Assembly: GCF_900155685.1 (NCBI RefSeq)
Contig: NZ_LT732548.1
Span: 1,880,696-1,944,695 of the forward strand
Origin: Paenibacillus bouchesdurhonensis
GTDB lineage: Bacteria; Bacillota; Bacilli; Paenibacillales; Paenibacillaceae
Reading direction: 5' to 3'
DNA: 64,000 nt
Part shown: positions 1-64,000 of the stretch, in pieces
How positions within the stretch are numbered: position 1 is the first letter of the stretch
How the letters are laid out: each line of letters begins with the position of its first letter
Made by a program: the position numbers and the translations under genes
Notes under the pieces: model-generated
Told to the model about the DNA's origin: nothing
Databases searched by the model: none
Seen by the model: the letters and a program-made list of their open reading frames with translations, nothing else

Positions 1-1
1 C

Positions 2-1879
2 ATGTTGGGTTTGCTGGGCAAACTTTTCGTTGATATCAAAAAGAAAAAACGTCACTGGAGCGGATTTAGTCGAGCTCTGTGTACCCGGATCTTATTATCA
101 TTGAGCTTTTTGCTTATTTATTTGCTTGGACTCTATTATATACCGGAAGTATTGCTGGGCGACCTGTCATGGAACTCGCTTCAAATCTGGGCTCCTTTTA
201 CATTGATTCCTGCCATTTTTTTAGCAGGCGCCTTCGGCATCGTCTACTTCTTCTATTATGTAGTCAGCCAGTTGTTTGTTAAAACGATGGAGAAGCCTTA
301 TGTTACGATTCTTTTGCTTGGGATTGTCAGCGGCTTGGGGAATGCGTTTATCATTTACGTGATTAATCAATCATTTGGCAGAGAGGATAATTTGACTAAC
401 GGGCTATTTTTCTATTTCGGATTAGGCATCCTTATGTACGTTTGCGGTCAGCGATACATTAGCTCCCAATTAGTCGTTTTAACGAATAACCTGGTTTATG
501 ATAAACGCATGGAGCTCATCGGAAAAATTTTGAAGACACCTTATGAAAAATTAGAGCGAATGGAAGATGGCAGGCTGCATGCTGTGTTAAACAACGATAC
601 GGAAAGAGTAAGCAGTTCAGTCAATATGATAGTAACAGGGTTAATTTCCTGTGTAACTCTTCTGTGTTGTTTTATTTACCTTGGCATGCTGAATTGGTAT
701 GCCCTGTTGCTTTCTATTACGGTTATTTTTGTTATTGCGTTCGTATATTTTTTATTTGGGGACAGAGCGGAAAAGCGCTGGGAAGAAACAAGGGATATAC
801 AAACTCATTACTTTCACCTCATTAATGATATGCTCAGAGGCTTTAAGGAGCTCCGTTTGAATAAGAATAAAAATCGGGATTTCGAAGCTCATTTAGAGAG
901 CTGTTCGAATGAGTATCGATTAAAAAGAACGGAAGGCGACGTCCGCTTCGCAAATGTAAATGTGGTAGGCGAACTGTTATTTACTCTCGTTATAGGTTCA
1001 GTAGCTTTTATATTCCCGTATATTTTCCCACATTTGCAAACCTCGACTGTACAAGCGTATGTATTCATCTTTTTATACATGACTGGGCCTGTGAATAGTA
1101 TTTTAAATACTTATCCCGTATTTTTGCAAGTACGTATCTCATGGAGACGAATCGAGGAGCTCTCTGGCGAAATTACCGAGCTCCATTATGTTGAAGATCC
1201 TCTCTACAAGCCGCTTTCCGAGCTGGAAATGGCTGAGCTTGCAGTTCATGATGTTCAATATCAATACTGCAGGGATGGGCAAAAACTTTTTTCAGTTGGT
1301 CCATTCCGACTTACATTCCGCCGCGGCACAATTACATTCATTACTGGTGGAAATGGAAGTGGGAAGACAACGCTTGGCAAATTAATAACCGGCTTGTACA
1401 CACCGGCAAGCGGAATTATAACAATAAACAATAAACCTGTCGATTCAGAGCAGCTTGGGGGCTATTTCTCGACAATTTTCAATGACTTCTACTTGTTTGA
1501 ACGGTTATACGGCATCGATTGCTCGGATAAACAGGGGAAGATCAATGAATTATTAGGCCGATTGCAATTGAGCGATAAAGTAACTATTCAGGAGGGCCGA
1601 CTTTCCACAACCACGGATTTATCTACCGGGCAAAAGAAAAGGCTGGCATTGCTGCTCACTTATCTGGAGGATAAACCAATTTGTTTGTTCGATGAATGGG
1701 CTGCCGATCAGGATCCGGAGTATCGCCACTACTTTTATCATGTCCTATTGCCTGAAATGAAGAAAGAAGGAAAATGTATTATCGCTATAACCCATGATGA
1801 CCGTTTCTTCCATTTGGCAGATGAGTTGATTAAGCTTGAACAGGGTAAAATGCACGGGGCTAAACCACTTCTAACCTAA
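2..1879 (+). CDS. Cyclic-peptide-type ABC exporter (fused membrane and ATPase domains)
   Basis: Exporter half-transporter with an N-terminal membrane domain of about six hydrophobic segments (residues ~25-390) and a C-terminal ATPase. The ATPase motifs are complete: Walker A GGNGSGKTT at 449-457, signature LSTGQ at 540-544, Walker B ending CLFDE at 561-565, switch His at 598. Length (625 aa) and the compact ATPase fit the cyclic peptide/siderophore exporter family (PvdE/SyrD-like). It probably exports the product of a peptide gene cluster lying to the left of the window. The next gene follows after 49 bases on the same strand. The ATG sits at base 2, so the true start could lie upstream of the window. 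Family is fairly sure; substrate unknown. Confidence 0.85.
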   Translation: MLGLLGKLFVDIKKKKRHWSGFSRALCTRILLSLSFLLIYLLGLYYIPEVLLGDLSWNSLQIWAPFTLIPAIFLAGAFGIVYFFYYVVSQLFVKTMEKPYVTILLLGIVSGLGNAFIIYVINQSFGREDNLTNGLFFYFGLGILMYVCGQRYISSQLVVLTNNLVYDKRMELIGKILKTPYEKLERMEDGRLHAVLNNDTERVSSSVNMIVTGLISCVTLLCCFIYLGMLNWYALLLSITVIFVIAFVYFLFGDRAEKRWEETRDIQTHYFHLINDMLRGFKELRLNKNKNRDFEAHLESCSNEYRLKRTEGDVRFANVNVVGELLFTLVIGSVAFIFPYIFPHLQTSTVQAYVFIFLYMTGPVNSILNTYPVFLQVRISWRRIEELSGEITELHYVEDPLYKPLSELEMAELAVHDVQYQYCRDGQKLFSVGPFRLTFRRGTITFITGGNGSGKTTLGKLITGLYTPASGIITINNKPVDSEQLGGYFSTIFNDFYLFERLYGIDCSDKQGKINELLGRLQLSDKVTIQEGRLSTTTDLSTGQKKRLALLLTYLEDKPICLFDEWAADQDPEYRHYFYHVLLPEMKKEGKCIIAITHDDRFFHLADELIKLEQGKMHGAKPLLT

Positions 1880-1928
1880 ATATTTATTGCCAAGCGCTAT
1901 TTTTTGCGAGAATGGAGTGATTGGATAG

Positions 1929-2912
1929 GTGATTCTTAAAATAAATCCTTATGTTGAAATGGGAACCGGGAGAAACTGTTTAGAAGATGTGATGGTATGC
2001 GCATTTAAATCAATGGATAAACATTATGAGCTTTTCTTTTCCGAGTCTTGGAGCTTTGGATATACGACTCATGATCCGCTGATTGGAAAGAGAATGAAGA
2101 TCAAAAGACAAGTTTCCTATGATCTTTTGCAGAATGCACATGGCATTGAGGTCAAATATCATAAAACAAATAATTCCTCATCTGTATTAGATATAATTAG
2201 AACTCAAATTTTCACGTACCAGTCCCCCGTGGTTATATATTTAGATTTATTTTGGACAGCATGGGGAAGCCCGGATAATTACCAAAAAAATCATTTGGAT
2301 CATTTTTGTCTTGTAATTGGAATTAATGAAACAGACCAGATGATATATTGTATTGATACGATTTTTTCTAGCCAGGTTCAAGCATTGCCCTACGAGCATT
2401 TCTTTAGTGGAAATGATGGGGATTGTGCAACATTTAATATTCATCCAGAGGATTGCGTTAAGGATTGGAGAAGTGTCTTCGAAAGGATTACAAAAAAAAT
2501 ATTTAAATTAAATGATGTGCAAGCCATTCAAAAGTTCGCAGTGGATTTTAAGAATCATTTTGATATAAGGAAAGAGATTGAAGGATATACCGAAATATGG
2601 AAGTCGCCGATTGGAGAAGAAATTAGAAATGTAATTTTTGGCCGCAAGGGCTATTATGAGGCGCTTTTATTTTTGAATACAAAGTTGGGTTATTTGAATG
2701 ATCTGATTCATAAAGTGAATGAAATCATTATACAGTGGAATATAGTAAGTGGGTTGATAACCAAGCTGTACTATTTAGACCAGATGGGAAAAACGGCAGA
2801 TTATAGGGTGAAGATTAGTGAAAAATTGATAGAAATCTGCCAGTTAGAGCAAGATTTCATGAATACATTATCTAATGACTTTTTAAATAATGAGAAAACA
2901 TTTTACATTTAA
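1929..2912 (+). CDS. BtrH-like protein 1 (possible cysteine acyltransferase/peptidase fold)
   Basis: 327-residue cytoplasmic protein with a GTG start, no signal peptide and no membrane segment. The N-terminal half has the layout of BtrH N-terminal domains: an early Cys (GRNCLED, C17), then HLDHFCLVIGIN and CIDT, which would supply His and Asp of a papain/C39-like triad. BtrH itself transfers an acyl chain from a carrier protein in butirosin synthesis, and relatives are found in peptide natural-product clusters. The C-terminal half is probably helical and resembles the two later paralogues only weakly. It sits between the exporter and a serine hydrolase in one tight same-strand run, which suggests a role in maturing or releasing an exported peptide. 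Exact reaction not known. Confidence 0.6.
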   Translation: MILKINPYVEMGTGRNCLEDVMVCAFKSMDKHYELFFSESWSFGYTTHDPLIGKRMKIKRQVSYDLLQNAHGIEVKYHKTNNSSSVLDIIRTQIFTYQSPVVIYLDLFWTAWGSPDNYQKNHLDHFCLVIGINETDQMIYCIDTIFSSQVQALPYEHFFSGNDGDCATFNIHPEDCVKDWRSVFERITKKIFKLNDVQAIQKFAVDFKNHFDIRKEIEGYTEIWKSPIGEEIRNVIFGRKGYYEALLFLNTKLGYLNDLIHKVNEIIIQWNIVSGLITKLYYLDQMGKTADYRVKISEKLIEICQLEQDFMNTLSNDFLNNEKTFYI

Positions 2913-2926
2913 CAGGAGGGGTTAGT

Positions 2927-3955
2927 ATGAATTTGACAGAATGTATTCTAAATGTGGCGAAAAGTAAAGAATTCTCTGGAACGGTACTTGTGAAAAATGA
3001 GAAAGAAGTTCTTGCGGAATTAAGTTTTGGCTATGCTAATCGATCCGATGAATTGAACAATAATAAGCATACTCGTTTCGGTATTGCATCGGGCTGTAAA
3101 ATATTCACATCCATTGCTATTTGTCAACTGGTGGAGGAGGGGAAATTATCCTTCAATTCGAAATTAAAAGACTGTCTTGATGTGGATTTTCCTAACTTCG
3201 ATGATGAAGTAACCATTCATCATCTGCTGACACATACATCTGGCATACCAGATTACTTTGATGAAGAAGTAATGGATGACTTTGAAGAACTATGGGTTGA
3301 TAATCCCATGTATCGAATAAGAAGTTTACAAAGGTTTTTGCCTCTGTTCAAATTTCAAAATATGAAATTTAAGGTTGGTAAAAGATTTCATTATAACAAT
3401 GCGGGATATATTGTGCTTGGTTTGATTGTTGAACAGGCAAGTCAACGGAAGTTTGACGAGTATGTTCAAGAATGTATTTTTCATCGGGCGGGAATGAAAG
3501 ATAGCGGATATTTTGAATTTGATGCTTTTCCTCCCAACACGGCTCTTGGCTACATTGAACAAGATGATGGAACGTGGAAAACGAATATTTATTCCTTGCC
3601 TGTAAAAGGAGGAGCGGATGGAGGAGCTTTTGTAACGGTTAATGATATGGACAAACTATGGGAAGCGCTTATGAATAACCAGCTCCTTGGCAAGCCCTAT
3701 ACCGAGAAAATGCTCACTCCTCATGTTCATATTGAGCACGATGATTACTATGGCTACGGTGTATGGATTAAGAAAAATCAAAATTCTGAAGTATTGAAGT
3801 ACCATGTATTGGGGTATGATCCAGGGGTTAATTTTCATTCTGGTTATTATCCAGAAAAAAAGATGAAAATTGTAGTATGTTCAAATAAATCGTCAGGAGC
3901 GCATGATCTGATGCAAGCCATTGAGGGAGAAATCATAGAAAAAAGATTTGAGTGA
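2927..3955 (+). CDS. Serine hydrolase, beta-lactamase/PBP4* fold
   Basis: 342-residue class C beta-lactamase-like hydrolase. The three active-site motifs are visible: SxxK as SGCK (S55, K58), YxN as YNN (Y156, N158) and a KGG-type third motif (VKGGADGG). There is no signal peptide, so unlike true penicillin-binding proteins it probably acts in the cytoplasm, as an esterase, amidase or transpeptidase on a biosynthetic intermediate. A GGAGGGG ribosome site precedes the ATG. Its stop overlaps the next gene's GTG by four bases (GTGA), showing translational coupling with the BtrH-like genes. In peptide clusters such hydrolases can act in trans as cyclases or thioesterases, but that role here is inference from position only. 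Confidence 0.75.
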   Translation: MNLTECILNVAKSKEFSGTVLVKNEKEVLAELSFGYANRSDELNNNKHTRFGIASGCKIFTSIAICQLVEEGKLSFNSKLKDCLDVDFPNFDDEVTIHHLLTHTSGIPDYFDEEVMDDFEELWVDNPMYRIRSLQRFLPLFKFQNMKFKVGKRFHYNNAGYIVLGLIVEQASQRKFDEYVQECIFHRAGMKDSGYFEFDAFPPNTALGYIEQDDGTWKTNIYSLPVKGGADGGAFVTVNDMDKLWEALMNNQLLGKPYTEKMLTPHVHIEHDDYYGYGVWIKKNQNSEVLKYHVLGYDPGVNFHSGYYPEKKMKIVVCSNKSSGAHDLMQAIEGEIIEKRFE

Positions 3956-5040
3956 GTGCTTACAGTCCAGATATTTATTTTAATAGAAAGTGTGAAAAGT
4001 TAATGGAAAAAGAACTTCTTATGCATTCACCTGCAGTTTCCGGATACCCTATTCATGCAAATTTGAATTCGATCCTGCCTAATCATCCTTCCTACAAGGA
4101 ATGGTTATTTACAAACCATATGCAGTTAAGGCTGGATTGGTATGAAACTAATATTTTTCACCTGGACTTTTATCAACCGTTAATGAGGGAATACCATCCA
4201 TTATTAAGCATTCATAGTATCCAAAAGGAAATGCTCCGTTTACTCAAAATGGATATTTGTGACTTTTTTGTCGAATCAATCAATAACGGCAGTTACATTT
4301 ATGTTCTTATTGATAAAAAATACATTCCTGCTTATAAAACGGATGAGAGTTCACCGCATGATTTATTCATTTACGGTTATGATGCCAAGACTAGGGAATT
4401 CAAAGTTGCGGATTTTTTTCCAGAGCCATTCGCCGTATATAAAAAAACGACGGCTACGTTTCATCAAATAAAGCAAGCCGTCCAGGAAAATATAAATTAT
4501 AAGGAGGATACATGGGACAACATATTTGGTATACAGCTTATATCCATAAATAAATGGAAGTCCTATACCTTTAATTTAGTTTACTTTAAAAATTCGATAG
4601 AAGACTATAGGAATTCAACAAATAGTGCCAAAAGATATGAAATAATTGAGGGGATACCTGCTGAGGAACAATGCTTGCATGGTAGTCTCCATCCTGTGTT
4701 TGGCATAAGTATTTATAACAGATTGATTGAAATAGCAGGTTTAAACTTCCCGGATTTAAGTTTCCAATTTTTGAGGGCAATGCATATGTTGTATGAGCAT
4801 AAGGTTTTAATGACAAAAAGAATTAGATATTTACGTGATCTTGGACTTTTAGAAGGGAAGTTATTTGAAGAATACTTCAAGGATGTTGAACAGAAGGCAC
4901 ATGTAATTAGAAACTATATCCTTAAACATATAATTACTCAGGGAACAGCATTCAATAAGACTAAGCTGGTTTCAATGATTGATGAGTTATCATATACGGA
5001 ATACAATTACCTGGGGAAATTATCTGATATCCTTAATTAG
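3952..5040 (+). CDS. BtrH-like protein 2, candidate nucleophile Cys replaced
   Basis: Paralogue of the gene at 5081. Both share the signature H-D/E-x(4)-GYD-x(5)-F-x-VAD/IAD in the middle and LYEHKxLMxxRIxYLxD in the C-terminal helical half. In the N-terminal block the sister reads YGCLFSIM; here the aligned residues are HANLNSIL, so the expected Cys is Asn (N37). The active site may therefore be dead or altered, and the protein might be a structural partner. The start is uncertain: GTG at 3952 overlaps the previous stop, while ATG at 4003 lines up better with the sister's N-terminus but has no clear ribosome site. No signal peptide. Exact function unknown. Confidence 0.6.
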   Translation: MSAYSPDIYFNRKCEKLMEKELLMHSPAVSGYPIHANLNSILPNHPSYKEWLFTNHMQLRLDWYETNIFHLDFYQPLMREYHPLLSIHSIQKEMLRLLKMDICDFFVESINNGSYIYVLIDKKYIPAYKTDESSPHDLFIYGYDAKTREFKVADFFPEPFAVYKKTTATFHQIKQAVQENINYKEDTWDNIFGIQLISINKWKSYTFNLVYFKNSIEDYRNSTNSAKRYEIIEGIPAEEQCLHGSLHPVFGISIYNRLIEIAGLNFPDLSFQFLRAMHMLYEHKVLMTKRIRYLRDLGLLEGKLFEEYFKDVEQKAHVIRNYILKHIITQGTAFNKTKLVSMIDELSYTEYNYLGKLSDILN

Positions 5041-5080
5041 TAGTCTAGCCGATTGATCTTGAAAGGCAGGGGATTCATAA

Positions 5081-6085
5081 ATGTCCAAAAAAAATCTGTT
5101 TATGAGAACACCAGAAGTCAGCACGTATACTTCTTACGGCTGTTTATTCTCTATAATGGATGACAGGTTGTGGCCGTGGATCTACAATAATTTTATTCAG
5201 ATAACATATGCCCACACATGGGGGATTTTTGCTTTCGAAAACCATGTTCGGCTGCTTAGTAACTGCCCAGGAATATCCTACTATGAAATTCCTCGAATTG
5301 TTGTTGACTATAAATGGGATAAAAAAATTAAAAACTTAATTATTGAAGCTTTGGAAATGGATTATTATGTATATATTTATGTGGATAGGTACTATATCAA
5401 GCAGAGTAGTTCATATCAAAAATATTGTTCTCCTCATGAAGTACTAATATGTGGGTATGATTTAAGTAAAAGGACATTTACCATTGCAGATAATCTAGAA
5501 AATGGAAAGTTTATTGTAACCGAATGTACTTTTGATGAAGTAGAGAAGGGCTATTGGGCAATAAAAAGTAAATATGATTTTATGACGAATATCCGTTATT
5601 TGAAACAGAATAAAGAATACACATGTCATATTAACTTGCCTCAAATTATATTAAATATCGATAATTATCTACTTTCCAAAAAAAATTATGATCTTATTCA
5701 GGATCAAGAATTTGACTATGGTTTTGATGCTTATCATAGACTATTTGCTGATATATTAAATGCAGAAAAATCATTTGAGCTTGATTGGCGTGGCTTCCAT
5801 TTACTCTATGAACATAAAATTTTAATGGAAATGCGAATAAAATATCTGTTAGATATAGAAGTTATATCGTGTAGTTCTAATTTTTTAGAAGCGATTACAA
5901 AGCTGAAAAATGATTTTCTGGTATTGCGAAATTTAGTTATTAAATATAATCTAACCCTGGATCGTAATATATTAGAGAGAATTAAGGGAAATTTGGAGGA
6001 CAGTTTGAATAGAGAACGCAGTTATTTATTTGATCTATTAAATGACTTAAAACAAAATTTAGAGAAAGAGCACTCAGTTTTATAA
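5081..6085 (+). CDS. BtrH-like protein 3
   Basis: 334-residue protein preceded by an AAAGGCAGGGG ribosome site. The candidate triad is Cys21 (YGCLFS), the His of SPHEVLICGYD and the Asp of FTIAD, matching the BtrH/C39-like arrangement. The C-terminal half is predicted helical and carries the LYEHKILMEMRIKYL block shared with the preceding paralogue. It is the last intact gene of the AT-rich cluster, 40 bases after its sister; a transposase scrap follows immediately. Probable role: acyl or peptidyl transfer, or processing, in the pathway served by the exporter at the left edge. This assignment rests on motif order and context rather than on strong identity. Confidence 0.6.
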   Translation: MSKKNLFMRTPEVSTYTSYGCLFSIMDDRLWPWIYNNFIQITYAHTWGIFAFENHVRLLSNCPGISYYEIPRIVVDYKWDKKIKNLIIEALEMDYYVYIYVDRYYIKQSSSYQKYCSPHEVLICGYDLSKRTFTIADNLENGKFIVTECTFDEVEKGYWAIKSKYDFMTNIRYLKQNKEYTCHINLPQIILNIDNYLLSKKNYDLIQDQEFDYGFDAYHRLFADILNAEKSFELDWRGFHLLYEHKILMEMRIKYLLDIEVISCSSNFLEAITKLKNDFLVLRNLVIKYNLTLDRNILERIKGNLEDSLNRERSYLFDLLNDLKQNLEKEHSVL

Positions 6086-6096
6086 CACAAAATTCA

Positions 6097-6300
6097 TGCA
6101 CGATGGATGCGATTCACTTCAAAGTGAAGCAGGACGGAGCCATTGTACACAGGGCTGCCTACATGGTCATCGGGATTGACCTGGATGGAACAAAAACCTG
6201 CTGGGTATCTGGGGTGGCAAGAATGAATTTAGCAAGCTCTGGCTTAGCGTACTAAATGGCCTCCGAAACCGTGGTGTTCTGGATATCCATAAAAAGAACG
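6097..6300 (+). pseudogene. IS256-family (Mutator-type) transposase remnant
   Basis: Frame one reads MDAIHFKVKQDGAIVHRAAY and then an IGIDLDGTK stretch. After an indel near 6197 the next frame continues LGIWGGKNEFSKLWLSVLNG and LRNRGVLDI. These are recognisable pieces of the IS256 transposase catalytic core. Both ends of the gene are missing and no terminal repeats are visible, so the element is dead. It marks the right boundary of the AT-rich peptide cluster and suggests past rearrangement there. Confidence 0.8.
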
Positions 6301-6352
6301 CCCTCCTTATTGCTGCACTAAAGGATCCGAGAATTCATAACCAAGCGCATAG

Positions 6353-6383
6353 CCCCACCAACTAATGGTGGGGTTATGTTTTA
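6353..6383 (+). terminator. Hairpin terminator
   Basis: Perfect 8-bp stem (CCCCACCA / TGGTGGGG) with a 5-base loop, followed by TTATGTTTTA. It lies between the transposase remnant and the convergent gene at 6472. The T-rich tail is on the + side. Confidence 0.6.
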
Positions 6384-6471
6384 CTTGGAAGCCCAGTAAA
6401 GAAACATATTTAAAATAAGAGTTTTATATTTAGACATTCTCTCCACGAACCCTACGAGAAGTTGTGGTTCA

Positions 6472-7254
6472 TCACAACGAAACACCTAGCAACCTGCTGA
6501 TCAGCCCGAGATCCATATTGGATTCAAGCAGATCAGCCATAAGATCGAAGCCCTGTTCGTCCGGCACCACAATGTCCTGCTGATAGGGCAAAACTCCGGC
6601 ACACGGGACGCCGTGTTTTTTTTCCAAGACATCTATCCCTGACTGTAAAACATCCTTTATACCTTGATAGCGATTGATGAGGAAACCCTCCAATTGATCT
6701 TTAATGGACTCATCCAATAAATCAATGGTGCCGTGAATCGCAGCAAAAACTCCGCCATAGTGGATATCCGACACGAGCAGGAGCGGGGACTTCGTTATCT
6801 TCGCCGTAAAAATATTAGCAACGTCCTCATTGGCTAGGTTGATTTCCGCCGTTGAACCTGCGCCCTCTATAATGAGAATATCGTATTTGGCGGCAAGTCT
6901 TTGAAATGAATTTTCAATGCCAGCTCTGATCTCCGGCAGAAAATCTCCATATTTCGTATAGCATCCAGTATGAAATAACTTCCCATTCAGGAAAATTTGC
7001 GTCTCATCATAAGCGGGCTTAATTAGGATAGGATTCATATCCGCTTCAGGAACCACGCCAGCACTTAATGCTTGAATATAAGTTGAATATGCAATTTCAC
7101 TATGATCTCCAGTTATATAGAATTTCGAGGAAATATTCTGTGCTTTGAAGGGAGCTGCAGCGTACCCTTTGTTCCGTAGCATACGCAGCAAAGCTGCTGT
7201 GATAAAGCTTTTGCCGCAGGAAGAGCTAGTTCCGACGATCATCAAGGATTTCAT
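6472..7254 (-). CDS. Solitary CobQ/BioD-type ATPase domain protein
   Basis: 260-residue P-loop protein. The nucleotide site GTSSSCGKS is at residues 8-16, followed by APFKAQNIS, an E-I-x(3)-YIQALSAGV segment and DMNPILIKP. This is the pattern of the N-terminal ATPase half of cobyric acid synthase (CobQ), which resembles dethiobiotin synthetase. Full CobQ is about 500 residues with a C-terminal glutamine amidotransferase domain; that domain is absent and no cobalamin gene is nearby. The start was set at the ATG at 7254 because GGGTGG lies just upstream; a TTG at 7284 is also in frame. It may be a stand-alone amidoligase-like ATPase of unknown substrate, or a truncated CobQ. Confidence 0.65.
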   Translation of the reverse strand: MKSLMIVGTSSSCGKSFITAALLRMLRNKGYAAAPFKAQNISSKFYITGDHSEIAYSTYIQALSAGVVPEADMNPILIKPAYDETQIFLNGKLFHTGCYTKYGDFLPEIRAGIENSFQRLAAKYDILIIEGAGSTAEINLANEDVANIFTAKITKSPLLLVSDIHYGGVFAAIHGTIDLLDESIKDQLEGFLINRYQGIKDVLQSGIDVLEKKHGVPCAGVLPYQQDIVVPDEQGFDLMADLLESNMDLGLISRLLGVSL

Positions 7255-7444
7255 AAAGTCCACCCGTCCCGTTAAAGTATTCAATTAGGTTATTATACTA
7301 GATTATTAAAGTCTTTAAGCAGAAAACATTTTCCTAGATAAATATAAAGAAAAGTAGCAACTTTTAGGGGATTATGACGTTTATATGGATGATGCTGGAA
7401 TTTAGGGATAATGGATTGTTTTTATTATTTTACTAAAAGGATGA

Positions 7445-8932
7445 GTGAAATTGAGAAGGTTCGCTGCCATTGTATTTTGCATGATCGGTTTGTTTTTGTT
7501 CGGTGTTAATTCGCAGGCTTACGCCAATAGTGCTTCCATATATCTTAATGGGTCGCAGCTTAGCGCAGCTAATTTATCTCAGGTTGAAATCGTAAACAAT
7601 AAAGTGATGGTTCCTATACGAGTGGTAGAGGAACTCGGCTACGGTGTAAATTGGAATAAGACGGATCAAACCGTAAAAATTCAAAGCAAGCTGAAAACGA
7701 TTACGATGACGGTCAATAAGTCCAGTGCTCAGGTCGACGATCGGGTCGTCATGCTGCAGTCCCCTCTTTTGTTGAAGAACAATACTTCATTTGTGCCGTT
7801 ACGCTTCATGAGTGAAGAGTTCGGTCTTGAGGTGAATTGGGATAATCGTACAAAAACCGTGTATTTGACCTCGGATGAGGCTGTTGATTCCCAGGATTCC
7901 CCCGAATCTCAGGAGGAGCTCAAACCGGGAGTAGGCACGAATGCTGGGACTGCCACAGGTACAGCTACAGGTGCTGGCACAGGCACAGGTTCGGATACAG
8001 CATCAACGCAGGTAAATGGGAAAATAGAAGATATTCATTTTACGGATAACCGGCTTACGATAACTATGGATCAAACGGTGCAGCCAAAGGCTTTTGCTAT
8101 GAGTCAACCGGATCGAATCGTTCTTGATTTGCCGGGAACTGCTCTATCGGATTCTTTTAGTGTAAAAAATAGGGTTGATACAGGCGTCAGTCAGATCGAA
8201 TTCGAGGCGGAGGAGCATTCGCTTGTTAATAAAGTGCGATATTCCCTCTTCGATTCCAAGTCATCTACTATCCGAATTGTCCTAGATTTAAGTGGCCAAG
8301 CGGATTATCGATTGTCTACGGGAGAATCCATTATAGTCCTTGAGCTGTCAGAGAAGACGGCGGCGGGAGCAGCCAATTCGGATAATGCTAGAAAAGTCGT
8401 GGTGATTGATGCCGGACACGGAGACCAAGACAATGGGACAACCGGGGTATCCGGAAAAGTCGAGAAGGATTTTAACCTGACGATGGCTTTGAAGGTCGAA
8501 GAATTGCTCAAGCAAGAGCCGTTGATTGATGTCGTGCTTACGCGGCACGATGACACTTACGTCACTAGGCCGGATCGAGCTAAGCACGCCAACGATCTTA
8601 ATGCGGACGCATTTATTTCCATTCACGCCAACTCCGTACTGAATATACCAACGGCAAATGGTACCGAAACCTATTATTTCAGCGAAGCCAGCAAACCCTT
8701 GGCGGATGTAATGCATAAACACCTAATTGAAGCGACCCAGCTTAAAGATCGCAAAGTCAAGTACAACAATTATGAGGTGCTGAGAAGAAGCAACATGCCA
8801 GCTGCGCTCCTGGAGGTGGGTTTCTTATCCAACGCGGAAGAGGAAGCCCTGCTCTTTACGGAGAATTTTCAGAACCGGGTCGCTCAAGGTATTGTAGATG
8901 GGATAAAAGAATATTTCGGGATTGTCTCATAG
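7445..8932 (+). CDS. Secreted N-acetylmuramoyl-L-alanine amidase (AMIN + Amidase_3)
   Basis: Cell-wall amidase that cleaves the bond between N-acetylmuramic acid and L-alanine. Order of parts: signal peptide (residues 1-27, ending AYA), a copper-amine-oxidase-like N-terminal domain (~30-150), a Gly/Thr linker encoded by a short repetitive tract near 7940-8010, an AMIN domain (~190-285) that probably targets the wall, and the zinc amidase domain (~318-490). Visible zinc/catalytic motifs are DAGHGD, VEKDFN, ISIHANS and LLEVGF. The GTG start follows AAAAGGATGA. It stands alone between the divergent CobQ-like gene and a good terminator. Likely role: cell separation or wall turnover. Confidence 0.92.
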   Translation: MKLRRFAAIVFCMIGLFLFGVNSQAYANSASIYLNGSQLSAANLSQVEIVNNKVMVPIRVVEELGYGVNWNKTDQTVKIQSKLKTITMTVNKSSAQVDDRVVMLQSPLLLKNNTSFVPLRFMSEEFGLEVNWDNRTKTVYLTSDEAVDSQDSPESQEELKPGVGTNAGTATGTATGAGTGTGSDTASTQVNGKIEDIHFTDNRLTITMDQTVQPKAFAMSQPDRIVLDLPGTALSDSFSVKNRVDTGVSQIEFEAEEHSLVNKVRYSLFDSKSSTIRIVLDLSGQADYRLSTGESIIVLELSEKTAAGAANSDNARKVVVIDAGHGDQDNGTTGVSGKVEKDFNLTMALKVEELLKQEPLIDVVLTRHDDTYVTRPDRAKHANDLNADAFISIHANSVLNIPTANGTETYYFSEASKPLADVMHKHLIEATQLKDRKVKYNNYEVLRRSNMPAALLEVGFLSNAEEEALLFTENFQNRVAQGIVDGIKEYFGIVS

Positions 8933-8960
8933 GGGGGCATTATGATCTAAATTTTCTACA

Positions 8961-8999
8961 ACTCTCTACTCGAAGAAAGTTCGAGTGGAGAGTTTTTTT
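8961..8999 (+). terminator. Rho-independent terminator after the amidase gene
   Basis: ACTCTCTACTCGA pairs with TCGAGTGGAGAGT across a 7-base loop, followed by seven T residues. It separates the amidase from the CRISPR-Cas operon. Confidence 0.85.
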
Positions 9000-9083
9000 G
9001 TGGTTTACGCTCATTGTTAACCAAAATTGTAAATAATAAGGAGGGTAAATGAATAGGTCTGTCGAATCGTGTATATAAATCAA

Positions 9084-9112
9084 TTGTTGATATAGGACAA
9101 AGGAATTAATTT
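9084..9112 (+). promoter_or_regulatory. Candidate promoter of the cas operon
   Basis: TTGTTG and TAATTT are separated by 17 bases, placing a start point near 9119, about 40 bases before the cas3 ATG. The -10 match is modest. No other good promoter is seen between the amidase terminator and cas3. Confidence 0.3.
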
Positions 9113-9157
9113 AATGTCGTCATTTGGTAAATGATGTTATGTGGGGGTGGGGGAGCC

Positions 9158-11596
9158 ATGCATTACATTGCTCATATTAGAGAAGCGGATCATCGACACC
9201 AGACCGTTGAAGAGCATTTATTAGGGGTAATGGTTTTAGCTGAAGCTTATGGTGAGAAGCTAGGAATTAAGCATATTACGGGATTGGCCGGTATGCTTCA
9301 CGATTTAGGGAAATACACTGTTGAATTCAGGGAATATATTTTAGAAGCAGTAAATAACCCGGATTCTCCACCTGCTAGAGGAAGTGTTGATCATTCGACA
9401 GCAGGCGGGAAGCTATTATATCAACTCTTCCATACGAGCAAAGCGGTGAAGGAACATAGATACCGTGGAATTTTAGCGGAAGTCGTGGGAAACGCAATCA
9501 TTTCTCATCATTCTTATTTACAGGATTTTTTGAGCCCAGAATTGGAATCCAAATATTTGTTTCGCGTAAGAGACCAGAAACTCGATAAGTTCGATGAGAC
9601 AGTGGAGTTATTTTTTAAGTATGTAATGAAAGAGTCTGAATTCTATCATTATGTGGATCAAGCCGCGGATGAACTGGAGAAATTTCTATCGAAAGGTTCT
9701 TCAGCAAGTAACGAGAATAAGCTGATGTTTTTAAGCAAATTTGTATTTAGCGCACTAATTGATGCCGATCGAACAAACACCCGCCTGTTTGAAGAGAATA
9801 TCACGGTGGACTCTGGCCCGAATACAAAAGGAATATTTGACGCTTATTACGACAGGCTTATGGCAAAGATGGATTCTTTTGCTGAGCAAACCGATGCTCC
9901 TTCCCGAATTAATCAGTTAAGAAGAGAAATGTCCGAGCAGTGCGAACAATTTGCAGAGAAGCCATCTGGCATATATACCTTATCCATCCCGACGGGGGGC
10001 GGCAAAACTTTAGCAAGTCTAAGATATGCTCTTAAGCATGCCAAGCTCTATCACAAAAAGCATATTATTTATGTTGTACCATATACAACGATCATTGAGC
10101 AGAATGCGGAGGAAGTACGCAAGCTCCTAAAGGATGACATGCACATCTTAGAGCACCATTCGAACGTGATCGATGATGCGGATGAGGACGATGAACTTTG
10201 GGATGGCATCATGAATGCTAAGCAGAAACTCAAACTGGCTAAAGATAACTGGGATGCCCCCATTATTTTCACAACGATGGTTCAATTTTTAAATGTTTTC
10301 TATGCCAAAGGAAGTAGGAATATACGTCGGCTTCATAACTTAAGTGAATCGGTCATTATTTTTGATGAAGTGCAAAAGGTTCCTATTCCGTGCGTTTCTT
10401 TATTTAATCAAGCGCTAAATTTTTTAGAGGTTTATTGCCATTCTAGTATTGTGCTGTGTACAGCAACTCAACCGGCTTTAGACTTTGTAGAACATAAGCT
10501 TGATCTCAAACCAGATTCTGAGATGATCTTGAACCTCCCACAGGTCATTGAGGCATTCAAGCGAGTTGAAATTATAGATCATGCTTCGGATGAGGAATTT
10601 AACAATGAGAAGCTCGCGGACTTTATTGGCGAAAAATTAAACAAGCTTCAAAGTGTGCTGGTCATTTTGAATACGAAAACAGTTGTTAAGAGTTTATACC
10701 TTCAATTGAAAGAAAGGTATAGTGATATTCCTTTATATCACCTAAGTACATCTATGTGCGCTGCTCATCGAAATCAGATTTTGGGAGAAGTCCGGCAGCA
10801 TCTTGAGAATAGAACTGAGGTTATATGTATAAGCACACAGTTAATAGAAGCGGGAGTAGATGTTAGCTTCGAATGCGTCATTCGTTCTCTTGCGGGTCTG
10901 GATTCGATTGCTCAAGCAGCGGGGAGATGCAACCGGCATGGAGAACGAGCCTTACGGCAAGTATATGTCATTGACCATGTAGAAGAGAATTTGAAGCATC
11001 TGAAGGAAATCAGAATGGGTAAACAAATATCCAAAAAAATGCTCATCGATCTTAAGCGGGATCAGACGGCGCATGGCGGGGATATTTTATCGGATGTAGC
11101 GATGGATTGGTACTTTAAACAGCTTTATAGAGAATTTGACAATGATGTGGATTATTATATACCACAACTACGGAAGAAAATGACGGAGCTGCTTTCGGCG
11201 GCTAAAGCGGATAACACATATACTCAGGCTTTTTATAGCAAGCGAAACGAAGCTCTGCCCTTATTTCTAGCTAACAGCTATAGAACAGCGGCTGAGCATT
11301 TCCGGGTCATTGACAATCTTACCACGTCTGTGATCGTTCCTTATCGCCATGAAGGGAAGGAGATTATTGCAGAGTTAAATGGCGAGAGAAGTATCGCGGA
11401 CTTAACCCAGTTATTACGGAGAGCGCAGCAATATACGATTCATTTGTTTGATCATGAATTACAGTTATTATCCAAAAATAGCGGATTGGAGAGCTGCCTG
11501 GATGGGAAGGTGCTGGTCTTAAAAGAAGGGGCTTATAGCGAGGAATTTGGATTGGATATCGAGAACGATAGTGGGTTTGATTTGAGTATGTTTTAA
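9158..11596 (+). CDS. cas3: Cas3 HD nuclease-helicase (type I-C)
   Basis: Fused effector nuclease-helicase that is recruited by Cascade to degrade invading DNA. The N-terminal HD domain carries MLHDLGKY (H48, D49) and further conserved His residues. The helicase has Walker A TGGGKT (279-284), a DEVQ box (403-406) and a motif VI region with [11 protein letters not shown]. The start was set at the ATG at 9158, directly after GGGGGAGCC; an upstream ATG at 9131 has no ribosome site. At 812 residues the length is usual. It is first in an operon arranged as in type I-C, 29 bases before cas5c. All catalytic motifs look intact, so interference should be functional. Confidence 0.97.
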
Positions 11597-11625
11597 TCAG
11601 TCCAACGAGAAAGGAGGTGAGTTCT

Positions 11626-12345
11626 ATGCGAAATTCAATCGAGTTTGAGGTATACGGTGACTATGCGCTTTTTACGGACCCGTTAACCAAGATGGGTGGA
11701 GAGAAGCTGAGCTACCAGATTCCCACATACCAGTCGCTCAAAGGAATCGTTGAAAGCATTTATTGGAAGCCGACTTTAATCATGATCGTCGACGAAGTTC
11801 GAGTGATGAATGCGATACGCATGGAATCCAAAGGCATTCGTCCCATAGATTATAGCGGCGGGAATACGTTGGCCAATTACACTTATATTAGGCAACCAAG
11901 GTATCAGGTTAGAGCGCATTTCGAATTTAACATGAACCGTCCAGACATGGCCTATGATCGCAACGAGCACAAGCATCATAATATGCTGAAGCGAGCGGTT
12001 AAGGCCGGAGGACGCAGAGATATTTTCCTTGGTGCCCGGGAATGTCAGGGCTATGTTGAACCTTGCGTGTTTGGAGAAGGCAAAGGGGCTTATGACGATG
12101 TAGAAGAATTGTATTTCGGTCATATGGTACACGGCATCAATTACCCGGATGAGACGGGCCGGGATCAGATGGAAGTCCGTTTGTGGAACCCTGTGATGAG
12201 AAACGGCATAATTCAATTTAAACGGCCAGAGGAATGTACAAAGGTTCGCAAAGTTTCCGATATGAAGCCGAAGGTTTTTGATCCATCTAACGTTGAGTCC
12301 GTAGAGGAATTATTTTCACAAATTGGAGAGGAGGGCAAGGGATGA
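11626..12345 (+). CDS. cas5c: Cas5c (Cas5d) crRNA-processing subunit
   Basis: In type I-C, which has no Cas6, Cas5c cuts the precursor crRNA and stays on the 5' handle in Cascade. The 240-residue protein shows the family block [16 protein letters not shown] followed by [13 protein letters not shown]. It also has the Tyr of SIYWKPT and a KHH cluster (NEHKHHNML), which are plausible counterparts of the Tyr/Lys/His catalytic residues described for Bacillus Cas5d. The ATG at 11626 follows AAAGGAGGTGA at ideal spacing, so it is preferred over the in-frame GTG at 11617. The stop overlaps cas8c by four bases. Confidence 0.95.
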
Positions 12346-14249
12346 GCTGGTTATTGCATTTGTATAAGACCTATGAATCGAATCTGGATCGTGTCGGTGA
12401 AATTGAGAAGAAATACAATGATCGCGAGTATACCCTTCTGCCCGTCTCTCATACAACGCAAAATGCGCATATTGAAGTAGAAGTTACTGAAGATGGAGAG
12501 TTTCACTCCGCGTTCGTTATTGATAAAAATGATGCGAGTACTCTTATACCATGCACAGAGGAATCAGCAAGCCGGGCTGGAGCAAAAATAGCGCCTTACC
12601 CGCTGCACGATAAATTAAGCTATGTTGCTGGAGACTTTGTTGCTTATGGCGGGCAAATCAAGAAAGAAGAGCCATTTACATATTACATCAAACAACTGGA
12701 AGATTGGGCTCAATCACCTTACGCTACAGCCAAGGTTTGCAGCATTTATAACTATTTAAAAAAAGGCCAATTAATACAAGACCTAGTCCATGCGAAGATT
12801 TTATGCGTTGATGCGGATAACAAGCTAATTGAGAAATGGGATAAAAAATACGAGTCGCTGTATCCGGAGAAACCTCTTATTTTCTCAACGGTAGCCGGGG
12901 GGCAAGACAGTGCTTTTATCCGCTTCAATGTGCACTCTCCCAAAGAGATTTTGACAAAAGTGTGGAAAGATCGGGAGATGTACGATTCCTTCATTAGATA
13001 TTATCAGAATTTATTGGGCGGCGAAGACATTTGTTACGTAACTGGCCAAAAGCTGCCGAGCACGGACAAGCATGCGAATAAAATCAGAAATGCAGCGGAT
13101 AAGGCGAAGCTCATATCTGCTAACGATACTAGCGGATTTACGTTCAGGGGGCGTTTTAGTCAAAGTAACGAAGTCGCCAGTATCAGCTACGAAGTATCTC
13201 AAAAAGCCCATAATGCCTTGAAGTGGCTGATTAACCGCCAAGCCAAAATTATAGATCAACGCGTATTTCTGGTATGGGGCAACGACATGCCGGATATCGC
13301 GGATCCGACAGAAGACACTTACTCCATTGATCCTACGCCTGTTACGGTGGTGCAAAGAAAATCATTTACAAACCAAGAATTTGCGAATGAGGTTTCTAAG
13401 GCTTTGGAAGGGTATAGAAACGATATTTCATCGAAATCCCAAGTCAACATCATGATCCTTGACTCGGCCACCACTGGGCGAATGGCTGTATTGTACTATC
13501 GACACATGGATAAAGAGCTGTATTTGGACAGACTGGTGAAGTGGCACTCGACCTGTGTATGGCTGCATCGTTATCGGAAGAATGAACAAGGTGAATTTGT
13601 TCAATTCTATGGGGCTCCGGCTACCAAGGATATTGCTTTCGCAGCGTATGGGCCAAGAGCTAACGAGAAAGTCGTAAAAGGATTAATGGAGCGCATGCTG
13701 CCATGCATTGTGGATGATCTAAAAATTCCCCAAGACATTGTGACCAGCGTATATCAGCGTGCCTCCAATCCAGTTTCTATGGAAAAATGGGAGTGGGAGA
13801 AGACTTTGAGTATTGCCTGCGCCCTAATTAACAGACAGGAGGGATTCAAGTTGGCATTAGACATGGAAAGTAATGATCGCGACTATCTATTCGGACGATT
13901 GTTGGCAGTTGCAGATGTTTTGGAAAGATCAGCTTTAGGACGGGAGGAGACGCGAGCGAGCAATGCCATTCGTTATATGAATGCTTTTTCGCGGCACCCC
14001 GCAAGAACCTGGATGACGATTCAACAGAGCCTGCAGCCGTATCAGGCCCGAATGGGAACGAAAGCTTCATACTTATCTAAAATCATTGATGAAGTGGCTT
14101 CCAGAATAAAGATCGAAGATTTCAACAACAGGCCGTTATCTGGAAAATATTTATTGGGCTTCTATAGCCAACGCCACGAGCTCTATCAGAAGAGGGAAAA
14201 TAATAAAGATGCTGTAGAAGCATCTAATGAAGAGGAGAAATCAATATGA
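12342..14249 (+). CDS. cas8c: Cas8c (Csd1) Cascade large subunit
   Basis: 635-residue large subunit of type I-C Cascade, expected to recognise the PAM and recruit Cas3. In I-C systems an internal start in cas8c can also produce a small subunit (Cas11c) from the C-terminal part. Recognition rests on the locus position between cas5c and cas7, the length, and family-like segments such as [18 protein letters not shown] near residue 230. It overlaps both neighbours by ATGA, so translation is coupled through the three Cascade genes. An in-frame ATG at 13863 (DMESNDRDY, ~508) lies where an internal Cas11 start would be expected, but I see no decisive ribosome site there. Confidence 0.93.
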
Positions 14250-15109
14250 CCATTTTAGATCATAAAATAGACTTTGCCGTAGTTCTATCCGTGACGAATG
14301 CCAATCCCAATGGTGATCCGTTAAATGGAAACCGTCCAAGACAAAATTATGATGGTCACGGTGAAATTTCGGATGTTGCGATTAAGCGTAAAATCAGGAA
14401 CCGTCTACAAGACATGGGAGAATCCATATTTGTTCAGTCCAATGACCGTAAGTCAGATTCGTTTAACAGTTTGAGAGAGCGAGCGGATGCCAACGCAGAA
14501 TTGGAGAAAATTCTAAAGTCCAAGACCAGCTCGAGTGATGATTTTGCTAGAATAGCCTGCCAGGAATGGCTGGATGTTCGCAGCTTTGGACAAGTATTTG
14601 CATTTAAAAGCTCCGACAAAAGCGGGAGCGTCTCTGTCGGTGTTAGAGGGCCGGTATCCATTCACACGGCTGTGAGTGTTGATCCTATTAATATTACAAG
14701 TATGCAAATTACGAAGAGCGTCAACTCCGAGCCGGGCAAGGAGCGCGGTTCAGATACGATGGGAATGAAGCATCGCGTAGACTTCGGGCTATATGTTTTT
14801 TACGGAAGTATTAATACGCAATTGGCTGAGAAAACGGAATTTACGCAAGAGGATGCAAAAAAGATTAAGCAGGCGCTGGTCACTCTGTTTGAAAATGACG
14901 CATCGGCGGCAAGACCGGATGGAAGCATGGAAATTCATAAGGTCTATTGGTGGGAGCATAGTTCCAAGCTTGGCCAGTATTCTTCTGCCAAAGTCCATCG
15001 TTCGCTAAAGGTGACGTCTCGGTCGGAAGAGCCTAAATCTTTTGAGGATTATTCGCTTGAACTTATTGAATTAGAAGGATTAAAGGTTGACGTGATAGAT
15101 GGCCTTTAA
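14246..15109 (+). CDS. cas7: Cas7c (Csd2) Cascade backbone
   Basis: 287-residue RNA-binding backbone subunit that polymerises along the crRNA spacer. It has the N-terminal NANPNGDPLNGNRPR block and the middle TSMQITKSVN segment of the Cas7/Csd2 family, plus the family's YVFYGSIN strand. It starts inside the cas8c stop (ATGA) with GAAGAGGAGAAA upstream, and its end overlaps the start of cas4 by 11 bases. No sign of damage. Confidence 0.95.
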   Translation: MTILDHKIDFAVVLSVTNANPNGDPLNGNRPRQNYDGHGEISDVAIKRKIRNRLQDMGESIFVQSNDRKSDSFNSLRERADANAELEKILKSKTSSSDDFARIACQEWLDVRSFGQVFAFKSSDKSGSVSVGVRGPVSIHTAVSVDPINITSMQITKSVNSEPGKERGSDTMGMKHRVDFGLYVFYGSINTQLAEKTEFTQEDAKKIKQALVTLFENDASAARPDGSMEIHKVYWWEHSSKLGQYSSAKVHRSLKVTSRSEEPKSFEDYSLELIELEGLKVDVIDGL

Positions 15110-15758
15110 GGAAGATGACGATTACCTCATGTTATCGGGGATACAGCATTTTCAATTTTGCAAACGACAATGGGCGCTTATTCATATTGAGCAGCAATGG
15201 GAAGAGAACGTGAGAACGATTGAAGGACAATATCTCCATCAGAAGGCCGATCAGCCATGGATCAGAGAGAAGCGTGGGAACAAACTCATTGTAAGAGCAA
15301 TGCCCGTCAAGTCTGCTGAACTTAAGATCACAGGTGTATGCGATGTAGTAGAGTTCGTTAGGGACGATGAGGGTGTAGAGATTCAAGGTGCTGAAGGGAA
15401 ATATCATGCTTACCCGATTGAATACAAACGGGGAAAGCCAAAATTGAATGATGCGGACTTATTGCAACTAACTGCTCAGGCCATATGTCTGGAAGAAATG
15501 CTGTTATGCAATATAGACAAAGGTTTTATGTTTTACAATGAAATAAAGCATAGAGTCGAGGTTGGATTAACTGCGGAAATGAAAGGTAAAGTGAGAACGC
15601 TCGTCTCCGAAATGCAGGATTACTACATTCGCAGACTAACACCGAAAGTCAAGACGGGTTCTTTTTGCAAAAGCTGTTCCCTTCATTTTATTTGTTTACC
15701 GGAATTAATGAATAAAAGGTCTGTAAAGAGTTATATTGAAGGGAAAATCAAGGAATGA
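15099..15758 (+). CDS. cas4: Cas4 adaptation exonuclease
   Basis: 219-residue RecB-like nuclease that trims prespacers and selects PAM ends together with Cas1-Cas2. An iron-sulphur cluster is indicated by Cys21 (QFCKRQW) and the C-terminal triplet Cys190, Cys193 and Cys199. Nuclease residues are visible in the GVCDVVEF and PIEYKRGKPK segments (RecB motifs II and III). It overlaps cas7 by 11 bases and cas1 by four, so its expression is coupled to both the effector and adaptation genes. Confidence 0.95.
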   Translation: MAFKEDDDYLMLSGIQHFQFCKRQWALIHIEQQWEENVRTIEGQYLHQKADQPWIREKRGNKLIVRAMPVKSAELKITGVCDVVEFVRDDEGVEIQGAEGKYHAYPIEYKRGKPKLNDADLLQLTAQAICLEEMLLCNIDKGFMFYNEIKHRVEVGLTAEMKGKVRTLVSEMQDYYIRRLTPKVKTGSFCKSCSLHFICLPELMNKRSVKSYIEGKIKE

Positions 15759-16786
15759 AGAAGCTGCTGAATACGCTATTTATTACGCAACCAGATGTTT
15801 ATTTATCCTTAGATGGAGATAATGTTGTTCTTCTCAAAGAGCAGGAGAAGCTCGGAAGGCTGCCGCTTCACAATCTGGAATCCATCGTAGCATTTGGTTA
15901 TACGGGGGCAAGTCCAGCATTTATGGGGTATTGTGCAGACAGGAACATTTCATTGGTGTTTCTAACCATGAGCGGAAGATTTCTCGCTAGAGTCATTGGC
16001 GCAAGCAAAGGCAATGTTGTTCTGCGGAAGAAACAATACCTGCTTTCGGAAAATGAGCTTCTCTCCGCTAAAATAGCTCGGAATTTTATTGTAGGCAAAA
16101 TTTTTAATCATAAATGGATGATTGAGAGAATGACCCGGGACTATCCGCTTCGTGTGAATGTAGATCAATTTAAAGAAATGTCCCAGCACCTATCGTCTAT
16201 TATGATGGATGTAAGAGTATGCGAGGATCTGGAGCGATTAAGGGGCTTAGAGGGTCAAGCCGCTGTCAGCTACAATGCATTGCTGGATCAAATGATCCTG
16301 CAACAGAAAGAACATTTTTATTTCCGTACCCGTTCAAGAAGACCGCCAATGGATAACGTAAATGCTATGCTGTCGCTAGCTTATACTTTGTTAGCTAACG
16401 ATACGGCATCGGCCTTAGAAGCGGTAGGGCTTGATGCATATGTTGGTTTCTTACATCGGGATCGCCCCGGACGAGCTTCATTAGCCTTAGATGTTATGGA
16501 AGAGCTGCGAGGAATCTACGCTGACAAGTTCGTTCTAACTTTAATTAACAAGAAAATCGTCAACCATGAGGACTTCCTTCATAAAGAGAATGGTGCTGTG
16601 ATCATGACGGATGAAGCAAGAAAAAAATTCTTGGCAGCTTGGCAGAACAAGAAGCAAGAGAAGATTACACACCCGTATCTCGGCGAGAAAATTTCATGGG
16701 GACTTGTGCCCTATGCACAGGCATTGCTGCTGGCGCGTCATTTACGTAATGACTTGGATGAATATCCTCCAATTCTATGGAAGTAG
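15755..16786 (+). CDS. cas1: Cas1 integrase (type I-C)
   Basis: 343-residue metal-dependent integrase that joins new spacers at the leader end of the array. The likely metal ligands are E166 (RGLEGQAA), H234 (GFLHRDRPG) and D246 (ALDVMEEL), at the usual spacing for Cas1. The ATG overlaps the cas4 stop by ATGA, and cas2 follows nine bases after the stop. All signature residues are present, so adaptation is probably active, in line with the uniform repeats near the leader. Confidence 0.96.
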   Translation: MKKLLNTLFITQPDVYLSLDGDNVVLLKEQEKLGRLPLHNLESIVAFGYTGASPAFMGYCADRNISLVFLTMSGRFLARVIGASKGNVVLRKKQYLLSENELLSAKIARNFIVGKIFNHKWMIERMTRDYPLRVNVDQFKEMSQHLSSIMMDVRVCEDLERLRGLEGQAAVSYNALLDQMILQQKEHFYFRTRSRRPPMDNVNAMLSLAYTLLANDTASALEAVGLDAYVGFLHRDRPGRASLALDVMEELRGIYADKFVLTLINKKIVNHEDFLHKENGAVIMTDEARKKFLAAWQNKKQEKITHPYLGEKISWGLVPYAQALLLARHLRNDLDEYPPILWK

Positions 16787-16795
16787 GTGTGAGAT

Positions 16796-17086
16796 ATGCT
16801 AGTATTAATTACGTATGATGTAAGTACGGTGAGCAGTGCCGGGCAACGGAGATTACGGAGGGTATCCAAAGTGTGCCAAAACTATGGACAGCGTGTGCAA
16901 AATTCAGTATTTGAATGTGTTGTTGATGCAGCTCAATTTACAACCCTAAAGCTAAAGCTTATGGATATTATTGATCCTGACCAGGACAGTCTGCGTTTCT
17001 ATCAGCTCGGGAATAACTATAAGAATAAGGTTGAGCACATCGGTGTCAAAGAGTCACTAGATTTGGAAGGGCCCTTAATTCTGTAA
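16796..17086 (+). CDS. cas2: Cas2
   Basis: 96-residue ferredoxin-fold partner of Cas1. The conserved first strand LVLITYDVST carries Asp8. The length is normal and the GGTGTGAGAT segment ahead of the ATG can serve as ribosome site. It is the last cas gene; the array leader begins directly at its stop codon. Confidence 0.96.
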   Translation: MLVLITYDVSTVSSAGQRRLRRVSKVCQNYGQRVQNSVFECVVDAAQFTTLKLKLMDIIDPDQDSLRFYQLGNNYKNKVEHIGVKESLDLEGPLIL

Positions 17087-17256
17087 GGTGCGAATGTGAA
17101 GCGAACATGATTTTCCAGGGACATTCGCACCAGGAAATAAACTTAAATTATATATAATGGAAAAATATACATGAGAAATATTTTAAAAAATAACTATTAT
17201 TAGTAATTTTATTCTTGTATTTGCGATTATGGGGCCATTATACCCTAAAAATCGCT
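17087..17256 (+). promoter_or_regulatory. CRISPR leader with 11-bp inverted repeat
   Basis: 170-base AT-rich leader between the cas2 stop and the first repeat. It opens with a perfect inverted repeat, GGTGCGAATGT at 17087-17097 and ACATTCGCACC at 17121-17131, with a 23-base loop. A TATAAT box lies at 17153-17158, but its -35 partner is poor. The leader must drive the + strand precursor crRNA, because the repeats end in ATTGAAAT on this strand. Confidence 0.75.
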
Positions 17257-18354
17257 GTCGCATCCCTCGCGGATGCGTGGATTGAAATCAAAAAATTCCC
17301 GGCTATATGTGATCTCAAAATTAGTCGCATCCCTCGCGGATGCGTGGATTGAAATCTCCTGTACCGATTCAAATCAGCGGCGTAATTGAGTCGCATCCCT
17401 CGCGGATGCGTGGATTGAAATATTAAATAAGCCATGGGTTATTCCATGGCTATGTCGCATCCCTCGCGGATGCGTGGATTGAAATATTCCGCAATGACCA
17501 TCGACCCAATACCATTGCGTTGAGTCGCATCCCTCGCGGATGCGTGGATTGAAATTCTAAGCTGCTCCTCGTCTTGCATTTCTATATAAGTCGCATCCCT
17601 CGCGGATGCGTGGATTGAAATCGCTATGCGTGTGGGTAACCATTGGAATATCACCGTCGCATCCCTCGCGGATGCGTGGATTGAAATTAGACCTAATACT
17701 AGAGAGCGTGGCGAATTCCCTAGGGTCGCATCCCTCGCGGATGCGTGGATTGAAATTTTTTAGCAGGGAACAGAATTGATCCCAAGTAATGTCGCATCCC
17801 TCGCGGATGCGTGGATTGAAATAAACCGTGGATAGTGTTGAGAAAATCTATATCGTCGCATCCCTCGCGGATGCGTGGATTGAAATTACGTGGCGAAGAA
17901 TTAAATGCAGTATTTGAAGCTGTCGCATCCCTCGCGGATGCGTGGATTGAAATCTGTACCAAGCGACCCCGTCGGTAGAACTCAATTAAAGTCGCATCCC
18001 TCGCGGATGCGTGGATTGAAATCTTCTCTGGATAAAGGGATGCCAAGGATTCTTGTAGTCGCATCCCTCGCGGATGCGTGGATTGAAATAGATCTAAGAT
18101 CGAAAAGGATCCATCATACGAAAGTCGCATCCCTCGCGGATGCGTGGATTGAAATGCTGATCGAGCAGGAATATAGCTTGTAGCTCTTGGTCGCATCCCT
18201 CGCGGATGCGTGGATTGAAATACATCACGATATGCGCTGGCGCTGGTAGGTGGTCGCGTCGCATCCTCGTGGATGCGTGGATTGAAATTTCGCGGATTGT
18301 GTAGTCTAGTTCGTTGTAATCGGTCGCATCCCTCGCGGATGCGTGGATTGAAAT
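17257..18354 (+). CRISPR. Type I-C CRISPR array, 17 repeats and 16 spacers
   Basis: The 32-base repeat begins GTCGCATCCCTC and ends GTGGATTGAAAT. Repeat starts: 17257, 17324, 17390, 17454, 17524, 17590, 17656, 17725, 17791, 17855, 17922, 17991, 18058, 18124, 18190, 18258, 18323. Spacers are 32-38 bases, mostly 34. Each repeat holds a 7-bp stem CGCATCC/GGATGCG with a CTCGC loop. Processing by Cas5c after the stem would leave an 11-base 5' handle. All repeats are identical except the sixteenth (18258-18288), which is 31 bases. The leader is on the left, so the altered repeat is at the old, distal end. Confidence 0.99.
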
Positions 18355-18374
18355 TTATTCTATAGTAGATTTTA

Positions 18375-18506
18375 TTACCCATTTTCAAGCGCTTCGTTTG
18401 CGATTTCCTTCATGACAAAATAGTCATCTTCAAATGAATCAGAATCATATTCTTGAATCTGTCTTAGTACTTCAATAGTGATTTCAAACATTTTTTGTTC
18501 AATCAT
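18375..18506 (-). CDS. Small acidic protein, 43 aa, unknown function
   Basis: Begins MIEQKMFEITIEVLRQIQEY and is rich in Asp/Glu in the middle (DSDSFEDDYF). It is predicted helical, with no signal or membrane segment. The ATG at 18506 is preceded by GTAGGGGACTC, a fair ribosome site. It is transcribed towards the CRISPR array and stops 20 bases from the last repeat. I do not recognise a family. The acidic composition resembles many small regulators and some DNA-mimic inhibitors, but nothing in the sequence proves such a role. It could also be a chance ORF. Confidence 0.45.
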   Translation of the reverse strand: MIEQKMFEITIEVLRQIQEYDSDSFEDDYFVMKEIANEALENG

Positions 18507-18576
18507 GAGTCCCCTACTTCTTAAAATATGTACTTAACCCTAAAAATGATATTTTGTTAAAAGGTGCAATTTATCG

Positions 18577-18604
18577 TTGTGAAATTAGATAAATATGGTA
18601 TTAT
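18577..18604 (+). promoter_or_regulatory. Promoter of the exported-protein gene
   Basis: TTGTGA and TATTAT are separated by 16 bases. The next feature downstream is GGAGGG at about 18636 with an ATG at 18647. The spacing and boxes fit a vegetative promoter. Confidence 0.5.
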
Positions 18605-18701
18605 GATTGCGTCGGCCGACATAGTATGATAAATGGAGGGAAGTCAATGAAGTCTATTTAAGTGGATACTCAGTTTATCGTTATTAGTACTGATAGCGCC
18701 T

Positions 18702-19844
18702 TTGCATCCACAAATAACTTCTGCTGCTGATAGCGACCAAGACACTTTAGTCTATAATTTAGATGACTCATTTGCCTCTGTTATTGACTCTGTTTATACT
18801 ATTGAATCCCACTTAAGCACTCCAGGTAACATGGTTATTTTTGAAGGCGGTGAAATTAATAAGCTTCCACTTTATAAGAGTATTTTTCAACCAATGAACA
18901 TACCACTTTTTTTGGAAGATGATGAATTTAAGGAAATTAACTCTGATGCCGTTTCAAATGAGCAGGATGCAACTATTAATGGCGAAAAAAACATTATTGT
19001 GCCAACAAAGACTACCTTGATAGTGCTTTACAATGCCAATGGAAAGATAACAGTCTTACAAAATGACGAATCAATTGATGAGTCTGCCAGCAAGATCAAG
19101 TCCTTTAAATCTTTTGTAAATACTAATGGTCAACAAAAACTTATTAATGATTTTAAAGATGATATGAATAGTCTCTTCTCTAAAAATTCTATTTCTCCTG
19201 CTAGTTATAGTATTGCTGCTACACAAGGTGACATATTGACAAGCATTCGAAAAACCCTGTCTGTTAATGGAAGTTATACAGTAGTTGGCGGTTCTACGGT
19301 CAGCTATGTGGCAGGCAAAGCTGTCACTGACTATATACTTTATGCTAACAGTAAGGGGACTCACTTTTATGTTTTAGCTGATTCACAAATTTATCCTGCG
19401 GGTGTGGCTGATAATAACAATGCTACTTGGACGACAGGTTATAAATCCAATATTAGAACGAATTCCAGTACAAACTCATTGATAAACTGGTCTCCAAATA
19501 CAACTGGGCTTAGCCTAGACAGCAATGATCAGTTTCAAGTAGGAATCTCAGCAAGTACAACAGGTATTGAGTTGAGTTTCAGCTATACATGGAATGGTAC
19601 TTCTAATGTAAAATTAGAGTCTACTGGAAGTAAAACTTCAGGACTAACAACTGAATATATTTATAAAAACAACGGAAATGCTATCGCCTCCAGCACTTTT
19701 ACAACGGGGCATGGTGCCTTAATCCAAGCAACAAACAAAGTTCTATCATTCTCTGCAAGCCATCAGTTTAGAAATGAGAATGTTTATTCTAATGGAAGCA
19801 CTTGGTACTCGACAAACACAACAAACCTTTCATATAGTTTCTAA
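18702..19844 (+). CDS. Exported protein of unknown family, signal peptide frameshifted
   Basis: The open frame encodes 380 residues of a Ser/Thr/Asn-rich, probably beta-rich extracellular protein that ends in Phe. No family recognised. The only properly placed start, ATG at 18647 after GGAGGG, reads just MKSI before a stop. The frame one base later reads SLFKWILSLSLLVLIAPL and continues into the main ORF, a clear signal peptide with likely cleavage after TSA. A single-base loss just after ATGAA would explain this. As it stands, the only common start codon in frame is the TTG at 18702, which would drop most of the signal. So it is probably a frameshifted gene, or a sequencing error. A hairpin terminator follows. 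Confidence 0.65.
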   Translation: MHPQITSAADSDQDTLVYNLDDSFASVIDSVYTIESHLSTPGNMVIFEGGEINKLPLYKSIFQPMNIPLFLEDDEFKEINSDAVSNEQDATINGEKNIIVPTKTTLIVLYNANGKITVLQNDESIDESASKIKSFKSFVNTNGQQKLINDFKDDMNSLFSKNSISPASYSIAATQGDILTSIRKTLSVNGSYTVVGGSTVSYVAGKAVTDYILYANSKGTHFYVLADSQIYPAGVADNNNATWTTGYKSNIRTNSSTNSLINWSPNTTGLSLDSNDQFQVGISASTTGIELSFSYTWNGTSNVKLESTGSKTSGLTTEYIYKNNGNAIASSTFTTGHGALIQATNKVLSFSASHQFRNENVYSNGSTWYSTNTTNLSYSF

Positions 19845-19860
19845 TCATTAAAATTACTCT

Positions 19861-19903
19861 CTCTCCTATCTATTTATTCATGGTAGGAGAGTTGTACTTT
19901 TCT
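19861..19903 (+). terminator. Terminator after the exported-protein gene
   Basis: CTCTCCTA pairs with TAGGAGAG across 15 bases, followed by TTGTACTTTTCTTTT. It lies just ahead of the ribosome site of the small membrane protein gene, so it may give partial read-through. Confidence 0.6.
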
Positions 19904-19920
19904 TTTGGGAGGATTTACAA

Positions 19921-20148
19921 ATGAGAAAATTGTTTCTTGGATGTACATCTATCGTATCTTCGGTAATTTTTTTATGCACGGGATTCTTAATCTCTGCACT
20001 TAAGTCAGTTGACCGTTCTGCCGATATCAACAGCGGAGCCTTTAGATATAGTATCTTTAATATCCATATCAGTTGGTTTATAATTCCTGTTATTCTTTTC
20101 ATATTTGGCTTATGGCTTGTATATTTGAGTCAAGATGCAGAGAAATAA
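19921..20148 (+). CDS. Small two-helix membrane protein
   Basis: 75 residues with two hydrophobic segments: residues 4-26 (from LFLGCTSIVSSVIFL) and 50-68 (ISWFIIPVILFIFGLW). Charged residues lie between them and at the end. The ribosome site GGGAGG is eight bases before the ATG. It directly follows the exported-protein gene on the same strand, so the two may belong together, for example as export or immunity partner, but no homology supports that. Function unknown. Confidence 0.6.
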   Translation: MRKLFLGCTSIVSSVIFLCTGFLISALKSVDRSADINSGAFRYSIFNIHISWFIIPVILFIFGLWLVYLSQDAEK

Positions 20149-20242
20149 TTATTAGAAGCGTAATTTGCCCATCTTTATTGCAATATTCTATTTTTGTAGG
20201 GTGCCATAGACCTGCGCTGCATCCCTTGCTATTTAAGCATGT

Positions 20243-20276
20243 AGAACAAAGGGCGCTACTCATCCTGAGCAGCGCC
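20243..20276 (-). terminator. Terminator of the three-component operon
   Basis: On the minus strand GGCGCT pairs with AGCGCC (extended by CTC/GAG), followed by CTTTGTTCT. The stem includes the stop codon of the response regulator gene. Confidence 0.6.
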
Positions 20277-21494
20277 TCCTTTGCGATATTGCAGGGGGGA
20301 AGCTCCGGTGGTGCGTTTAAACGCTGTGCTGAAATAATGCTGGGTTTCGTAGCCGACCTGTCTGGCGATTTCGGCAATGGTTAGGTCGGTGCCGTTAAGC
20401 AACTGGGAGGCCCGGCGAATGCGGATTTGTGTCAGGTAGCTGTTGAAGGAAGTGTCCAGCTCCTGCTTGATCATCCGGCTTAAATACACTGAAGAGGTTT
20501 GAAGCTGCTGGGCCATGGACTCCAGGGTTAGCGTGCAATCGCCGTAGTGCTCCAGCAAGTACTGCTTGGCTCTACGCACCAATGGGGAAATGGCAGTTTC
20601 CTTCAGCACAGAGGATTTGCATTTGCGATAGACGGCGGGCATGGAACTGACATCGGCTTCACCTTCAGTGAGATGGATATCGACGGCCACCTTCAAGTAA
20701 GTTCGCACGGACGACTCGATTTGATGGAAGTCGGCATCGGCCGTGAGGCTCCATAGCAGCACCACAATGACACCGAACGGATCGCGAAAAATAACTTTCG
20801 GATAGGAAGTGAGCAGCTCGGCAGCAATGTTCTCGATAGCGAATAAATAGAGCTGGCGCTCACTTTCTTTCATCAATGGCTGCGGGGCAGCCGACTCACG
20901 CAGGCGAATCATGCCGAGCAGGTTGGGGGCTGTCACAGGCAATCGAAGAAAAGACAGCTGCTCCACAATTTCCTCCTCTGTCATGCTGCCTTCCATCCAT
21001 TCCTGGCAGAAGCGCTCCCGCAGCAGGGGATAGCTCTTCGTAATTTGCCGGGAAGCGGTTTGCAAATGCTGCTGCTGAATGGCCTCTTCCTCCAGTTCAT
21101 CTCTGACCTGGCGCAGTACCTTCTCCAGCTGCGCCGGATTAGCGGGCTTCAGAATATAGTCCTTTACTTGGAGGCGAATGGCCGTCTGGGCATAGCTGAA
21201 CTCGTCATGACCGGTAATAATAACGATTTTGCAGTCAGGCAGCTCCTCGCGGACATGCTTCATCAGTTCAATCCCATCCATGATCGGCATATTGAGATCG
21301 ACGAGCAGAATGTCGATCTGATGCTTAAGCGCGAGCTCCAGCGCTTCTTCTCCGTCTTCCGCCTCCGCGACGACATCCAGCCGAAGCCTCTCCCACTCAA
21401 CGCTCTCTCTAATGCCTTCCCGAATGATGAATTCATCGTCGGCAATGAGCACCTTCCAAGGATACTTTATGGAAAGAGACGGTTCATTTATCAT
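20256..21494 (-). CDS. Response regulator, REC + AraC-type HTH (AraT-like)
   Basis: 412-residue regulator with an N-terminal receiver domain (acidic pair D19/D20, phospho-acceptor D66 in LLVDLNMP, Lys in YILKP). A middle region follows, then a C-terminal AraC double HTH (about 310-405, with SSVYLSRMIKQELDTSF and IAEIARQVGYETQHYFS). The start overlaps the kinase stop by four bases. Kinase, regulator and the sugar-binding protein upstream form one minus-strand operon. The same trio, AraP-AraS-AraT, controls arabinose uptake in Geobacillus stearothermophilus, and the arabinan genes next door make the same job likely here. Ligand not proven by sequence. Confidence 0.88.
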   Translation of the reverse strand: MINEPSLSIKYPWKVLIADDEFIIREGIRESVEWERLRLDVVAEAEDGEEALELALKHQIDILLVDLNMPIMDGIELMKHVREELPDCKIVIITGHDEFSYAQTAIRLQVKDYILKPANPAQLEKVLRQVRDELEEEAIQQQHLQTASRQITKSYPLLRERFCQEWMEGSMTEEEIVEQLSFLRLPVTAPNLLGMIRLRESAAPQPLMKESERQLYLFAIENIAAELLTSYPKVIFRDPFGVIVVLLWSLTADADFHQIESSVRTYLKVAVDIHLTEGEADVSSMPAVYRKCKSSVLKETAISPLVRRAKQYLLEHYGDCTLTLESMAQQLQTSSVYLSRMIKQELDTSFNSYLTQIRIRRASQLLNGTDLTIAEIARQVGYETQHYFSTAFKRTTGASPLQYRKGGAAQDE

Positions 21495-23404
21495 TTTCGA
21501 TCAACTCCGTTTTGATTGTAATTGTCCCGGATGAGCGGATGGATTACCGTTACTGTCGTACCCTCGCCCAGTGTACTATCCAGGCTAATCCCATACTTGT
21601 CGCCAAAAGTAAGGCGAAGTCGGGCCTGTACGTTCAAGATGCCATATCCTTTCTTTTCTTCGTCCTGCCCCACGGCTCCAGCGGTTAGGTTAGCCCGATC
21701 CCCCTCGGGGGATTTGGCGGCACCAGGCTGATCTTCGGAGCTAGCCACCTGCTCCAGAGCGCGGCGAAGAGTGGCGAGCTGTTCTTCCGTCATGCCTTTG
21801 CCGTTATCGCGAATCGTCATCACTAAATCGCCGTCTTGCTCATTCGCTTTAACTTCGATGACACCCGACCCGCGGCGTTCTTTGATCCCGTGATAAATCG
21901 CATTTTCCACAATCGGCTGAAGAATCAGCTTGAGGACGCTAAGCTCCTGAACCTCCGGATCAACCATAAGCACATAATCTAATTTATTCTGATATCGGAC
22001 ATGCTGAATTTGCAAGTAGCTGCGAATATGTTCGATTTCATCGGATAATGGAATGATGACGTTGCCTTTGCTGAGTCCGATCCGGAACAGCTTTGAGAGC
22101 GACTCTGCCATTTCGGCGATATCTAGGGCACTTTTGCGGCGAGCCATCCAGTGGATCGTGTCCAGTGTATTGTACAGAAAATGCGGTTTAATATGCGCTT
22201 GAAGACTGCTTAACTCGGCCTCCCGCTTTTGTCGCTCCTGCCTTTCAGTCAAGGAAATGAGCCGATTGATCTGCAGCAGCATTTCATTGAAGCGACGGCC
22301 CAGCAGGCCAATCTCGTCCGAGCGATCGCCCCAGTAACGAATCGTTAAATCCCCGGACTGAGCCTTTTGCATGAAGGACATCAACTGTCCAATCGGCCTG
22401 GAGATCGAGTGGGCTAAGTAGAAGGATGCTGTCATCCCAAGAAGGCAAACGACAAAGACGAAGCTGACGACATAGAAGCGAATTTCCCGAATTTCTAGAA
22501 TGGAATCCTCGGTAGCGAACACGCCGACCGTCGTCCAGTCCGTAAACGGGGATACCCGGTAAATAAATTGCAGCTTCCGCCCGTCGACCTGATGGGAATA
22601 TGTGCCCGAGCCGTCCTTATTCAGCCATTCCAGCGGAATATGCTCAATGTACGGATCGGGAGGAGCATAGATGAGCTCGCCACTGCTGTCGATCACCGTG
22701 AGGTAGCCGGTTTTGCCGAGCCTGACGTCCTGCGCCGTTTCCGCAATGACTCTCAGCTTCAGATCGATTAAGACAACGCCTTTTACCTGTTGTGTATCAG
22801 GATCGAGGATTGCTCTCACCGCTGAGACCACTTCGCTGTTCTTGTAATTGACATGATTCGTGACATTGCGTTCGTTTGGATGACCGACGATTTTGAATAT
22901 CCCTTTATTGCGGACAGCTTCCTGATACCACGACTCGCGGGTCAAATCGCTGCTTGTCCGTGCGTACATTTCGTTGCTGATATATTCTCCGCCGCTGTTG
23001 ACGACCATGATGCCGGCGACTTCGGAATGAAGCGTCGTGAAGCCCTGCAAAAACTTCCGTATGTCATAATGATCGTCCTCCTGGACATTCCCTTGCACGG
23101 AGTTCAGCTCAGCTTCAGGCTCAAGAAAACGCTGGACATCGGGATTAAAGGCAATGAGGAACGTCATGTTCTGCAAATTCTCTACATACGTTTCAAGGGA
23201 ATCGTTGACCTTGCCGATAAGCTGCAGCGTGTTATTCGTAACCTGGCGATCCAGAACACGATCCACCGTCCAGTGAATGAGGAACCCAAGGCCGATGGAC
23301 GGAAGAATGCTGATGAGCAGAAAATGAACAATCAATTTATAGCGGATCGGCAAGTTATTGAACGATAATTGGCGCGCCCCGGCCGATTTAAATTTATTTC
23401 GCAT
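21491..23404 (-). CDS. YesM-type sensor histidine kinase (AraS-like)
   Basis: Membrane kinase with a first hydrophobic segment (~25-45), a large extracellular sensor region (~50-295), a second segment (~300-320) and a HAMP region. The histidine kinase domain follows, with phospho-acceptor H408 in AHIKPHFLYNTLD. The ATPase boxes are IVENAIYHGIKE, MTIRDNGKGM and LRLTFGDKYG. The C-terminal ATPase domain carries an unusual Ala/Gly/Glu-rich insert. The start is ambiguous among ATGs at 23419, 23413 and 23404; 23404 has GTGGATG upstream. It overlaps the end of the binding-protein gene. It probably reads the sugar through that protein and phosphorylates the regulator that follows. Confidence 0.88.
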   Translation of the reverse strand: MRNKFKSAGARQLSFNNLPIRYKLIVHFLLISILPSIGLGFLIHWTVDRVLDRQVTNNTLQLIGKVNDSLETYVENLQNMTFLIAFNPDVQRFLEPEAELNSVQGNVQEDDHYDIRKFLQGFTTLHSEVAGIMVVNSGGEYISNEMYARTSSDLTRESWYQEAVRNKGIFKIVGHPNERNVTNHVNYKNSEVVSAVRAILDPDTQQVKGVVLIDLKLRVIAETAQDVRLGKTGYLTVIDSSGELIYAPPDPYIEHIPLEWLNKDGSGTYSHQVDGRKLQFIYRVSPFTDWTTVGVFATEDSILEIREIRFYVVSFVFVVCLLGMTASFYLAHSISRPIGQLMSFMQKAQSGDLTIRYWGDRSDEIGLLGRRFNEMLLQINRLISLTERQERQKREAELSSLQAHIKPHFLYNTLDTIHWMARRKSALDIAEMAESLSKLFRIGLSKGNVIIPLSDEIEHIRSYLQIQHVRYQNKLDYVLMVDPEVQELSVLKLILQPIVENAIYHGIKERRGSGVIEVKANEQDGDLVMTIRDNGKGMTEEQLATLRRALEQVASSEDQPGAAKSPEGDRANLTAGAVGQDEEKKGYGILNVQARLRLTFGDKYGISLDSTLGEGTTVTVIHPLIRDNYNQNGVDRK

Positions 23405-24398
23405 AGTAATCATCCACATTATGCCGCGTTACAACGGTTATTCCGGTATCTACCTGTTCGGGAACGGGCGGGGTGCCCGGAATTTGCGCCGTGTTCAGAT
23501 CGTGTCCCAAGGAGAAGAGAAAGTGCAGCGACCAGTAGCCCATATTCCAGGTGCCCTGGGCCATCGTAGCGGAAATGTCGCCGCTCTTCACGAGATCCAG
23601 CGTGCCTTTATCGGTGTCGAAGCTAATAATTTTCGGCCGCTGACCCTCGCCAATGTTCAGCTCGCGCACCGCTTCGGCAACCCCGATGCCGCCGTTCGCT
23701 TCCGTAGCGAATATGCCGGTGATCTCCGGATAATCCCGCAAAATTTCCTCTGTCGATTGCCTCGAATAAATTTGATCCCCTTTGCCATTCTTTACAGCAA
23801 CGACTTTCATTTCCGGGTAATCCTTCTGAATCGTAGCTAGAAAACCATCGGTTCTGTCCTGGTGATTTTGCTGGTTCGGCGTAGTGACGACGGCGACTTG
23901 GCCGCGTCCGTTTGTCAGCTCCGCCATTTTTTGCGCAGCTCGAACCCCCGAGGAATAATTATTCGTGCCTAGAAACGAATAAGCTTTGCTTCCAGGGGCG
24001 TCGGAATCGAAGAGGACGACGGGAATACCAGCATCGACCGCTTTATTGATCGTTTCCGTCAAGTCGGCGGGATGAATAGCTGAAATCGCGATGCCCGCTG
24101 GTTTCTTAGCGATAATTTGCTCCAGTACCGTAATTTGCTCATGAACATCGCGCTGCGTCGAGCCGCGATATTCCACGGATACATTGAGCGCCTGTGCCGC
24201 GTCCTCAAAGCCCTTCAAGCTGCTCTTCCAATAGTCGATCCCCATTTGGAAGGTGACCATCACATATTTCTCATCTATTTCGCCGCGCAAGCCAGCGGTT
24301 CTCCACTGCTCATTCAGCTGACTTTGAGACCTATAATCCAGCACATACAGCAGAAAAAAAACGATCAGCAGCAAATATACGATCCAAATCTTCTTCAC
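23394..24398 (-). CDS. Membrane-anchored sugar-binding sensor protein (AraP-like)
   Basis: 334-residue periplasmic-binding-protein fold of the ribose/galactose type. Its N-terminus is an uncleaved-looking hydrophobic anchor (WIVYLLLIVFFLLYV) with no lipobox Cys. Family segments include GIAISAIHPADLTETINKAV, SDAPGSKAYSFLGTNNYSSG and the hinge-region DTDKGTLDLVKSGDI. No permease or ATPase gene is attached. Instead it leads the kinase/regulator operon, so it is a sensor rather than a transporter part, as in the Geobacillus AraPST system. The start is GTG after AAAGGGG. The likely ligand is L-arabinose or a related sugar, inferred from the neighbouring arabinan enzymes. Confidence 0.85.
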   Translation of the reverse strand: MKKIWIVYLLLIVFFLLYVLDYRSQSQLNEQWRTAGLRGEIDEKYVMVTFQMGIDYWKSSLKGFEDAAQALNVSVEYRGSTQRDVHEQITVLEQIIAKKPAGIAISAIHPADLTETINKAVDAGIPVVLFDSDAPGSKAYSFLGTNNYSSGVRAAQKMAELTNGRGQVAVVTTPNQQNHQDRTDGFLATIQKDYPEMKVVAVKNGKGDQIYSRQSTEEILRDYPEITGIFATEANGGIGVAEAVRELNIGEGQRPKIISFDTDKGTLDLVKSGDISATMAQGTWNMGYWSLHFLFSLGHDLNTAQIPGTPPVPEQVDTGITVVTRHNVDDYYAK

Positions 24399-24504
24399 GC
24401 TGAAACCCCTTTCAAATCACAAGCTTGGACAACATCATACTACGAAATGCCGCCGAAATATATCCCTTTCTCACAAAGAAGGCATGTTTGGTAATGCACC
24501 GCAA

Positions 24505-24556
24505 CGAGAAAAAGACTGTCTCTAGCGCAGAATTTCATCTGCGGTTAAAGACAGCC
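24505..24556 (-). terminator. Terminator of the ArsR-like gene
   Basis: On the minus strand a long stem, GGCTGTCTTTAACCGCAG against CTGCGCTAGAGACAGTC with an 8-base loop, is followed by TTTTTCTCG. Confidence 0.85.
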
Positions 24557-24604
24557 TAGGGCTGAATTGCGTCTTGCGTTGTATAGGTGACGCCGAAACT
24601 CCAT

Positions 24605-25594
24605 TTACTCCTTCGTCGCAACCTTTACCGCTTCATTCGCTTGTTTGCTCTCTCTGCTGGCTCTCGATTCTTTGTTCTCGATTTCATGAACATCGTACAG
24701 TACCCGGGCGAGCAAATCCTGACTATAGTTGCCAAAATGCTTGCCATAGATCGTTAGACCCCTCTTGTTGACTGGCTTGTCAGTAACAGCGATTCTGAAA
24801 GTCAGCTCGCTTTTGTAATCAAGCTCGATCTGATCGATCGTGACATCTGAAATGCGGCACCCGTCAATAAAGCTGCCCTCATGATTTATGCGGATCAGCT
24901 TCAGCATGCCGTACTGATTCAAGTGGGGCGGCCACCAGTCAGGGTTGAAGGTTCCCCGTGCATCGCCGAAATCGCCTGGACTCGTCCAGGAGCCGATTTC
25001 GATTCCGTTGACGTAGAAATAGATGTCGGACGGATAATTATCATTGAAGCCAGGCGCCTCCGAACTGAGCTCCATTGAGAATTGGATTTCACGGAATGTC
25101 TGATTTGGCTTCAAATAGTTAGGAATCCGATATTCTAGAAATCCGTCGGCGAGCCAAATGATTTCCGAGTCGATACGCTGTGGATCAGCGAAATAGCGAG
25201 GGTCATCAAAGTCGCCGATAATGCTGTCTTTCGTAGCTAATCCGCAGGTAGGTACCGCTTGATAATCGCTGTAGTGTCCGACCTGAATTTCGACTTCGTA
25301 TAAGTTCTCGACATCCTTACTGCGCAAGTCGACCATTAACTTGTCTTTGTTCAAGTAACAAATCTTCTGAATCCCGTGCTTGCCTACCGTCGTGTTGATT
25401 TCGATAAGACCGCTCTCCTCGAGCTTGCGGATGTGCATCGTAATAGCCCCGTTGCTTAAATTGAGCTTATTAGCCAAATCATTCAGATTCAAGGATTGAT
25501 TGTTAGCCAACAGCTCGAGAATCTGAATTCGAATTTCCGAGCCTAACGCTTTGAATATATCGATCCCACTCATTAGATCTTTAATATAGATCAT
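24605..25594 (-). CDS. ArsR-type winged-helix regulator with large C-terminal domain
   Basis: 329 residues. Residues ~10-80 form an ArsR-like winged helix (KALGSEIRIQILELLANNQS, then LANKLNLSNGAITMHIRKLE). No metal-binding Cys pattern is seen in the HTH. The remaining ~240 residues are aromatic-rich and probably beta-sandwich, with WLADGFLEYRIPNYL, YPSDIYFYVNGIEIGSW and GSFIDGCRISDV; the repeated Trp/Tyr resembles carbohydrate-binding folds. True ArsR proteins are about 100 residues, so this is a separate sugar-responsive class (inference). It faces away from the promoter module at 25837 and could control the arabinan genes. Its ATG is the first in frame, with GGAGG rather far upstream. Confidence 0.75.
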   Translation of the reverse strand: MIYIKDLMSGIDIFKALGSEIRIQILELLANNQSLNLNDLANKLNLSNGAITMHIRKLEESGLIEINTTVGKHGIQKICYLNKDKLMVDLRSKDVENLYEVEIQVGHYSDYQAVPTCGLATKDSIIGDFDDPRYFADPQRIDSEIIWLADGFLEYRIPNYLKPNQTFREIQFSMELSSEAPGFNDNYPSDIYFYVNGIEIGSWTSPGDFGDARGTFNPDWWPPHLNQYGMLKLIRINHEGSFIDGCRISDVTIDQIELDYKSELTFRIAVTDKPVNKRGLTIYGKHFGNYSQDLLARVLYDVHEIENKESRASRESKQANEAVKVATKE

Positions 25595-25836
25595 CTACCG
25601 TACCAGCCTCCGAAAAAAAGATTTCATTTCCGTTTGTTTCAAACAATTATAAACCAACAATTCTGAAAATGAAAGCAATTAATTAAATAATGTAATATTA
25701 ATGCATTATCATACATATATTACCACATTAATCCAAGACTATTTTAGATTAATGTGAAGTTACTTTGGGGTGCGGCAAGTTAAAAGCGACGAATTATGAT
25801 TATTATTTGCTAATATCAGCAACGTAGCGAAGTGAT

Positions 25837-25956
25837 TTCATATAAATATAAAAAGATTCATAAAGATATGTTTACATTGAGTTTTCTATATGCTATTTTA
25901 TAGCTGTAAACGGATTCATTGGGGAGAAATGTAACCAGTTTACAATTGAGTGAAAC
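25837..25956 (+). promoter_or_regulatory. Arabinan promoter module, copy A (promoter + cre)
   Basis: First of three gapless 120-base copies. Order: ATATAAAAAGATT box (25846-25858), -35 TTTACA (25871-25876), 17 bases, -10 TATTTT (25894-25899), cre TGTAAACGGATTCA (25905-25918, full match to TGNAANCGNWNNCA), then a TGAAAC end. With the cre over the expected start point, CcpA would block transcription on good carbon sources. In this copy it is followed only by the dead permease and the GH43 gene at 26633. Confidence 0.75.
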
Positions 25957-26039
25957 AAGGGAATGGTTCGAAGGAATGGTTCGAAAATTTATGTAGGGAA
26001 ATACGCGGTCACCAAAAATACCGGTATAGGGAACATAGA

Positions 26040-26587
26040 GGCAGCGCTTGTAATGATCCTTATCCATCGAGATCGTGGTTCCGCTATATTTTTTTGCAGT
26101 GATTGGGGCTGGATCAACACGCATTTCCTTTTTATTGTCCCGTCTTTATTCGGGCACGGGCTGAAGGGCGCGCTATTTGTGCTGATTTTTATCCAGTTTT
26201 ATAGGAGGATGCCGAGCGTGCTGGAGGAAGCGGTGAGAATCGACGGAGCTGGCGTTCCGGACGTATTGGAACATCATGTTTCCTTTGGCTAACCGTCCAT
26301 GCTGATCGTGTTTTTGTTCTCGGTCGTCTGGCATTGGAATGACAGCTTAGCCGAATACGTATTTGATGGTTCCGAGCTTCTATAATTTGACGCAGTGGAT
26401 GGCTGTATTCTACGGTACAAACAATTAGACGGCGGAGACGATGTCGCAGATGTCGTCCTCTTCCATCGGCATGGCGCCGACGGGGCTCAATCAAGTGATG
26501 GCCGCGGTCATTTTGACGATACTTCCGATTCTGATCCTGTATTTGTTCGTTCAGCGTCATTTTGTGGAGAGTGTCGAGCGTTCGTGA
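26040..26587 (+). pseudogene. Degraded CUT1 sugar ABC permease (MalG/AraQ type)
   Basis: Pieces of a permease C-terminal half are read in changing frames: GWINTHFLFIVPSLFGHGLK from 26110, the cytoplasmic EAA loop as LEEAVRIDGAG near 26222, then IVFLFSVVWHWND. After further shifts and a stop come YNLTQWMAVFYGTNN, APTGLNQVMAAVILTILPIL and the usual end LFVQRHFVESVERS at 26587. At least two frameshifts and two internal stops are present. The binding-protein gene and first permease expected upstream are gone; only their presumed promoter (copy A) remains 80 bases away. Remnant of a third transporter operon. Confidence 0.85.
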
Positions 26588-26632
26588 ATCGTTAGCGAAT
26601 AATTCATGCTACAATGAACTGGAGGGTTACCA

Positions 26633-28144
26633 TTGAAAATAAAACTAGCCATTGGATTGACAGCCATGCTGCTATTAACATCTTGCAGTGAACAGGCTTT
26701 AACCGGTTTGCCTGAAGGGGCTGCCCCAGGAACTGTTGAAGGAGGCGGAAAAATGCTGGCAGAGACGGGGGAACGGGCTGCCGAAGAAGCTCCAAAGTTT
26801 AAAAACGCATCGGTTCATGATCCGTCCGTCATTAAGGTGGAAGATACTTATTATGTCTTCGGTTCCCATTTGGCGGCCGCGAAGACGACCGATTTCATGA
26901 ATTGGACGCAGATCGCTTCGGGTGTGCACGACGGAAATCCCTTGATTCCTAATGTAACTACCGAACTGGCGGAGACGCTGGAATGGGCGCAGAGCAATAC
27001 ACTCTGGGCGCCAGACGTCATTCAACTGCCGGATGGGCGCTTCTATATGTACTATAACGCCTGCAAGGGGGATTCCCCGCTGTCGGCGATGGGCGTCGCG
27101 GTTGCAGATGATGTCGAAGGGCCGTATAAAGACTTGGGGATTATGCTCAAGTCGGGTATGTGGGGGCAGCCGAGCGAGGACGGTACAGTGTACGATGCCA
27201 CCGTTCATCCGAACGTCGTGGATCCTCACGTTTTTTTTGATAAAGAAGATAAGCTGTGGATGGTGTACGGCTCTTATTCCGGGGGCATTTATATTTTGGA
27301 GATGGATCCCGAGACCGGGTTCCCTTACCCAGATCAGGGCTACGGCAAAAAGCTGCTTGGTGCGAACCATAGCCGAATCGAGGGGCCTTATATGCTGTAT
27401 AGCCCGGAGACCGATTATTACTATATGTTCCTGTCGTACGGCGGCCTTGATGCTATTGGGGGCTACAATATTCGCGTCGTGCGCTCGAAAGCGCCGGACG
27501 GCCCGTTTGAGGATGCCGAGGGGCATGACATGACCGGTGTAGGCGGCCCGGCGGGAACGTTCTTTGACGATGAGGCGATTGCGCCCTATGGTGTGAAGCT
27601 GATGGGCAATGTGGAATTCGGTTATGTGGAAGGAGAGACGCCTGGGGTGGGGACGGCCTATGTATCTCCTGGGCATAATTCCGCGTATTATGATGAAGCG
27701 ACTGGAAAGTATTATTTGATCTTTCATACCCGGTTCCCGAACCGGGGGGAGAGCCACGAGGTGCGCGTCCATCAGATGTTCATGAACGAGGAGGGCTGGC
27801 CGGTTGTCGCGCCCCACCGCTATAGCGGGGAGACGATCGGAACGTATGATGCGGCGGAGCTCGTCGGCGATTACAAGTTCGTCCGCCACGGCAAGAACAT
27901 TACGGCGGAGGTTAAGGCATCCTCGCTCATTCATCTTGCGGCTGACGGCAAGGTCACCGGGAGCGAAACGGGCACATGGCGCTTCATCGGCGACCATCGC
28001 CTGGAATTGAGGCTGGACGGCAGCGTATTTCGCGGTGTGTTCCTGCGTCAGTGGGATGGGGGAACGCTGCAGAACGTTGTGATTTTCTCCGCGCTCTCCG
28101 AAGCCGGAGAAGCCGTCTGGGGGAGCCGCGTGGCGTTGAAGTAG
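26633..28144 (+). CDS. GH43 lipoprotein, endo-1,5-alpha-L-arabinanase type
   Basis: 503-residue lipoprotein (LLLTSC, Cys18). The five-bladed propeller catalytic domain has the three GH43 acidic residues: D63 in VHDPSV, D197 in VVDPHVFF and E250 in RIEGPYM. A long insertion and a C-terminal extra domain (from ~400, GTYDAAELVGDYKFVRHG) resemble extracellular arabinanases of the AbnA/Abn2 group. It should cut alpha-1,5-arabinan at the cell surface. TTG start after GGAGGG. It shares C-terminal blocks (HEVRVHQMFMNEEGW) with the SLH enzyme at 43839, so the two are paralogues. The pseudogene ends 45 bases upstream, so it may have been last in that lost operon. Confidence 0.9.
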   Translation: MKIKLAIGLTAMLLLTSCSEQALTGLPEGAAPGTVEGGGKMLAETGERAAEEAPKFKNASVHDPSVIKVEDTYYVFGSHLAAAKTTDFMNWTQIASGVHDGNPLIPNVTTELAETLEWAQSNTLWAPDVIQLPDGRFYMYYNACKGDSPLSAMGVAVADDVEGPYKDLGIMLKSGMWGQPSEDGTVYDATVHPNVVDPHVFFDKEDKLWMVYGSYSGGIYILEMDPETGFPYPDQGYGKKLLGANHSRIEGPYMLYSPETDYYYMFLSYGGLDAIGGYNIRVVRSKAPDGPFEDAEGHDMTGVGGPAGTFFDDEAIAPYGVKLMGNVEFGYVEGETPGVGTAYVSPGHNSAYYDEATGKYYLIFHTRFPNRGESHEVRVHQMFMNEEGWPVVAPHRYSGETIGTYDAAELVGDYKFVRHGKNITAEVKASSLIHLAADGKVTGSETGTWRFIGDHRLELRLDGSVFRGVFLRQWDGGTLQNVVIFSALSEAGEAVWGSRVALK

Positions 28145-28728
28145 CAGCGGTTCGCAGTTCGCAGCGCTGAGAGAGCAACCTTGCCAGCTTGCTTGGCATT
28201 AAAGTAGTTTGAGCGGCGTTGCAGGATAGCGGGCTGTGTGGCTTGGGGAGTAGGCTGTATGGTGTTGACACAGTAGCTGTGTGGCTTTGGAGGAGTAATC
28301 TAAATGATGTTGAAGGGCTAGCCCAGGTAGCATTGAAGTAGTAAACTGCATGGTCGATGAGGAGTAGGCTGTATGACCGTTGGGGGAATAACGATGCTTG
28401 ATCTTGTGGAGGCTTGGGTGCTTGTCGGCTCAAGAGAAGCACTTAAAGCACTCCGGTAAATAGCTCAGCTGATCGAAAGCTTTGTATGACTTAGATAGCT
28501 GCCGACCATACGGCCGACAATCCTCTTTAATATTCTATTCAATAAGCCTTTGACCAATTTGGTCAGGGGCTTATTGCTGTCACAAGGCTTATTGATCGTG
28601 CAAGTGCTTAATAGAACCTATAAAGAAAAGTTGGAGAAAAGCGCGAAATAGTATCTCCGTTGTTGAAGTCACTGGCTAATTTTAAACAGGGTTAACTCGA
28701 ATAAATAGGGCTCTCGATTCCAATTTAT
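28145..28728 (+). other. Intergenic stretch without a supported gene
   Basis: The first 300 bases contain a loosely repeated block: GGAGTAGGCTGTATG occurs at about 28247 and again at 28361. An inverted repeat, AATAAGCC at 28541-28548 and GGCTTATT at 28568-28575 with internal pairing GACCAA/TTGGTC, could be a weak terminator although no T run follows. No ORF here has a ribosome site or family features. Confidence 0.4.
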
Positions 28729-28919
28729 ACTAATTGTATTTCATACATCTAGAATGACGATTTTTACGCTGAATGTACAACTAACTGTATTGTCTGTATT
28801 TAGAATGGGAGTTTAGGAGGAGTAAGACATTTAAGGCACAATCTAGATGTGGGAAATGCAGTTAGTTTGTAAAAATGACCTTATTAACACCCAAATAGAT
28901 GCACTAAATACAGCTAGTT
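28729..28919. repeat. Head-to-head palindromic repeat element, copy 1
   Basis: Two ~51-base units lie in forward orientation (starting ACTAATTGTATTTC at 28729 and ACTAACTGTATT at 28780). Two lie in reverse (reading on the minus strand ACTAGCTGTATTTAG from 28919 and ACTAACTGCATTTCC from about 28867). Units share ACTAxxTGTATTT followed by CATCTA about five bases later. The whole can fold as an imperfect long hairpin. A second element of the same design lies at 50387-50573. Confidence 0.6.
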
Positions 28920-29020
28920 TCTGAATATGTCAGTTAGTCCGAGTTCATCTGCAACTAGAATAAAAAGTGGACAGTCCTTAAGTGAACCTAGATAATAATC
29001 CTTAAGGGAGAGATGTCCGG

Positions 29021-29335
29021 ATGGAACGTAATAGTTACAGTGAAGAGTTTAAGAAGCAGACAGTGAAGTATATTTTAGAGCAAAGTAAGTCCATGCCGCA
29101 GTTGGCCGAAGAACTCGGTATATCTGCGGGTGTGTTGCACAACTGGAAAGCACTTTACCGCGATGAAATCCAGCTGGAATCTTTAGTCACACCGGAGAGA
29201 GTGCGTCAACTCGAACAACAACTGCGTAAAAAGGAACTGGAGAATCAAGAGAAGGAGCGAGAAAATCAAGATCTCCAGGAAGAACTCGCTATATTAAAAA
29301 AGGCGCTGCACATCTTCAGCAAAGAAAGGAATTGA
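29021..29335 (+). CDS. IS3-family transposase OrfA
   Basis: 104 residues. An N-terminal helix-turn-helix (YSEEFKKQTVKYILEQ, then MPQLAEELGISAGVLHNWKA) would bind the IS ends. It is followed by a leucine-zipper-like coiled coil (about 65-95, rich in Leu, Glu and Lys). A slippery run of six A and a G lies at about 29295-29301 near the end of the frame. Slipping back one base there joins OrfA to the OrfB frame, as is normal for the family. GGGAGAGATG precedes the start region. Confidence 0.9.
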   Translation: MERNSYSEEFKKQTVKYILEQSKSMPQLAEELGISAGVLHNWKALYRDEIQLESLVTPERVRQLEQQLRKKELENQEKERENQDLQEELAILKKALHIFSKERN

Positions 29336-30204
29336 GATTCCAATTCATTGAAGAACATCGCTCCGAGTTTTCGGTGGAGAAGATGTGCAAGGTTTTACAA
29401 GTGTCTCGGAGTGGCTTCTACAAGTGGCAAAAGGCATTGCCTAGCGAGCAGAAACTTCGAAAGGCGAAGGTTCTGGAGAGAGTCAAGTATCATTTTCATG
29501 ACTCCGGGGAACGCTACGGCAGTCCTAAGATTACCCGAATGCTGTGGAAAGAGCGTATCCAGATCGCGGAGCGCACAGTTAGCATCTACATGAAAGAACT
29601 GGGGTTGCGTTCTTGTGTCTCCCGTAAATTTAAGGTGCAGACGACCGATTCCAATCATGACTCACCCATTGCTCCCAATGAGTTGAACCAGAACTTTGCC
29701 GTATCTGAACCGAACAAAGTGTGGGTGGCAGATATTACCTACATCCCCTGCCGAGAAGGACGGCTGTACTTGGCTAGTCTGATGGATCTGTGCACACGCG
29801 AGATCGTGGGTTGGCGGCTTTACGGCCGGATGACAACAGAACTTGTCTTAGATGCTCTAGAGGCCGCATATGATGCGAAAAAACCAGGTAAGGGATTGCT
29901 TCACCATTCCGATCGCGGTTCACAGTACGCATCGAAGGAGTACCGTGACAAGCTGGAATCGTATTCCATGAAGGTTAGCATGAGTCGTAAAGGGAATTGC
30001 TATGATAACGCTTGTATCGAGTCATTTCACAGCATCTTGAAAAAAGAACTCATCTACAGAACGAAGTTCAAGACCAAACAACAGGCTTACGAGACCATTT
30101 ACAGGTACATTGAATTTTTCTACAACCGCAAACGAATCCACAGTTCAATCGGCTATGTGTCGCCGGTTCAATTTGCTGCGCAATTCAAGAAGGAGACGGC
30201 GTAA
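29332..30204 (+). CDS. IS3-family transposase OrfB (DDE integrase)
   Basis: 290-residue catalytic part. HTH_21-like N-terminus (ERYGSPKITRMLWKE), then the retroviral-type integrase core. The DDE residues are the Asp of VWVADITY, the Asp of HHSDRGSQYAS and the Glu of NACIESFHS, followed by YRYIEFFYNRKRIHSSIGY. The TTG at 29332 is the first in-frame start, but the functional product is probably the OrfAB fusion made by -1 frameshifting about 35 bases earlier. Its frame is open through the slippery site and it carries no damage. Confidence 0.9.
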   Translation: MRFQFIEEHRSEFSVEKMCKVLQVSRSGFYKWQKALPSEQKLRKAKVLERVKYHFHDSGERYGSPKITRMLWKERIQIAERTVSIYMKELGLRSCVSRKFKVQTTDSNHDSPIAPNELNQNFAVSEPNKVWVADITYIPCREGRLYLASLMDLCTREIVGWRLYGRMTTELVLDALEAAYDAKKPGKGLLHHSDRGSQYASKEYRDKLESYSMKVSMSRKGNCYDNACIESFHSILKKELIYRTKFKTKQQAYETIYRYIEFFYNRKRIHSSIGYVSPVQFAAQFKKETA

Positions 30205-30268
30205 ACTTTCACTTAATAGGTGTCCACTTTCTTGACAGAAGTCCAATCCCGCCCGAAGCGGTTCAACC

Positions 30269-30372
30269 ACAAAGTAACAATCCCGCCACGAAGCTACCTT
30301 CGATTACAAAGTAACAATCCCGCCACGAAGCTACCTTCGATCACAAAGTAACAATTCCGCCACGAAGCTATG
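30269..30372. repeat. 37-bp tandem repeat, about 2.8 copies
   Basis: Units start at 30269, 30306 and 30343. Each begins ACAAAGTAACAATCCCGCC and continues ACGAAGCTACCTTCGA; the third has one C to T change and ends early. It starts 40 bases past the right end of the IS3 element. No ORF is supported across it. Confidence 0.9.
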
Positions 30373-30478
30373 TCTCGCCATCTAACTTCATTCCACACCG
30401 AGTATGGCCTACTATGTCCAACGATCGATCGTATCCAATGTCCAATCTCATAACTATATACGGCCTTATGCGAGGAAG

Positions 30479-30607
30479 TGTCAGCCACCAGCCATCCGCC
30501 ACCAATCACCAGCCATCCGCCATCCGCCACCAGTAACCAATCGCCAATCACTAATCACCAGTCACCATCCGCCAATCGCCGGCCGCTAGTCGCCAGCCGC
30601 CTGTTGG
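30479..30607. repeat. Low-complexity CCACCAGCCATCCG-type tract
   Basis: About 130 bases built from short variants of CCAGCCATCCGCC and CCAATCACCAG. The complement is G/T-rich (GGTGATTGGCGGATGG). It has strong strand bias and no coding signal. It lies between the tandem repeat and promoter copy B. Confidence 0.75.
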
Positions 30608-30748
30608 TGGTGTTGTACTGTATGATATCGGTCAATCAACCAATCGAATAATAGACAGGGGATTCTGCATGGATATTCACCACAACATCGCATCGCGCCA
30701 CCATCGCGGCTGTCCTCTCATTGCTAAAAAATACGAATATCTTAGCGT

Positions 30749-32501
<1,753 letters not shown>

Positions 32502-32670
32502 CCAAGCCCACAGATTGCCATGCAAAAACCATGCCGAAATAAAGCGTAGCCACTGGATCATGGCATAAGCAACCGTAACCGCCGGATTTAGTTGGATGTA
32601 TAAATGTATTTATGCTTGCCTAACTTCTATGATCTGCACTTAAAAACTTAATTTTTTAAGGAGGTCAGCT

Positions 32671-34002
32671 ATGAAGCAAAGATGGTTTATTGTGCTTGTC
32701 GTAATGTCAATGACGCTGATGTTATTCGGATGCGGACAATCGTCCAAGAGCGCGGGAGGAGAAACGACGGTTCTTGACGGCGGGGCAGGCGAAGGGGCAA
32801 CGGAATTGTCCTATTGGACATTCGTGGAGCTACACGGTCAACATTTTGAGAAGATGCTTGGAAAATGGAACGAGGCCAACCAGGATCGACAAATCAAGTT
32901 GAATGTGACAGTAATGCCTTATGATGACATGCATAATAAACTATCGATTGCGGTACAGACGGGGGTTGGGGCCCCGGATATCGCAGACATTGAGCTAGGC
33001 AAGTTTCCGGATTTCCTGGCAGGGACTCCCCAGTTGGAACCTTTGAATGATGTGATCGATCCGTATCGTGACACCATCGTGAAGTCCAGGATCGATCTGT
33101 ACAGCAAGGACGGCCAGAATTACGGTGTGCCTACCCATGTGGGCGCCTCGGTCGCGTTCTACAATACGGAAATTTTAGAGCAGGCCGACGTTGACTACAA
33201 GACGATCGAGACCTGGGAGGATTTCAAGCAAGCGGGCATTAAAGTGTATGAAGCGACTGGAAAATATATGGGCACCGCAGATACAAGCGCAACCTGGCAA
33301 GCCTCTATGCTGCTTGCGCAGCAAGGCAGCGATTTCACGGATGATGCCGGCAAGCCTGTCGTTAATTCAGAAGCCATGGTCAAGGGGCTGGAGATTCTAA
33401 AGGATTTGCAGGACAACAATGTCACTGCCACGATTGCTGGAGGACAGCCGGATACGGAAGAAGCCTATGGCGAATTTAATGCAGGCAACTATGCAGCCGC
33501 CTTTATGCCGTTATGGCAAATGTCGAGGTATACGAACTATATGAAGGACTTGTCCGGCAAAATCGCAATCGCACCGATTCCCGTCATTGAGAAAGGAATG
33601 CCGCGTTCTGTGGGAGGCGGAGGTACGGGAACGGTAGTGACGAAGAAGGCCAAGGATGTCCAATTGGCCAAGGATTTTCTGGCGTTCGCGAAATTGTCGC
33701 TGGACGCCAACCAGGAAATTTGGAATACACTTGGCTTCGATCCGGTCAATATGGACGTCTGGGACATGCAGGACGTCACGCATAATCCAGAGAATCAGTT
33801 CGTGCAATATTTTCAGAATAATCCCTTTGATGTCCTGAACGAAATCAAGAGCGAAATCCAGCTGATCAAGTCGACTTCCGCGACGCCAACGATCAACAAT
33901 GTTCTATGTACAATCACATTTAACGAAATATTTGAAGACGGCAGAGATATAAAGGAAGCCCTAAATGCAGCTCAAGCGCAAATTGAACAAGAATTGAAAT
34001 AG
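32671..34002 (+). CDS. Sugar ABC transporter binding lipoprotein (AraN-like)
   Basis: 443-residue CUT1 solute-binding lipoprotein (lipobox LMLFGC, Cys21) with the usual MalE-type fold. Recognisable segments are ELSYWTFVELHG, VGAPDIADIELGKFPDFL and TAIAGGQPDTEEAYGEFNAG. It should capture arabinose oligomers and hand them to the two permeases that follow. The ATG follows AAGGAGG at ideal spacing. It lies 169 bases after abfA on the same strand with no strong terminator between, so read-through from promoter copy B is possible. Substrate assigned from context only. Confidence 0.88.
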   Translation: MKQRWFIVLVVMSMTLMLFGCGQSSKSAGGETTVLDGGAGEGATELSYWTFVELHGQHFEKMLGKWNEANQDRQIKLNVTVMPYDDMHNKLSIAVQTGVGAPDIADIELGKFPDFLAGTPQLEPLNDVIDPYRDTIVKSRIDLYSKDGQNYGVPTHVGASVAFYNTEILEQADVDYKTIETWEDFKQAGIKVYEATGKYMGTADTSATWQASMLLAQQGSDFTDDAGKPVVNSEAMVKGLEILKDLQDNNVTATIAGGQPDTEEAYGEFNAGNYAAAFMPLWQMSRYTNYMKDLSGKIAIAPIPVIEKGMPRSVGGGGTGTVVTKKAKDVQLAKDFLAFAKLSLDANQEIWNTLGFDPVNMDVWDMQDVTHNPENQFVQYFQNNPFDVLNEIKSEIQLIKSTSATPTINNVLCTITFNEIFEDGRDIKEALNAAQAQIEQELK

Positions 34003-34162
34003 CAATCGCCAAAGCTATTGTAAACGTGATCGCAATTGCACTTGCACCTCATACGCAACTATGCAACGCAAGCATTCGCATTTACATTGGCTTATTCATC
34101 AATTCGTGCGGGCTGCTCTTTACAGGGGCAGCTTCCGCTCAATTTCATAAAGGAGTAGTGCG

Positions 34163-35056
34163 ATGATTAAAAAAATTCTCTACTCGCAAAAAGTCGCTCC
34201 CTACGTTTTTGTGCTGCCTTTTATCGCTGTATTCTTATTCTTTTGGGTTTATCCGCTGGCCAGCTCCTTCGGCATGAGCTTTCAGAAAATACAGCTCGGA
34301 CAAGAAGCCAGCTGGGTCGGCTTCAGCAATTACGAGAAGCTGATGGGCGACGGCGTATTTCTCAAGGCTGTAATGAACAGCGCCACATATATGGTGCTTA
34401 CCTTAGCCGTGCTAATACCTTTTCCTATGCTGTTTGCAGTACTCATCAACAATAAATTCATGTGGGGGAGAGATTTCTTCAAATCCTCCTTCTTCTTCCC
34501 CGCATTGACCTCAGTCGTCGTGGCGGGAACGATCTTCAGGCTGATGTTTGGAGAAATGGAAGGCTCTTTAATCAACAGCGTGCTAGGATGGTTCGGGATC
34601 GGCCCCGTCAAATTCCTAAAGGGGCAGGTTACCGGATTCGTCGCCCTGGTATCGCTAGCAACCTGGAGATGGACAGGGGTTAATATGCTCTATTTCCTGG
34701 CAGGCCTCAAAAATATTCCCGACGAATACTATGAAGCCGCCTCGATTGACGGAGCATCGCCCTTTCAGAAATTTACGAGGATTACGATGCCTCTATTAAA
34801 GCCTACCACAATCTATGTGCTGACGATCAGCATATATGCGGGCCTCGCGATGTTTATCGAGAGCATGATGCTGTGGAATGGCAATAACTCGCCAAAGAAC
34901 ATCGGACTGACGATCGTCGGCTATTTGTACCGGCAAGGAATCGAGAAGAACAATCTGGGGTACGCAGCGGCCGTTGGCATTGTGCTCCTGGCGATCACGA
35001 TGATCATCAACCTGACGCAGCTGGCCTTTTCTGGAATGTTCAAGAAGGAGGACTGA
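34163..35056 (+). CDS. Sugar ABC transporter permease (MalF/AraP type)
   Basis: 297-residue permease with six membrane segments and the cytoplasmic EAA loop YYEAASIDGASPFQKFTRIT, which contacts the ATPase. Pairs with the permease that starts three bases after its stop. The ribosome site is AAAGGAG. The 160-base gap to the binding-protein gene carries a small GCTGC/GCAGC hairpin. No ATPase gene is present in the operon, as in the arabinose and maltose systems of Bacillus, where the MsmX ATPase serves several importers. Confidence 0.9.
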   Translation: MIKKILYSQKVAPYVFVLPFIAVFLFFWVYPLASSFGMSFQKIQLGQEASWVGFSNYEKLMGDGVFLKAVMNSATYMVLTLAVLIPFPMLFAVLINNKFMWGRDFFKSSFFFPALTSVVVAGTIFRLMFGEMEGSLINSVLGWFGIGPVKFLKGQVTGFVALVSLATWRWTGVNMLYFLAGLKNIPDEYYEAASIDGASPFQKFTRITMPLLKPTTIYVLTISIYAGLAMFIESMMLWNGNNSPKNIGLTIVGYLYRQGIEKNNLGYAAAVGIVLLAITMIINLTQLAFSGMFKKED

Positions 35057-35059
35057 CGA

Positions 35060-35893
35060 ATGAGCAGGGATATTTCGATCAAAATCATCCTCTTCGCATT
35101 TTTTGCAGGTTTGTGTGCCTTGATTCTCATTCCTTTCTATGCGGTTACGATAGCTTCCTTCAAGCCTGGCGAGGATTTGATTCGCTACGGGCTTAACTTG
35201 AGCTTCGACCTGTCGGTCATGAATTTTGATAATTTTATATATTTATTTACCGGCAACCATGCGTATTTCACCTGGTTCTTTAACTCGCTGCTGCTGACGA
35301 TCGTTCAGGTCGTACTGACTCTACTGGTTAGCGCAACTGTGGCTTACGGGTTCTCGGCCTATGAATTCAGAGGGAAGAACCTGCTGTTTCTATGCGTGTT
35401 ATTAATTATGATGGTGCCGTTTGAAATATTGCTCCTTCCTTTATATACATTGACGAACAAAATCGGCCTTATGAACTCTTATTCGGCAATTGTGCTTCCC
35501 GGCGTGGCCAGCGCTGCGACGATCTTCTTCTTCCGGCAGTATTTAAGAGGGGTTCCCAAGGAGATCATTGCAGCAGGCAGGGTAGACGGCGCCTCGGAGT
35601 ATGGGATCTACATGAGATTGATCTTGCCTGTCATGAAACCGTCCTTTGCTGCTATGGCGATCTTAAATGGCATGAATAGCTGGAACAATTTCCTTTGGCC
35701 GTTTATGGTGCTCAGCGATGCTGGGAAGTACACGCTTCCGATTGGCCTTAAGACGCTGTTAACGCCTTATGGGAATAATTACGATTTATTAATCGTCGGC
35801 TCGTTTTTCTCGATTATTCCTATTTTCATTTTGTTTGTAGCTTTTCAAAAGTATTTTATTGATGGAATGACGGCTGGAGCGGTGAAGGGCTAA
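35060..35893 (+). CDS. Sugar ABC transporter permease (MalG/AraQ type)
   Basis: 277-residue second permease with six membrane helices and the EAA loop IIAAGRVDGASEYGIYMRLI. It ends in the typical FQKYFIDGMTAGAVKG. AAGGAGGACTGACGA before the ATG lies inside the end of the upstream gene, so the two permeases are co-translated. A terminator follows at 35939. The same fold is seen broken in the pseudogene at 26040. Confidence 0.9.
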   Translation: MSRDISIKIILFAFFAGLCALILIPFYAVTIASFKPGEDLIRYGLNLSFDLSVMNFDNFIYLFTGNHAYFTWFFNSLLLTIVQVVLTLLVSATVAYGFSAYEFRGKNLLFLCVLLIMMVPFEILLLPLYTLTNKIGLMNSYSAIVLPGVASAATIFFFRQYLRGVPKEIIAAGRVDGASEYGIYMRLILPVMKPSFAAMAILNGMNSWNNFLWPFMVLSDAGKYTLPIGLKTLLTPYGNNYDLLIVGSFFSIIPIFILFVAFQKYFIDGMTAGAVKG

Positions 35894-35938
35894 TTATAAA
35901 ATAAAATAAAAGAATGGCTGATCTCCTGATTTTTTCAC

Positions 35939-35960
35939 AGCACCGATAGGTGCTTTTTCT
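35939..35960 (+). terminator. Terminator of the first transporter operon
   Basis: AGCACC and GGTGCT with a GATA loop, followed by TTTTCTTC. Confidence 0.8.
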
Positions 35961-36102
35961 TCATATTCCCTAAATTCAATATCCAAATTCCTTTTTTTTG
36001 TTTTACATAAGCATAAATAATTGATGTAAACAACGAATAAGAGCTATCAATTGCTATAGAAAAACCGCCTGCAGAATAAAAAAGGATAGTAAAATAATTC
36101 TA

Positions 36103-36310
36103 TGTATTATATATTTATATAAAACTAATAACGAAATAACGGGGGTGAATCGATGGTTATAGGCTATTTATAGCCCGAAAAGGAATTAATTTTATAAAAC
36201 TATAAAAAGATTTAGATTTTATTGTTTACATTCGTTCTCCTATATGTTATTTTATATTTGCAAGCGGATTCATTCAAGTCTTACAAAACCATTTTAAGTT
36301 TAATTAAAAC
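36103..36310 (+). promoter_or_regulatory. Arabinan promoter module, copy C (promoter + cre)
   Basis: Upstream AT block (TATTATATATTTATATAAAA, from about 36105), then the gapless 120-base core (36191-36310) with CTATAAAAAGATTTAG, -35 TTTACA (36225-36230), 17 bases, -10 TATTTT (36248-36253), cre TGCAAGCGGATTCA (36259-36272) and a TTAATTAAAAC end. It drives the transporter operon that begins at 36372. Copies B and C are more alike than either is to A. Confidence 0.8.
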
Positions 36311-36371
36311 TGGCAGCGGATTAACATTTATATTTCATATAGTGTTAAATCAATATTCATTAGGAGGGTTT

Positions 36372-37754
36372 ATGGTGGTCAAGAAAAAAAGTTGGTTTAT
36401 GCTAGTTTCGCTCATTTTCATCCTCTCTACCGTGTTAGCGGCCTGTGGAGGCAAAGAGAACAGTGAAGCAGGAAGCAGCAACGGGGGTTCCGGGAAAGCC
36501 ACTGAGACGAAAGAACTGACATTTATGTACCGTGGGGGTACCGACGAGCAGAAAGCGTATACAGAAGTCGTCAAGAAATTTGAAGAGGATCATCCTGGCG
36601 TCAAAGTAAAAATGGTCGTTACAGCAGCAGACCAATATGCCACGAAGCTGAAAGCAGCGATCACGGGTAATAAGGTGCCTGACGTGTTCTATTTTGAATC
36701 GGGCGACTTGAAAGCTTACGTGAATAGCGGCATTCTTAGGAACCTCACGCCTTATCTGAACTATAGCGAAGACATTAATCTCGATAACATTTGGAAATAC
36801 GGTGTGGACTTATACCGCTACGATGGAGAAATGGCTGGACAAGGCGATATTTATGGCATGCCGAAGGACGTTGGTCCATTCGCTTTAGGATATAACAAGA
36901 CGATGTTTGAAAAAGAAGGAATTCCTTTCCCGGACAATGACGTTCCGATGACTTGGGATGAGTTCATCGAAGTCAATAAGAAGCTGACGAAGGATACTAA
37001 TGGGGATGGAAAGATTGATCAATATGGGACAGGCTTTAACGTGAACTGGGTATTGCAGTCTTTAGTCTGGAGTAACGATGCGGACTGGATCGATGAGACC
37101 AAAACCACAGTAACGATCGATGATCCGAAATTTGCGGAAGCGCTGCAGTTCTTCGCTGACATGCAAAATGTTCATAAAATTACGCCTTCCGCTGAAGATG
37201 CGCAAACATTGGATACCTACCAACGCTGGATGAAAGGTGAGCTTGCTTTCTTCCCGGTAGGACCTTGGGATATGAGTACTTATGAAGGACTTCCGTTTGA
37301 ATATGATCTAATGCCTTACCCTGCGGGTTCGACAGGCAAATCGGCCACTTGGATCGGATCGCTTGGAATCGGGGTTTCGGAGAAAACGAAGTATCCAGAA
37401 GAGGCAGTTGCACTAGTTAACTATTTGACGGCGTCGAAAGAAGGCATGGAAATGCTGGTCAACGCCAAGGTGCAAATTCCGAACCTGATTGATATGGCTG
37501 AGGAGTGGGCTGCGGATACTTCGACTAAACCGGCAAACAAACAGGAGTTCCTCGATATCGTTGGAGATTATGGCCGAGTGCTGCCGGGTCACTACACTTA
37601 TAATGCCGAATGGTACAACTTGTTCTTTACAGATATTCAACCTGTGATTGACGGTAAAATGACGGCTGAGGAATATGTGAAGCAGCAGCAGCCGAAGATG
37701 CAGAAGCTTCTGGATAAAGCGATTGAACAGGAGCAAAAATCGAAGAATAAATAA
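36372..37754 (+). CDS. Sugar ABC transporter binding lipoprotein, second system
   Basis: 460-residue CUT1 binding lipoprotein (lipobox VLAAC, Cys25). The mature part begins with a Ser/Gly/Asn linker, then [20 protein letters not shown] and the family hinge and loop [28 protein letters not shown] is a Ca-loop-like segment common in such proteins. ATG at 36372 after TAGGAGGG; an upstream in-frame start at 36222 lies in the promoter. It shows little similarity to the first binding protein, so it probably takes a different oligosaccharide. A hairpin follows the gene, which would give this subunit more transcript than the permeases. Confidence 0.88.
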
Positions 37755-37792
37755 TGAATCTGCAAGTTTAGTATTGTATTAATCCAGTATGC

Positions 37793-37848
37793 AAAATGAT
37801 GTTAGTCACTGAGGTTACTATACAAAGGGGCTAGCATCATTTTCATTC
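37793..37848 (+). terminator. Intra-operon hairpin, partial terminator
   Basis: AAAATGATGTTAG pairs with CTAGCATCATTTT (one bulge) across about 25 bases and runs into TTTTCATT. It sits between the binding protein and permease genes, a position where leaky terminators raise the ratio of binding protein to permease. Confidence 0.55.
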
Positions 37849-37874
37849 TGGCATCCGAAATAGAGGTGAACCGC

Positions 37875-38762
37875 ATGAAAACCAAATCAAATCTCTATCG
37901 AAAAGAAAAATTATATGGATTGTTGTATGTTTCTCCTCCTGTTCTGGGCTTTCTGCTATTTACTTTGTTCCCTGTAGCGTATTCATTTTACGGTTCGTTT
38001 ACGGATTGGGACGGTCTGGGGCAAATGGACTTCATTGGACTAAGCAACTTCAAGGATTTGCTCACGGATGAGCTGTTTCATAAGGCAAGCTTCAATACGA
38101 TATATATGATGATCGGAATTCCGATTGGTATCCTACTAGCGCTGCTGCTTGCCCTCGGTCTAAATCGGGGCATCCCAGGAACGACAACGTTCCGGGTTAT
38201 TTACTATGTACCGGTCATTTCTTCGCTGGCAGCGATTTCGATTATGTGGAGCTGGGCGTTCAACGGGGACTATGGACTAGTGAACCAATTCCTTGAGTTG
38301 TTCGGCATTAAAGGCCCTAACTGGCTGATGAACAAGCATACGGTCAAGCCTGCACTCATTATGATGACGGTATGGAAAGGCCTTGGCTACACGATGCTCT
38401 TGTATTTGGCCGCTCTGCAAAGCGTTCCGCGTTCCTATTATGAAGCGGCTGAACTGGACGGGGCTAACGGCTTCGCCGCCTTCCGTCATATTACTTGGCC
38501 GATGGTTAAACCGGTCACCTTTTTTATCGTAGTAACGAACATTATCGGAGGATCGCAAATTTTTACGGAAATCAACATTATGACTTCCACAGGGGGGCCG
38601 GAATATTCGTCGGCATCCGTCGTATTTTATATTTGGCAGAAGGCCTTTAGTAACCTGCAGATGGGTTATGCCTCCTCCATGGCAGTCGTTCTGGGCGTAT
38701 TCATATTTATTGTGACCCTGATTCAATTCAAAATGAACGAAAAATCATCCTTTGATATTTGA
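37875..38762 (+). CDS. Sugar ABC transporter permease (MalF type), second system
   Basis: 295-residue permease with six membrane spans and the EAA loop YYEAAELDGANGFAAFRHIT. The early LYVSPPVLGFLLFTLFPVAY segment is the usual first helix. Start at ATG 37875 after AGAGGTG; GTG at 37866 is also in frame. Partner permease follows after 21 bases. Works with the binding protein at 36372 and, by inference, a shared ATPase encoded elsewhere. Confidence 0.9.
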   Translation: MKTKSNLYRKEKLYGLLYVSPPVLGFLLFTLFPVAYSFYGSFTDWDGLGQMDFIGLSNFKDLLTDELFHKASFNTIYMMIGIPIGILLALLLALGLNRGIPGTTTFRVIYYVPVISSLAAISIMWSWAFNGDYGLVNQFLELFGIKGPNWLMNKHTVKPALIMMTVWKGLGYTMLLYLAALQSVPRSYYEAAELDGANGFAAFRHITWPMVKPVTFFIVVTNIIGGSQIFTEINIMTSTGGPEYSSASVVFYIWQKAFSNLQMGYASSMAVVLGVFIFIVTLIQFKMNEKSSFDI

Positions 38763-38783
38763 GCATGAGGGAAAGGAGAGAAT

Positions 38784-39632
38784 ATGAATATGTCTCATTC
38801 GACTAGAATCAAACTGACGAACACGATCATTTTCATCGTCTTGGCGATCGGAGCCATCTTTATGATTGCACCGCTCCTATGGATGCTATCTACTTCTATT
38901 AAACAAAAAATGGACGTATTTGCTTTGCCTCCGGTGTGGATACCCAGCAATCCGCAGTGGGGCAAATATTTAGAAATATGGGAAGCTGGCCCGCTCCTTA
39001 GCGGGATTAAGAACAGCGTAATTATAGCGGTTTCGGTCACGGTTGTCGGTACATTCACCTCAAGCCTGGCTGCATTCTCGTTCGCTAAGCTTAGATTTCC
39101 AGGCAAGAATCAAATATTTCTTATGCTGCTGTCGGCTATGATGATTCCTTATCCCGCGGTGATGATTCCGCAATTTATGATGTTCTCTAAAGTGGGCTGG
39201 ATTGATACGTTGCTTCCGCTTATCGTCCCTGGTTTATTTGGCAACATCATTATGATTTTTTTCTTGCGACAATATTTGATCAGTATCCCGAATGAGGTTA
39301 TTGAAGCGGCCAAAATAGATGGCAGCTCTTACTTCCGACTGTTCTCGGTCATCACGTTTCCGCTGATTAAGCCGGCTGTGGCCGCTCAGCTTATTTTATG
39401 GTTTATGGGAATATGGAATGATTATTTGGCACCTATTATTTATTTGAGCTCTCCGGAAAAAATGACGTTGCAGCTTGTGATAGCCAACTTTAATGCAACG
39501 TATGCCATACAGACGGATTACCCGCTTATCATGGCGGCTTCCGTTATCGCTCTGCTGCCGGTGTTGATCATCTTCCTCGTGTTCCAGAAACAAATTATCG
39601 AGTCTGTCGCGATTTCTGGAGTCAAAGGATAA
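38784..39632 (+). CDS. Sugar ABC transporter permease (MalG type), second system
   Basis: 282 residues, six spans, EAA loop VIEAAKIDGSSYFRLFSVIT and the common ending FQKQIIESVAISGVKG. The ribosome site AAAGGAGAG is before the ATG. The next gene, a GH43 lipoprotein, begins 26 bases after the stop, so transport and hydrolysis genes are in one transcript. Confidence 0.9.
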   Translation: MNMSHSTRIKLTNTIIFIVLAIGAIFMIAPLLWMLSTSIKQKMDVFALPPVWIPSNPQWGKYLEIWEAGPLLSGIKNSVIIAVSVTVVGTFTSSLAAFSFAKLRFPGKNQIFLMLLSAMMIPYPAVMIPQFMMFSKVGWIDTLLPLIVPGLFGNIIMIFFLRQYLISIPNEVIEAAKIDGSSYFRLFSVITFPLIKPAVAAQLILWFMGIWNDYLAPIIYLSSPEKMTLQLVIANFNATYAIQTDYPLIMAASVIALLPVLIIFLVFQKQIIESVAISGVKG

Positions 39633-39658
39633 GCGGGGCTGCAAGGCGGTGTATTCAT

Positions 39659-41095
39659 ATGAAATTTCCAAAAAAGGCGGTGCTGCTAGGAATGTCCATA
39701 TTATTGCTTGTCGGCGCAATGGGCTGTGCTGGAAAGGGGACGCCGCATCCGACATTTCCCGATCCCCCGGATGCAACGGCAATGTACGATACGTCTGTGC
39801 TTCACGCTGAGGAGAAATGGACGATCAATAATGCCCATGATCCAGGCATTATTAAGACAGATGACGGCTACTATGTATTCTCGACGGATGTGAAGGTCGG
39901 GGGCGAGCCAAGGCCAGGGGTGATGGTTCGCAAATCCAAGGATCTTGTTCACTGGCAGTGGGTCGACTATGCTCTGCCAGGTATTCCGGAAGAAGCGGGA
40001 GCTTGGTCTGGCGCGGTCAATCTATGGGCACCCGATGTCGTAAAGCACGGTGACGAATATCGGCTCTATTATTCCGCTTCCACGTTTGGCAGCAGGCAAT
40101 CCATGATTGGCATGGCCACCTCTAAATCGATAGAAGGGCCTTGGGCGGATCAAGGGGCTGTGCTTAAAACGAGAAGCGAGGATGTGCTGAACGCCATCGA
40201 TCCCAACATTATTACGGACGCCGAAGGGCGCATGTGGATGGTCTATGGTTCTTTCTTCGGAGGAATTCATATCATGGAGCTTGATCCCTCTACAGGAAAA
40301 CCGATCGAAGAAGGATTCGGAAAGACATTAGCTGTGCGAGATCCTATCACCGAGGATGGAGCGGTTGAGGGTCCATATATTATCTATAACGAGAAATTCA
40401 AGAAATATTTTTTGTTCGTCTCCTATGACTCTTTATTCGAAGATTATAACGTGCGAGTCGCCCGTTCAGACAGCATTACAGGGCCTTATGTCGATTATAA
40501 TGGCCGGGAAATGACAGATACGGAGTTCGAGCCGCAATATGAGGTCGGCAATAAAATTCTCGGCGGTTATAAATTCGGCGAGGATGAGGGATGGATTGCG
40601 CCTGGCCACAATTCCGTTCTTAAGGATGGTGACGATTATTATATCGTTCACCATGCCCGTGGAGAGGTAGATAAACATTGGTCATACCTTCACATCCGCA
40701 AAATTTTATGGACAGAGGACGGATGGCCAGTCGTTTCGCCGGAGAGATATGCCGGAGAGAAGGAGCAGGACATCCCGGAAGCGCTGATTGCCGGAGAATG
40801 GGAACGTATTGAGATTGATCCGTTTATCGATGGAATGGTAGAGTCCGACCCTCTTACCTTACATCCGAGTGGGAATCTGGAAGGCAGGCGTGGCAAGGGG
40901 ACATGGACATTTGACGGACAGCGGACGCTGAGCCTCACCTGGAATGATGTTCAAGAAGGCGAAGGGCGTAATTGGAGTGTTCAACTGCTTCCTTCATGGG
41001 ATTGGGAGAAAGGCATTCAAACACTAGTGTTTACCGGATTGGATGAACGTGGAATTTCAATCTGGGGCAAGCAAGAGGCCCATACAGAGAGCTGA
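39659..41095 (+). CDS. GH43 lipoprotein, arabinan endo-1,5-alpha-arabinosidase type
   Basis: 478-residue lipoprotein (lipobox GAMGC, Cys23). The catalytic propeller has the three GH43 acids: D61 in NAHDPGI, D181 in AIDPNI and E237 in AVEGPYI. Other family blocks are LWAPDVV, MWMVYGSFFGG and WIAPGHNS. A short C-terminal domain follows from about 375. Compared with the GH43 lipoprotein at 26633 the loops differ, so the two may prefer different chain lengths or branching. Probably acts at the outer face of the membrane to make oligomers for the neighbouring importer. Confidence 0.88.
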   Translation: MKFPKKAVLLGMSILLLVGAMGCAGKGTPHPTFPDPPDATAMYDTSVLHAEEKWTINNAHDPGIIKTDDGYYVFSTDVKVGGEPRPGVMVRKSKDLVHWQWVDYALPGIPEEAGAWSGAVNLWAPDVVKHGDEYRLYYSASTFGSRQSMIGMATSKSIEGPWADQGAVLKTRSEDVLNAIDPNIITDAEGRMWMVYGSFFGGIHIMELDPSTGKPIEEGFGKTLAVRDPITEDGAVEGPYIIYNEKFKKYFLFVSYDSLFEDYNVRVARSDSITGPYVDYNGREMTDTEFEPQYEVGNKILGGYKFGEDEGWIAPGHNSVLKDGDDYYIVHHARGEVDKHWSYLHIRKILWTEDGWPVVSPERYAGEKEQDIPEALIAGEWERIEIDPFIDGMVESDPLTLHPSGNLEGRRGKGTWTFDGQRTLSLTWNDVQEGEGRNWSVQLLPSWDWEKGIQTLVFTGLDERGISIWGKQEAHTES

Positions 41096-41141
41096 GCTTG
41101 CCCCGGACTTAATAATATAATTCCAAAAGGAGAAACCAGAA

Positions 41142-42110
41142 ATGACGACAAATCAGGAATTTATGAATCCAATTGTAGAGCAGAGGGCAGATCCTTGGGT
41201 TTATCGACATAGCGACGGATACTACTATTTCACTGCATCCGTCCCAGAATATGATCGTATCGAAATTCGCAGATCTCTAACTATTCAAGGTCTCGGGGAG
41301 GCAGAGCCTGTTGTCGCTTGGCGAAAATATGACACCGGACCGCTTAGCGCCAACATTTGGGCTCCAGAAATTCATTATATCCAAGGGAAATGGTATATCT
41401 ACTTCGCTGCTGCGCGAACGACGGAGACCAAGGACGGGCTCTTCGATCACCGGATGTACGCGCTTGAGAACAGCTCTGCCAATCCGCTTGAAGGAACTTG
41501 GGTGGAGAAAGGGCAGGTTCGTACCCGTTGGGAATCTTTCGCTTTGGACGCAACGGTGTTCGAACACCGTGGAGACTTGTACTATGTCTGGGCGCAGAAG
41601 GATCCTGAAATAGACGGCAACTCGAATATGTACATTTCCAAAATGAGCAACCCATGGACGCTGACAGGGGAGCAGGCGATGATTTCTACACCGGAGTATG
41701 ATTGGGAAATTATTGGCTTCAAGGTAAATGAAGGAGCCGCCATCTTAAAGCGCAACGGGAAAATTTTCATGAGCTATTCAGCGAGTGCCACGAATCACAA
41801 TTACTGCATGGGTCTCTTGTACGCCGATGAAGATGCGGATCTGCTTGATCCGATGTCTTGGTCCAAATCCCCTGTTCCCGTCTTTCAAACGAATGAGGAG
41901 AATGGACAATACGGCCCAGGGCATAACAGCTTTACGGTTACGGAGGACGGACGTGATGTTATCGTCTACCATGCCCGCAATTATAAGGAGATTACAGGTG
42001 ATCCACTCTATGATCCTAACCGGCATACACGCGCCCAAATCTTCCATTGGAACGAGGATGGGACGCCGAACTTTGGGGAACCCGTGCCGGACGCGCAGCG
42101 TACTCGCTAA
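41142..42110 (+). CDS. Cytoplasmic GH43 alpha-L-arabinofuranosidase-like enzyme
   Basis: 322-residue single-domain GH43 enzyme with no signal peptide. Candidate catalytic acids are D17 in QRADPWVY, D136 in FALDATVF and E197 in KVNEGAAIL. It has GPLSANIWAPEIHYI and the late GPGHNSFTV block. This form resembles exo-acting arabinofuranosidases rather than endo-arabinanases, and its location inside the cell fits trimming of imported oligomers before or with the GH51 enzyme that follows. AAAGGAG lies ahead of the ATG. Exact linkage preference not visible from sequence. Confidence 0.85.
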   Translation: MTTNQEFMNPIVEQRADPWVYRHSDGYYYFTASVPEYDRIEIRRSLTIQGLGEAEPVVAWRKYDTGPLSANIWAPEIHYIQGKWYIYFAAARTTETKDGLFDHRMYALENSSANPLEGTWVEKGQVRTRWESFALDATVFEHRGDLYYVWAQKDPEIDGNSNMYISKMSNPWTLTGEQAMISTPEYDWEIIGFKVNEGAAILKRNGKIFMSYSASATNHNYCMGLLYADEDADLLDPMSWSKSPVPVFQTNEENGQYGPGHNSFTVTEDGRDVIVYHARNYKEITGDPLYDPNRHTRAQIFHWNEDGTPNFGEPVPDAQRTR

Positions 42111-42174
42111 CGGATTGCCGTTCGGTTGTAAATTCGCTAAAGGACAATGATAAAAAGATCTGGAGGGCATCGCT

Positions 42175-43662
42175 TTGAAGAACAATGTGATCGTCAACGC
42201 GGATATTCGCAAAGGAACCATCAATAAGAACATTTACGGTCATTTCTCTGAGCATCTTGGCAGATGTATTTATGAGGGGATTTGGGTAGGGGAAGATTCC
42301 CCTATCCCCAATACGAAGGGAATTCGCAATGACGTTCTGGAAGCATTGAAGCAAATCAAAGTACCGGTTCTGCGCTGGCCGGGAGGCTGCTTCGCTGATG
42401 AGTATCACTGGAAGGACGGTGTCGGGCCTAGGGAAAACCGCAAGCGCATGGTGAATACGCATTGGGGCGGCGTGGTCGAGAATAACCATTTTGGAACCCA
42501 TGAGTTCATGCTGCTTTGCGAATTGCTGGAATGCGAGCCGTATATTTGCGGCAACGTAGGAAGCGGAACGGTTCAGGAGATGTCGGAATGGGTCGAGTAT
42601 ATGACCTTTGACGGCGAATCTCCGATGGCGAACTGGAGAAGCGAGAATGGCCGGGAAGAGCCGTGGAAGCTGAAGTATTTTGGAGTGGGGAACGAAAACT
42701 GGGGTTGCGGCGGAAATATGCGCCCGGAATATTACGCTGATTTATATCGCCGTTATCAAACCTATGTACGCAATTACGGGGAGAACAAAATTTATAAAAT
42801 TGCCGGCGGGGCGAACGTGGACGATTTCAACTGGACTGAAGTATTAATGAAGAATGCGGGCTGGCTCATGGACGGTTTAAGCCTGCACTATTATACGATC
42901 CCAGGGGACTTCTGGCTTGGTAAAGGATCGGCCCTCGATTTCCCGGAAGACGAGTGGTTCATCACGATGAAGAAAGCTCTTCATATGGATGAATTGATTA
43001 GCAAGCACAGCACGATCATGGATAAATATGATCCAGACAAACGCGTAGGCATGATCATTGACGAATGGGGCACCTGGTTCGATGTCGAGCCGGGAACGAA
43101 TCCGGGATTCCTGTATCAGCAGAACACGATTCGAGATGCGCTGGTGGCCGGCTTGCACTTCAATATTTTCCATAATCACTGCGACCGCGTACAAATGACG
43201 AATATTGCCCAGACCGTCAACGTGCTGCAGGCGATGATCCTTACGGAAGGCGAGAAAATGATTCTGACGCCGACCTATCATGTGTTCGATATGTACAAAG
43301 TCCATCAGGATGCCGAACTGCTGGCCGTTGACTCGACGTTCGGCGAGTACGAATACAATGGCGAGAAGCTGCCGCAAGTCACAGTATCCGCTTCAAGAGA
43401 TGGAGCTGGCAAAGTTCATATCAGCCTTTGCAATATTGATCATCAGCAGGAAGCCGTGCTTGACCTTGAGCTTCGCGGCATCGAAGCTGCCGGTGCGAAG
43501 GTCTCCGGAACGATCATCACGGCGGACAAGATGAATGCGCATAATACTTTTGAACAGCCTGAAGCTGTTAAGCCGGCGGAATTCACGGGGGCTGCCGTAC
43601 AAGGCAATAAGCTGGCAATCAAGCTCCCGGCCATGTCTGTAGTTACGATTGCGGTAGAGTAA
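42175..43662 (+). CDS. Alpha-L-arabinofuranosidase, GH51, second type
   Basis: 495-residue cytoplasmic GH51 enzyme. Acid/base E174 in [11 protein letters not shown] and nucleophile E297 in [10 protein letters not shown]. It opens [20 protein letters not shown] and carries [20 protein letters not shown]. It belongs to the subgroup that differs clearly from AbfA at 30972 (GNENWGCG against GNEMDGPW), so the cell has two GH51 activities with probably different substrates, for example arabinoxylan side chains against linear arabinan. TTG start after GGAGGG. Last gene of the second transporter operon; a terminator follows. Confidence 0.94.
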
Positions 43663-43680
43663 TTGTTCATATAACCAAAC

Positions 43681-43740
43681 GAGAACCGGCAGCGAGAGAG
43701 AGCACTATCATCATCTGACACGCTGTCGGTTCTCCTGTTT
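43681..43740 (+). terminator. Terminator of the transporter-GH43-GH51 operon
   Basis: GAGAACCGGCAGCG (43681-43694) pairs with CGCTGTCGGTTCTC (43721-43734) with one mismatch, followed by CTGTTTTG. Confidence 0.8.
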
Positions 43741-43838
43741 TGTCTGCTATGCCCGTTATTGCGGTTGTGTTTACGGTATTATCGATATCGTTCATGCATG
43801 CAACATGCTTAAATCATTTTAATGAGGGGGAAATCTAC

Positions 43839-46800
43839 TTGAAGCGAACTTTTCGTAGGCTGTTGGCAATCCTATTGACCCTGGCTATGCTTATGCCTGT
43901 CACGGCCTTTGCCGATTACAGCGACTCCGCCAGTGCTGAAAGCGGGGCTAGCGCTATTAGCGATGTGAAGGGGCATTGGGCCGAACAGACATTTGCCGCC
44001 TGGCAGCAAAAAGGGCTGGTTCATGGCTATGGCGACGGGATTTTTAAGCCGAACCAGGCGATTACGAGAGCCGAATTTGTTGCACTGATCAATCATGTAT
44101 TTCAGTTTTCGGAAATGAAGGAGATTACTTTTGCGGATATAAGCTCGGGACATCCATATTATTCGGAAATTCAGAAAGCGGTTTCAGCTGGACTTCTAAG
44201 CGGATATGAGGATGGAACGATCCGTCCCGGCGCTTTAATCACTAGGCAGGAAGCGGCTGTTGTACTCGCAAAAGCCTTTGAATTGAAGCTAACCGCCTCT
44301 GATTCGGTGCAGCTTCAGGATGCAGGCGAGCTTCCTGCGTGGAGCAAAGCGGCGGTAGCTGCGCTGTTGAACGAAGGGTATGTCAGCGGATATCCTGACC
44401 ATACTTTCAGAGGCGGCAATTCCATGACGAGAGCCGAGGCACTGGTTATGCTGAGCAAGCTCTCCGGTGCGGTATTTAACCAAGCCGGCTCGTATTCAAA
44501 CGGCATATATCAGAATGCGGTAATTAATCGTTCGGACATCGTTTTGAAGAATGTGACGATTCAAGGCAATTTATATTTAACGGAAGGAATTGCCGAGGGG
44601 GATGTAACGCTTGAAAATGTGAAGGTGCAGGGCAAAGTGTATGCTCACGGTGGCGGAGAGAATACGATCGCTTTTACCGATTCCGAGATTGGTCAAGTTA
44701 TCGTAAATAAGCGAAACGGTCAAATTAGATTGGCTGCGAGGGGAAATACGAAGGTTCAGCAGGTCATTGCCCTGTCTGGTGTCAAGCTGGAGGAAGAAGC
44801 ATTGGCCGATGGGGCTAAAGGGTTCATGCAAGTGATATTGGATGAGGCTTTAACTGCTGGCTCAAAGATCCGACTCGCTGGGGATTTCGATGAGGTGGAA
44901 GTTCGTTCGTTGTCTGGGGCTGACATTAGCCTGTTAAGAGGCCTGATCAAGAAGCTGGTTCTCCGTCAGCAAGCTGGACTGAATGTGGAGGAAGGCAGCG
45001 TGATCGAAGAAGTCGTCTTCCATATAGACAAGACGGTAGCTGTCAGCGGTAAAGGAAAGATTCATTCGGATGACAAAAGACTTGTTCGCAGCGACGAGGA
45101 GGAAACGAAATCCGGGTCTGGCGGCACAGGCGCTTCTGCGGGGTCAGGCTCAAGCTCGTCATCGGGCTCAAATCCGTCGCCAAGTCCGTCGCCAAACCCA
45201 AATCCAACACCGAACCCGTCTCCCAATCCTGAGCCTGGGGCAAAGCCGGCCTTTACCGAGGTATCGGTGCATGACCCATCAATTATCAAGGATGGAGACA
45301 CCTATTACGTATTCGGCTCCCATATCGAGGCGGCCAAGTCCACCGATTTGATGAACTGGACTCGATTTACGAATGGCTATAGCACGCCGGATAATGTGAT
45401 TTTTGGCGATCTATCCCAAAATTTAGCGGATTCGTTTGCCTGGGCCGGAGAGAATGATTCCGACAGTAAAGGCGGCTTTTCCGTCTGGGCTCCGGATGTC
45501 TTCTGGAATGAGCACTACGTAAATGAGGATGGGACTACGGGCGCTTATATGATGTATTACAGCGCCTCCTCCACATATATCCGTTCTGCGATCGGTTATG
45601 CGGTATCCCAAAATATCGAAGGGCCTTATGAGTATGTGGATACGATCATTTATTCCGGCTTCACGAGAAACGAAGCCTATGATGCGGATAGTCAGGTCAA
45701 TAAGAAATGGGACAATACGAATATCCAGACGCTAATCGATGATGGCATCTTGGCGGAGATTAACCCGAATTGGTTTAGCAGCAACGGAGCCTACAATAAC
45801 AGTATGTATCCAAATGCAATCGATGCGACATTGTTCACTGACCATGATGGCAGGCTTTGGATGACGTACGGCTCCTGGTCAGGCGGAATCTTCGTGCTTG
45901 AGCTGGATCCGCAGACAGGTCAGGCGATCTATCCGGAGCAGGATGGAAAGACGGCGGATGGACGGCTGATTGATCGCTATTTCGGTACCAAAATCGCGGG
46001 CGGTTATACAAAGTCAGGGGAAGGCCCGTATATTATTTATGACGAGAAATCCGGCTATTATTTCTTAAACGTAACCTATGGCTGGTTGGGAGCAGACGGC
46101 GGCTACAATATGAGATTGTTCAGGTCGACCGAGCCGGACGGTCCATATGTGGATGCGGCAGGCCAGAATGCGGTTCTTCCAGGCAATACGGACAACTCTC
46201 CCTACGGTATTAAAATGATCGGCAATTTCCTGTTCGAGCGGCAGGTTGGGGAGCCGGGAACGGGGATCGGCTATGGCTATGCATCGCCCGGGCATAATTC
46301 AGTGTTTTATGACGAGGAGACCGGGAAGTATTTCCTCTTGTTCCATACTCGTTTTCCGCAGAGAGGCGAAGTCCATGAGCTTCGCATCCACCAAATGTTC
46401 ATGAATAAAGACAACTGGCTTGTAGTCGCTCCGGAGCGTTATGCTGGGGAGACGATAGAAGCGGTGAACGCCAATGACATCATTGGCGAATATAAATACG
46501 TGAATCATGAGCTGGCCTATTCCGGCAAGATTGTAAGTGCCGTGAATATCCAACTGAATGAGGACAAGACGATTACAGGTGATGTTACAGGAACATGGGA
46601 GCTGCAGAATGAGCACCAAGCTGTAGTTACCGTCGATGGAGTCCGCTTTGACGGAGTGTTCGTTCGTCAATGGGATGGGGCTCTGGAGCGTGAAACGATG
46701 ACATTTACCGCCATTTCATCTGCTGGAGAGACCATTTGGGGCATTAGGCAGCCGGAAATGACGGATGAGCAAATTGTGGCAGCCGTACAAAGCGCCTTAG

Positions 46801-48296
46801 ATCTTGGCGATACGAGCCGGGTGATGACTCACCTTGCGCTTCCTGCAAAAGGGGCTCGCGGCGCAGTCATTTCATGGCAAACCTCGGATGAGACTGTCAT
46901 CACCGACAAAGGCGTTATCTCTCCGCCGGAGGTTGGCGAGTCGGATTTGACGGCTACCCTCACGGCAACCATTACGAAGGGGACGGCGACCGCAACCAAG
47001 ACGTTCTCCATCGTGGTCATGCCGATCGACCCTGCGTATGGCTTGGCGGCACAGTACTCCTTTGAAGGGGATTTGAGCGACTCCAGCGGCAACTTTGGCA
47101 CAGGTACGGTCACAGGCAACCGGATCGATAACAGCAGTGGCACAATAACCTATAGTGATGGGGTTACTGGAAAAGCTGCGGTGTTCGATGGGAATTCAGG
47201 CATTAAACTGCCGAACGGATTGATTTCTAGCGACCGTTATTCGGTATCGATGTGGTTGAATGTTGAGCAGCACACACAATTCTCTACTAGCTTCTTTGGC
47301 GCAAAAGCGGATGATAGCTGGATCAGCCTTGTGCCGCAGTCCTGGGATAACAACACGATGCTGTGGGCAGGCGAGGCGTGGTATGACGCGACGACCGGCT
47401 CGAGAATCCGTGCCAACGAATGGCACCATGTAGCCTTTACAGTGGATCGCGGAACGGTGAAGGTTTTTGTCGACGGCGTACAGAAATTTTCAGGTACAGG
47501 CTTTCCGAATGTATTTACGGATGAGCAAGGAACCTTCGGCCTAGGCGTGAATTGGTGGGATATCCCATTTAAAGGCATGATGGATGAGGTGCGGATTTAT
47601 AACGTACCAATTACAGCCGAATTAGTGACTAAGCTGTCGCAGGAGCATCAGCCTGAGCAGGAAGAGATTGCTCCTGAACTAGTGGCTAAATTCTCTTTCG
47701 AGGACGACCTGCTGGATTCGGCGGGCAGCTTCGGGGCAGGAACGGTCATTGGCGATAAAATTGGCTCTCCGGCGGGTGGCGCAATTGGCTATGAAGCTGG
47801 TGTATCTGGAAAGGCAGCCGTCTTCGACGGCGCTTCGGGGGTTCTTCTTCCGAAAGGGTTGATTTCTAGCAACAGCTACTCTGTGACAATGTGGGTGTAC
47901 GGGGAGGAGCTTGAAGCCTACACGCCAGCCTTCTTCGGAGCCCAGAACGGAGATAGCTGGATCAGTTTTCAGCCGAAGGGTCATGATGACGCTGACAACA
48001 GTTCCATGGTATGGTCGGGATCGGACTGGTATGATGCGGGAACCGGCGTGCAGACCATACCGAGAGAGTGGACGCATTTTGCGTTTACTGTCAACAAGGG
48101 CAATATCACCGTGTACGTGAATGGAGAAGCGAAATTTACGGGTACTGGCTTCCCGGATGTGTTCCTGGATGAACAGGGAACCTTTAGTTTGGGAGTGAAC
48201 TGGTGGGATGCTCCGTTTAAGGGAATGATCGACGAGCTGCATATTTACAAAGGAGCGATTACGGCGGATGAAGTAGCGGCGCTGGCTTCTAGTTAG
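43839..48296 (+). CDS. Surface-anchored multidomain GH43 arabinanase (SLH + GH43 + two LamG-like)
   Basis: 1485 residues from a TTG after GAGGGGG. Parts in order: signal peptide ending TAFA (~26); three SLH repeats (~40-205, e.g. DVKGHWAEQ, ITRAEFVALI) that bind wall polysaccharide; a beta-helix-like segment (~205-410); a Ser/Pro/Asn linker (~427-468); a GH43 catalytic domain with D479 (VHDPSI), D662 (AIDATLF) and E728 (GEGPYII) and the same C-terminal extension as the enzyme at 26633; an Ig-like module (~970-1065); and two LamG/concanavalin-like domains (~1070-1270 and ~1285-1485) that are tandem duplicates (GKAAVFDG, WISxxP, FKGMMDE/FKGMIDE). It should hold arabinan at the cell surface and cut it there. 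It lies alone between two terminators. Confidence 0.92.
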   Translation: MKRTFRRLLAILLTLAMLMPVTAFADYSDSASAESGASAISDVKGHWAEQTFAAWQQKGLVHGYGDGIFKPNQAITRAEFVALINHVFQFSEMKEITFADISSGHPYYSEIQKAVSAGLLSGYEDGTIRPGALITRQEAAVVLAKAFELKLTASDSVQLQDAGELPAWSKAAVAALLNEGYVSGYPDHTFRGGNSMTRAEALVMLSKLSGAVFNQAGSYSNGIYQNAVINRSDIVLKNVTIQGNLYLTEGIAEGDVTLENVKVQGKVYAHGGGENTIAFTDSEIGQVIVNKRNGQIRLAARGNTKVQQVIALSGVKLEEEALADGAKGFMQVILDEALTAGSKIRLAGDFDEVEVRSLSGADISLLRGLIKKLVLRQQAGLNVEEGSVIEEVVFHIDKTVAVSGKGKIHSDDKRLVRSDEEETKSGSGGTGASAGSGSSSSSGSNPSPSPSPNPNPTPNPSPNPEPGAKPAFTEVSVHDPSIIKDGDTYYVFGSHIEAAKSTDLMNWTRFTNGYSTPDNVIFGDLSQNLADSFAWAGENDSDSKGGFSVWAPDVFWNEHYVNEDGTTGAYMMYYSASSTYIRSAIGYAVSQNIEGPYEYVDTIIYSGFTRNEAYDADSQVNKKWDNTNIQTLIDDGILAEINPNWFSSNGAYNNSMYPNAIDATLFTDHDGRLWMTYGSWSGGIFVLELDPQTGQAIYPEQDGKTADGRLIDRYFGTKIAGGYTKSGEGPYIIYDEKSGYYFLNVTYGWLGADGGYNMRLFRSTEPDGPYVDAAGQNAVLPGNTDNSPYGIKMIGNFLFERQVGEPGTGIGYGYASPGHNSVFYDEETGKYFLLFHTRFPQRGEVHELRIHQMFMNKDNWLVVAPERYAGETIEAVNANDIIGEYKYVNHELAYSGKIVSAVNIQLNEDKTITGDVTGTWELQNEHQAVVTVDGVRFDGVFVRQWDGALERETMTFTAISSAGETIWGIRQPEMTDEQIVAAVQSALDLGDTSRVMTHLALPAKGARGAVISWQTSDETVITDKGVISPPEVGESDLTATLTATITKGTATATKTFSIVVMPIDPAYGLAAQYSFEGDLSDSSGNFGTGTVTGNRIDNSSGTITYSDGVTGKAAVFDGNSGIKLPNGLISSDRYSVSMWLNVEQHTQFSTSFFGAKADDSWISLVPQSWDNNTMLWAGEAWYDATTGSRIRANEWHHVAFTVDRGTVKVFVDGVQKFSGTGFPNVFTDEQGTFGLGVNWWDIPFKGMMDEVRIYNVPITAELVTKLSQEHQPEQEEIAPELVAKFSFEDDLLDSAGSFGAGTVIGDKIGSPAGGAIGYEAGVSGKAAVFDGASGVLLPKGLISSNSYSVTMWVYGEELEAYTPAFFGAQNGDSWISFQPKGHDDADNSSMVWSGSDWYDAGTGVQTIPREWTHFAFTVNKGNITVYVNGEAKFTGTGFPDVFLDEQGTFSLGVNWWDAPFKGMIDELHIYKGAITADEVAALASS

Positions 48297-48312
48297 ATTT
48301 ATAACACAACTA

Positions 48313-48357
48313 GGCTGACCATAAGCAGATAAGCTCTGCGATGGGTCAGCCTTTTGT
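48313..48357 (+). terminator. Terminator of the surface GH43 gene
   Basis: GGCTGACC (48313-48320) pairs with GGTCAGCC (48344-48351), followed by TTTTGTG. Confidence 0.8.
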
Positions 48358-48618
48358 GCGTTTGGCAGCACAATTGCTAGGGAATCAAGACAGACAGCCT
48401 CTCCTGCTCAATTAACTTTTAGTGAAAATGGCATTTATAACTTATAAGACTTTATTGCCCAACAAAGTTACGTTAAGCCGTTCTCCTTACTGTAAATCAA
48501 CGATGCAATCTAGATTCAGCTAATTATTCCCTGCGAAAGTTGAATAGTGAATATCAAAATAGTGCAACAAATGAACAGGATTATGTAGGCAAGTAAAAGT
48601 AATTGGGTATATGATTAA

Positions 48619-48691
48619 TGAAAGCGCTTAAATTACGACTGTTATTTGTTATGACAGTTTATTTGTGTTGGAGATGCTGTGCGAGTATATA
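48619..48691 (+). promoter_or_regulatory. Promoter and cre-like site ahead of the YesN-type regulator
   Basis: TGAAAGCGCTTAAA at 48619-48632 matches the cre consensus except for one base in the last pair. A promoter, TTGTGT (48663-48668) and TATATA (48686-48691) with 17 bases between, lies downstream. The rest of the 420-base gap after the terminator shows nothing else convincing. Confidence 0.45.
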
Positions 48692-48718
48692 TAAATAAAT
48701 ACAGGGGAGGAGTTCTGG

Positions 48719-50269
48719 ATGATCGATGTGCTGATTGTCGACGATGAGCCCAAGCTGAGAGAAGGTCTTCGCACGTTTATCGATTGGGAAGATCTTGGTT
48801 ACCGGGTGGTGGATACAGCGGCTAACGGAAATGAAGCTCTGGAGAAGTATGCCGTTTGCCAGCCAGAGCTGGTTATTGCCGATATAAGAATGCCAGGCAT
48901 GGATGGGCTGCAGTTAATTGGGCGCCTTCGAGAGCAGAATCCTCTGCTACATATATTGATTTTAAGCGGTTACGCGGATTTTGATTATGCCAAGAAGGCA
49001 ATTGCTCACCGGGCAGACGGTTATTTGCTGAAGCCTGTTGATGAAGATGAATTGGTAGAGTACCTTCATGGAATCAGGGCGGCCATTGAGGGCGAACGAG
49101 CCTCGGAGGAATGGCAGCATGCTGCTAAGGAATGGACGAGAGAAGCTTTGATTCAGCTTCTGTTGACGGAAACGGAGCATACATCGGAGGATCGTCGTCA
49201 GTTAAAGGAGAGGGCGGAAGAGCTCGGGGTATTGTGGAATAACTATCAGGTACTGCTAGTCGCTTTGCATGACGAGCTTACGGAATCCGTGCTTTATTTG
49301 CTGAGAAGAGCGTTGGTCGAGAGCATTGAGCTGGTTGATCGGGGCTGGGTGTTCGAGCATTATGGACAGGTCGGCGTACTGCTGAAGGAACCGCTTTTGG
49401 CTGTTGAGAGAGAAGGGGTATATCGCTCCATCGAAGCAGCGGTAGGAGAGACGGGAGTTGAGTTCACCGTAGCGCTGGGCTCCAAGGTCAGCTCATTAGA
49501 TGAAATCGCCGATTCTTACAGCGTCGCACGCGAACTGATTAAACTGCATTTTTTTCTAGATGATGGGAAGCTGCTATGCGAGGAGGATGCGCATAGTGAG
49601 TATGAAGAGGGGTGCTCCGAGGTTCTCCCATCAGAAACTCTAGCCGATCAAATTTATTATGCCGTCGATATCGGGAATGCGAAAGCTGTGAAATCGCTAG
49701 TAAGGCAGGCAGGGCGCACCTTGGTTGTGGAAGGGTTTACGGAAGACGAAATCAAGCGCCGCTTCGTGGAAATTTTGACCTGTGTCATGGGCAAAGGCCT
49801 TAAACAGCATCCTGAGCTCCAGCAGCAAAGCAAGCAGTATTCGGACATGCTGGCAGGAATTTATCATCTGCGGAGCATACAGGCCCTTTATGATAAGACC
49901 GATTACTTCTTGCAGCAGATAATGACGCATTTGGGCGAGAATGATAAGCACCGCGAGGTAAAAATCATGCTCGACCTGATCGAACGAAATTACAGCGATA
50001 ATCTGAAGCTGGAGACGCTGTCGGGCGTTCTAAACTACAATAGCGCATATTTGGGGAAGCTGTTCAAGAATGAGACGGGGGAATACTTCAATACCTATCT
50101 CGACAAGGTGCGGATTGAGAAAGCGAAATCTTATCTCGAAGACGGCCTCAAGGTTTACCAAGTGGCGGAGAAAGTCGGTTACACAAATGTGGATTATTTT
50201 CATTCAAAATTTAAAAAATATGTAGGCACATCTCCGTCCGCTTATCGCCGACATGCGAGCAGCGAGTGA
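48719..50269 (+). CDS. YesN-type response regulator, REC + AraC HTH
   Basis: 516 residues. Receiver domain with D8/D9 and phospho-acceptor D55 (IADIRMPGMDG), Lys in LLKPVDE. A long middle region (~130-400) follows, then an AraC-type double HTH (~410-510, with LSGVLNYNSAYLGKLFKNET and VYQVAEKVGYTNVDYFHSKF). The ATG follows GGGGAGGAG. It has no adjacent kinase; the nearest YesM-type kinase on this strand is at 57374, with three glycan genes between. It probably controls the GH3/GH31/transporter set to its right. It differs from the regulator at 20256 in length and receiver sequence. Confidence 0.9.
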   Translation: MIDVLIVDDEPKLREGLRTFIDWEDLGYRVVDTAANGNEALEKYAVCQPELVIADIRMPGMDGLQLIGRLREQNPLLHILILSGYADFDYAKKAIAHRADGYLLKPVDEDELVEYLHGIRAAIEGERASEEWQHAAKEWTREALIQLLLTETEHTSEDRRQLKERAEELGVLWNNYQVLLVALHDELTESVLYLLRRALVESIELVDRGWVFEHYGQVGVLLKEPLLAVEREGVYRSIEAAVGETGVEFTVALGSKVSSLDEIADSYSVARELIKLHFFLDDGKLLCEEDAHSEYEEGCSEVLPSETLADQIYYAVDIGNAKAVKSLVRQAGRTLVVEGFTEDEIKRRFVEILTCVMGKGLKQHPELQQQSKQYSDMLAGIYHLRSIQALYDKTDYFLQQIMTHLGENDKHREVKIMLDLIERNYSDNLKLETLSGVLNYNSAYLGKLFKNETGEYFNTYLDKVRIEKAKSYLEDGLKVYQVAEKVGYTNVDYFHSKFKKYVGTSPSAYRRHASSE

Positions 50270-50330
50270 TCAGATGGCAGAACAGCAGGTCGGCATCCAA
50301 ATAGGTAAGTAATCCATATATCACTTTCGC

Positions 50331-50364
50331 GTCTTTCCAAGCGTAACTTGGGAAGACTTTTTTT
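50331..50364 (+). terminator. Terminator after the response regulator
   Basis: GTCTTTCCAAG pairs with CTTGGGAAGAC (one G-T pair), loop CGTAA, followed by seven T residues. Confidence 0.9.
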
Positions 50365-50386
50365 GTCCATACTTTTCTAGTACATA

Positions 50387-50573
50387 ACTAACTGGATTCC
50401 TTGTAATAAAATGATACAGCCTGGCTCCGGGCCTGGAATTAACCGGATTTCTTGAAGCTAAAAATAGTATAAAGACTCTATAAGTTGAACAGTTATGTTT
50501 TAGATACTGTAAATACAGCTAATTTGAGAAGCTGTTCAAATGGATTGAAAATAAATACAGGAAATCCATTAAA
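50387..50573. repeat. Head-to-head palindromic repeat element, copy 2
   Basis: Forward units start ACTAACTGGATTCC at 50387 and ATTAACCGGATTTC at 50438, exactly 51 bases apart. Reverse units read on the minus strand ATTAGCTGTATTTAC from about 50523 and TTAATGGATTTCCTG from about 50572. The overall length and two-plus-two layout are as in the element at 28729, although the sequences differ at many positions. No coding signal. Confidence 0.5.
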
Positions 50574-50739
50574 CTCAGCCGCTAGCATGGCAAGCATGTT
50601 TGGCACAAGTCTTCTTGATAGACGGCGAACTCGAACTAAGATTATTATATGAAAACATGACTAATATTCCGTGTATGAAGTCTTTATCGCGCAAGCTATG
50701 ATGACAGTATGGGAGGACGGGGCAAAGTAGCCCAGCGTT

Positions 50740-50753
50740 TAAAAGCGCTTTCA
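50740..50753 (+). promoter_or_regulatory. cre-like operator ahead of the GH3 gene
   Basis: TAAAAGCGCTTTCA matches TGNAANCGNWNNCA at every fixed position but the second. It lies 35 bases before the GTG start, a position where CcpA would block expression. Confidence 0.5.
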
Positions 50754-50788
50754 ACTATTGAAATCATACAGAAATGAGGTCATTCTAC

Positions 50789-53614
50789 GTGGAGCAATAT
50801 GTTAAATTTCCTTTTCAGAATCCAGACTTGCCGTTAGAGGAGCGGGTAAATGATCTAGTGTCCCGATTTACGCTGGAAGAGAAAATTCAATTGATGTGTC
50901 AGTACCAGGCAGAAATTCCCCGGCTTGGCGTAAAAAAATATAAGCATGGCACCGAGGGGGCACATGGCGTGGCTTGGCTTGGCGAAGCTACTGTGTTTCC
51001 GCAGAATACGGGCTTGGCCTGTACTTGGAACCCTGAGCTCATGCATGAAATCGGTGAAGTCATCGCGGATGAAGCGAGGGTATATTATCAGCGCGATCCG
51101 GCTATTAACGGTTTGACGATTTGGTCGCCAACGGTCGATATGGAACGCGACCCTAGATGGGGCAGAACGGAAGAGGCTTATGGCGAAGATCCATACCTGA
51201 CTGGGCGCTTGGCCACGGAGCTTATCAAGGGAATGCAGGGGGATCATCCTTTCTATTATAAGACGGTTGCAACCTTGAAGCATTTCTATGGCAACAATAA
51301 TGAAATTGATCGCGGCAGCGCTTCGGTTAGCATCGATCCGCGGAATAAGCGCGAGTACTATTTGAAAGCGTTTGAAGCACCGTTCCGTGAAGGGCGGGCA
51401 GGCTCGATGATGACCGCATATAACGGCGTCAATGGTACGCCTTGCAATCTCAATCATGAAGTCAACGACATTGTGAAGGGCGAATGGGGCATGGACGGCT
51501 TTGTCGTCGGTGATGCCGGAGACGTGCTTGGAACAGTTATGGATCATGGTTATATCGAGTCCTATGCAGAGGCGGTAGCGGGCTCGGTGAAAGCGGGCAT
51601 CGACAGCATTACCGATGAGCAGGACATATCCTTTCAGGCGCTCCGCGATGCTCTGGAGCAGCAGCTTTTAAGCGAAGCCGACTTGGATCATGCGCTGCGA
51701 AATACGTTCCGGGTGCGTTTCCGTTTAGGAGAGTTCGACCCGGCTGAACGCAATCCTTACAGCAATGTACCTGAATCGAAGCTTTGCGCGCCTGAGCATG
51801 CGGCTCTATCGCTAAGAGCGGCGCGGGAGTCTGTCGTTCTGCTCAAGAATGAGGGTCTGCTGCCGCTCTCGAAGGAGAAGGGTTCGGTTGCTGTGATTGG
51901 ACCGCTTGCTAATGAAGCCTATACGGATTGGTACAGCGGTACGCCCGCATACAAAATCACGCCGCTGCAAGGCGTTGCCGAGCAGGTAGGAATGAATCGC
52001 GTTCATTTCTCCAACGGAAATAACCGTGTTCGTCTTCGTTCGGCTGAGACTGGCAGCTATATATCGATTGCTTCAGACGGCGGAGAATTGAGAGCCGATG
52101 TTAAGAATGCGGACGAGGCGGAAATTTTCGAATGCACGGACTGGGGCTGGGACAATCTTACGCTGCGAGCGTTGAGCAGCGGAAAATTCGTCACCGAGCG
52201 CGAACACGAGCAGGGCGGAGGTCTTGCGGCATCTGCGGAGGAGGCTCGGGGCTGGTTCGTTAAAGAGGCATTCAGCTTCGCTAAAGGCGAGAAAGATGCG
52301 CTTGTGATGAAGTCCTGGGAAGGCAGGCCGATCATCGAGGACGAGAGTAAACGCCTGGTTGTGGCGGGAGAAGAGCAATCCGTGTTTGCCGGATTTTATG
52401 TTGAAGTGGTGCAGAACGGAGTGGAGGAGGCCGTGAAAACGGCGAAATCCGCAGATACTGCGATTGTTTTCGTCGGCAATAGCCCATTTATTAATGGAAA
52501 AGAAACAATCGATCGCCCCGACATTACGCTGCCGCATTCCCAGCAAGCTTTGATTCAAGCCGTGTATGCTGCTAACCCGAATACGGTCGTAGTCATCGTT
52601 GGCAGTTATCCGTTTGCCGTCAATTGGGAGAAGGAGCATATTCCCTCACTAATATTTACTTCGCATGCGGGCCAGGAGCTTGGACATGCCGTTGCAGACG
52701 TGCTGTTTGGAGAATACAACCCGGCGGGACGGCTTAATATGACTTGGTACAAATCAGCCTCCGAACTGCCGGACATCATGGATTATGACATCATTAAAGG
52801 GAAAAGAACTTATCAATATTTCGAGGGTGAAGTACTGTATCCGTTCGGTCATGGATTAAGCTATAGCGAGTTTGCATACAGCAATTTAAAATTGAGCGCC
52901 TCTGCTGTGTCCGCAGGCGATTCCGTAACAGTAACGGTTGATGTTCATAATACGGGGCAGTTGGATGGTGATGAAGTTGTACAGCTATACGTCCGGGCAG
53001 GCCAATCCCGGGTAGTACGGCCGCTTAAGACGCTAAGCGGATTCCGCCGCATGCATCTCGCGGCAGGCGAGAAGAGTACGGCAGCCTTCGAGCTCAGCAG
53101 CACGGATCTGGCGTTCTGGGATGTGACACGGGATCGTTACTGTGTAGAAAGCGGAACGTATACGTTGATGATCGGGCGTTCGGCGGGGGATATCGTGCTG
53201 GAGGCGACGCTTGAGGTCGATGGGGAACGCATTCCGCCGCGTACGGCCGCCGCACCGGTACGGGCGGTTAACTATGATAATTATGAGGGTGTCTTTGTAG
53301 ATGAGTGCTGTGAAGGCGGAGAGAGCGTCGCCTGCTCGCAGGGCGACGGTTGGATCGCGTTCCATGACGTTGAATTCGGAAGCAAGGCCGAAGTTTTTGA
53401 AGCAAGAGTATCCGGGTCGATCAAAGGCGGGGAGATCGAGGTTGTTCTGGACAAAATGGACGGAACTGCCACAGCCGCATGCCGAGTACTGCCAACGGGA
53501 GGCGCGCAGGCATGGACGACAGTATCCGTCCCGGTTGAAGCCGTGTCCGGACGGCGGGATTTGTACCTGAAGCTCAAAGGCGACGTGCGAATAAGCTGGT
53601 TCCGGATCGTATAA
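50789..53614 (+). CDS. GH3 beta-glycosidase with inserted domain and CBM6-like tail
   Basis: 941 residues from the GTG at 50789, preceded by ATGAGGTC; the ATG at 50774 lacks a ribosome site. GH3 N-terminal barrel with the nucleophile D242 in GFVVGDAGD. The (alpha/beta)6 domain is interrupted at ~410-540 by an insert rich in RLRSAETGSYISIAS-type motifs, resembling a fascin or beta-trefoil carbohydrate module. A fibronectin-like domain (~700-800) and a C-terminal CBM6-like domain (~830-940) follow. No signal peptide, so it acts inside the cell, probably as a beta-xylosidase or beta-glucosidase. Next to the alpha-xylosidase this fits stepwise cleavage of xyloglucan-type oligosaccharides. Its stop abuts the stop of the convergent gene. 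Confidence 0.9.
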   Translation: MEQYVKFPFQNPDLPLEERVNDLVSRFTLEEKIQLMCQYQAEIPRLGVKKYKHGTEGAHGVAWLGEATVFPQNTGLACTWNPELMHEIGEVIADEARVYYQRDPAINGLTIWSPTVDMERDPRWGRTEEAYGEDPYLTGRLATELIKGMQGDHPFYYKTVATLKHFYGNNNEIDRGSASVSIDPRNKREYYLKAFEAPFREGRAGSMMTAYNGVNGTPCNLNHEVNDIVKGEWGMDGFVVGDAGDVLGTVMDHGYIESYAEAVAGSVKAGIDSITDEQDISFQALRDALEQQLLSEADLDHALRNTFRVRFRLGEFDPAERNPYSNVPESKLCAPEHAALSLRAARESVVLLKNEGLLPLSKEKGSVAVIGPLANEAYTDWYSGTPAYKITPLQGVAEQVGMNRVHFSNGNNRVRLRSAETGSYISIASDGGELRADVKNADEAEIFECTDWGWDNLTLRALSSGKFVTEREHEQGGGLAASAEEARGWFVKEAFSFAKGEKDALVMKSWEGRPIIEDESKRLVVAGEEQSVFAGFYVEVVQNGVEEAVKTAKSADTAIVFVGNSPFINGKETIDRPDITLPHSQQALIQAVYAANPNTVVVIVGSYPFAVNWEKEHIPSLIFTSHAGQELGHAVADVLFGEYNPAGRLNMTWYKSASELPDIMDYDIIKGKRTYQYFEGEVLYPFGHGLSYSEFAYSNLKLSASAVSAGDSVTVTVDVHNTGQLDGDEVVQLYVRAGQSRVVRPLKTLSGFRRMHLAAGEKSTAAFELSSTDLAFWDVTRDRYCVESGTYTLMIGRSAGDIVLEATLEVDGERIPPRTAAAPVRAVNYDNYEGVFVDECCEGGESVACSQGDGWIAFHDVEFGSKAEVFEARVSGSIKGGEIEVVLDKMDGTATAACRVLPTGGAQAWTTVSVPVEAVSGRRDLYLKLKGDVRISWFRIV

Positions 53615-54517
53615 TTAACTGCTGATCGATTCGAGCAATCTTTTTCGGAATTCGGAAGGCGAGCAATTCATGGCCTTCCGGAATACCCGGATGAAGTAGC
53701 TGATATTGTCGTAACCGACTTCCAGCGCAATGTCGGATATTTTGCGGTCAGGCTCCCTGAGCAGTTCGACGGCTTGGCGAATCCGATAGGAGTTAATGTA
53801 ATCCATCGGGGTTTGCCGGGTCATGGATTTAAAGAAACGGCAAAGCTGCCCTTCGCTCATGGGGATTAGCGCAGCTAATTCCGATAGACGTATTTGCTGG
53901 TCGTAGTTTTGCTGGATGTATAGGATAACTTTTTTTAGCCGCTCGATTTTGAATGAATCATTGCTGTTGCTTGTTGCACGGTTACACAATTGGTCGCGGC
54001 CCGCCATATCCGAAAGCATGAGGTAAAGATGCCCTTTGACAGAACCCTCAAATCCGGGAGTTCTCGCTTCGCAGCTGTTCATCATGGCTGTTAGATGCTG
54101 CAATAAGGACTTGCCGTAATCATGCTTCTCGGAGATATGACGGGGGAACGTGGCCTTTCTTTCTTGCAGGGGGAGAATTAAATTCTCCTGAACAGCGTCA
54201 TAATAAGCACTGGATAGCATATTCGTTCCAAACACTAGGGTAAAGAAGGAGCAGCCCTGATCCCCATGAGCGTGCGCGGCATGAATATCACCGCCATCGA
54301 TGAATACGGCTTCGCCTGCCCGCACGAGGAAATAATCGGTGTCAACCTGGAACAGCGTCTCTCCTTCCAGACAGTAGAAGAATTCAGCCTCTTCATGCCA
54401 GTGGCAATCGATGACGTGTTCGCCTGGGCCAAATTGGTACCAATAGGTGCCAAATGGCAATCTTTCGTCGCCATGGATTTTACTTTCCTTCAGAGAACGG
54501 CGCATTGCTTGATCCAT
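53615..54517 (-). CDS. AraC-family regulator with cupin sensor domain
   Basis: 300 residues. The N-terminal cupin fold (HVIDCHWHEEAEFFYCLEGE, FIDGGDIHAAH) would bind a sugar. The C-terminal AraC double HTH (~205-300) has LSELAALIPMSEGQLCRFFK and ISDIALEVGYDNISYFIRVF. The start was set at the ATG at 54517 after GAGGTGA; GTG at 54526 is also in frame. It is divergent from the alpha-xylosidase gene across 134 bases, the usual position for a local regulator of that gene. Its stop codon directly touches that of the GH3 gene, with no terminator between. Confidence 0.9.
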   Translation of the reverse strand: MDQAMRRSLKESKIHGDERLPFGTYWYQFGPGEHVIDCHWHEEAEFFYCLEGETLFQVDTDYFLVRAGEAVFIDGGDIHAAHAHGDQGCSFFTLVFGTNMLSSAYYDAVQENLILPLQERKATFPRHISEKHDYGKSLLQHLTAMMNSCEARTPGFEGSVKGHLYLMLSDMAGRDQLCNRATSNSNDSFKIERLKKVILYIQQNYDQQIRLSELAALIPMSEGQLCRFFKSMTRQTPMDYINSYRIRQAVELLREPDRKISDIALEVGYDNISYFIRVFRKAMNCSPSEFRKRLLESISS

Positions 54518-54651
54518 TTCTCTCACCTCGTCAATTTTGTGTTATAAAATCATTATATTATGTTAGAAACGGGGGTTTTTTATCAGTATAATGCAAGTAT
54601 AGAATGTTTTACGCAAGATTACAATGAATACAGAAAGGCGGTTCTTTAACG

Positions 54652-56973
54652 ATGAAATTTACAGATGGTAACTGGTTGATTCGTGAAGGAATTACACTGT
54701 CTCCAGCAGTTCAAGCACATGATTTTTCGATTGCAGATCATAAACTGACGGCCTATGCATCAACAACTCCGATTCATGGCCGCGCTAATACGATTAACGG
54801 TCAATTGCTGACCATTCAGTTCCACTCCCCGCTGCCAGGCGTAATTGGCGTGAAACTGGTACATTTTGCTGGCACCGTGGATCACGGCCCTCATTTTGAG
54901 CTGGCTGGCGGCAACGGTGATCATGTTCAGATTAGTGAAAATGATGACTATGCCGAGCTGAAGAGCGGAAATCTGAGCGTTAGAGTGAACAAGGGGCCGC
55001 AATGGTCTGTTGACTTCTATCGGGGTTCCGAACGTATTACGGGCAGCGCGTTCAAATCCATGGCTCATGCTGAAGAAAGCGGCGGCGCCGTGTATATGCG
55101 TGAAGAGCTTGATCTTACGGTTGGCGAATATGTATATGGCCTCGGAGAGCGTTTCACTTCGTTCTTGAAGAACGGCCAAGTGGTAGATATTTGGAACAAG
55201 GACGGCGGCACAAGCTCGGAGCAAGCTTACAAGAACATTCCTTTTTATATTACGAACAAAGGGTATGGGGTATTTGTCAATGATCCGGGGGCTGTTTCCT
55301 TTGAAGTAGCATCGGAGAAGGTAAAGAAGGTACAATTCAGCGTTCCTGGCGAATCGCTCGAATATTTCGTAATTGACGGACCTGAGCCGAAAGAGGTTCT
55401 GAATAAATATACGGCGTTGACAGGCAAGCCGTCTTTGCCGCCTGCATGGACATTTGGTCTGTGGCTGACTACGTCGTTTACGACGAATTATGATGAAGCG
55501 ACGGTTAACTCTTTTGTAGATGGTATGGCGGAGAGAGATTTGCCGCTGCACGTCTTCCACTTCGACTGCTTCTGGATGCGCGAATTCCACTGGACGGATT
55601 TCAAATGGGACGAGCGTACCTTCCCGGATCCAGAAGGAATGCTGAAGCGCCTTAAAGAGAAAGGGCTAAAAATTTGCGTATGGATTAACCCATATATCGC
55701 GCAACGCTCCGCTTTGTTTGAAGAGGGCAAGAAGCATGGCTATCTTGTGAAGAAGCCTAACGGCGACGTATGGCAGTGGAACCTATGGCAGCCGGGCATG
55801 GCGCTCGTTGACTTCACGAATCCTGATGCATGCGAATGGTTCGCCGGCTATCTGCGCGATCTCGTAGATATGGGCGTAGACAGCTTCAAGACGGACTTCG
55901 GTGAGCGGATTCCAACGGATGTCGTCTACCATGACGGATCTGATCCGGTGAAAATGCACAACTATTACACTCAACTGTACAATAAGGTTGTATTTGAAGT
56001 ACTGGAAGAGAAGCTTGGCAAAAATGAAGCAGCCCTATTCGCCCGTTCGGCTACAGCTGGCGGACAGAAGTTCCCGGTTCACTGGGGCGGAGACTGCTAT
56101 GCGGATTACGAGTCGATGGCAGAGAGCTTGAGAGGCGGATTGTCGCTTGGCGTGTCCGGCTTTGGCTTCTGGAGCCACGATATCGGCGGATTCGAGAATA
56201 CGGCGCCTGTCGATGTATTCAAGCGCTGGCTCGCATTTGGCCTACTGTCCAGCCACAGCCGTCTGCATGGCAGCAGCTCGTATCGGGTGCCATGGGCTTA
56301 TGACGAAGAAGCTGTTGATGTAACGCGCTTCTTTACGAAGCTGAAATGCCGTCTGATGCCGTACTTGTTCGACACGGCGGTCGAAGCTACGGAGCTTGGC
56401 GTACCGACTATGCGGGCGATGTTCTTGGAGTTCCCAGAAGATCCGGCAAGCGAAACGCTTGATCGCCAATACATGCTTGGTGATTCCGTACTAGTAGCTC
56501 CGGTATTCAGTAAGGAAGGGGATGTAACCTACTACCTGCCAGAAGGAAAGTGGACGCATCTCTTGACAGGCGAAACCATCGAAGGTGGAAAATGGCGCAA
56601 AGACAACTATGACTTCTTCAGTCTGCCGCTCTTTGTACGTCCGAACTCCATCCTGGCTCTGGGCGCCAACGATACTAAACCGGACTACGACTTCGCACAA
56701 GATGCAGACGTGAGATTGTATCAAATCGAAGACGGTGCGCAGGTATCGCGTAAGGTACGCAGCGTTAAAGGCGACACTGACCTGGAGATCGCAGTATCGC
56801 GTTCAGGCTCTACGCTTAGCATTGCGGCAGAAGGCGCAGGCAAGCCGTTCAGCATCAGTCTGCACGGAATGGGTGAAGCAGCCTCCGTTCAAGGCGGCCA
56901 GCTCAGCGCTGACGGCAGCATTGAAGTAAGTGCGTTCAGCGGCAAAACGGAAATTCAAGTTACCCTTAAATAA
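54652..56973 (+). CDS. yicI: Alpha-xylosidase, GH31 (YicI type)
   Basis: 773-residue cytoplasmic GH31 enzyme that removes alpha-linked xylose from the non-reducing end of isoprimeverose and xyloglucan oligosaccharides. Nucleophile D415 in FKTDFGERIPTDV and acid/base D481 in WGGDCYADYESM lie almost exactly where they do in E. coli YicI (416 and 482). HFDCFWMREFHWTDF and GFGFWSHDIGGFE are typical of the alpha-xylosidase subgroup, as opposed to alpha-glucosidases. AAAGGCGG precedes the ATG and TATAAT is at 54587. It is probably controlled by the divergent AraC/cupin gene. Confidence 0.95.
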   Translation: MKFTDGNWLIREGITLSPAVQAHDFSIADHKLTAYASTTPIHGRANTINGQLLTIQFHSPLPGVIGVKLVHFAGTVDHGPHFELAGGNGDHVQISENDDYAELKSGNLSVRVNKGPQWSVDFYRGSERITGSAFKSMAHAEESGGAVYMREELDLTVGEYVYGLGERFTSFLKNGQVVDIWNKDGGTSSEQAYKNIPFYITNKGYGVFVNDPGAVSFEVASEKVKKVQFSVPGESLEYFVIDGPEPKEVLNKYTALTGKPSLPPAWTFGLWLTTSFTTNYDEATVNSFVDGMAERDLPLHVFHFDCFWMREFHWTDFKWDERTFPDPEGMLKRLKEKGLKICVWINPYIAQRSALFEEGKKHGYLVKKPNGDVWQWNLWQPGMALVDFTNPDACEWFAGYLRDLVDMGVDSFKTDFGERIPTDVVYHDGSDPVKMHNYYTQLYNKVVFEVLEEKLGKNEAALFARSATAGGQKFPVHWGGDCYADYESMAESLRGGLSLGVSGFGFWSHDIGGFENTAPVDVFKRWLAFGLLSSHSRLHGSSSYRVPWAYDEEAVDVTRFFTKLKCRLMPYLFDTAVEATELGVPTMRAMFLEFPEDPASETLDRQYMLGDSVLVAPVFSKEGDVTYYLPEGKWTHLLTGETIEGGKWRKDNYDFFSLPLFVRPNSILALGANDTKPDYDFAQDADVRLYQIEDGAQVSRKVRSVKGDTDLEIAVSRSGSTLSIAAEGAGKPFSISLHGMGEAASVQGGQLSADGSIEVSAFSGKTEIQVTLK

Positions 56974-57074
56974 GTCGGGTTCAGGGATCGATTGGCTTGT
57001 TAGAATGATGATGAAATAGACTTAATGAGTTGGAACATAATGTGTTAGATAATAGCACGTATAGACATGTGGAA

Positions 57075-57112
57075 ATATCCCCTATTTATAGGGGATATTT
57101 TCCGCTTTTTTA
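57075..57112 (+). terminator. Terminator of the alpha-xylosidase gene
   Basis: ATATCCCC and GGGGATAT with loop TATTTATA, followed by TTTCCGCTTTTTT. The remaining ~260 bases up to the kinase gene show no further gene or clear site. Confidence 0.85.
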
Positions 57113-57373
57113 GCATTTTGGCGCAATATATCGTCTTTCAAGGCTGCTTTTCCGTAATATCTATAGTTTTTCTTCCAGTGGCAGACCGTTCCCTTTTAGT
57201 CATAGCCCGGCTTTGTCATAATAGAATAATAAGCTATAGCGCGGCCAGTAGGCCTAGGCGGTAGCTGTATCTTAATAGATATGTACAAATACCGGAAGGG
57301 GCTAGTCAAAATGATGGATGCTGAAAATAGAGATGCAAAGAAGCATTAGAAAATAAGGGGGTGGTGAATCATT

Positions 57374-59161
57374 ATGGGAACCCAAATTGTGCGTTTATTG
57401 AATGATCTTAAGTTGAAGCACAAATTGCTGATTACTTATATCGTGGTCGTTATGCTTCCTGTTTTAATTATTGGGGGAGCGGTAACCGGTTATTTTCGGG
57501 CGCAGGCGATGGATCGGGCAATTAAGCAAACTACGAACGATGTGCAGAAAATTAAGAGCCAGCTGGCGACAATGCTTCGTGTGCCGACAGACATTTCCAA
57601 TACGATTATGTTTGATAAAACGCTGCAGAGAATGGTAACTACGGAATACCCTAGCGTACTTGAACTAACCAAAGCCTATTTGGCATATGAAGATTTCAAG
57701 GATTACGTCAAGCTTTACCGAGAAATTTCTGCGATACGTTTTTATTACGACAATCCGACGCTCATCAACAATATGGAGCTTATTCCGCTAGAGGAAGCTA
57801 GCCGTTCAACTGTGTGGTATCAGAGGGCGATGCAAACGAAAAGCATAAACTGGTTCTATATTCATGATGAAGAGGATGTCCCTGTCCGCAAATTAAGTTT
57901 GGTGCGGCAAATTCCTTTTCCGGAGTACCGCTCGAGTGGAGTGCTGATGGTCGTGTTGGATCAGGAGGAATTAAACCGGATGCTGCGGCAGGAGCAGTTT
58001 GAGACACTGATCTTCGATGAGCAGGGATACATTATTGCCGGCAAAAATCCAAAGCTTGTAGGACAAAACATAAACGATCTGGATTATGGTATCGATTTGC
58101 ATCAACAGGTGAACGGAGCGCACAAGATGGAGGTCAATGGCGAGCCATCCTATTTGGTTAGCGAGGATTTACTTCCGGAATCCAGCGTAAACGGCTTGAA
58201 GATTGTATCTGTCTTTACAACTGATGCCATTGTAAAGGGTGCCAATACCGTTAGTTTTTTGGGCCTGATTTTTGTAATGCTTGTATTGCTGATCGCTCTG
58301 CTGTTTGTTTATATCGTGTCATTTCTTATGACAAACCGATTGCTGCGTTTAAGCCGTCACTTTAATCGGCTGGCCTTAGGCGATCTCGCCGTCGTATCTT
58401 CCGTAGACGGAAATGATGAAATTGGGCAACTATCTCGACAGTTCAATTATATGGTTGAGAGCATCAAACTGCTGATGAATCAGGTTGTAGAGAAGACGGA
58501 GCAGAACAATTCCCTAGAAATCGCGCAAAGGGAAATTAAGCTGAAAATGCTGGCCAGTCAAATCAATCCGCATTTTCTGTTTAATGCGCTTGAATCGATT
58601 CGGATGAACGCCCATATGAAAGGCGAGAAGGAAATCGCTAATGTCGTTCGCCTGCTCGGGAAATTGATGCGTAAAAATCTGGAGGTAGGACGGGAGCAAA
58701 TTACTTTGAAGGAAGAACTGGATATGGTTCGCTCCTATTTGGAAATCCAAAAGTTCCGCTACGAGGATCGATTGAATTATGAGTTAATGATTGATCGTAA
58801 ATTAGAGGGGATTTACATGCCGCCCCTAATTATTCAGCCGCTCGTGGAAAATGCCGTTGTGCATGGAGTCGAGAATAAGGAAAGCGGAGTCAAGGTGAAG
58901 TTGATCATTCAGGCAGTGGGCGAGCATGCGGAAATTATGATCGAGGACGATGGGGTAGGGATGACTCTGGAACGACTCGAAGAAGTGAGGAATTCGCTTC
59001 AAGGATCGGAAGCAGGAGTGGATAATCGTATTGGCTTAAGCAATGTTCAGCAAAGACTCACAATGACCTTTGGTGAACAGCATGGTCTAAATATTTCCAG
59101 TAAATACAATAAAGGCACACAGATTTCTTTCACAATTCCCTTAAAAAGGGGACATATCTAA
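57374..59161 (+). CDS. YesM-type sensor histidine kinase
   Basis: 595 residues. First membrane helix ~18-38, extracellular Cache-like sensor region ~40-290, second helix ~292-320, HAMP ~320-375. Kinase domain with H400 in SQINPHFLFNALE and ATPase boxes QPLVENAVVHGVEN and IEDDGVGM. The ATG at 57374 follows AAGGGGGTGG. No receiver gene is adjacent; the only unpaired regulator nearby is at 48719, so the two may form a split pair. The transporter genes that begin 105 bases downstream are its likely target and possibly its source of ligand information. Confidence 0.9.
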   Translation: MGTQIVRLLNDLKLKHKLLITYIVVVMLPVLIIGGAVTGYFRAQAMDRAIKQTTNDVQKIKSQLATMLRVPTDISNTIMFDKTLQRMVTTEYPSVLELTKAYLAYEDFKDYVKLYREISAIRFYYDNPTLINNMELIPLEEASRSTVWYQRAMQTKSINWFYIHDEEDVPVRKLSLVRQIPFPEYRSSGVLMVVLDQEELNRMLRQEQFETLIFDEQGYIIAGKNPKLVGQNINDLDYGIDLHQQVNGAHKMEVNGEPSYLVSEDLLPESSVNGLKIVSVFTTDAIVKGANTVSFLGLIFVMLVLLIALLFVYIVSFLMTNRLLRLSRHFNRLALGDLAVVSSVDGNDEIGQLSRQFNYMVESIKLLMNQVVEKTEQNNSLEIAQREIKLKMLASQINPHFLFNALESIRMNAHMKGEKEIANVVRLLGKLMRKNLEVGREQITLKEELDMVRSYLEIQKFRYEDRLNYELMIDRKLEGIYMPPLIIQPLVENAVVHGVENKESGVKVKLIIQAVGEHAEIMIEDDGVGMTLERLEEVRNSLQGSEAGVDNRIGLSNVQQRLTMTFGEQHGLNISSKYNKGTQISFTIPLKRGHI

Positions 59162-59266
59162 TTATCGCTGGTGAATGTCTAATTTCTATATGGTTTTCTC
59201 TGAAATCTGTCGGGTATTACCTAACCTTCTTCTAGTTTATCTTTAATATATAGTCAGAAGGGGGGA

Positions 59267-60259
59267 TTGGACAGACAAATGAAGACGCTCTCAGCGCAAG
59301 CCGATACTAGAAATGTAAGCGCAACCCCTGAACCGCCGAAAAAGCGGAAGAAAGGAATATGGCGAACAGTAGTACGGCAAAGATACCTTTATATGATGTC
59401 CGTACCATTCGTAATTTGGTTGTTTGTATTTAACTATTTACCGATCTGGGGCTGGACGATGGCATTCCAGAATTATAAACCGTCCAAGTCATTTTTTGAT
59501 CAGGAGTGGGTCGGCTTAAAGCACTTTGTGGATCTATTCCAGGACGAGAGGTTTTACCTCGTTCTAAGAAATACGCTGGCGATGAGCGTGATGGGATTAA
59601 TTGCGGGCTTCGTTATCCCAATCGCTTTTGCGATATTTCTGAACGAATTGCGGGGGAAATATTTTAAACGAACCGTCCAAACGATATCTTATTTACCTCA
59701 CTTCGTCTCATGGGTCGTTGTGGCGGGGATTATTACAAAGATGCTCTCCATTGATGGAGGGATTGTCAACGAGATTTTGCTTGCACTTCATATTATAGAT
59801 GAACCCATTCAATTCATGGCCCAGGGCAAATGGTTTTGGGGGATTGTAACCGTTTCCGACGTGTGGAAGGAGACCGGTTGGAACGCGATTATTTATTTAG
59901 CAGCGATCGCTGGAATTGACAGAGAGCTATACGAAGCAGCAAAGGTAGATGGTGCGGGTCGTTTCAGACAAATGTGGAATATTACTTTGCCGGGAATCCG
60001 GACAACCATTTCCGTATTGCTGATTATGTCGATCGGTCACTTGATCGGTATCGGCTTCGAGAAGCAGTTCCAGTTAAGCAACTCGCTCGTAACGGATTAT
60101 TCGGAAGTTCTCGATTTGTATGCATTGAATTACGGTATTAACATCAGTCGGTTCTCTTATGGTACGGCAATAAGCATGTTTACTTCTGTAGTAAGTATCT
60201 TCCTGTTGCTTACAGCGAACGGTATCATGAAGAAAACAACAAAAGAAAGCATCATGTAG
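59267..60259 (+). CDS. Oligosaccharide ABC transporter permease (LplB type)
   Basis: 330 residues with six spans and the EAA loop LYEAAKVDGAGRFRQMWNIT. The LplB class has a charged N-terminal extension, seen here as PEPPKKRKKGIWRTVVRQ. The start is uncertain: TTG at 59267 lies very close to the AAGGGGGG site, ATG at 59279 lies rather far from it. Forms a transporter with the two genes that follow. LplB/YtcP/LplA-type systems in Paenibacillus import various plant-polysaccharide fragments. Confidence 0.88.
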   Translation: MDRQMKTLSAQADTRNVSATPEPPKKRKKGIWRTVVRQRYLYMMSVPFVIWLFVFNYLPIWGWTMAFQNYKPSKSFFDQEWVGLKHFVDLFQDERFYLVLRNTLAMSVMGLIAGFVIPIAFAIFLNELRGKYFKRTVQTISYLPHFVSWVVVAGIITKMLSIDGGIVNEILLALHIIDEPIQFMAQGKWFWGIVTVSDVWKETGWNAIIYLAAIAGIDRELYEAAKVDGAGRFRQMWNITLPGIRTTISVLLIMSIGHLIGIGFEKQFQLSNSLVTDYSEVLDLYALNYGINISRFSYGTAISMFTSVVSIFLLLTANGIMKKTTKESIM

Positions 60260-60273
60260 GGGGAGGAAATAAA

Positions 60274-61173
60274 ATGGCAAGTAAAGCATTCGACTCCACC
60301 AAATCCGATCGAATCTTTGATGTTTTCAATTTTATAATCATGACGATGATTATGATCATCACGTTGTATCCATTTTTGAACGTGCTGGCGATATCGTTAA
60401 ATGATTCTACGGATACGGTTCGTGGGGGTATCTATCTGTGGCCGCGTGAGTTCACCTTGGAGAATTACAAAACCATTTTCAGCTACAGCAGCTTGATTCA
60501 AGGCTTCAAAATTTCGATTTTGCGTACACTGTCAGGAACTGTTCTTGGCTTAATAAGCAGTTCGATGCTCGCGTATACACTGAGTCGGCAGGATTTTCAG
60601 TCAAGAAAATTTATCTCTACATTTCTTGCAATGACGATGTATGTTTCCGGCGGGTTAGTTCCGACTTACATGCTAATGCGGCATTTGGATCTTATCGGTA
60701 CGTTCTGGATTTATATTTTGCCTGGCATTGTCAGCGCATTTAACGTCTTCGTTATCCGTTCTTTCATTGATGGCTTGCCTTATGCATTACAGGAGTCGGC
60801 AACGCTGGACGGAGCAAATGATTTCACGATTTTTTACAAGGTTATTCTCCCGCTTTGTAAGCCGGTATTGGCAACGATCGCATTGTTTCTTGCGGTGGGA
60901 CAATGGAATTCCTGGTTTGATACCTACTTGTATAACGGTAACAAATCACATCTGACTACACTGCAGTTTGAGTTAATGAAGATTCTGCAGAGTACGAACC
61001 AAGGAGCTAACATGATTAATGCTAATGATATGGCGAATCAAATGGCTCAAGTATCTCCTGAATCGATCAAGATGGCGATTACTATAGTCGTTACATTACC
61101 AATCTTGTTTGTGTATCCTTTCCTGCAGCGTTACTTCGTGTCCGGTATGACGTTGGGTGCCGTCAAGGCATAA
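60274..61173 (+). CDS. Oligosaccharide ABC transporter permease (YtcP type)
   Basis: 299 residues with six spans. The loop LPYALQESATLDGANDFTIF replaces the classic EAA, as usual in YtcP proteins, and the end is RYFVSGMTLGAVKA. AGGGGGAGG lies before the ATG, 14 bases after the partner permease. A hairpin without a T run follows in the gap to the binding-protein gene. Confidence 0.9.
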   Translation: MASKAFDSTKSDRIFDVFNFIIMTMIMIITLYPFLNVLAISLNDSTDTVRGGIYLWPREFTLENYKTIFSYSSLIQGFKISILRTLSGTVLGLISSSMLAYTLSRQDFQSRKFISTFLAMTMYVSGGLVPTYMLMRHLDLIGTFWIYILPGIVSAFNVFVIRSFIDGLPYALQESATLDGANDFTIFYKVILPLCKPVLATIALFLAVGQWNSWFDTYLYNGNKSHLTTLQFELMKILQSTNQGANMINANDMANQMAQVSPESIKMAITIVVTLPILFVYPFLQRYFVSGMTLGAVKA

Positions 61174-61190
61174 ATGGTCTGGAAGTTCAA

Positions 61191-61219
61191 TTCCGCCGCC
61201 TAATTCTGAAGCGGCGGAA
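61191..61219 (+). other. Intra-operon hairpin
   Basis: Perfect 9-bp stem TTCCGCCGC / GCGGCGGAA with an 11-base loop. No T run follows, so it is more likely an RNA-stabilising or processing hairpin than a terminator. It lies between the permease and binding-protein genes. Confidence 0.6.
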
Positions 61220-61364
61220 CTAAACTACGCAGCATAATCATCACTAGGAATAGACTCGAAAAATTTAAACTCGGCCATAGTCTGCTCATAACATTGGTAT
61301 ACGCAGGGGGATAACCTGTTATACAAATATAGCTTGTGATTATTACATGAGGGGGAAAGTAGAA

Positions 61365-63095
61365 ATGAAATGGAAAAGTCCTAAGACGATAGCGGTACTT
61401 TTACTGGCAAGTACGATGCTGCTCAGCGCCTGCGGAAGCTCAGGCGGCGATGGCAAGAATGCAGGGAATGGTAATACGGGCAATACAAATCAAAGTAGTG
61501 AAGCGGCAAATGATACAAGTCCGATCACATTTACATTCTTTGGCGCAGATGCGAGTCCGAACTGGAATAACATGCAGGACGACATTGGTAAAGTGATTAC
61601 CGAGAAAACAGGAGTAACAATCGACGCTGAATACGACGTCGGTAGCGGCGGCGGGGACAACAAGCTTGCCCTGATGACAGCAAGCGGCGACGTTCCGGAT
61701 ATGATTTTTGCAAAAGGCAACTTGTCCAGCCTGGTAGATGCTGGCCTTGTTATCGACATGGCTCCACTTATCGAAGAGCATGCTCCAAACATTAAGAAGA
61801 TTTTTGGCGACAACATGAACCGTTTGAAATACAGCAATGAAGATCCTTCCATCTATTCCCTTACGACGAACATGGGGGTGGATCAGCAATCATTTGATGC
61901 TGGCGGAGGGTTTGAAATACAGCAACGTGTATTGAAGGAGCTTGGCTACCCGAAAATCCGTACGGTGAAGGACTTCGAGAATGCACTGAAGCAATATGTG
62001 GAGAAGCATCCGACAACGGATGGACAACCTACGATACCACTTACTTTAAATGCTGATGACTGGAGAATTATGATTACGGTTACAAATCCGGCATTCGCAG
62101 CAACAGGTGCGCCGGATGACGGCGAATACTATGTGGACCCGGAAACCTACGAGGCTAAGCTGCACTACAAACGTCCGGAAGAGAAAGAGTATTTCCGCTG
62201 GTTGAACCATATGTACAATGAAGGACTGCTTGATAAAGATACTTTCGTGCAAAAGGATGACCAGTACAAAGCAAAAATTGCCAGCGGACGTGTTCTCGGT
62301 CTAATCGACCAGGAGTGGGGATATCAAGATGCTGAAAACGCATTAAAAACAGCTGGCAAGGACGAATACACATATGCGCATTTCCCTGTAACATTGACTG
62401 AGGAGTATGTCGATCACTCCTTCCAATCAGCAGGTGTTGACGGTTATGGCATCAGTATTACAACTGCTTGTAAAGACCCGGTTCGTGCGATTAAATTCTT
62501 GGATTGGATGTCTTCTGAAGAAGGCCAAATTCTCAGAAACTGGGGAATTGAAGGAAAGCATTATACTGTAGATGCAGAGGGAACACGTATCATTCCAGAT
62601 GAAATTATTCAAAGAAAAATTAACGACATGACGAATTTTACTAAGGAATCAGGCGTGGGATTGTACTTGATCTTCGGCGCTCGTTATGGTGACGGTGTAA
62701 AAGATTCAACAGACAACTACTATACAACGAATTTCCCTGAGCAAATCGTAGCTAACTATACACCGGCCGAGAAGGAGACATTGGAAGCTTACGGTGCGAC
62801 AACCTGGAAGGATCTGTTCCCATCGGAGGATGATTTCCCGGCGAAAGAGTGGGGCGCACTGTACAACATGCCTGTTCCTACAGATGGCGACTACCAAATT
62901 ATCTTCAAGAAAACGCAAGATATCGTTCGTAAGCGGATCCCGGAAGCCGTTCTGGCAAAACGTGAAAACTTCGACAAAATCTATGATGATTTCCTCGTCG
63001 AGCTGGATAAGGCTGGTGCGGAAAAAATGGAAGCCGAGTATACGGAGCTTGTTAAAGCAAGAGTGGCCCTGTTCACAGGCAAAGACATTAAATAA
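61365..63095 (+). CDS. Oligosaccharide-binding lipoprotein (LplA type)
   Basis: 576-residue large solute-binding lipoprotein (lipobox LLSAC, Cys23) with a Gly/Asn/Ser linker after the Cys. The length, well above MalE-type proteins, is typical for the LplA class. Blocks such as SGDVPDMIFAKGNLSSLVDA and VDGYGISITTACKDPVRAIKFLDW fit the family. The ATG at 61365 follows GAGGGGG; an earlier in-frame start at 61347 is less likely. Partner of the two permeases just upstream; the terminator at 63148 ends the operon. Ligand unknown; xyloglucan-type oligosaccharides suggested by the neighbours. Confidence 0.9.
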   Translation: MKWKSPKTIAVLLLASTMLLSACGSSGGDGKNAGNGNTGNTNQSSEAANDTSPITFTFFGADASPNWNNMQDDIGKVITEKTGVTIDAEYDVGSGGGDNKLALMTASGDVPDMIFAKGNLSSLVDAGLVIDMAPLIEEHAPNIKKIFGDNMNRLKYSNEDPSIYSLTTNMGVDQQSFDAGGGFEIQQRVLKELGYPKIRTVKDFENALKQYVEKHPTTDGQPTIPLTLNADDWRIMITVTNPAFAATGAPDDGEYYVDPETYEAKLHYKRPEEKEYFRWLNHMYNEGLLDKDTFVQKDDQYKAKIASGRVLGLIDQEWGYQDAENALKTAGKDEYTYAHFPVTLTEEYVDHSFQSAGVDGYGISITTACKDPVRAIKFLDWMSSEEGQILRNWGIEGKHYTVDAEGTRIIPDEIIQRKINDMTNFTKESGVGLYLIFGARYGDGVKDSTDNYYTTNFPEQIVANYTPAEKETLEAYGATTWKDLFPSEDDFPAKEWGALYNMPVPTDGDYQIIFKKTQDIVRKRIPEAVLAKRENFDKIYDDFLVELDKAGAEKMEAEYTELVKARVALFTGKDIK

Positions 63096-63147
63096 TGGAG
63101 TAGTTTTCGATTGATAAATTTATGAAAACTGTATAGTTTGGATCAAG

Positions 63148-63176
63148 AAAAGGCCCGTATTTACTCGGGCCTTTTC
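63148..63176 (+). terminator. Terminator of the LplB-YtcP-LplA operon
   Basis: AAAAGGCCCG pairs with CGGGCCTTTT, followed by C-rich sequence; the stem itself supplies the A and T runs, so it could work in both directions. Confidence 0.8.
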
Positions 63177-63206
63177 CCTAAGTTTGCACATCTCGGAGGG
63201 GAGAAA

Positions 63207-64000
63207 ATGAGCAGAGACAGCCAGTTCGGCAATGGGGATACAAAGCTGTGGTACAATCAGCCCGCCTCCCGTTGGGAAGAAGCACTTCCCGTCGGAAACG
63301 GAAGGCTCGGGGGGATGGTGTTTGGCGGGGAGCGCAGCGAACTGATTGCCTTGAATGAAGATACGCTGTGGTCAGGCTTTCCCCGCGACCAGCACAATTA
63401 TGATGCGCTTCGTCATTTGCAGAGAGTACGCGAATTAATATTTGCAGGAGAATATAGAGAAGCGGAGCAACTGATCGAGGCGAAAATGCTGGGCAAGCGT
63501 ACGGAGTCTTATCAGCCGCTAGGCAATTTGAAATTAGAGCATTTGGGTATTGGGGCGATCACGGATTATTATCGGGAACTGGATTTGGACACAGGCATTG
63601 CCACGGTGACATACCGTGCTGATGGTACTCGCTTTGTAAGAAAGGTATTTGTCAGTGCAGTAGATCAGGTGTTGGTTGTACATCTGACAGCAGAGGGGCA
63701 GAAGACGATCCAGCTAGGCATCGCTCTAGATTCTCTGCTCCTGCACAGCGTCGGCGGATGTGCTGAAGGGGACGGGCTTGTCATGCGTGGTCAGGCTCCG
63801 AGTCATATCGCTGACAATTATAGGGGAGATCATCCTCAGTCCATCCTTTATGAAGAAGGGCTCGGGTTGTCCTATGAAGTGCATCTGCGTGTGCTGCATG
63901 GCGGCGGGACTGTGATTGTACGGGATGATGATGGACAGCTAGAGGTCTCCGGCGCAAGCTCAGTAATGCTGTTGCTCGCAGCGGCGACCGATTTTGCCGG
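63207..64000 (+). CDS. GH95 alpha-L-fucosidase-like enzyme (partial, runs off the window)
   Basis: 264 complete codons open to the window end, without signal peptide. The N-terminus LWYNQPASRWEEALPVGNGR, then LGGMVFGG and LNEDTLWSGFPRD, is the unmistakable start of GH95 enzymes (full length about 750-800). These are inverting alpha-1,2-L-fucosidases, or in some members alpha-L-galactosidases. The ATG follows CGGAGGGG, 30 bases past a terminator, so it may have read-through expression or be the first gene of a further unit. With alpha-xylosidase and GH3 nearby, it supports use of fucosylated xyloglucan. The catalytic residues lie outside the window. Confidence 0.9.
   Translation, partial: MSRDSQFGNGDTKLWYNQPASRWEEALPVGNGRLGGMVFGGERSELIALNEDTLWSGFPRDQHNYDALRHLQRVRELIFAGEYREAEQLIEAKMLGKRTESYQPLGNLKLEHLGIGAITDYYRELDLDTGIATVTYRADGTRFVRKVFVSAVDQVLVVHLTAEGQKTIQLGIALDSLLLHSVGGCAEGDGLVMRGQAPSHIADNYRGDHPQSILYEEGLGLSYEVHLRVLHGGGTVIVRDDDGQLEVSGASSVMLLLAAATDFA

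Follow-up and report, generated by a model that had tools for sequence, protein, structure and literature searches.

The arabinan locus of Paenibacillus bouchesdurhonensis carries one promoter module three times, which raises the question of which regulator reads this module and how the copies came about. We analysed the locus within a 64,000-nucleotide stretch of the genome (the window), and all positions are counted from its first letter.

Three copies of one promoter module

The earlier note described three gapless copies of a 120-bp module, each with a perfect cre, and both observations hold. Copies 1 (25832-25956), 2 (30833-30957) and 3 (36186-36310) can be aligned gaplessly over 125 columns, of which 79 are invariant, and an unaided repeat search recovers the same family (3 copies of 127 nt, with 69% and 83% identity to the middle copy). 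The same columns of each copy hold the A-rich box TATAAAAAGATT, TTTACA, 17 bases, TATTTT and a perfect TGNAANCGNWWNCA cre. The cre pattern matches five times in the window, compared to 0.8 expected, and its placement at the start point, which is itself predicted, is that of the CcpA regulon. A genome-wide search, as the earlier note had proposed, found TATAAAAAGATT-N8-18-TTTACA at just three places in the whole 5.8-Mb genome, and its reversed control at none. The 120-bp extent is real but too short: a 37-nt stretch (D9) lying ~80 bp upstream is common to copies 2 and 3 and keeps the same 5353-bp spacing. The genes and promoter elements concerned are as follows.

20256-21494, minus strand: YesN/AraC-type response regulator, judged not to own the module (Response_reg and HTH_18; distribution)
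24605-25594, minus strand: ArsR-like one-component regulator (ArbA-like), proposed owner of the operators (HTH_5/HTH_24 matches at residues 20-65; ortholog distribution)
25871-25899, plus strand: promoter core of copy 1, TTTACA-N17-TATTTT with TGC before the -10 (alignment, conservation)
25905-25918, plus strand: cre of copy 1, at the predicted transcription start (cre pattern; 94% mean conservation)
25963-26292, plus strand: 109-aa ORF between copy 1 and abnB (ORF list; a permease-gene fragment by eye)
26633-28144, plus strand: abnB, GH43 endo-arabinanase, downstream of copy 1 (NCBIfam NF053746 above cut-off)
30906-30919, plus strand: cre of copy 2 (cre pattern)
30972-32501, plus strand: arfA, GH51 arabinofuranosidase, behind copy 2 (NCBIfam NF051901 above cut-off)
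36259-36272, plus strand: cre of copy 3 (cre pattern)
36372-37754, plus strand: sugar-binding protein gene behind copy 3 (SBP_bac_1; listed ORF from 36222)

In the window, the divergent neighbour of the ArsR-like gene is the 109-aa ORF, which matched no Pfam family, together with abnB; arfA has copy 2. The abnB start follows the module by 107 nt in G001 and 89 nt in G004. The recurring GGAAGGTG ribosome site suggests that arfA likely starts at the TTG at 30972, within an ORF listed from 30951. By gene order, the sugar-binding protein gene behind copy 3 opens a cluster encoding an ABC transporter and glycosidases. A phage origin of copy 1 was rejected, as 25700-26700 had no match in the phage collection.

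The A-rich box belongs to a set of four predicted operators

Although every copy has the A-rich box, the box is no element in its own right: it combines the right half of a palindrome, TTYATA-N4-YATRAA, with a conserved flank. When the genus consensus of the intergenic region is scanned with a matrix built from this palindrome (O3), four sites and no more score highly. Each of the two divergent promoters has two of them around it, and the spacings are 105 (O1-O2), 94 (O2-O3) and 102 bp (O3-O4). In this 29-region consensus O2 scores 12.9, O1 11.1 and O4 10.4, and the next peak 3.8; scores at ranks 1-4 were reached by 14, 1, 0 and 0 of 1000 shuffles, rank 1 being tied with the training site. The sites in the window, which carry no strand, are listed with their matrix scores.

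25638-25653: O1 of copy 1, proximal to the ArsR gene, TTCAAACAATTATAAA (10.5; a conserved island in 29 intergenic regions)
25743-25758: O2 of copy 1, TTTAGATTAATGTGAA, 105 bp from O1 (9.8)
25837-25852: O3 of copy 1, TTCATATAAATATAAA, including part of the A-rich box (13.0; training site)
25939-25954: O4 of copy 1, in the leader, TTTACAATTGAGTGAA, weak (7.0)
30755-30770: O2 of copy 2, degenerate, TATATATTTATATAAA, 83 bp from O3 (7.3)
30838-30853: O3 of copy 2 (13.0)
30940-30955: O4 of copy 2, in the leader, TTTATGTTTAATTGAA (7.8)
36002-36017: O1 of copy 3, TTTACATAAGCATAAA, at -189 from O3 (11.8)
36108-36123: O2 of copy 3, degenerate (7.3)
36191-36206: O3 of copy 3 (12.9)
36293-36308: O4 of copy 3, in the leader, weak (5.2)

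Copy 3 thus has all four sites without a regulator gene. Across the genus, 23 of 29 regions have both O1 and O2 among their three best peaks with scores >4, and in 20 of these the two sites lie 104-106 bp apart; the outliers are 100, 100 and 115. Region L095, where the O3 16-mer occurs twice, also has 105. Of the 47 copies, the 35 with an O1-O2 pair at 104-106 bp were used for the distance from O2 to O3 and the other 12 were dropped; this distance is 72, 83-85 or 93-97 bp, an apparent step of roughly one helical turn. No promoter is known between O2 and O3. The 102 bp between O3 and O4 is not a whole number of 10.5-bp turns, O2-O3 is 77 in L123_10337 and O1-O3 is 131 in L106. Spacing varies outside the genus, and helical phasing is not claimed there. 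Individual sites also decay: L106 and L116-L119 have a weak O2 or none, and three copies next to the regulator gene (L121_13028, L124_8228 and L186_13969) have a degraded O3. O3 ranks first on its own in no more than 31 of 47 copies, and O4 is weak in all three copies of the window.

Among the 40 of 47 copies without a net indel, mean conservation is 75-97% for the elements and 57-65% for the spacers. It reaches 97% at the -35, 95% at the extended -10, 94% at the cre and 91% at the one-sided flank of O3 (AAGATTTA), just upstream of the -35.

The earlier note had also pointed to a conserved untranslated leader, which we now read as the fourth operator. We regard it as unlikely that the leader is instead an RNA element or translation signal and no operator. 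Its conserved part does end at the ribosome-binding site, and when the leader consensus alone is shuffled, 80 of 2000 shuffles score as high as O4. However, the O3 matrix run over all 47 copies peaks at +102 (mean 4.2; next offset -2.1), the best site between +60 and +114 from O3 falling at 101-102 in 40 copies, at 82 in 6 and at 96 in 1. An RNA leader was set aside after 24400-37000 gave no Rfam family at the gathering score.

The arrangement of the sites points to repression

With the promoter search anchored on O1, 14 of 29 regions agree on one position facing the regulator gene, at which the -10 of the best-scoring promoter precedes O1 by 15 nt. Because O1 lies there and O4 lies in the leader, we read the regulator as a repressor. 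O3 sits upstream of the -35, where activators also bind, which is a point against this reading. Its centre at about -62 is a usual class I activator position, and in 31 of 47 copies it outscores all other sites, so the ArsR-like protein might own the sites yet activate from O3, with O4 minor. We think this improbable: O1 follows so closely on the regulator's likely -10, and the 95-97% conservation of the -35 and extended -10 suggests that the promoter has little need for activation. ArsR-family proteins, moreover, mostly repress, and ArbR sites of C. bescii in 5' UTRs or over promoters were interpreted as repressor sites, in the available part of that account (PMC8579813).

The sites follow an ArsR-like gene

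The protein encoded at 24605-25594 has an N-terminal ArsR-type winged helix (HTH_5, 40.3 bits against a cut-off of 22), and its 47.4 bits with the NCBIfam ArsR/SmtB model fall below the cut-off of 55. The remaining ~220 residues form a C-terminal domain without a named family, which among the matches listed had none in Pfam, NCBIfam or PDB sequences beyond a sub-threshold DUF7596 (E 0.04). A single-sequence structure model was unusable (mean pLDDT 35.5).

A model of the three copies matches strongly in 29 of 36 genus genomes, and in none of 23 genomes from other families of the order; five weak matches (17-23 bits: L120, L127, L129, L130, L131) are excluded from all counts. An ortholog of the ArsR-like protein (at least 82% identity) occurs in 28 of the 29 module-bearing genomes and in 0 of the 7 others, a co-occurrence that is partly synteny, as most module copies adjoin the gene and related genomes are not independent. 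This count leaves out G059-G062, examined only in stretches around the ArsR-like gene. In the exception, G026, the module lies at bases 43-152 of its contig. Four of the seven module-less genomes have only 45-46% paralogs and three have no match. Outside the genus, 30 of 40 intergenic regions of orthologs, unused for the matrix, hold a predicted site at shuffle p<=0.05, and the other 10 hold none at that level. Of 246 genomes sampled in the order, 145 have a homolog at E<=1e-90, paralogs included; viral contigs yielded no homologs.

The site varies with the recognition helix. Of 14 paralogs with a TMH[VI]RKL helix, 10 have a TTnAnA-N4-TnTnAA site upstream, compared to none of the 7 whose helix differs (Fisher p=0.004), and such sites upstream of paralogs number 14 against 0.75 expected, a count reached by 0 of 200 shuffles. 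Among 16 further homologs the site is present for 2/2 with a TMH helix, 1/1 with SMH (inside a gene) and 0/13 with others. Across genera, then, as judged from these sequences, the inverted-repeat box follows the adjacent ArsR-like gene and varies with the family's recognition helix.

The earlier note had tentatively assigned the box to the response regulator at 20256 as an activator site. What survives of that reading is a cre-bearing regulon module under selection; the assignment itself is not supported. With a sugar-binding protein and a histidine kinase, this gene forms a set at 20256-24398 that resembles the AraPST three-component system reportedly found with an arabinan cluster in Geobacillus stearothermophilus T-6. 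It lies 5 kb from copy 1, and O3 has its one-sided flank just upstream of the -35. Because an ortholog at 69% identity or above is present in 18 of the 29 genus genomes with the module and in 0 of the 7 without it, the response regulator may be linked to the module in part of the genus. Beyond that partial link the set does not track the module: 7 of the 29 lack any response-regulator match at E<=1e-60, 4 of the 7 genomes without the module have one (50-56% identity), and no module was found within up to 10 kb on each side of the closest 25 of the regulator's 80 relatives. O3 is also an inverted repeat, whereas AraC-family sites of C. bescii are described, in the available text, as tandem repeats (PMC8579813). 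By this distribution and the symmetry of O3, we judge an AraC-type box of an araPST-like system very unlikely.

The copies are old duplicates

The earlier note offered duplication or selection on the module as alternatives; both apply, the region having been duplicated and its sites kept since. The duplication was not recent, as had been suggested, but predates the split of the closest species. Recent duplication alone could appeal to the 83% identity and common upstream sequence of copies 2 and 3. It is contradicted by orthologous copies, and we give it hardly any credence: each copy has its nearest match in another species (0.82, 0.86 and 0.91, among the 40 indel-free copies), with a small margin for copy 2 (0.86, versus 0.83 to copy 3), other species carry copies at the same genes, distant species have single copies, and the spacers have diverged while the elements were kept. 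From their sequences, copies 2 and 3 are best described as old partial or whole duplicates of the arsR-adjacent control region. In age and in extent the module exceeds what the earlier note saw.

Comparison with known systems and a proposed mechanism

In Caldicellulosiruptor, an ArsR-family regulator, ArbA (also printed ArbR), is encoded divergently from the arabinofuranosidase gene abfA; the shared intergenic region has three predicted sites, and the regulator was read as a repressor, according to the available part of the report (PMC8579813). The genus arrangement is alike: 21 of 29 module-bearing genomes have the divergent order arsR, module, arfA (GH51), with conserved predicted sites between. 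Unlike the ArbA-abfA region as described there, this one has four sites and a cre, has been duplicated to three operons, and shows no AraR-like site by eye. Two homologs at ~50% identity (49-50%; L261 and L263, GC 0.36 and 0.35), with a divergent GH51 gene and what looks by eye like an AraR-like palindrome, match the published description; in these two and in L264 the recognition helix is a different one, GAVTQHMKKL, and there is no TTnAnA-N4-TnTnAA site.

AraR of Bacillus subtilis, a GntR-family protein, represses arabinose and arabinan genes through in-phase palindrome pairs and a small DNA loop, with an ara box also at its own gene and the operator At(T/A)tGTaCGTAcaa(A/T)T, as given in the available text (PMC4218819). 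We propose similar paired palindromes, a loop and a site at the regulator's own gene, unlike AraR through a protein of another family with another operator; TGTACGTACA-type boxes were not seen in the region consensus, read by eye. In Geobacillus 56T3 an ArsR-family gene heads a cluster of arabinan ABC-transporter and GH genes, which in the available account is, unlike here, annotation only and comes with no description of operators (PMC4428132). A literature search found little on this group of ArsR-type sugar regulators, with a predicted regulon, among the papers searched, only as ArbA of Caldicellulosiruptor.

The sites, their spacing, their conservation and their link to the ArsR-like gene were computed directly. 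From these we infer, with good though incomplete confidence, that the module is half of the divergent control region of an ArbA-like ArsR-family repressor, acting with CcpA through the predicted operators and probably by looping. Regulator dimers would bind TTYATA-N4-YATRAA at four places, O1 and O2 flanking the regulator's own promoter and O3 (about -62) and O4 (about +40) flanking that of the arabinan genes. Without inducer, the bound protein would block both promoters, with the DNA probably held in ~100-bp loops; an arabino-sugar on the C-terminal domain would release it, and glucose repression would come in addition from CcpA bound to the cre at the predicted start. In an ancestor of the window's species group, the control region would have been copied, partly or whole, placing arfA and the transporter operon under the same control.

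A bolder version, towards which we are more sceptical than not, has a carbohydrate-sensing ArsR branch, with its ~220-residue sensor domain without a family name, draw four operators that share one helical face (spaced 105-94-102 bp) together into a complex of several loops. Bacteria would recruit operons by copying the whole control region, and paralogs would keep the layout with other half-site letters.

The module is thus most likely a conserved control region of plant-arabinan degraders, run by the neighbouring ArsR-type repressor and not by the two-component regulator, a correction to the assignment first made for this arabinan locus. The module provides a candidate operator code for a widespread group of ArsR-type sugar regulators, with an operator layout open to test by footprinting, and a case in which reuse of a control region brings new operons into a regulon.

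Three module copies in the window

The earlier note had described three copies of a promoter module, and they are present as it said: the gapless alignment of the copies spans 125 columns, of which 79 are invariant, and a repeat search of the window independently recovered a 127-nt family with three members. Each contains TTTACA-N17-TATTTT, with TGC or TGT before TATTTT as in an extended -10, and a perfect cre (CcpA site). A genome-wide pattern search for TATAAAAAGATT-N8-18-TTTACA likewise returned only the three module places in 5,822,871 bases. R1, a 125-position model of the three copies, scored strongly nowhere else in its own genome (next match E=0.26).

Features of the window (arfA, GH51 arabinofuranosidase gene; abnB, GH43 endo-arabinanase gene):
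12342-18400, cas genes Csd1, Cas7, Cas4, Cas1 and Cas2 (Pfam), which we take to be type I-C
20256-21494, minus strand, response regulator (YesN/AraC-type)
24605-25594, minus strand, ArsR-like gene
25832-25956, module copy 1
25963-26292, ORF between copy 1 and abnB, a permease fragment by eye, with no Pfam match
29021-30204, transposase gene pair between abnB and arfA (Pfam HTH_Tnp_1 and rve), presumably IS3 type
30833-30957, module copy 2
36186-36310, module copy 3
43740-48296, protein of 1518 residues combining three S-layer homology domains with a GH43 domain and laminin-G-like domains (Pfam)

The cas genes are followed by repetitive ORFs that mark a repeat array. At locus L184 (genome G060), abnB starts 1352 nt past the module, with a match to the 25963-26292 ORF in between.

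Among 40 indel-free copies, the nearest match of each window copy is a copy in another species (0.82, 0.86 and 0.91). For copy 2 the margin is small, the similarity to copy 3 being 0.83 versus 0.86 for the other-species copy. Because the closest copies are in other species, and module copies at the same genes occur in other species too, the duplications are older than the split of the nearest species.

A palindrome and four predicted operators

The box TATAAAAAGATT of the earlier note is the right half of a palindrome plus flank, and not a whole site. The full palindrome, O3, lies upstream of the -35 and has the core TTYATA-N4-YATRAA. Across 38 copies of its 18-mer, columns T2, T3, A5, T14, A16, A17 and A18 are invariant; three mirror positions are complementary in all 38 and the other six in 23, 21, 25, 19, 11 and 5. 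The flank AAGATTTA to its right (window 25853-25860 and equivalents) is one-sided, 91% conserved and, by eye, absent from the other three operators; it may act as an UP element or as a second activator's site.

We built a symmetric matrix from O3 alone and scanned 29 regulator-adjacent intergenic regions. It located O1 near the regulator gene, O2, the training site O3, and O4 in the leader. In the consensus of these regions the best scores were 12.9, 12.9, 11.1 and 10.4, at 254, 160, 55 and 356 (next 3.8), and the scores of ranks 1-4 were reached by 14, 1, 0 and 0 of 1000 shuffles.

O1 and O2 lie 104-106 bp apart in 20 of the 23 regions with both among their three best peaks at scores above 4 (100, 100 and 115 bp in the other three); five of the remaining six regions lack a clear O2 and one was misread. 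O3 and O4 are 101-102 bp apart: over offsets -100 to +124 in 47 copies, +102 has the highest mean score after O3 itself (4.2, next -2.1), and the best site between +60 and +114 from O3 falls at 101 or 102 in 40 copies, at 82 in six and at 96 in one. Of the 47 copies, 35 have their O1-O2 pair at 104-106 bp, and in these the O2-O3 distance is 72, 83-85 or 93-97 bp; it is 77 bp in L123_10337, a copy outside that set. With the leader consensus alone, 80 of 2000 shuffles reach the O4 score, so O4 is supported mainly by its position and the whole-region test. Three regulator-adjacent copies have a degraded O3; the species concerned have further copies.

Neither copy 2, with O2-O4, nor copy 3, with all four sites (36002, 36108, 36191 and 36293), has a regulator gene, and in both O2 is degenerate and O4 weak. 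Upstream of copy 2, at 30262-30599 and not far from its expected O1 position, a 37-nt unit is repeated three times in tandem, and there is also a run of 14-nt repeats. Operator-like sites outside modules number 5 against 1.65 expected (maximum 4 in 20 shuffles). One such site, at 26603-26618 with a score of 10.4, lies some 15 nt ahead of the start of abnB and may have arisen by chance.

The module accompanies the ArsR-like gene

Of 36 genus genomes, the window's own counted, 29 contain a strong R1 match (E<=2.4e-9); none of 23 genomes from other families of the order does. We collected 47 strong copies, 38 from R1 searches and nine from sequence flanking the ArsR-like gene in another four genomes; 40 have no net indel relative to R1 and seven lack one base. 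Among the 40 indel-free copies conservation is 84% for O3, 97% for the -35, 95% for the extended -10, 94% for the cre and 75% for O4, and lower, 57-65%, for the spacers. The order arfA, module, divergent ArsR-like gene occurs in 21 of the 29 genomes. In the rest, the copy next to the regulator gene faces abnB, a gene for a sugar-binding protein, or remnants; in G026 a contig end cuts off the regulator side. At L123 (genome G011), arfA was matched only over its last ~74 codons behind the copy at 6397.

The response regulator, which the earlier note had named as possibly binding the box, is distributed differently: it is found at E<=1e-60 in 22 of 29 genomes with the module and four of seven without, and at 69% identity or more in 18 of the 29 and none of the seven. 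There were no R1 matches around the closest 25 of 80 response-regulator relatives, and tblastn (E<=1e-10) detected no ArsR-like gene in the stretches around all 80. An ArsR-like ortholog (at least 82% identity) is present in 28 of the 29 module-bearing genomes; in the exception, the module occupies bases 43-152 of a contig. The seven module-free genomes all lack one: four hold nothing closer than paralogs of 45-46% identity, and in three nothing matches at E<=1e-20. Part of this link is synteny, and we therefore made further independent tests.

Sites follow the regulator beyond the genus

Out-of-genus orthologs 64-90% identical were selected from the matches listed to span identity. A site at shuffle p<=0.05 is found in 30 of their 40 intergenic regions (2 expected), and R1 reaches E<=0.01 at 12 of 40 out-of-genus loci, picked for having the regulator. 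In G209, sites are spaced 104, 84 and 102 bp, with one overlapping extra match.

Regulator paralogs (34-49% identity) were examined in 21 places. A TTnAnA-N4-TnTnAA site accompanies 10 of 14 with the recognition helix TMH[VI]RKL and none of seven with other helices (Fisher p=0.004, relatedness not corrected). Paralog sites total 14 against 0.75 expected, a number reached by 0 of 200 shuffles; part of them fall within the neighboring gene, and many have half-sites TTAATA in place of the module's TTYATA. L166 and L172 have site pairs spaced 107-108 bp. At L166, two operator-like sites stand before a GH51 gene, at 131-166 nt upstream of the regulator gene; they are 20 bp apart, as would suit a pair of dimers bound side by side. 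Among 16 further homologs, a site accompanies both TMH helices and the one SMH helix (inside a gene), and none of the 13 with other helices. One locus, L253 of Ruminiclostridium papyrosolvens, combines the TMH helix, a site and a divergent GH51 gene.

A probable repressor with paired sites

One report presents C. bescii ArbA as the first member of the ArsR family to regulate carbohydrate use; ArbA and abfA are divergent, and three predicted sites are described along with an AraR site (PMC8579813). Two of our loci, L261 and L263, are probably this ArbA-abfA system. We found no earlier description of the control region studied here in a literature search with subscription journals mostly outside its scope.

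Relative to the predicted transcription start (column 76), O3 is centered near -62, the cre extends from about -2 to +12, and the center of O4 is near +40. On the other side, in 14 of 29 regions the best regulator-facing promoter has a -10 whose end lies exactly 15 nt ahead of O1. The C-terminal ~220 residues of the ArsR-like protein, which have no significant match among the Pfam, NCBIfam and PDB matches listed, are likely the sensor. Sites within both transcripts fit repression, and the ArsR-like protein is probably a repressor; for C. bescii ArbR, such sites were likewise argued to mean a repressor (PMC8579813). The paired sites flanking each promoter would also fit DNA looping, which is described for B. 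subtilis AraR (PMC4218819).
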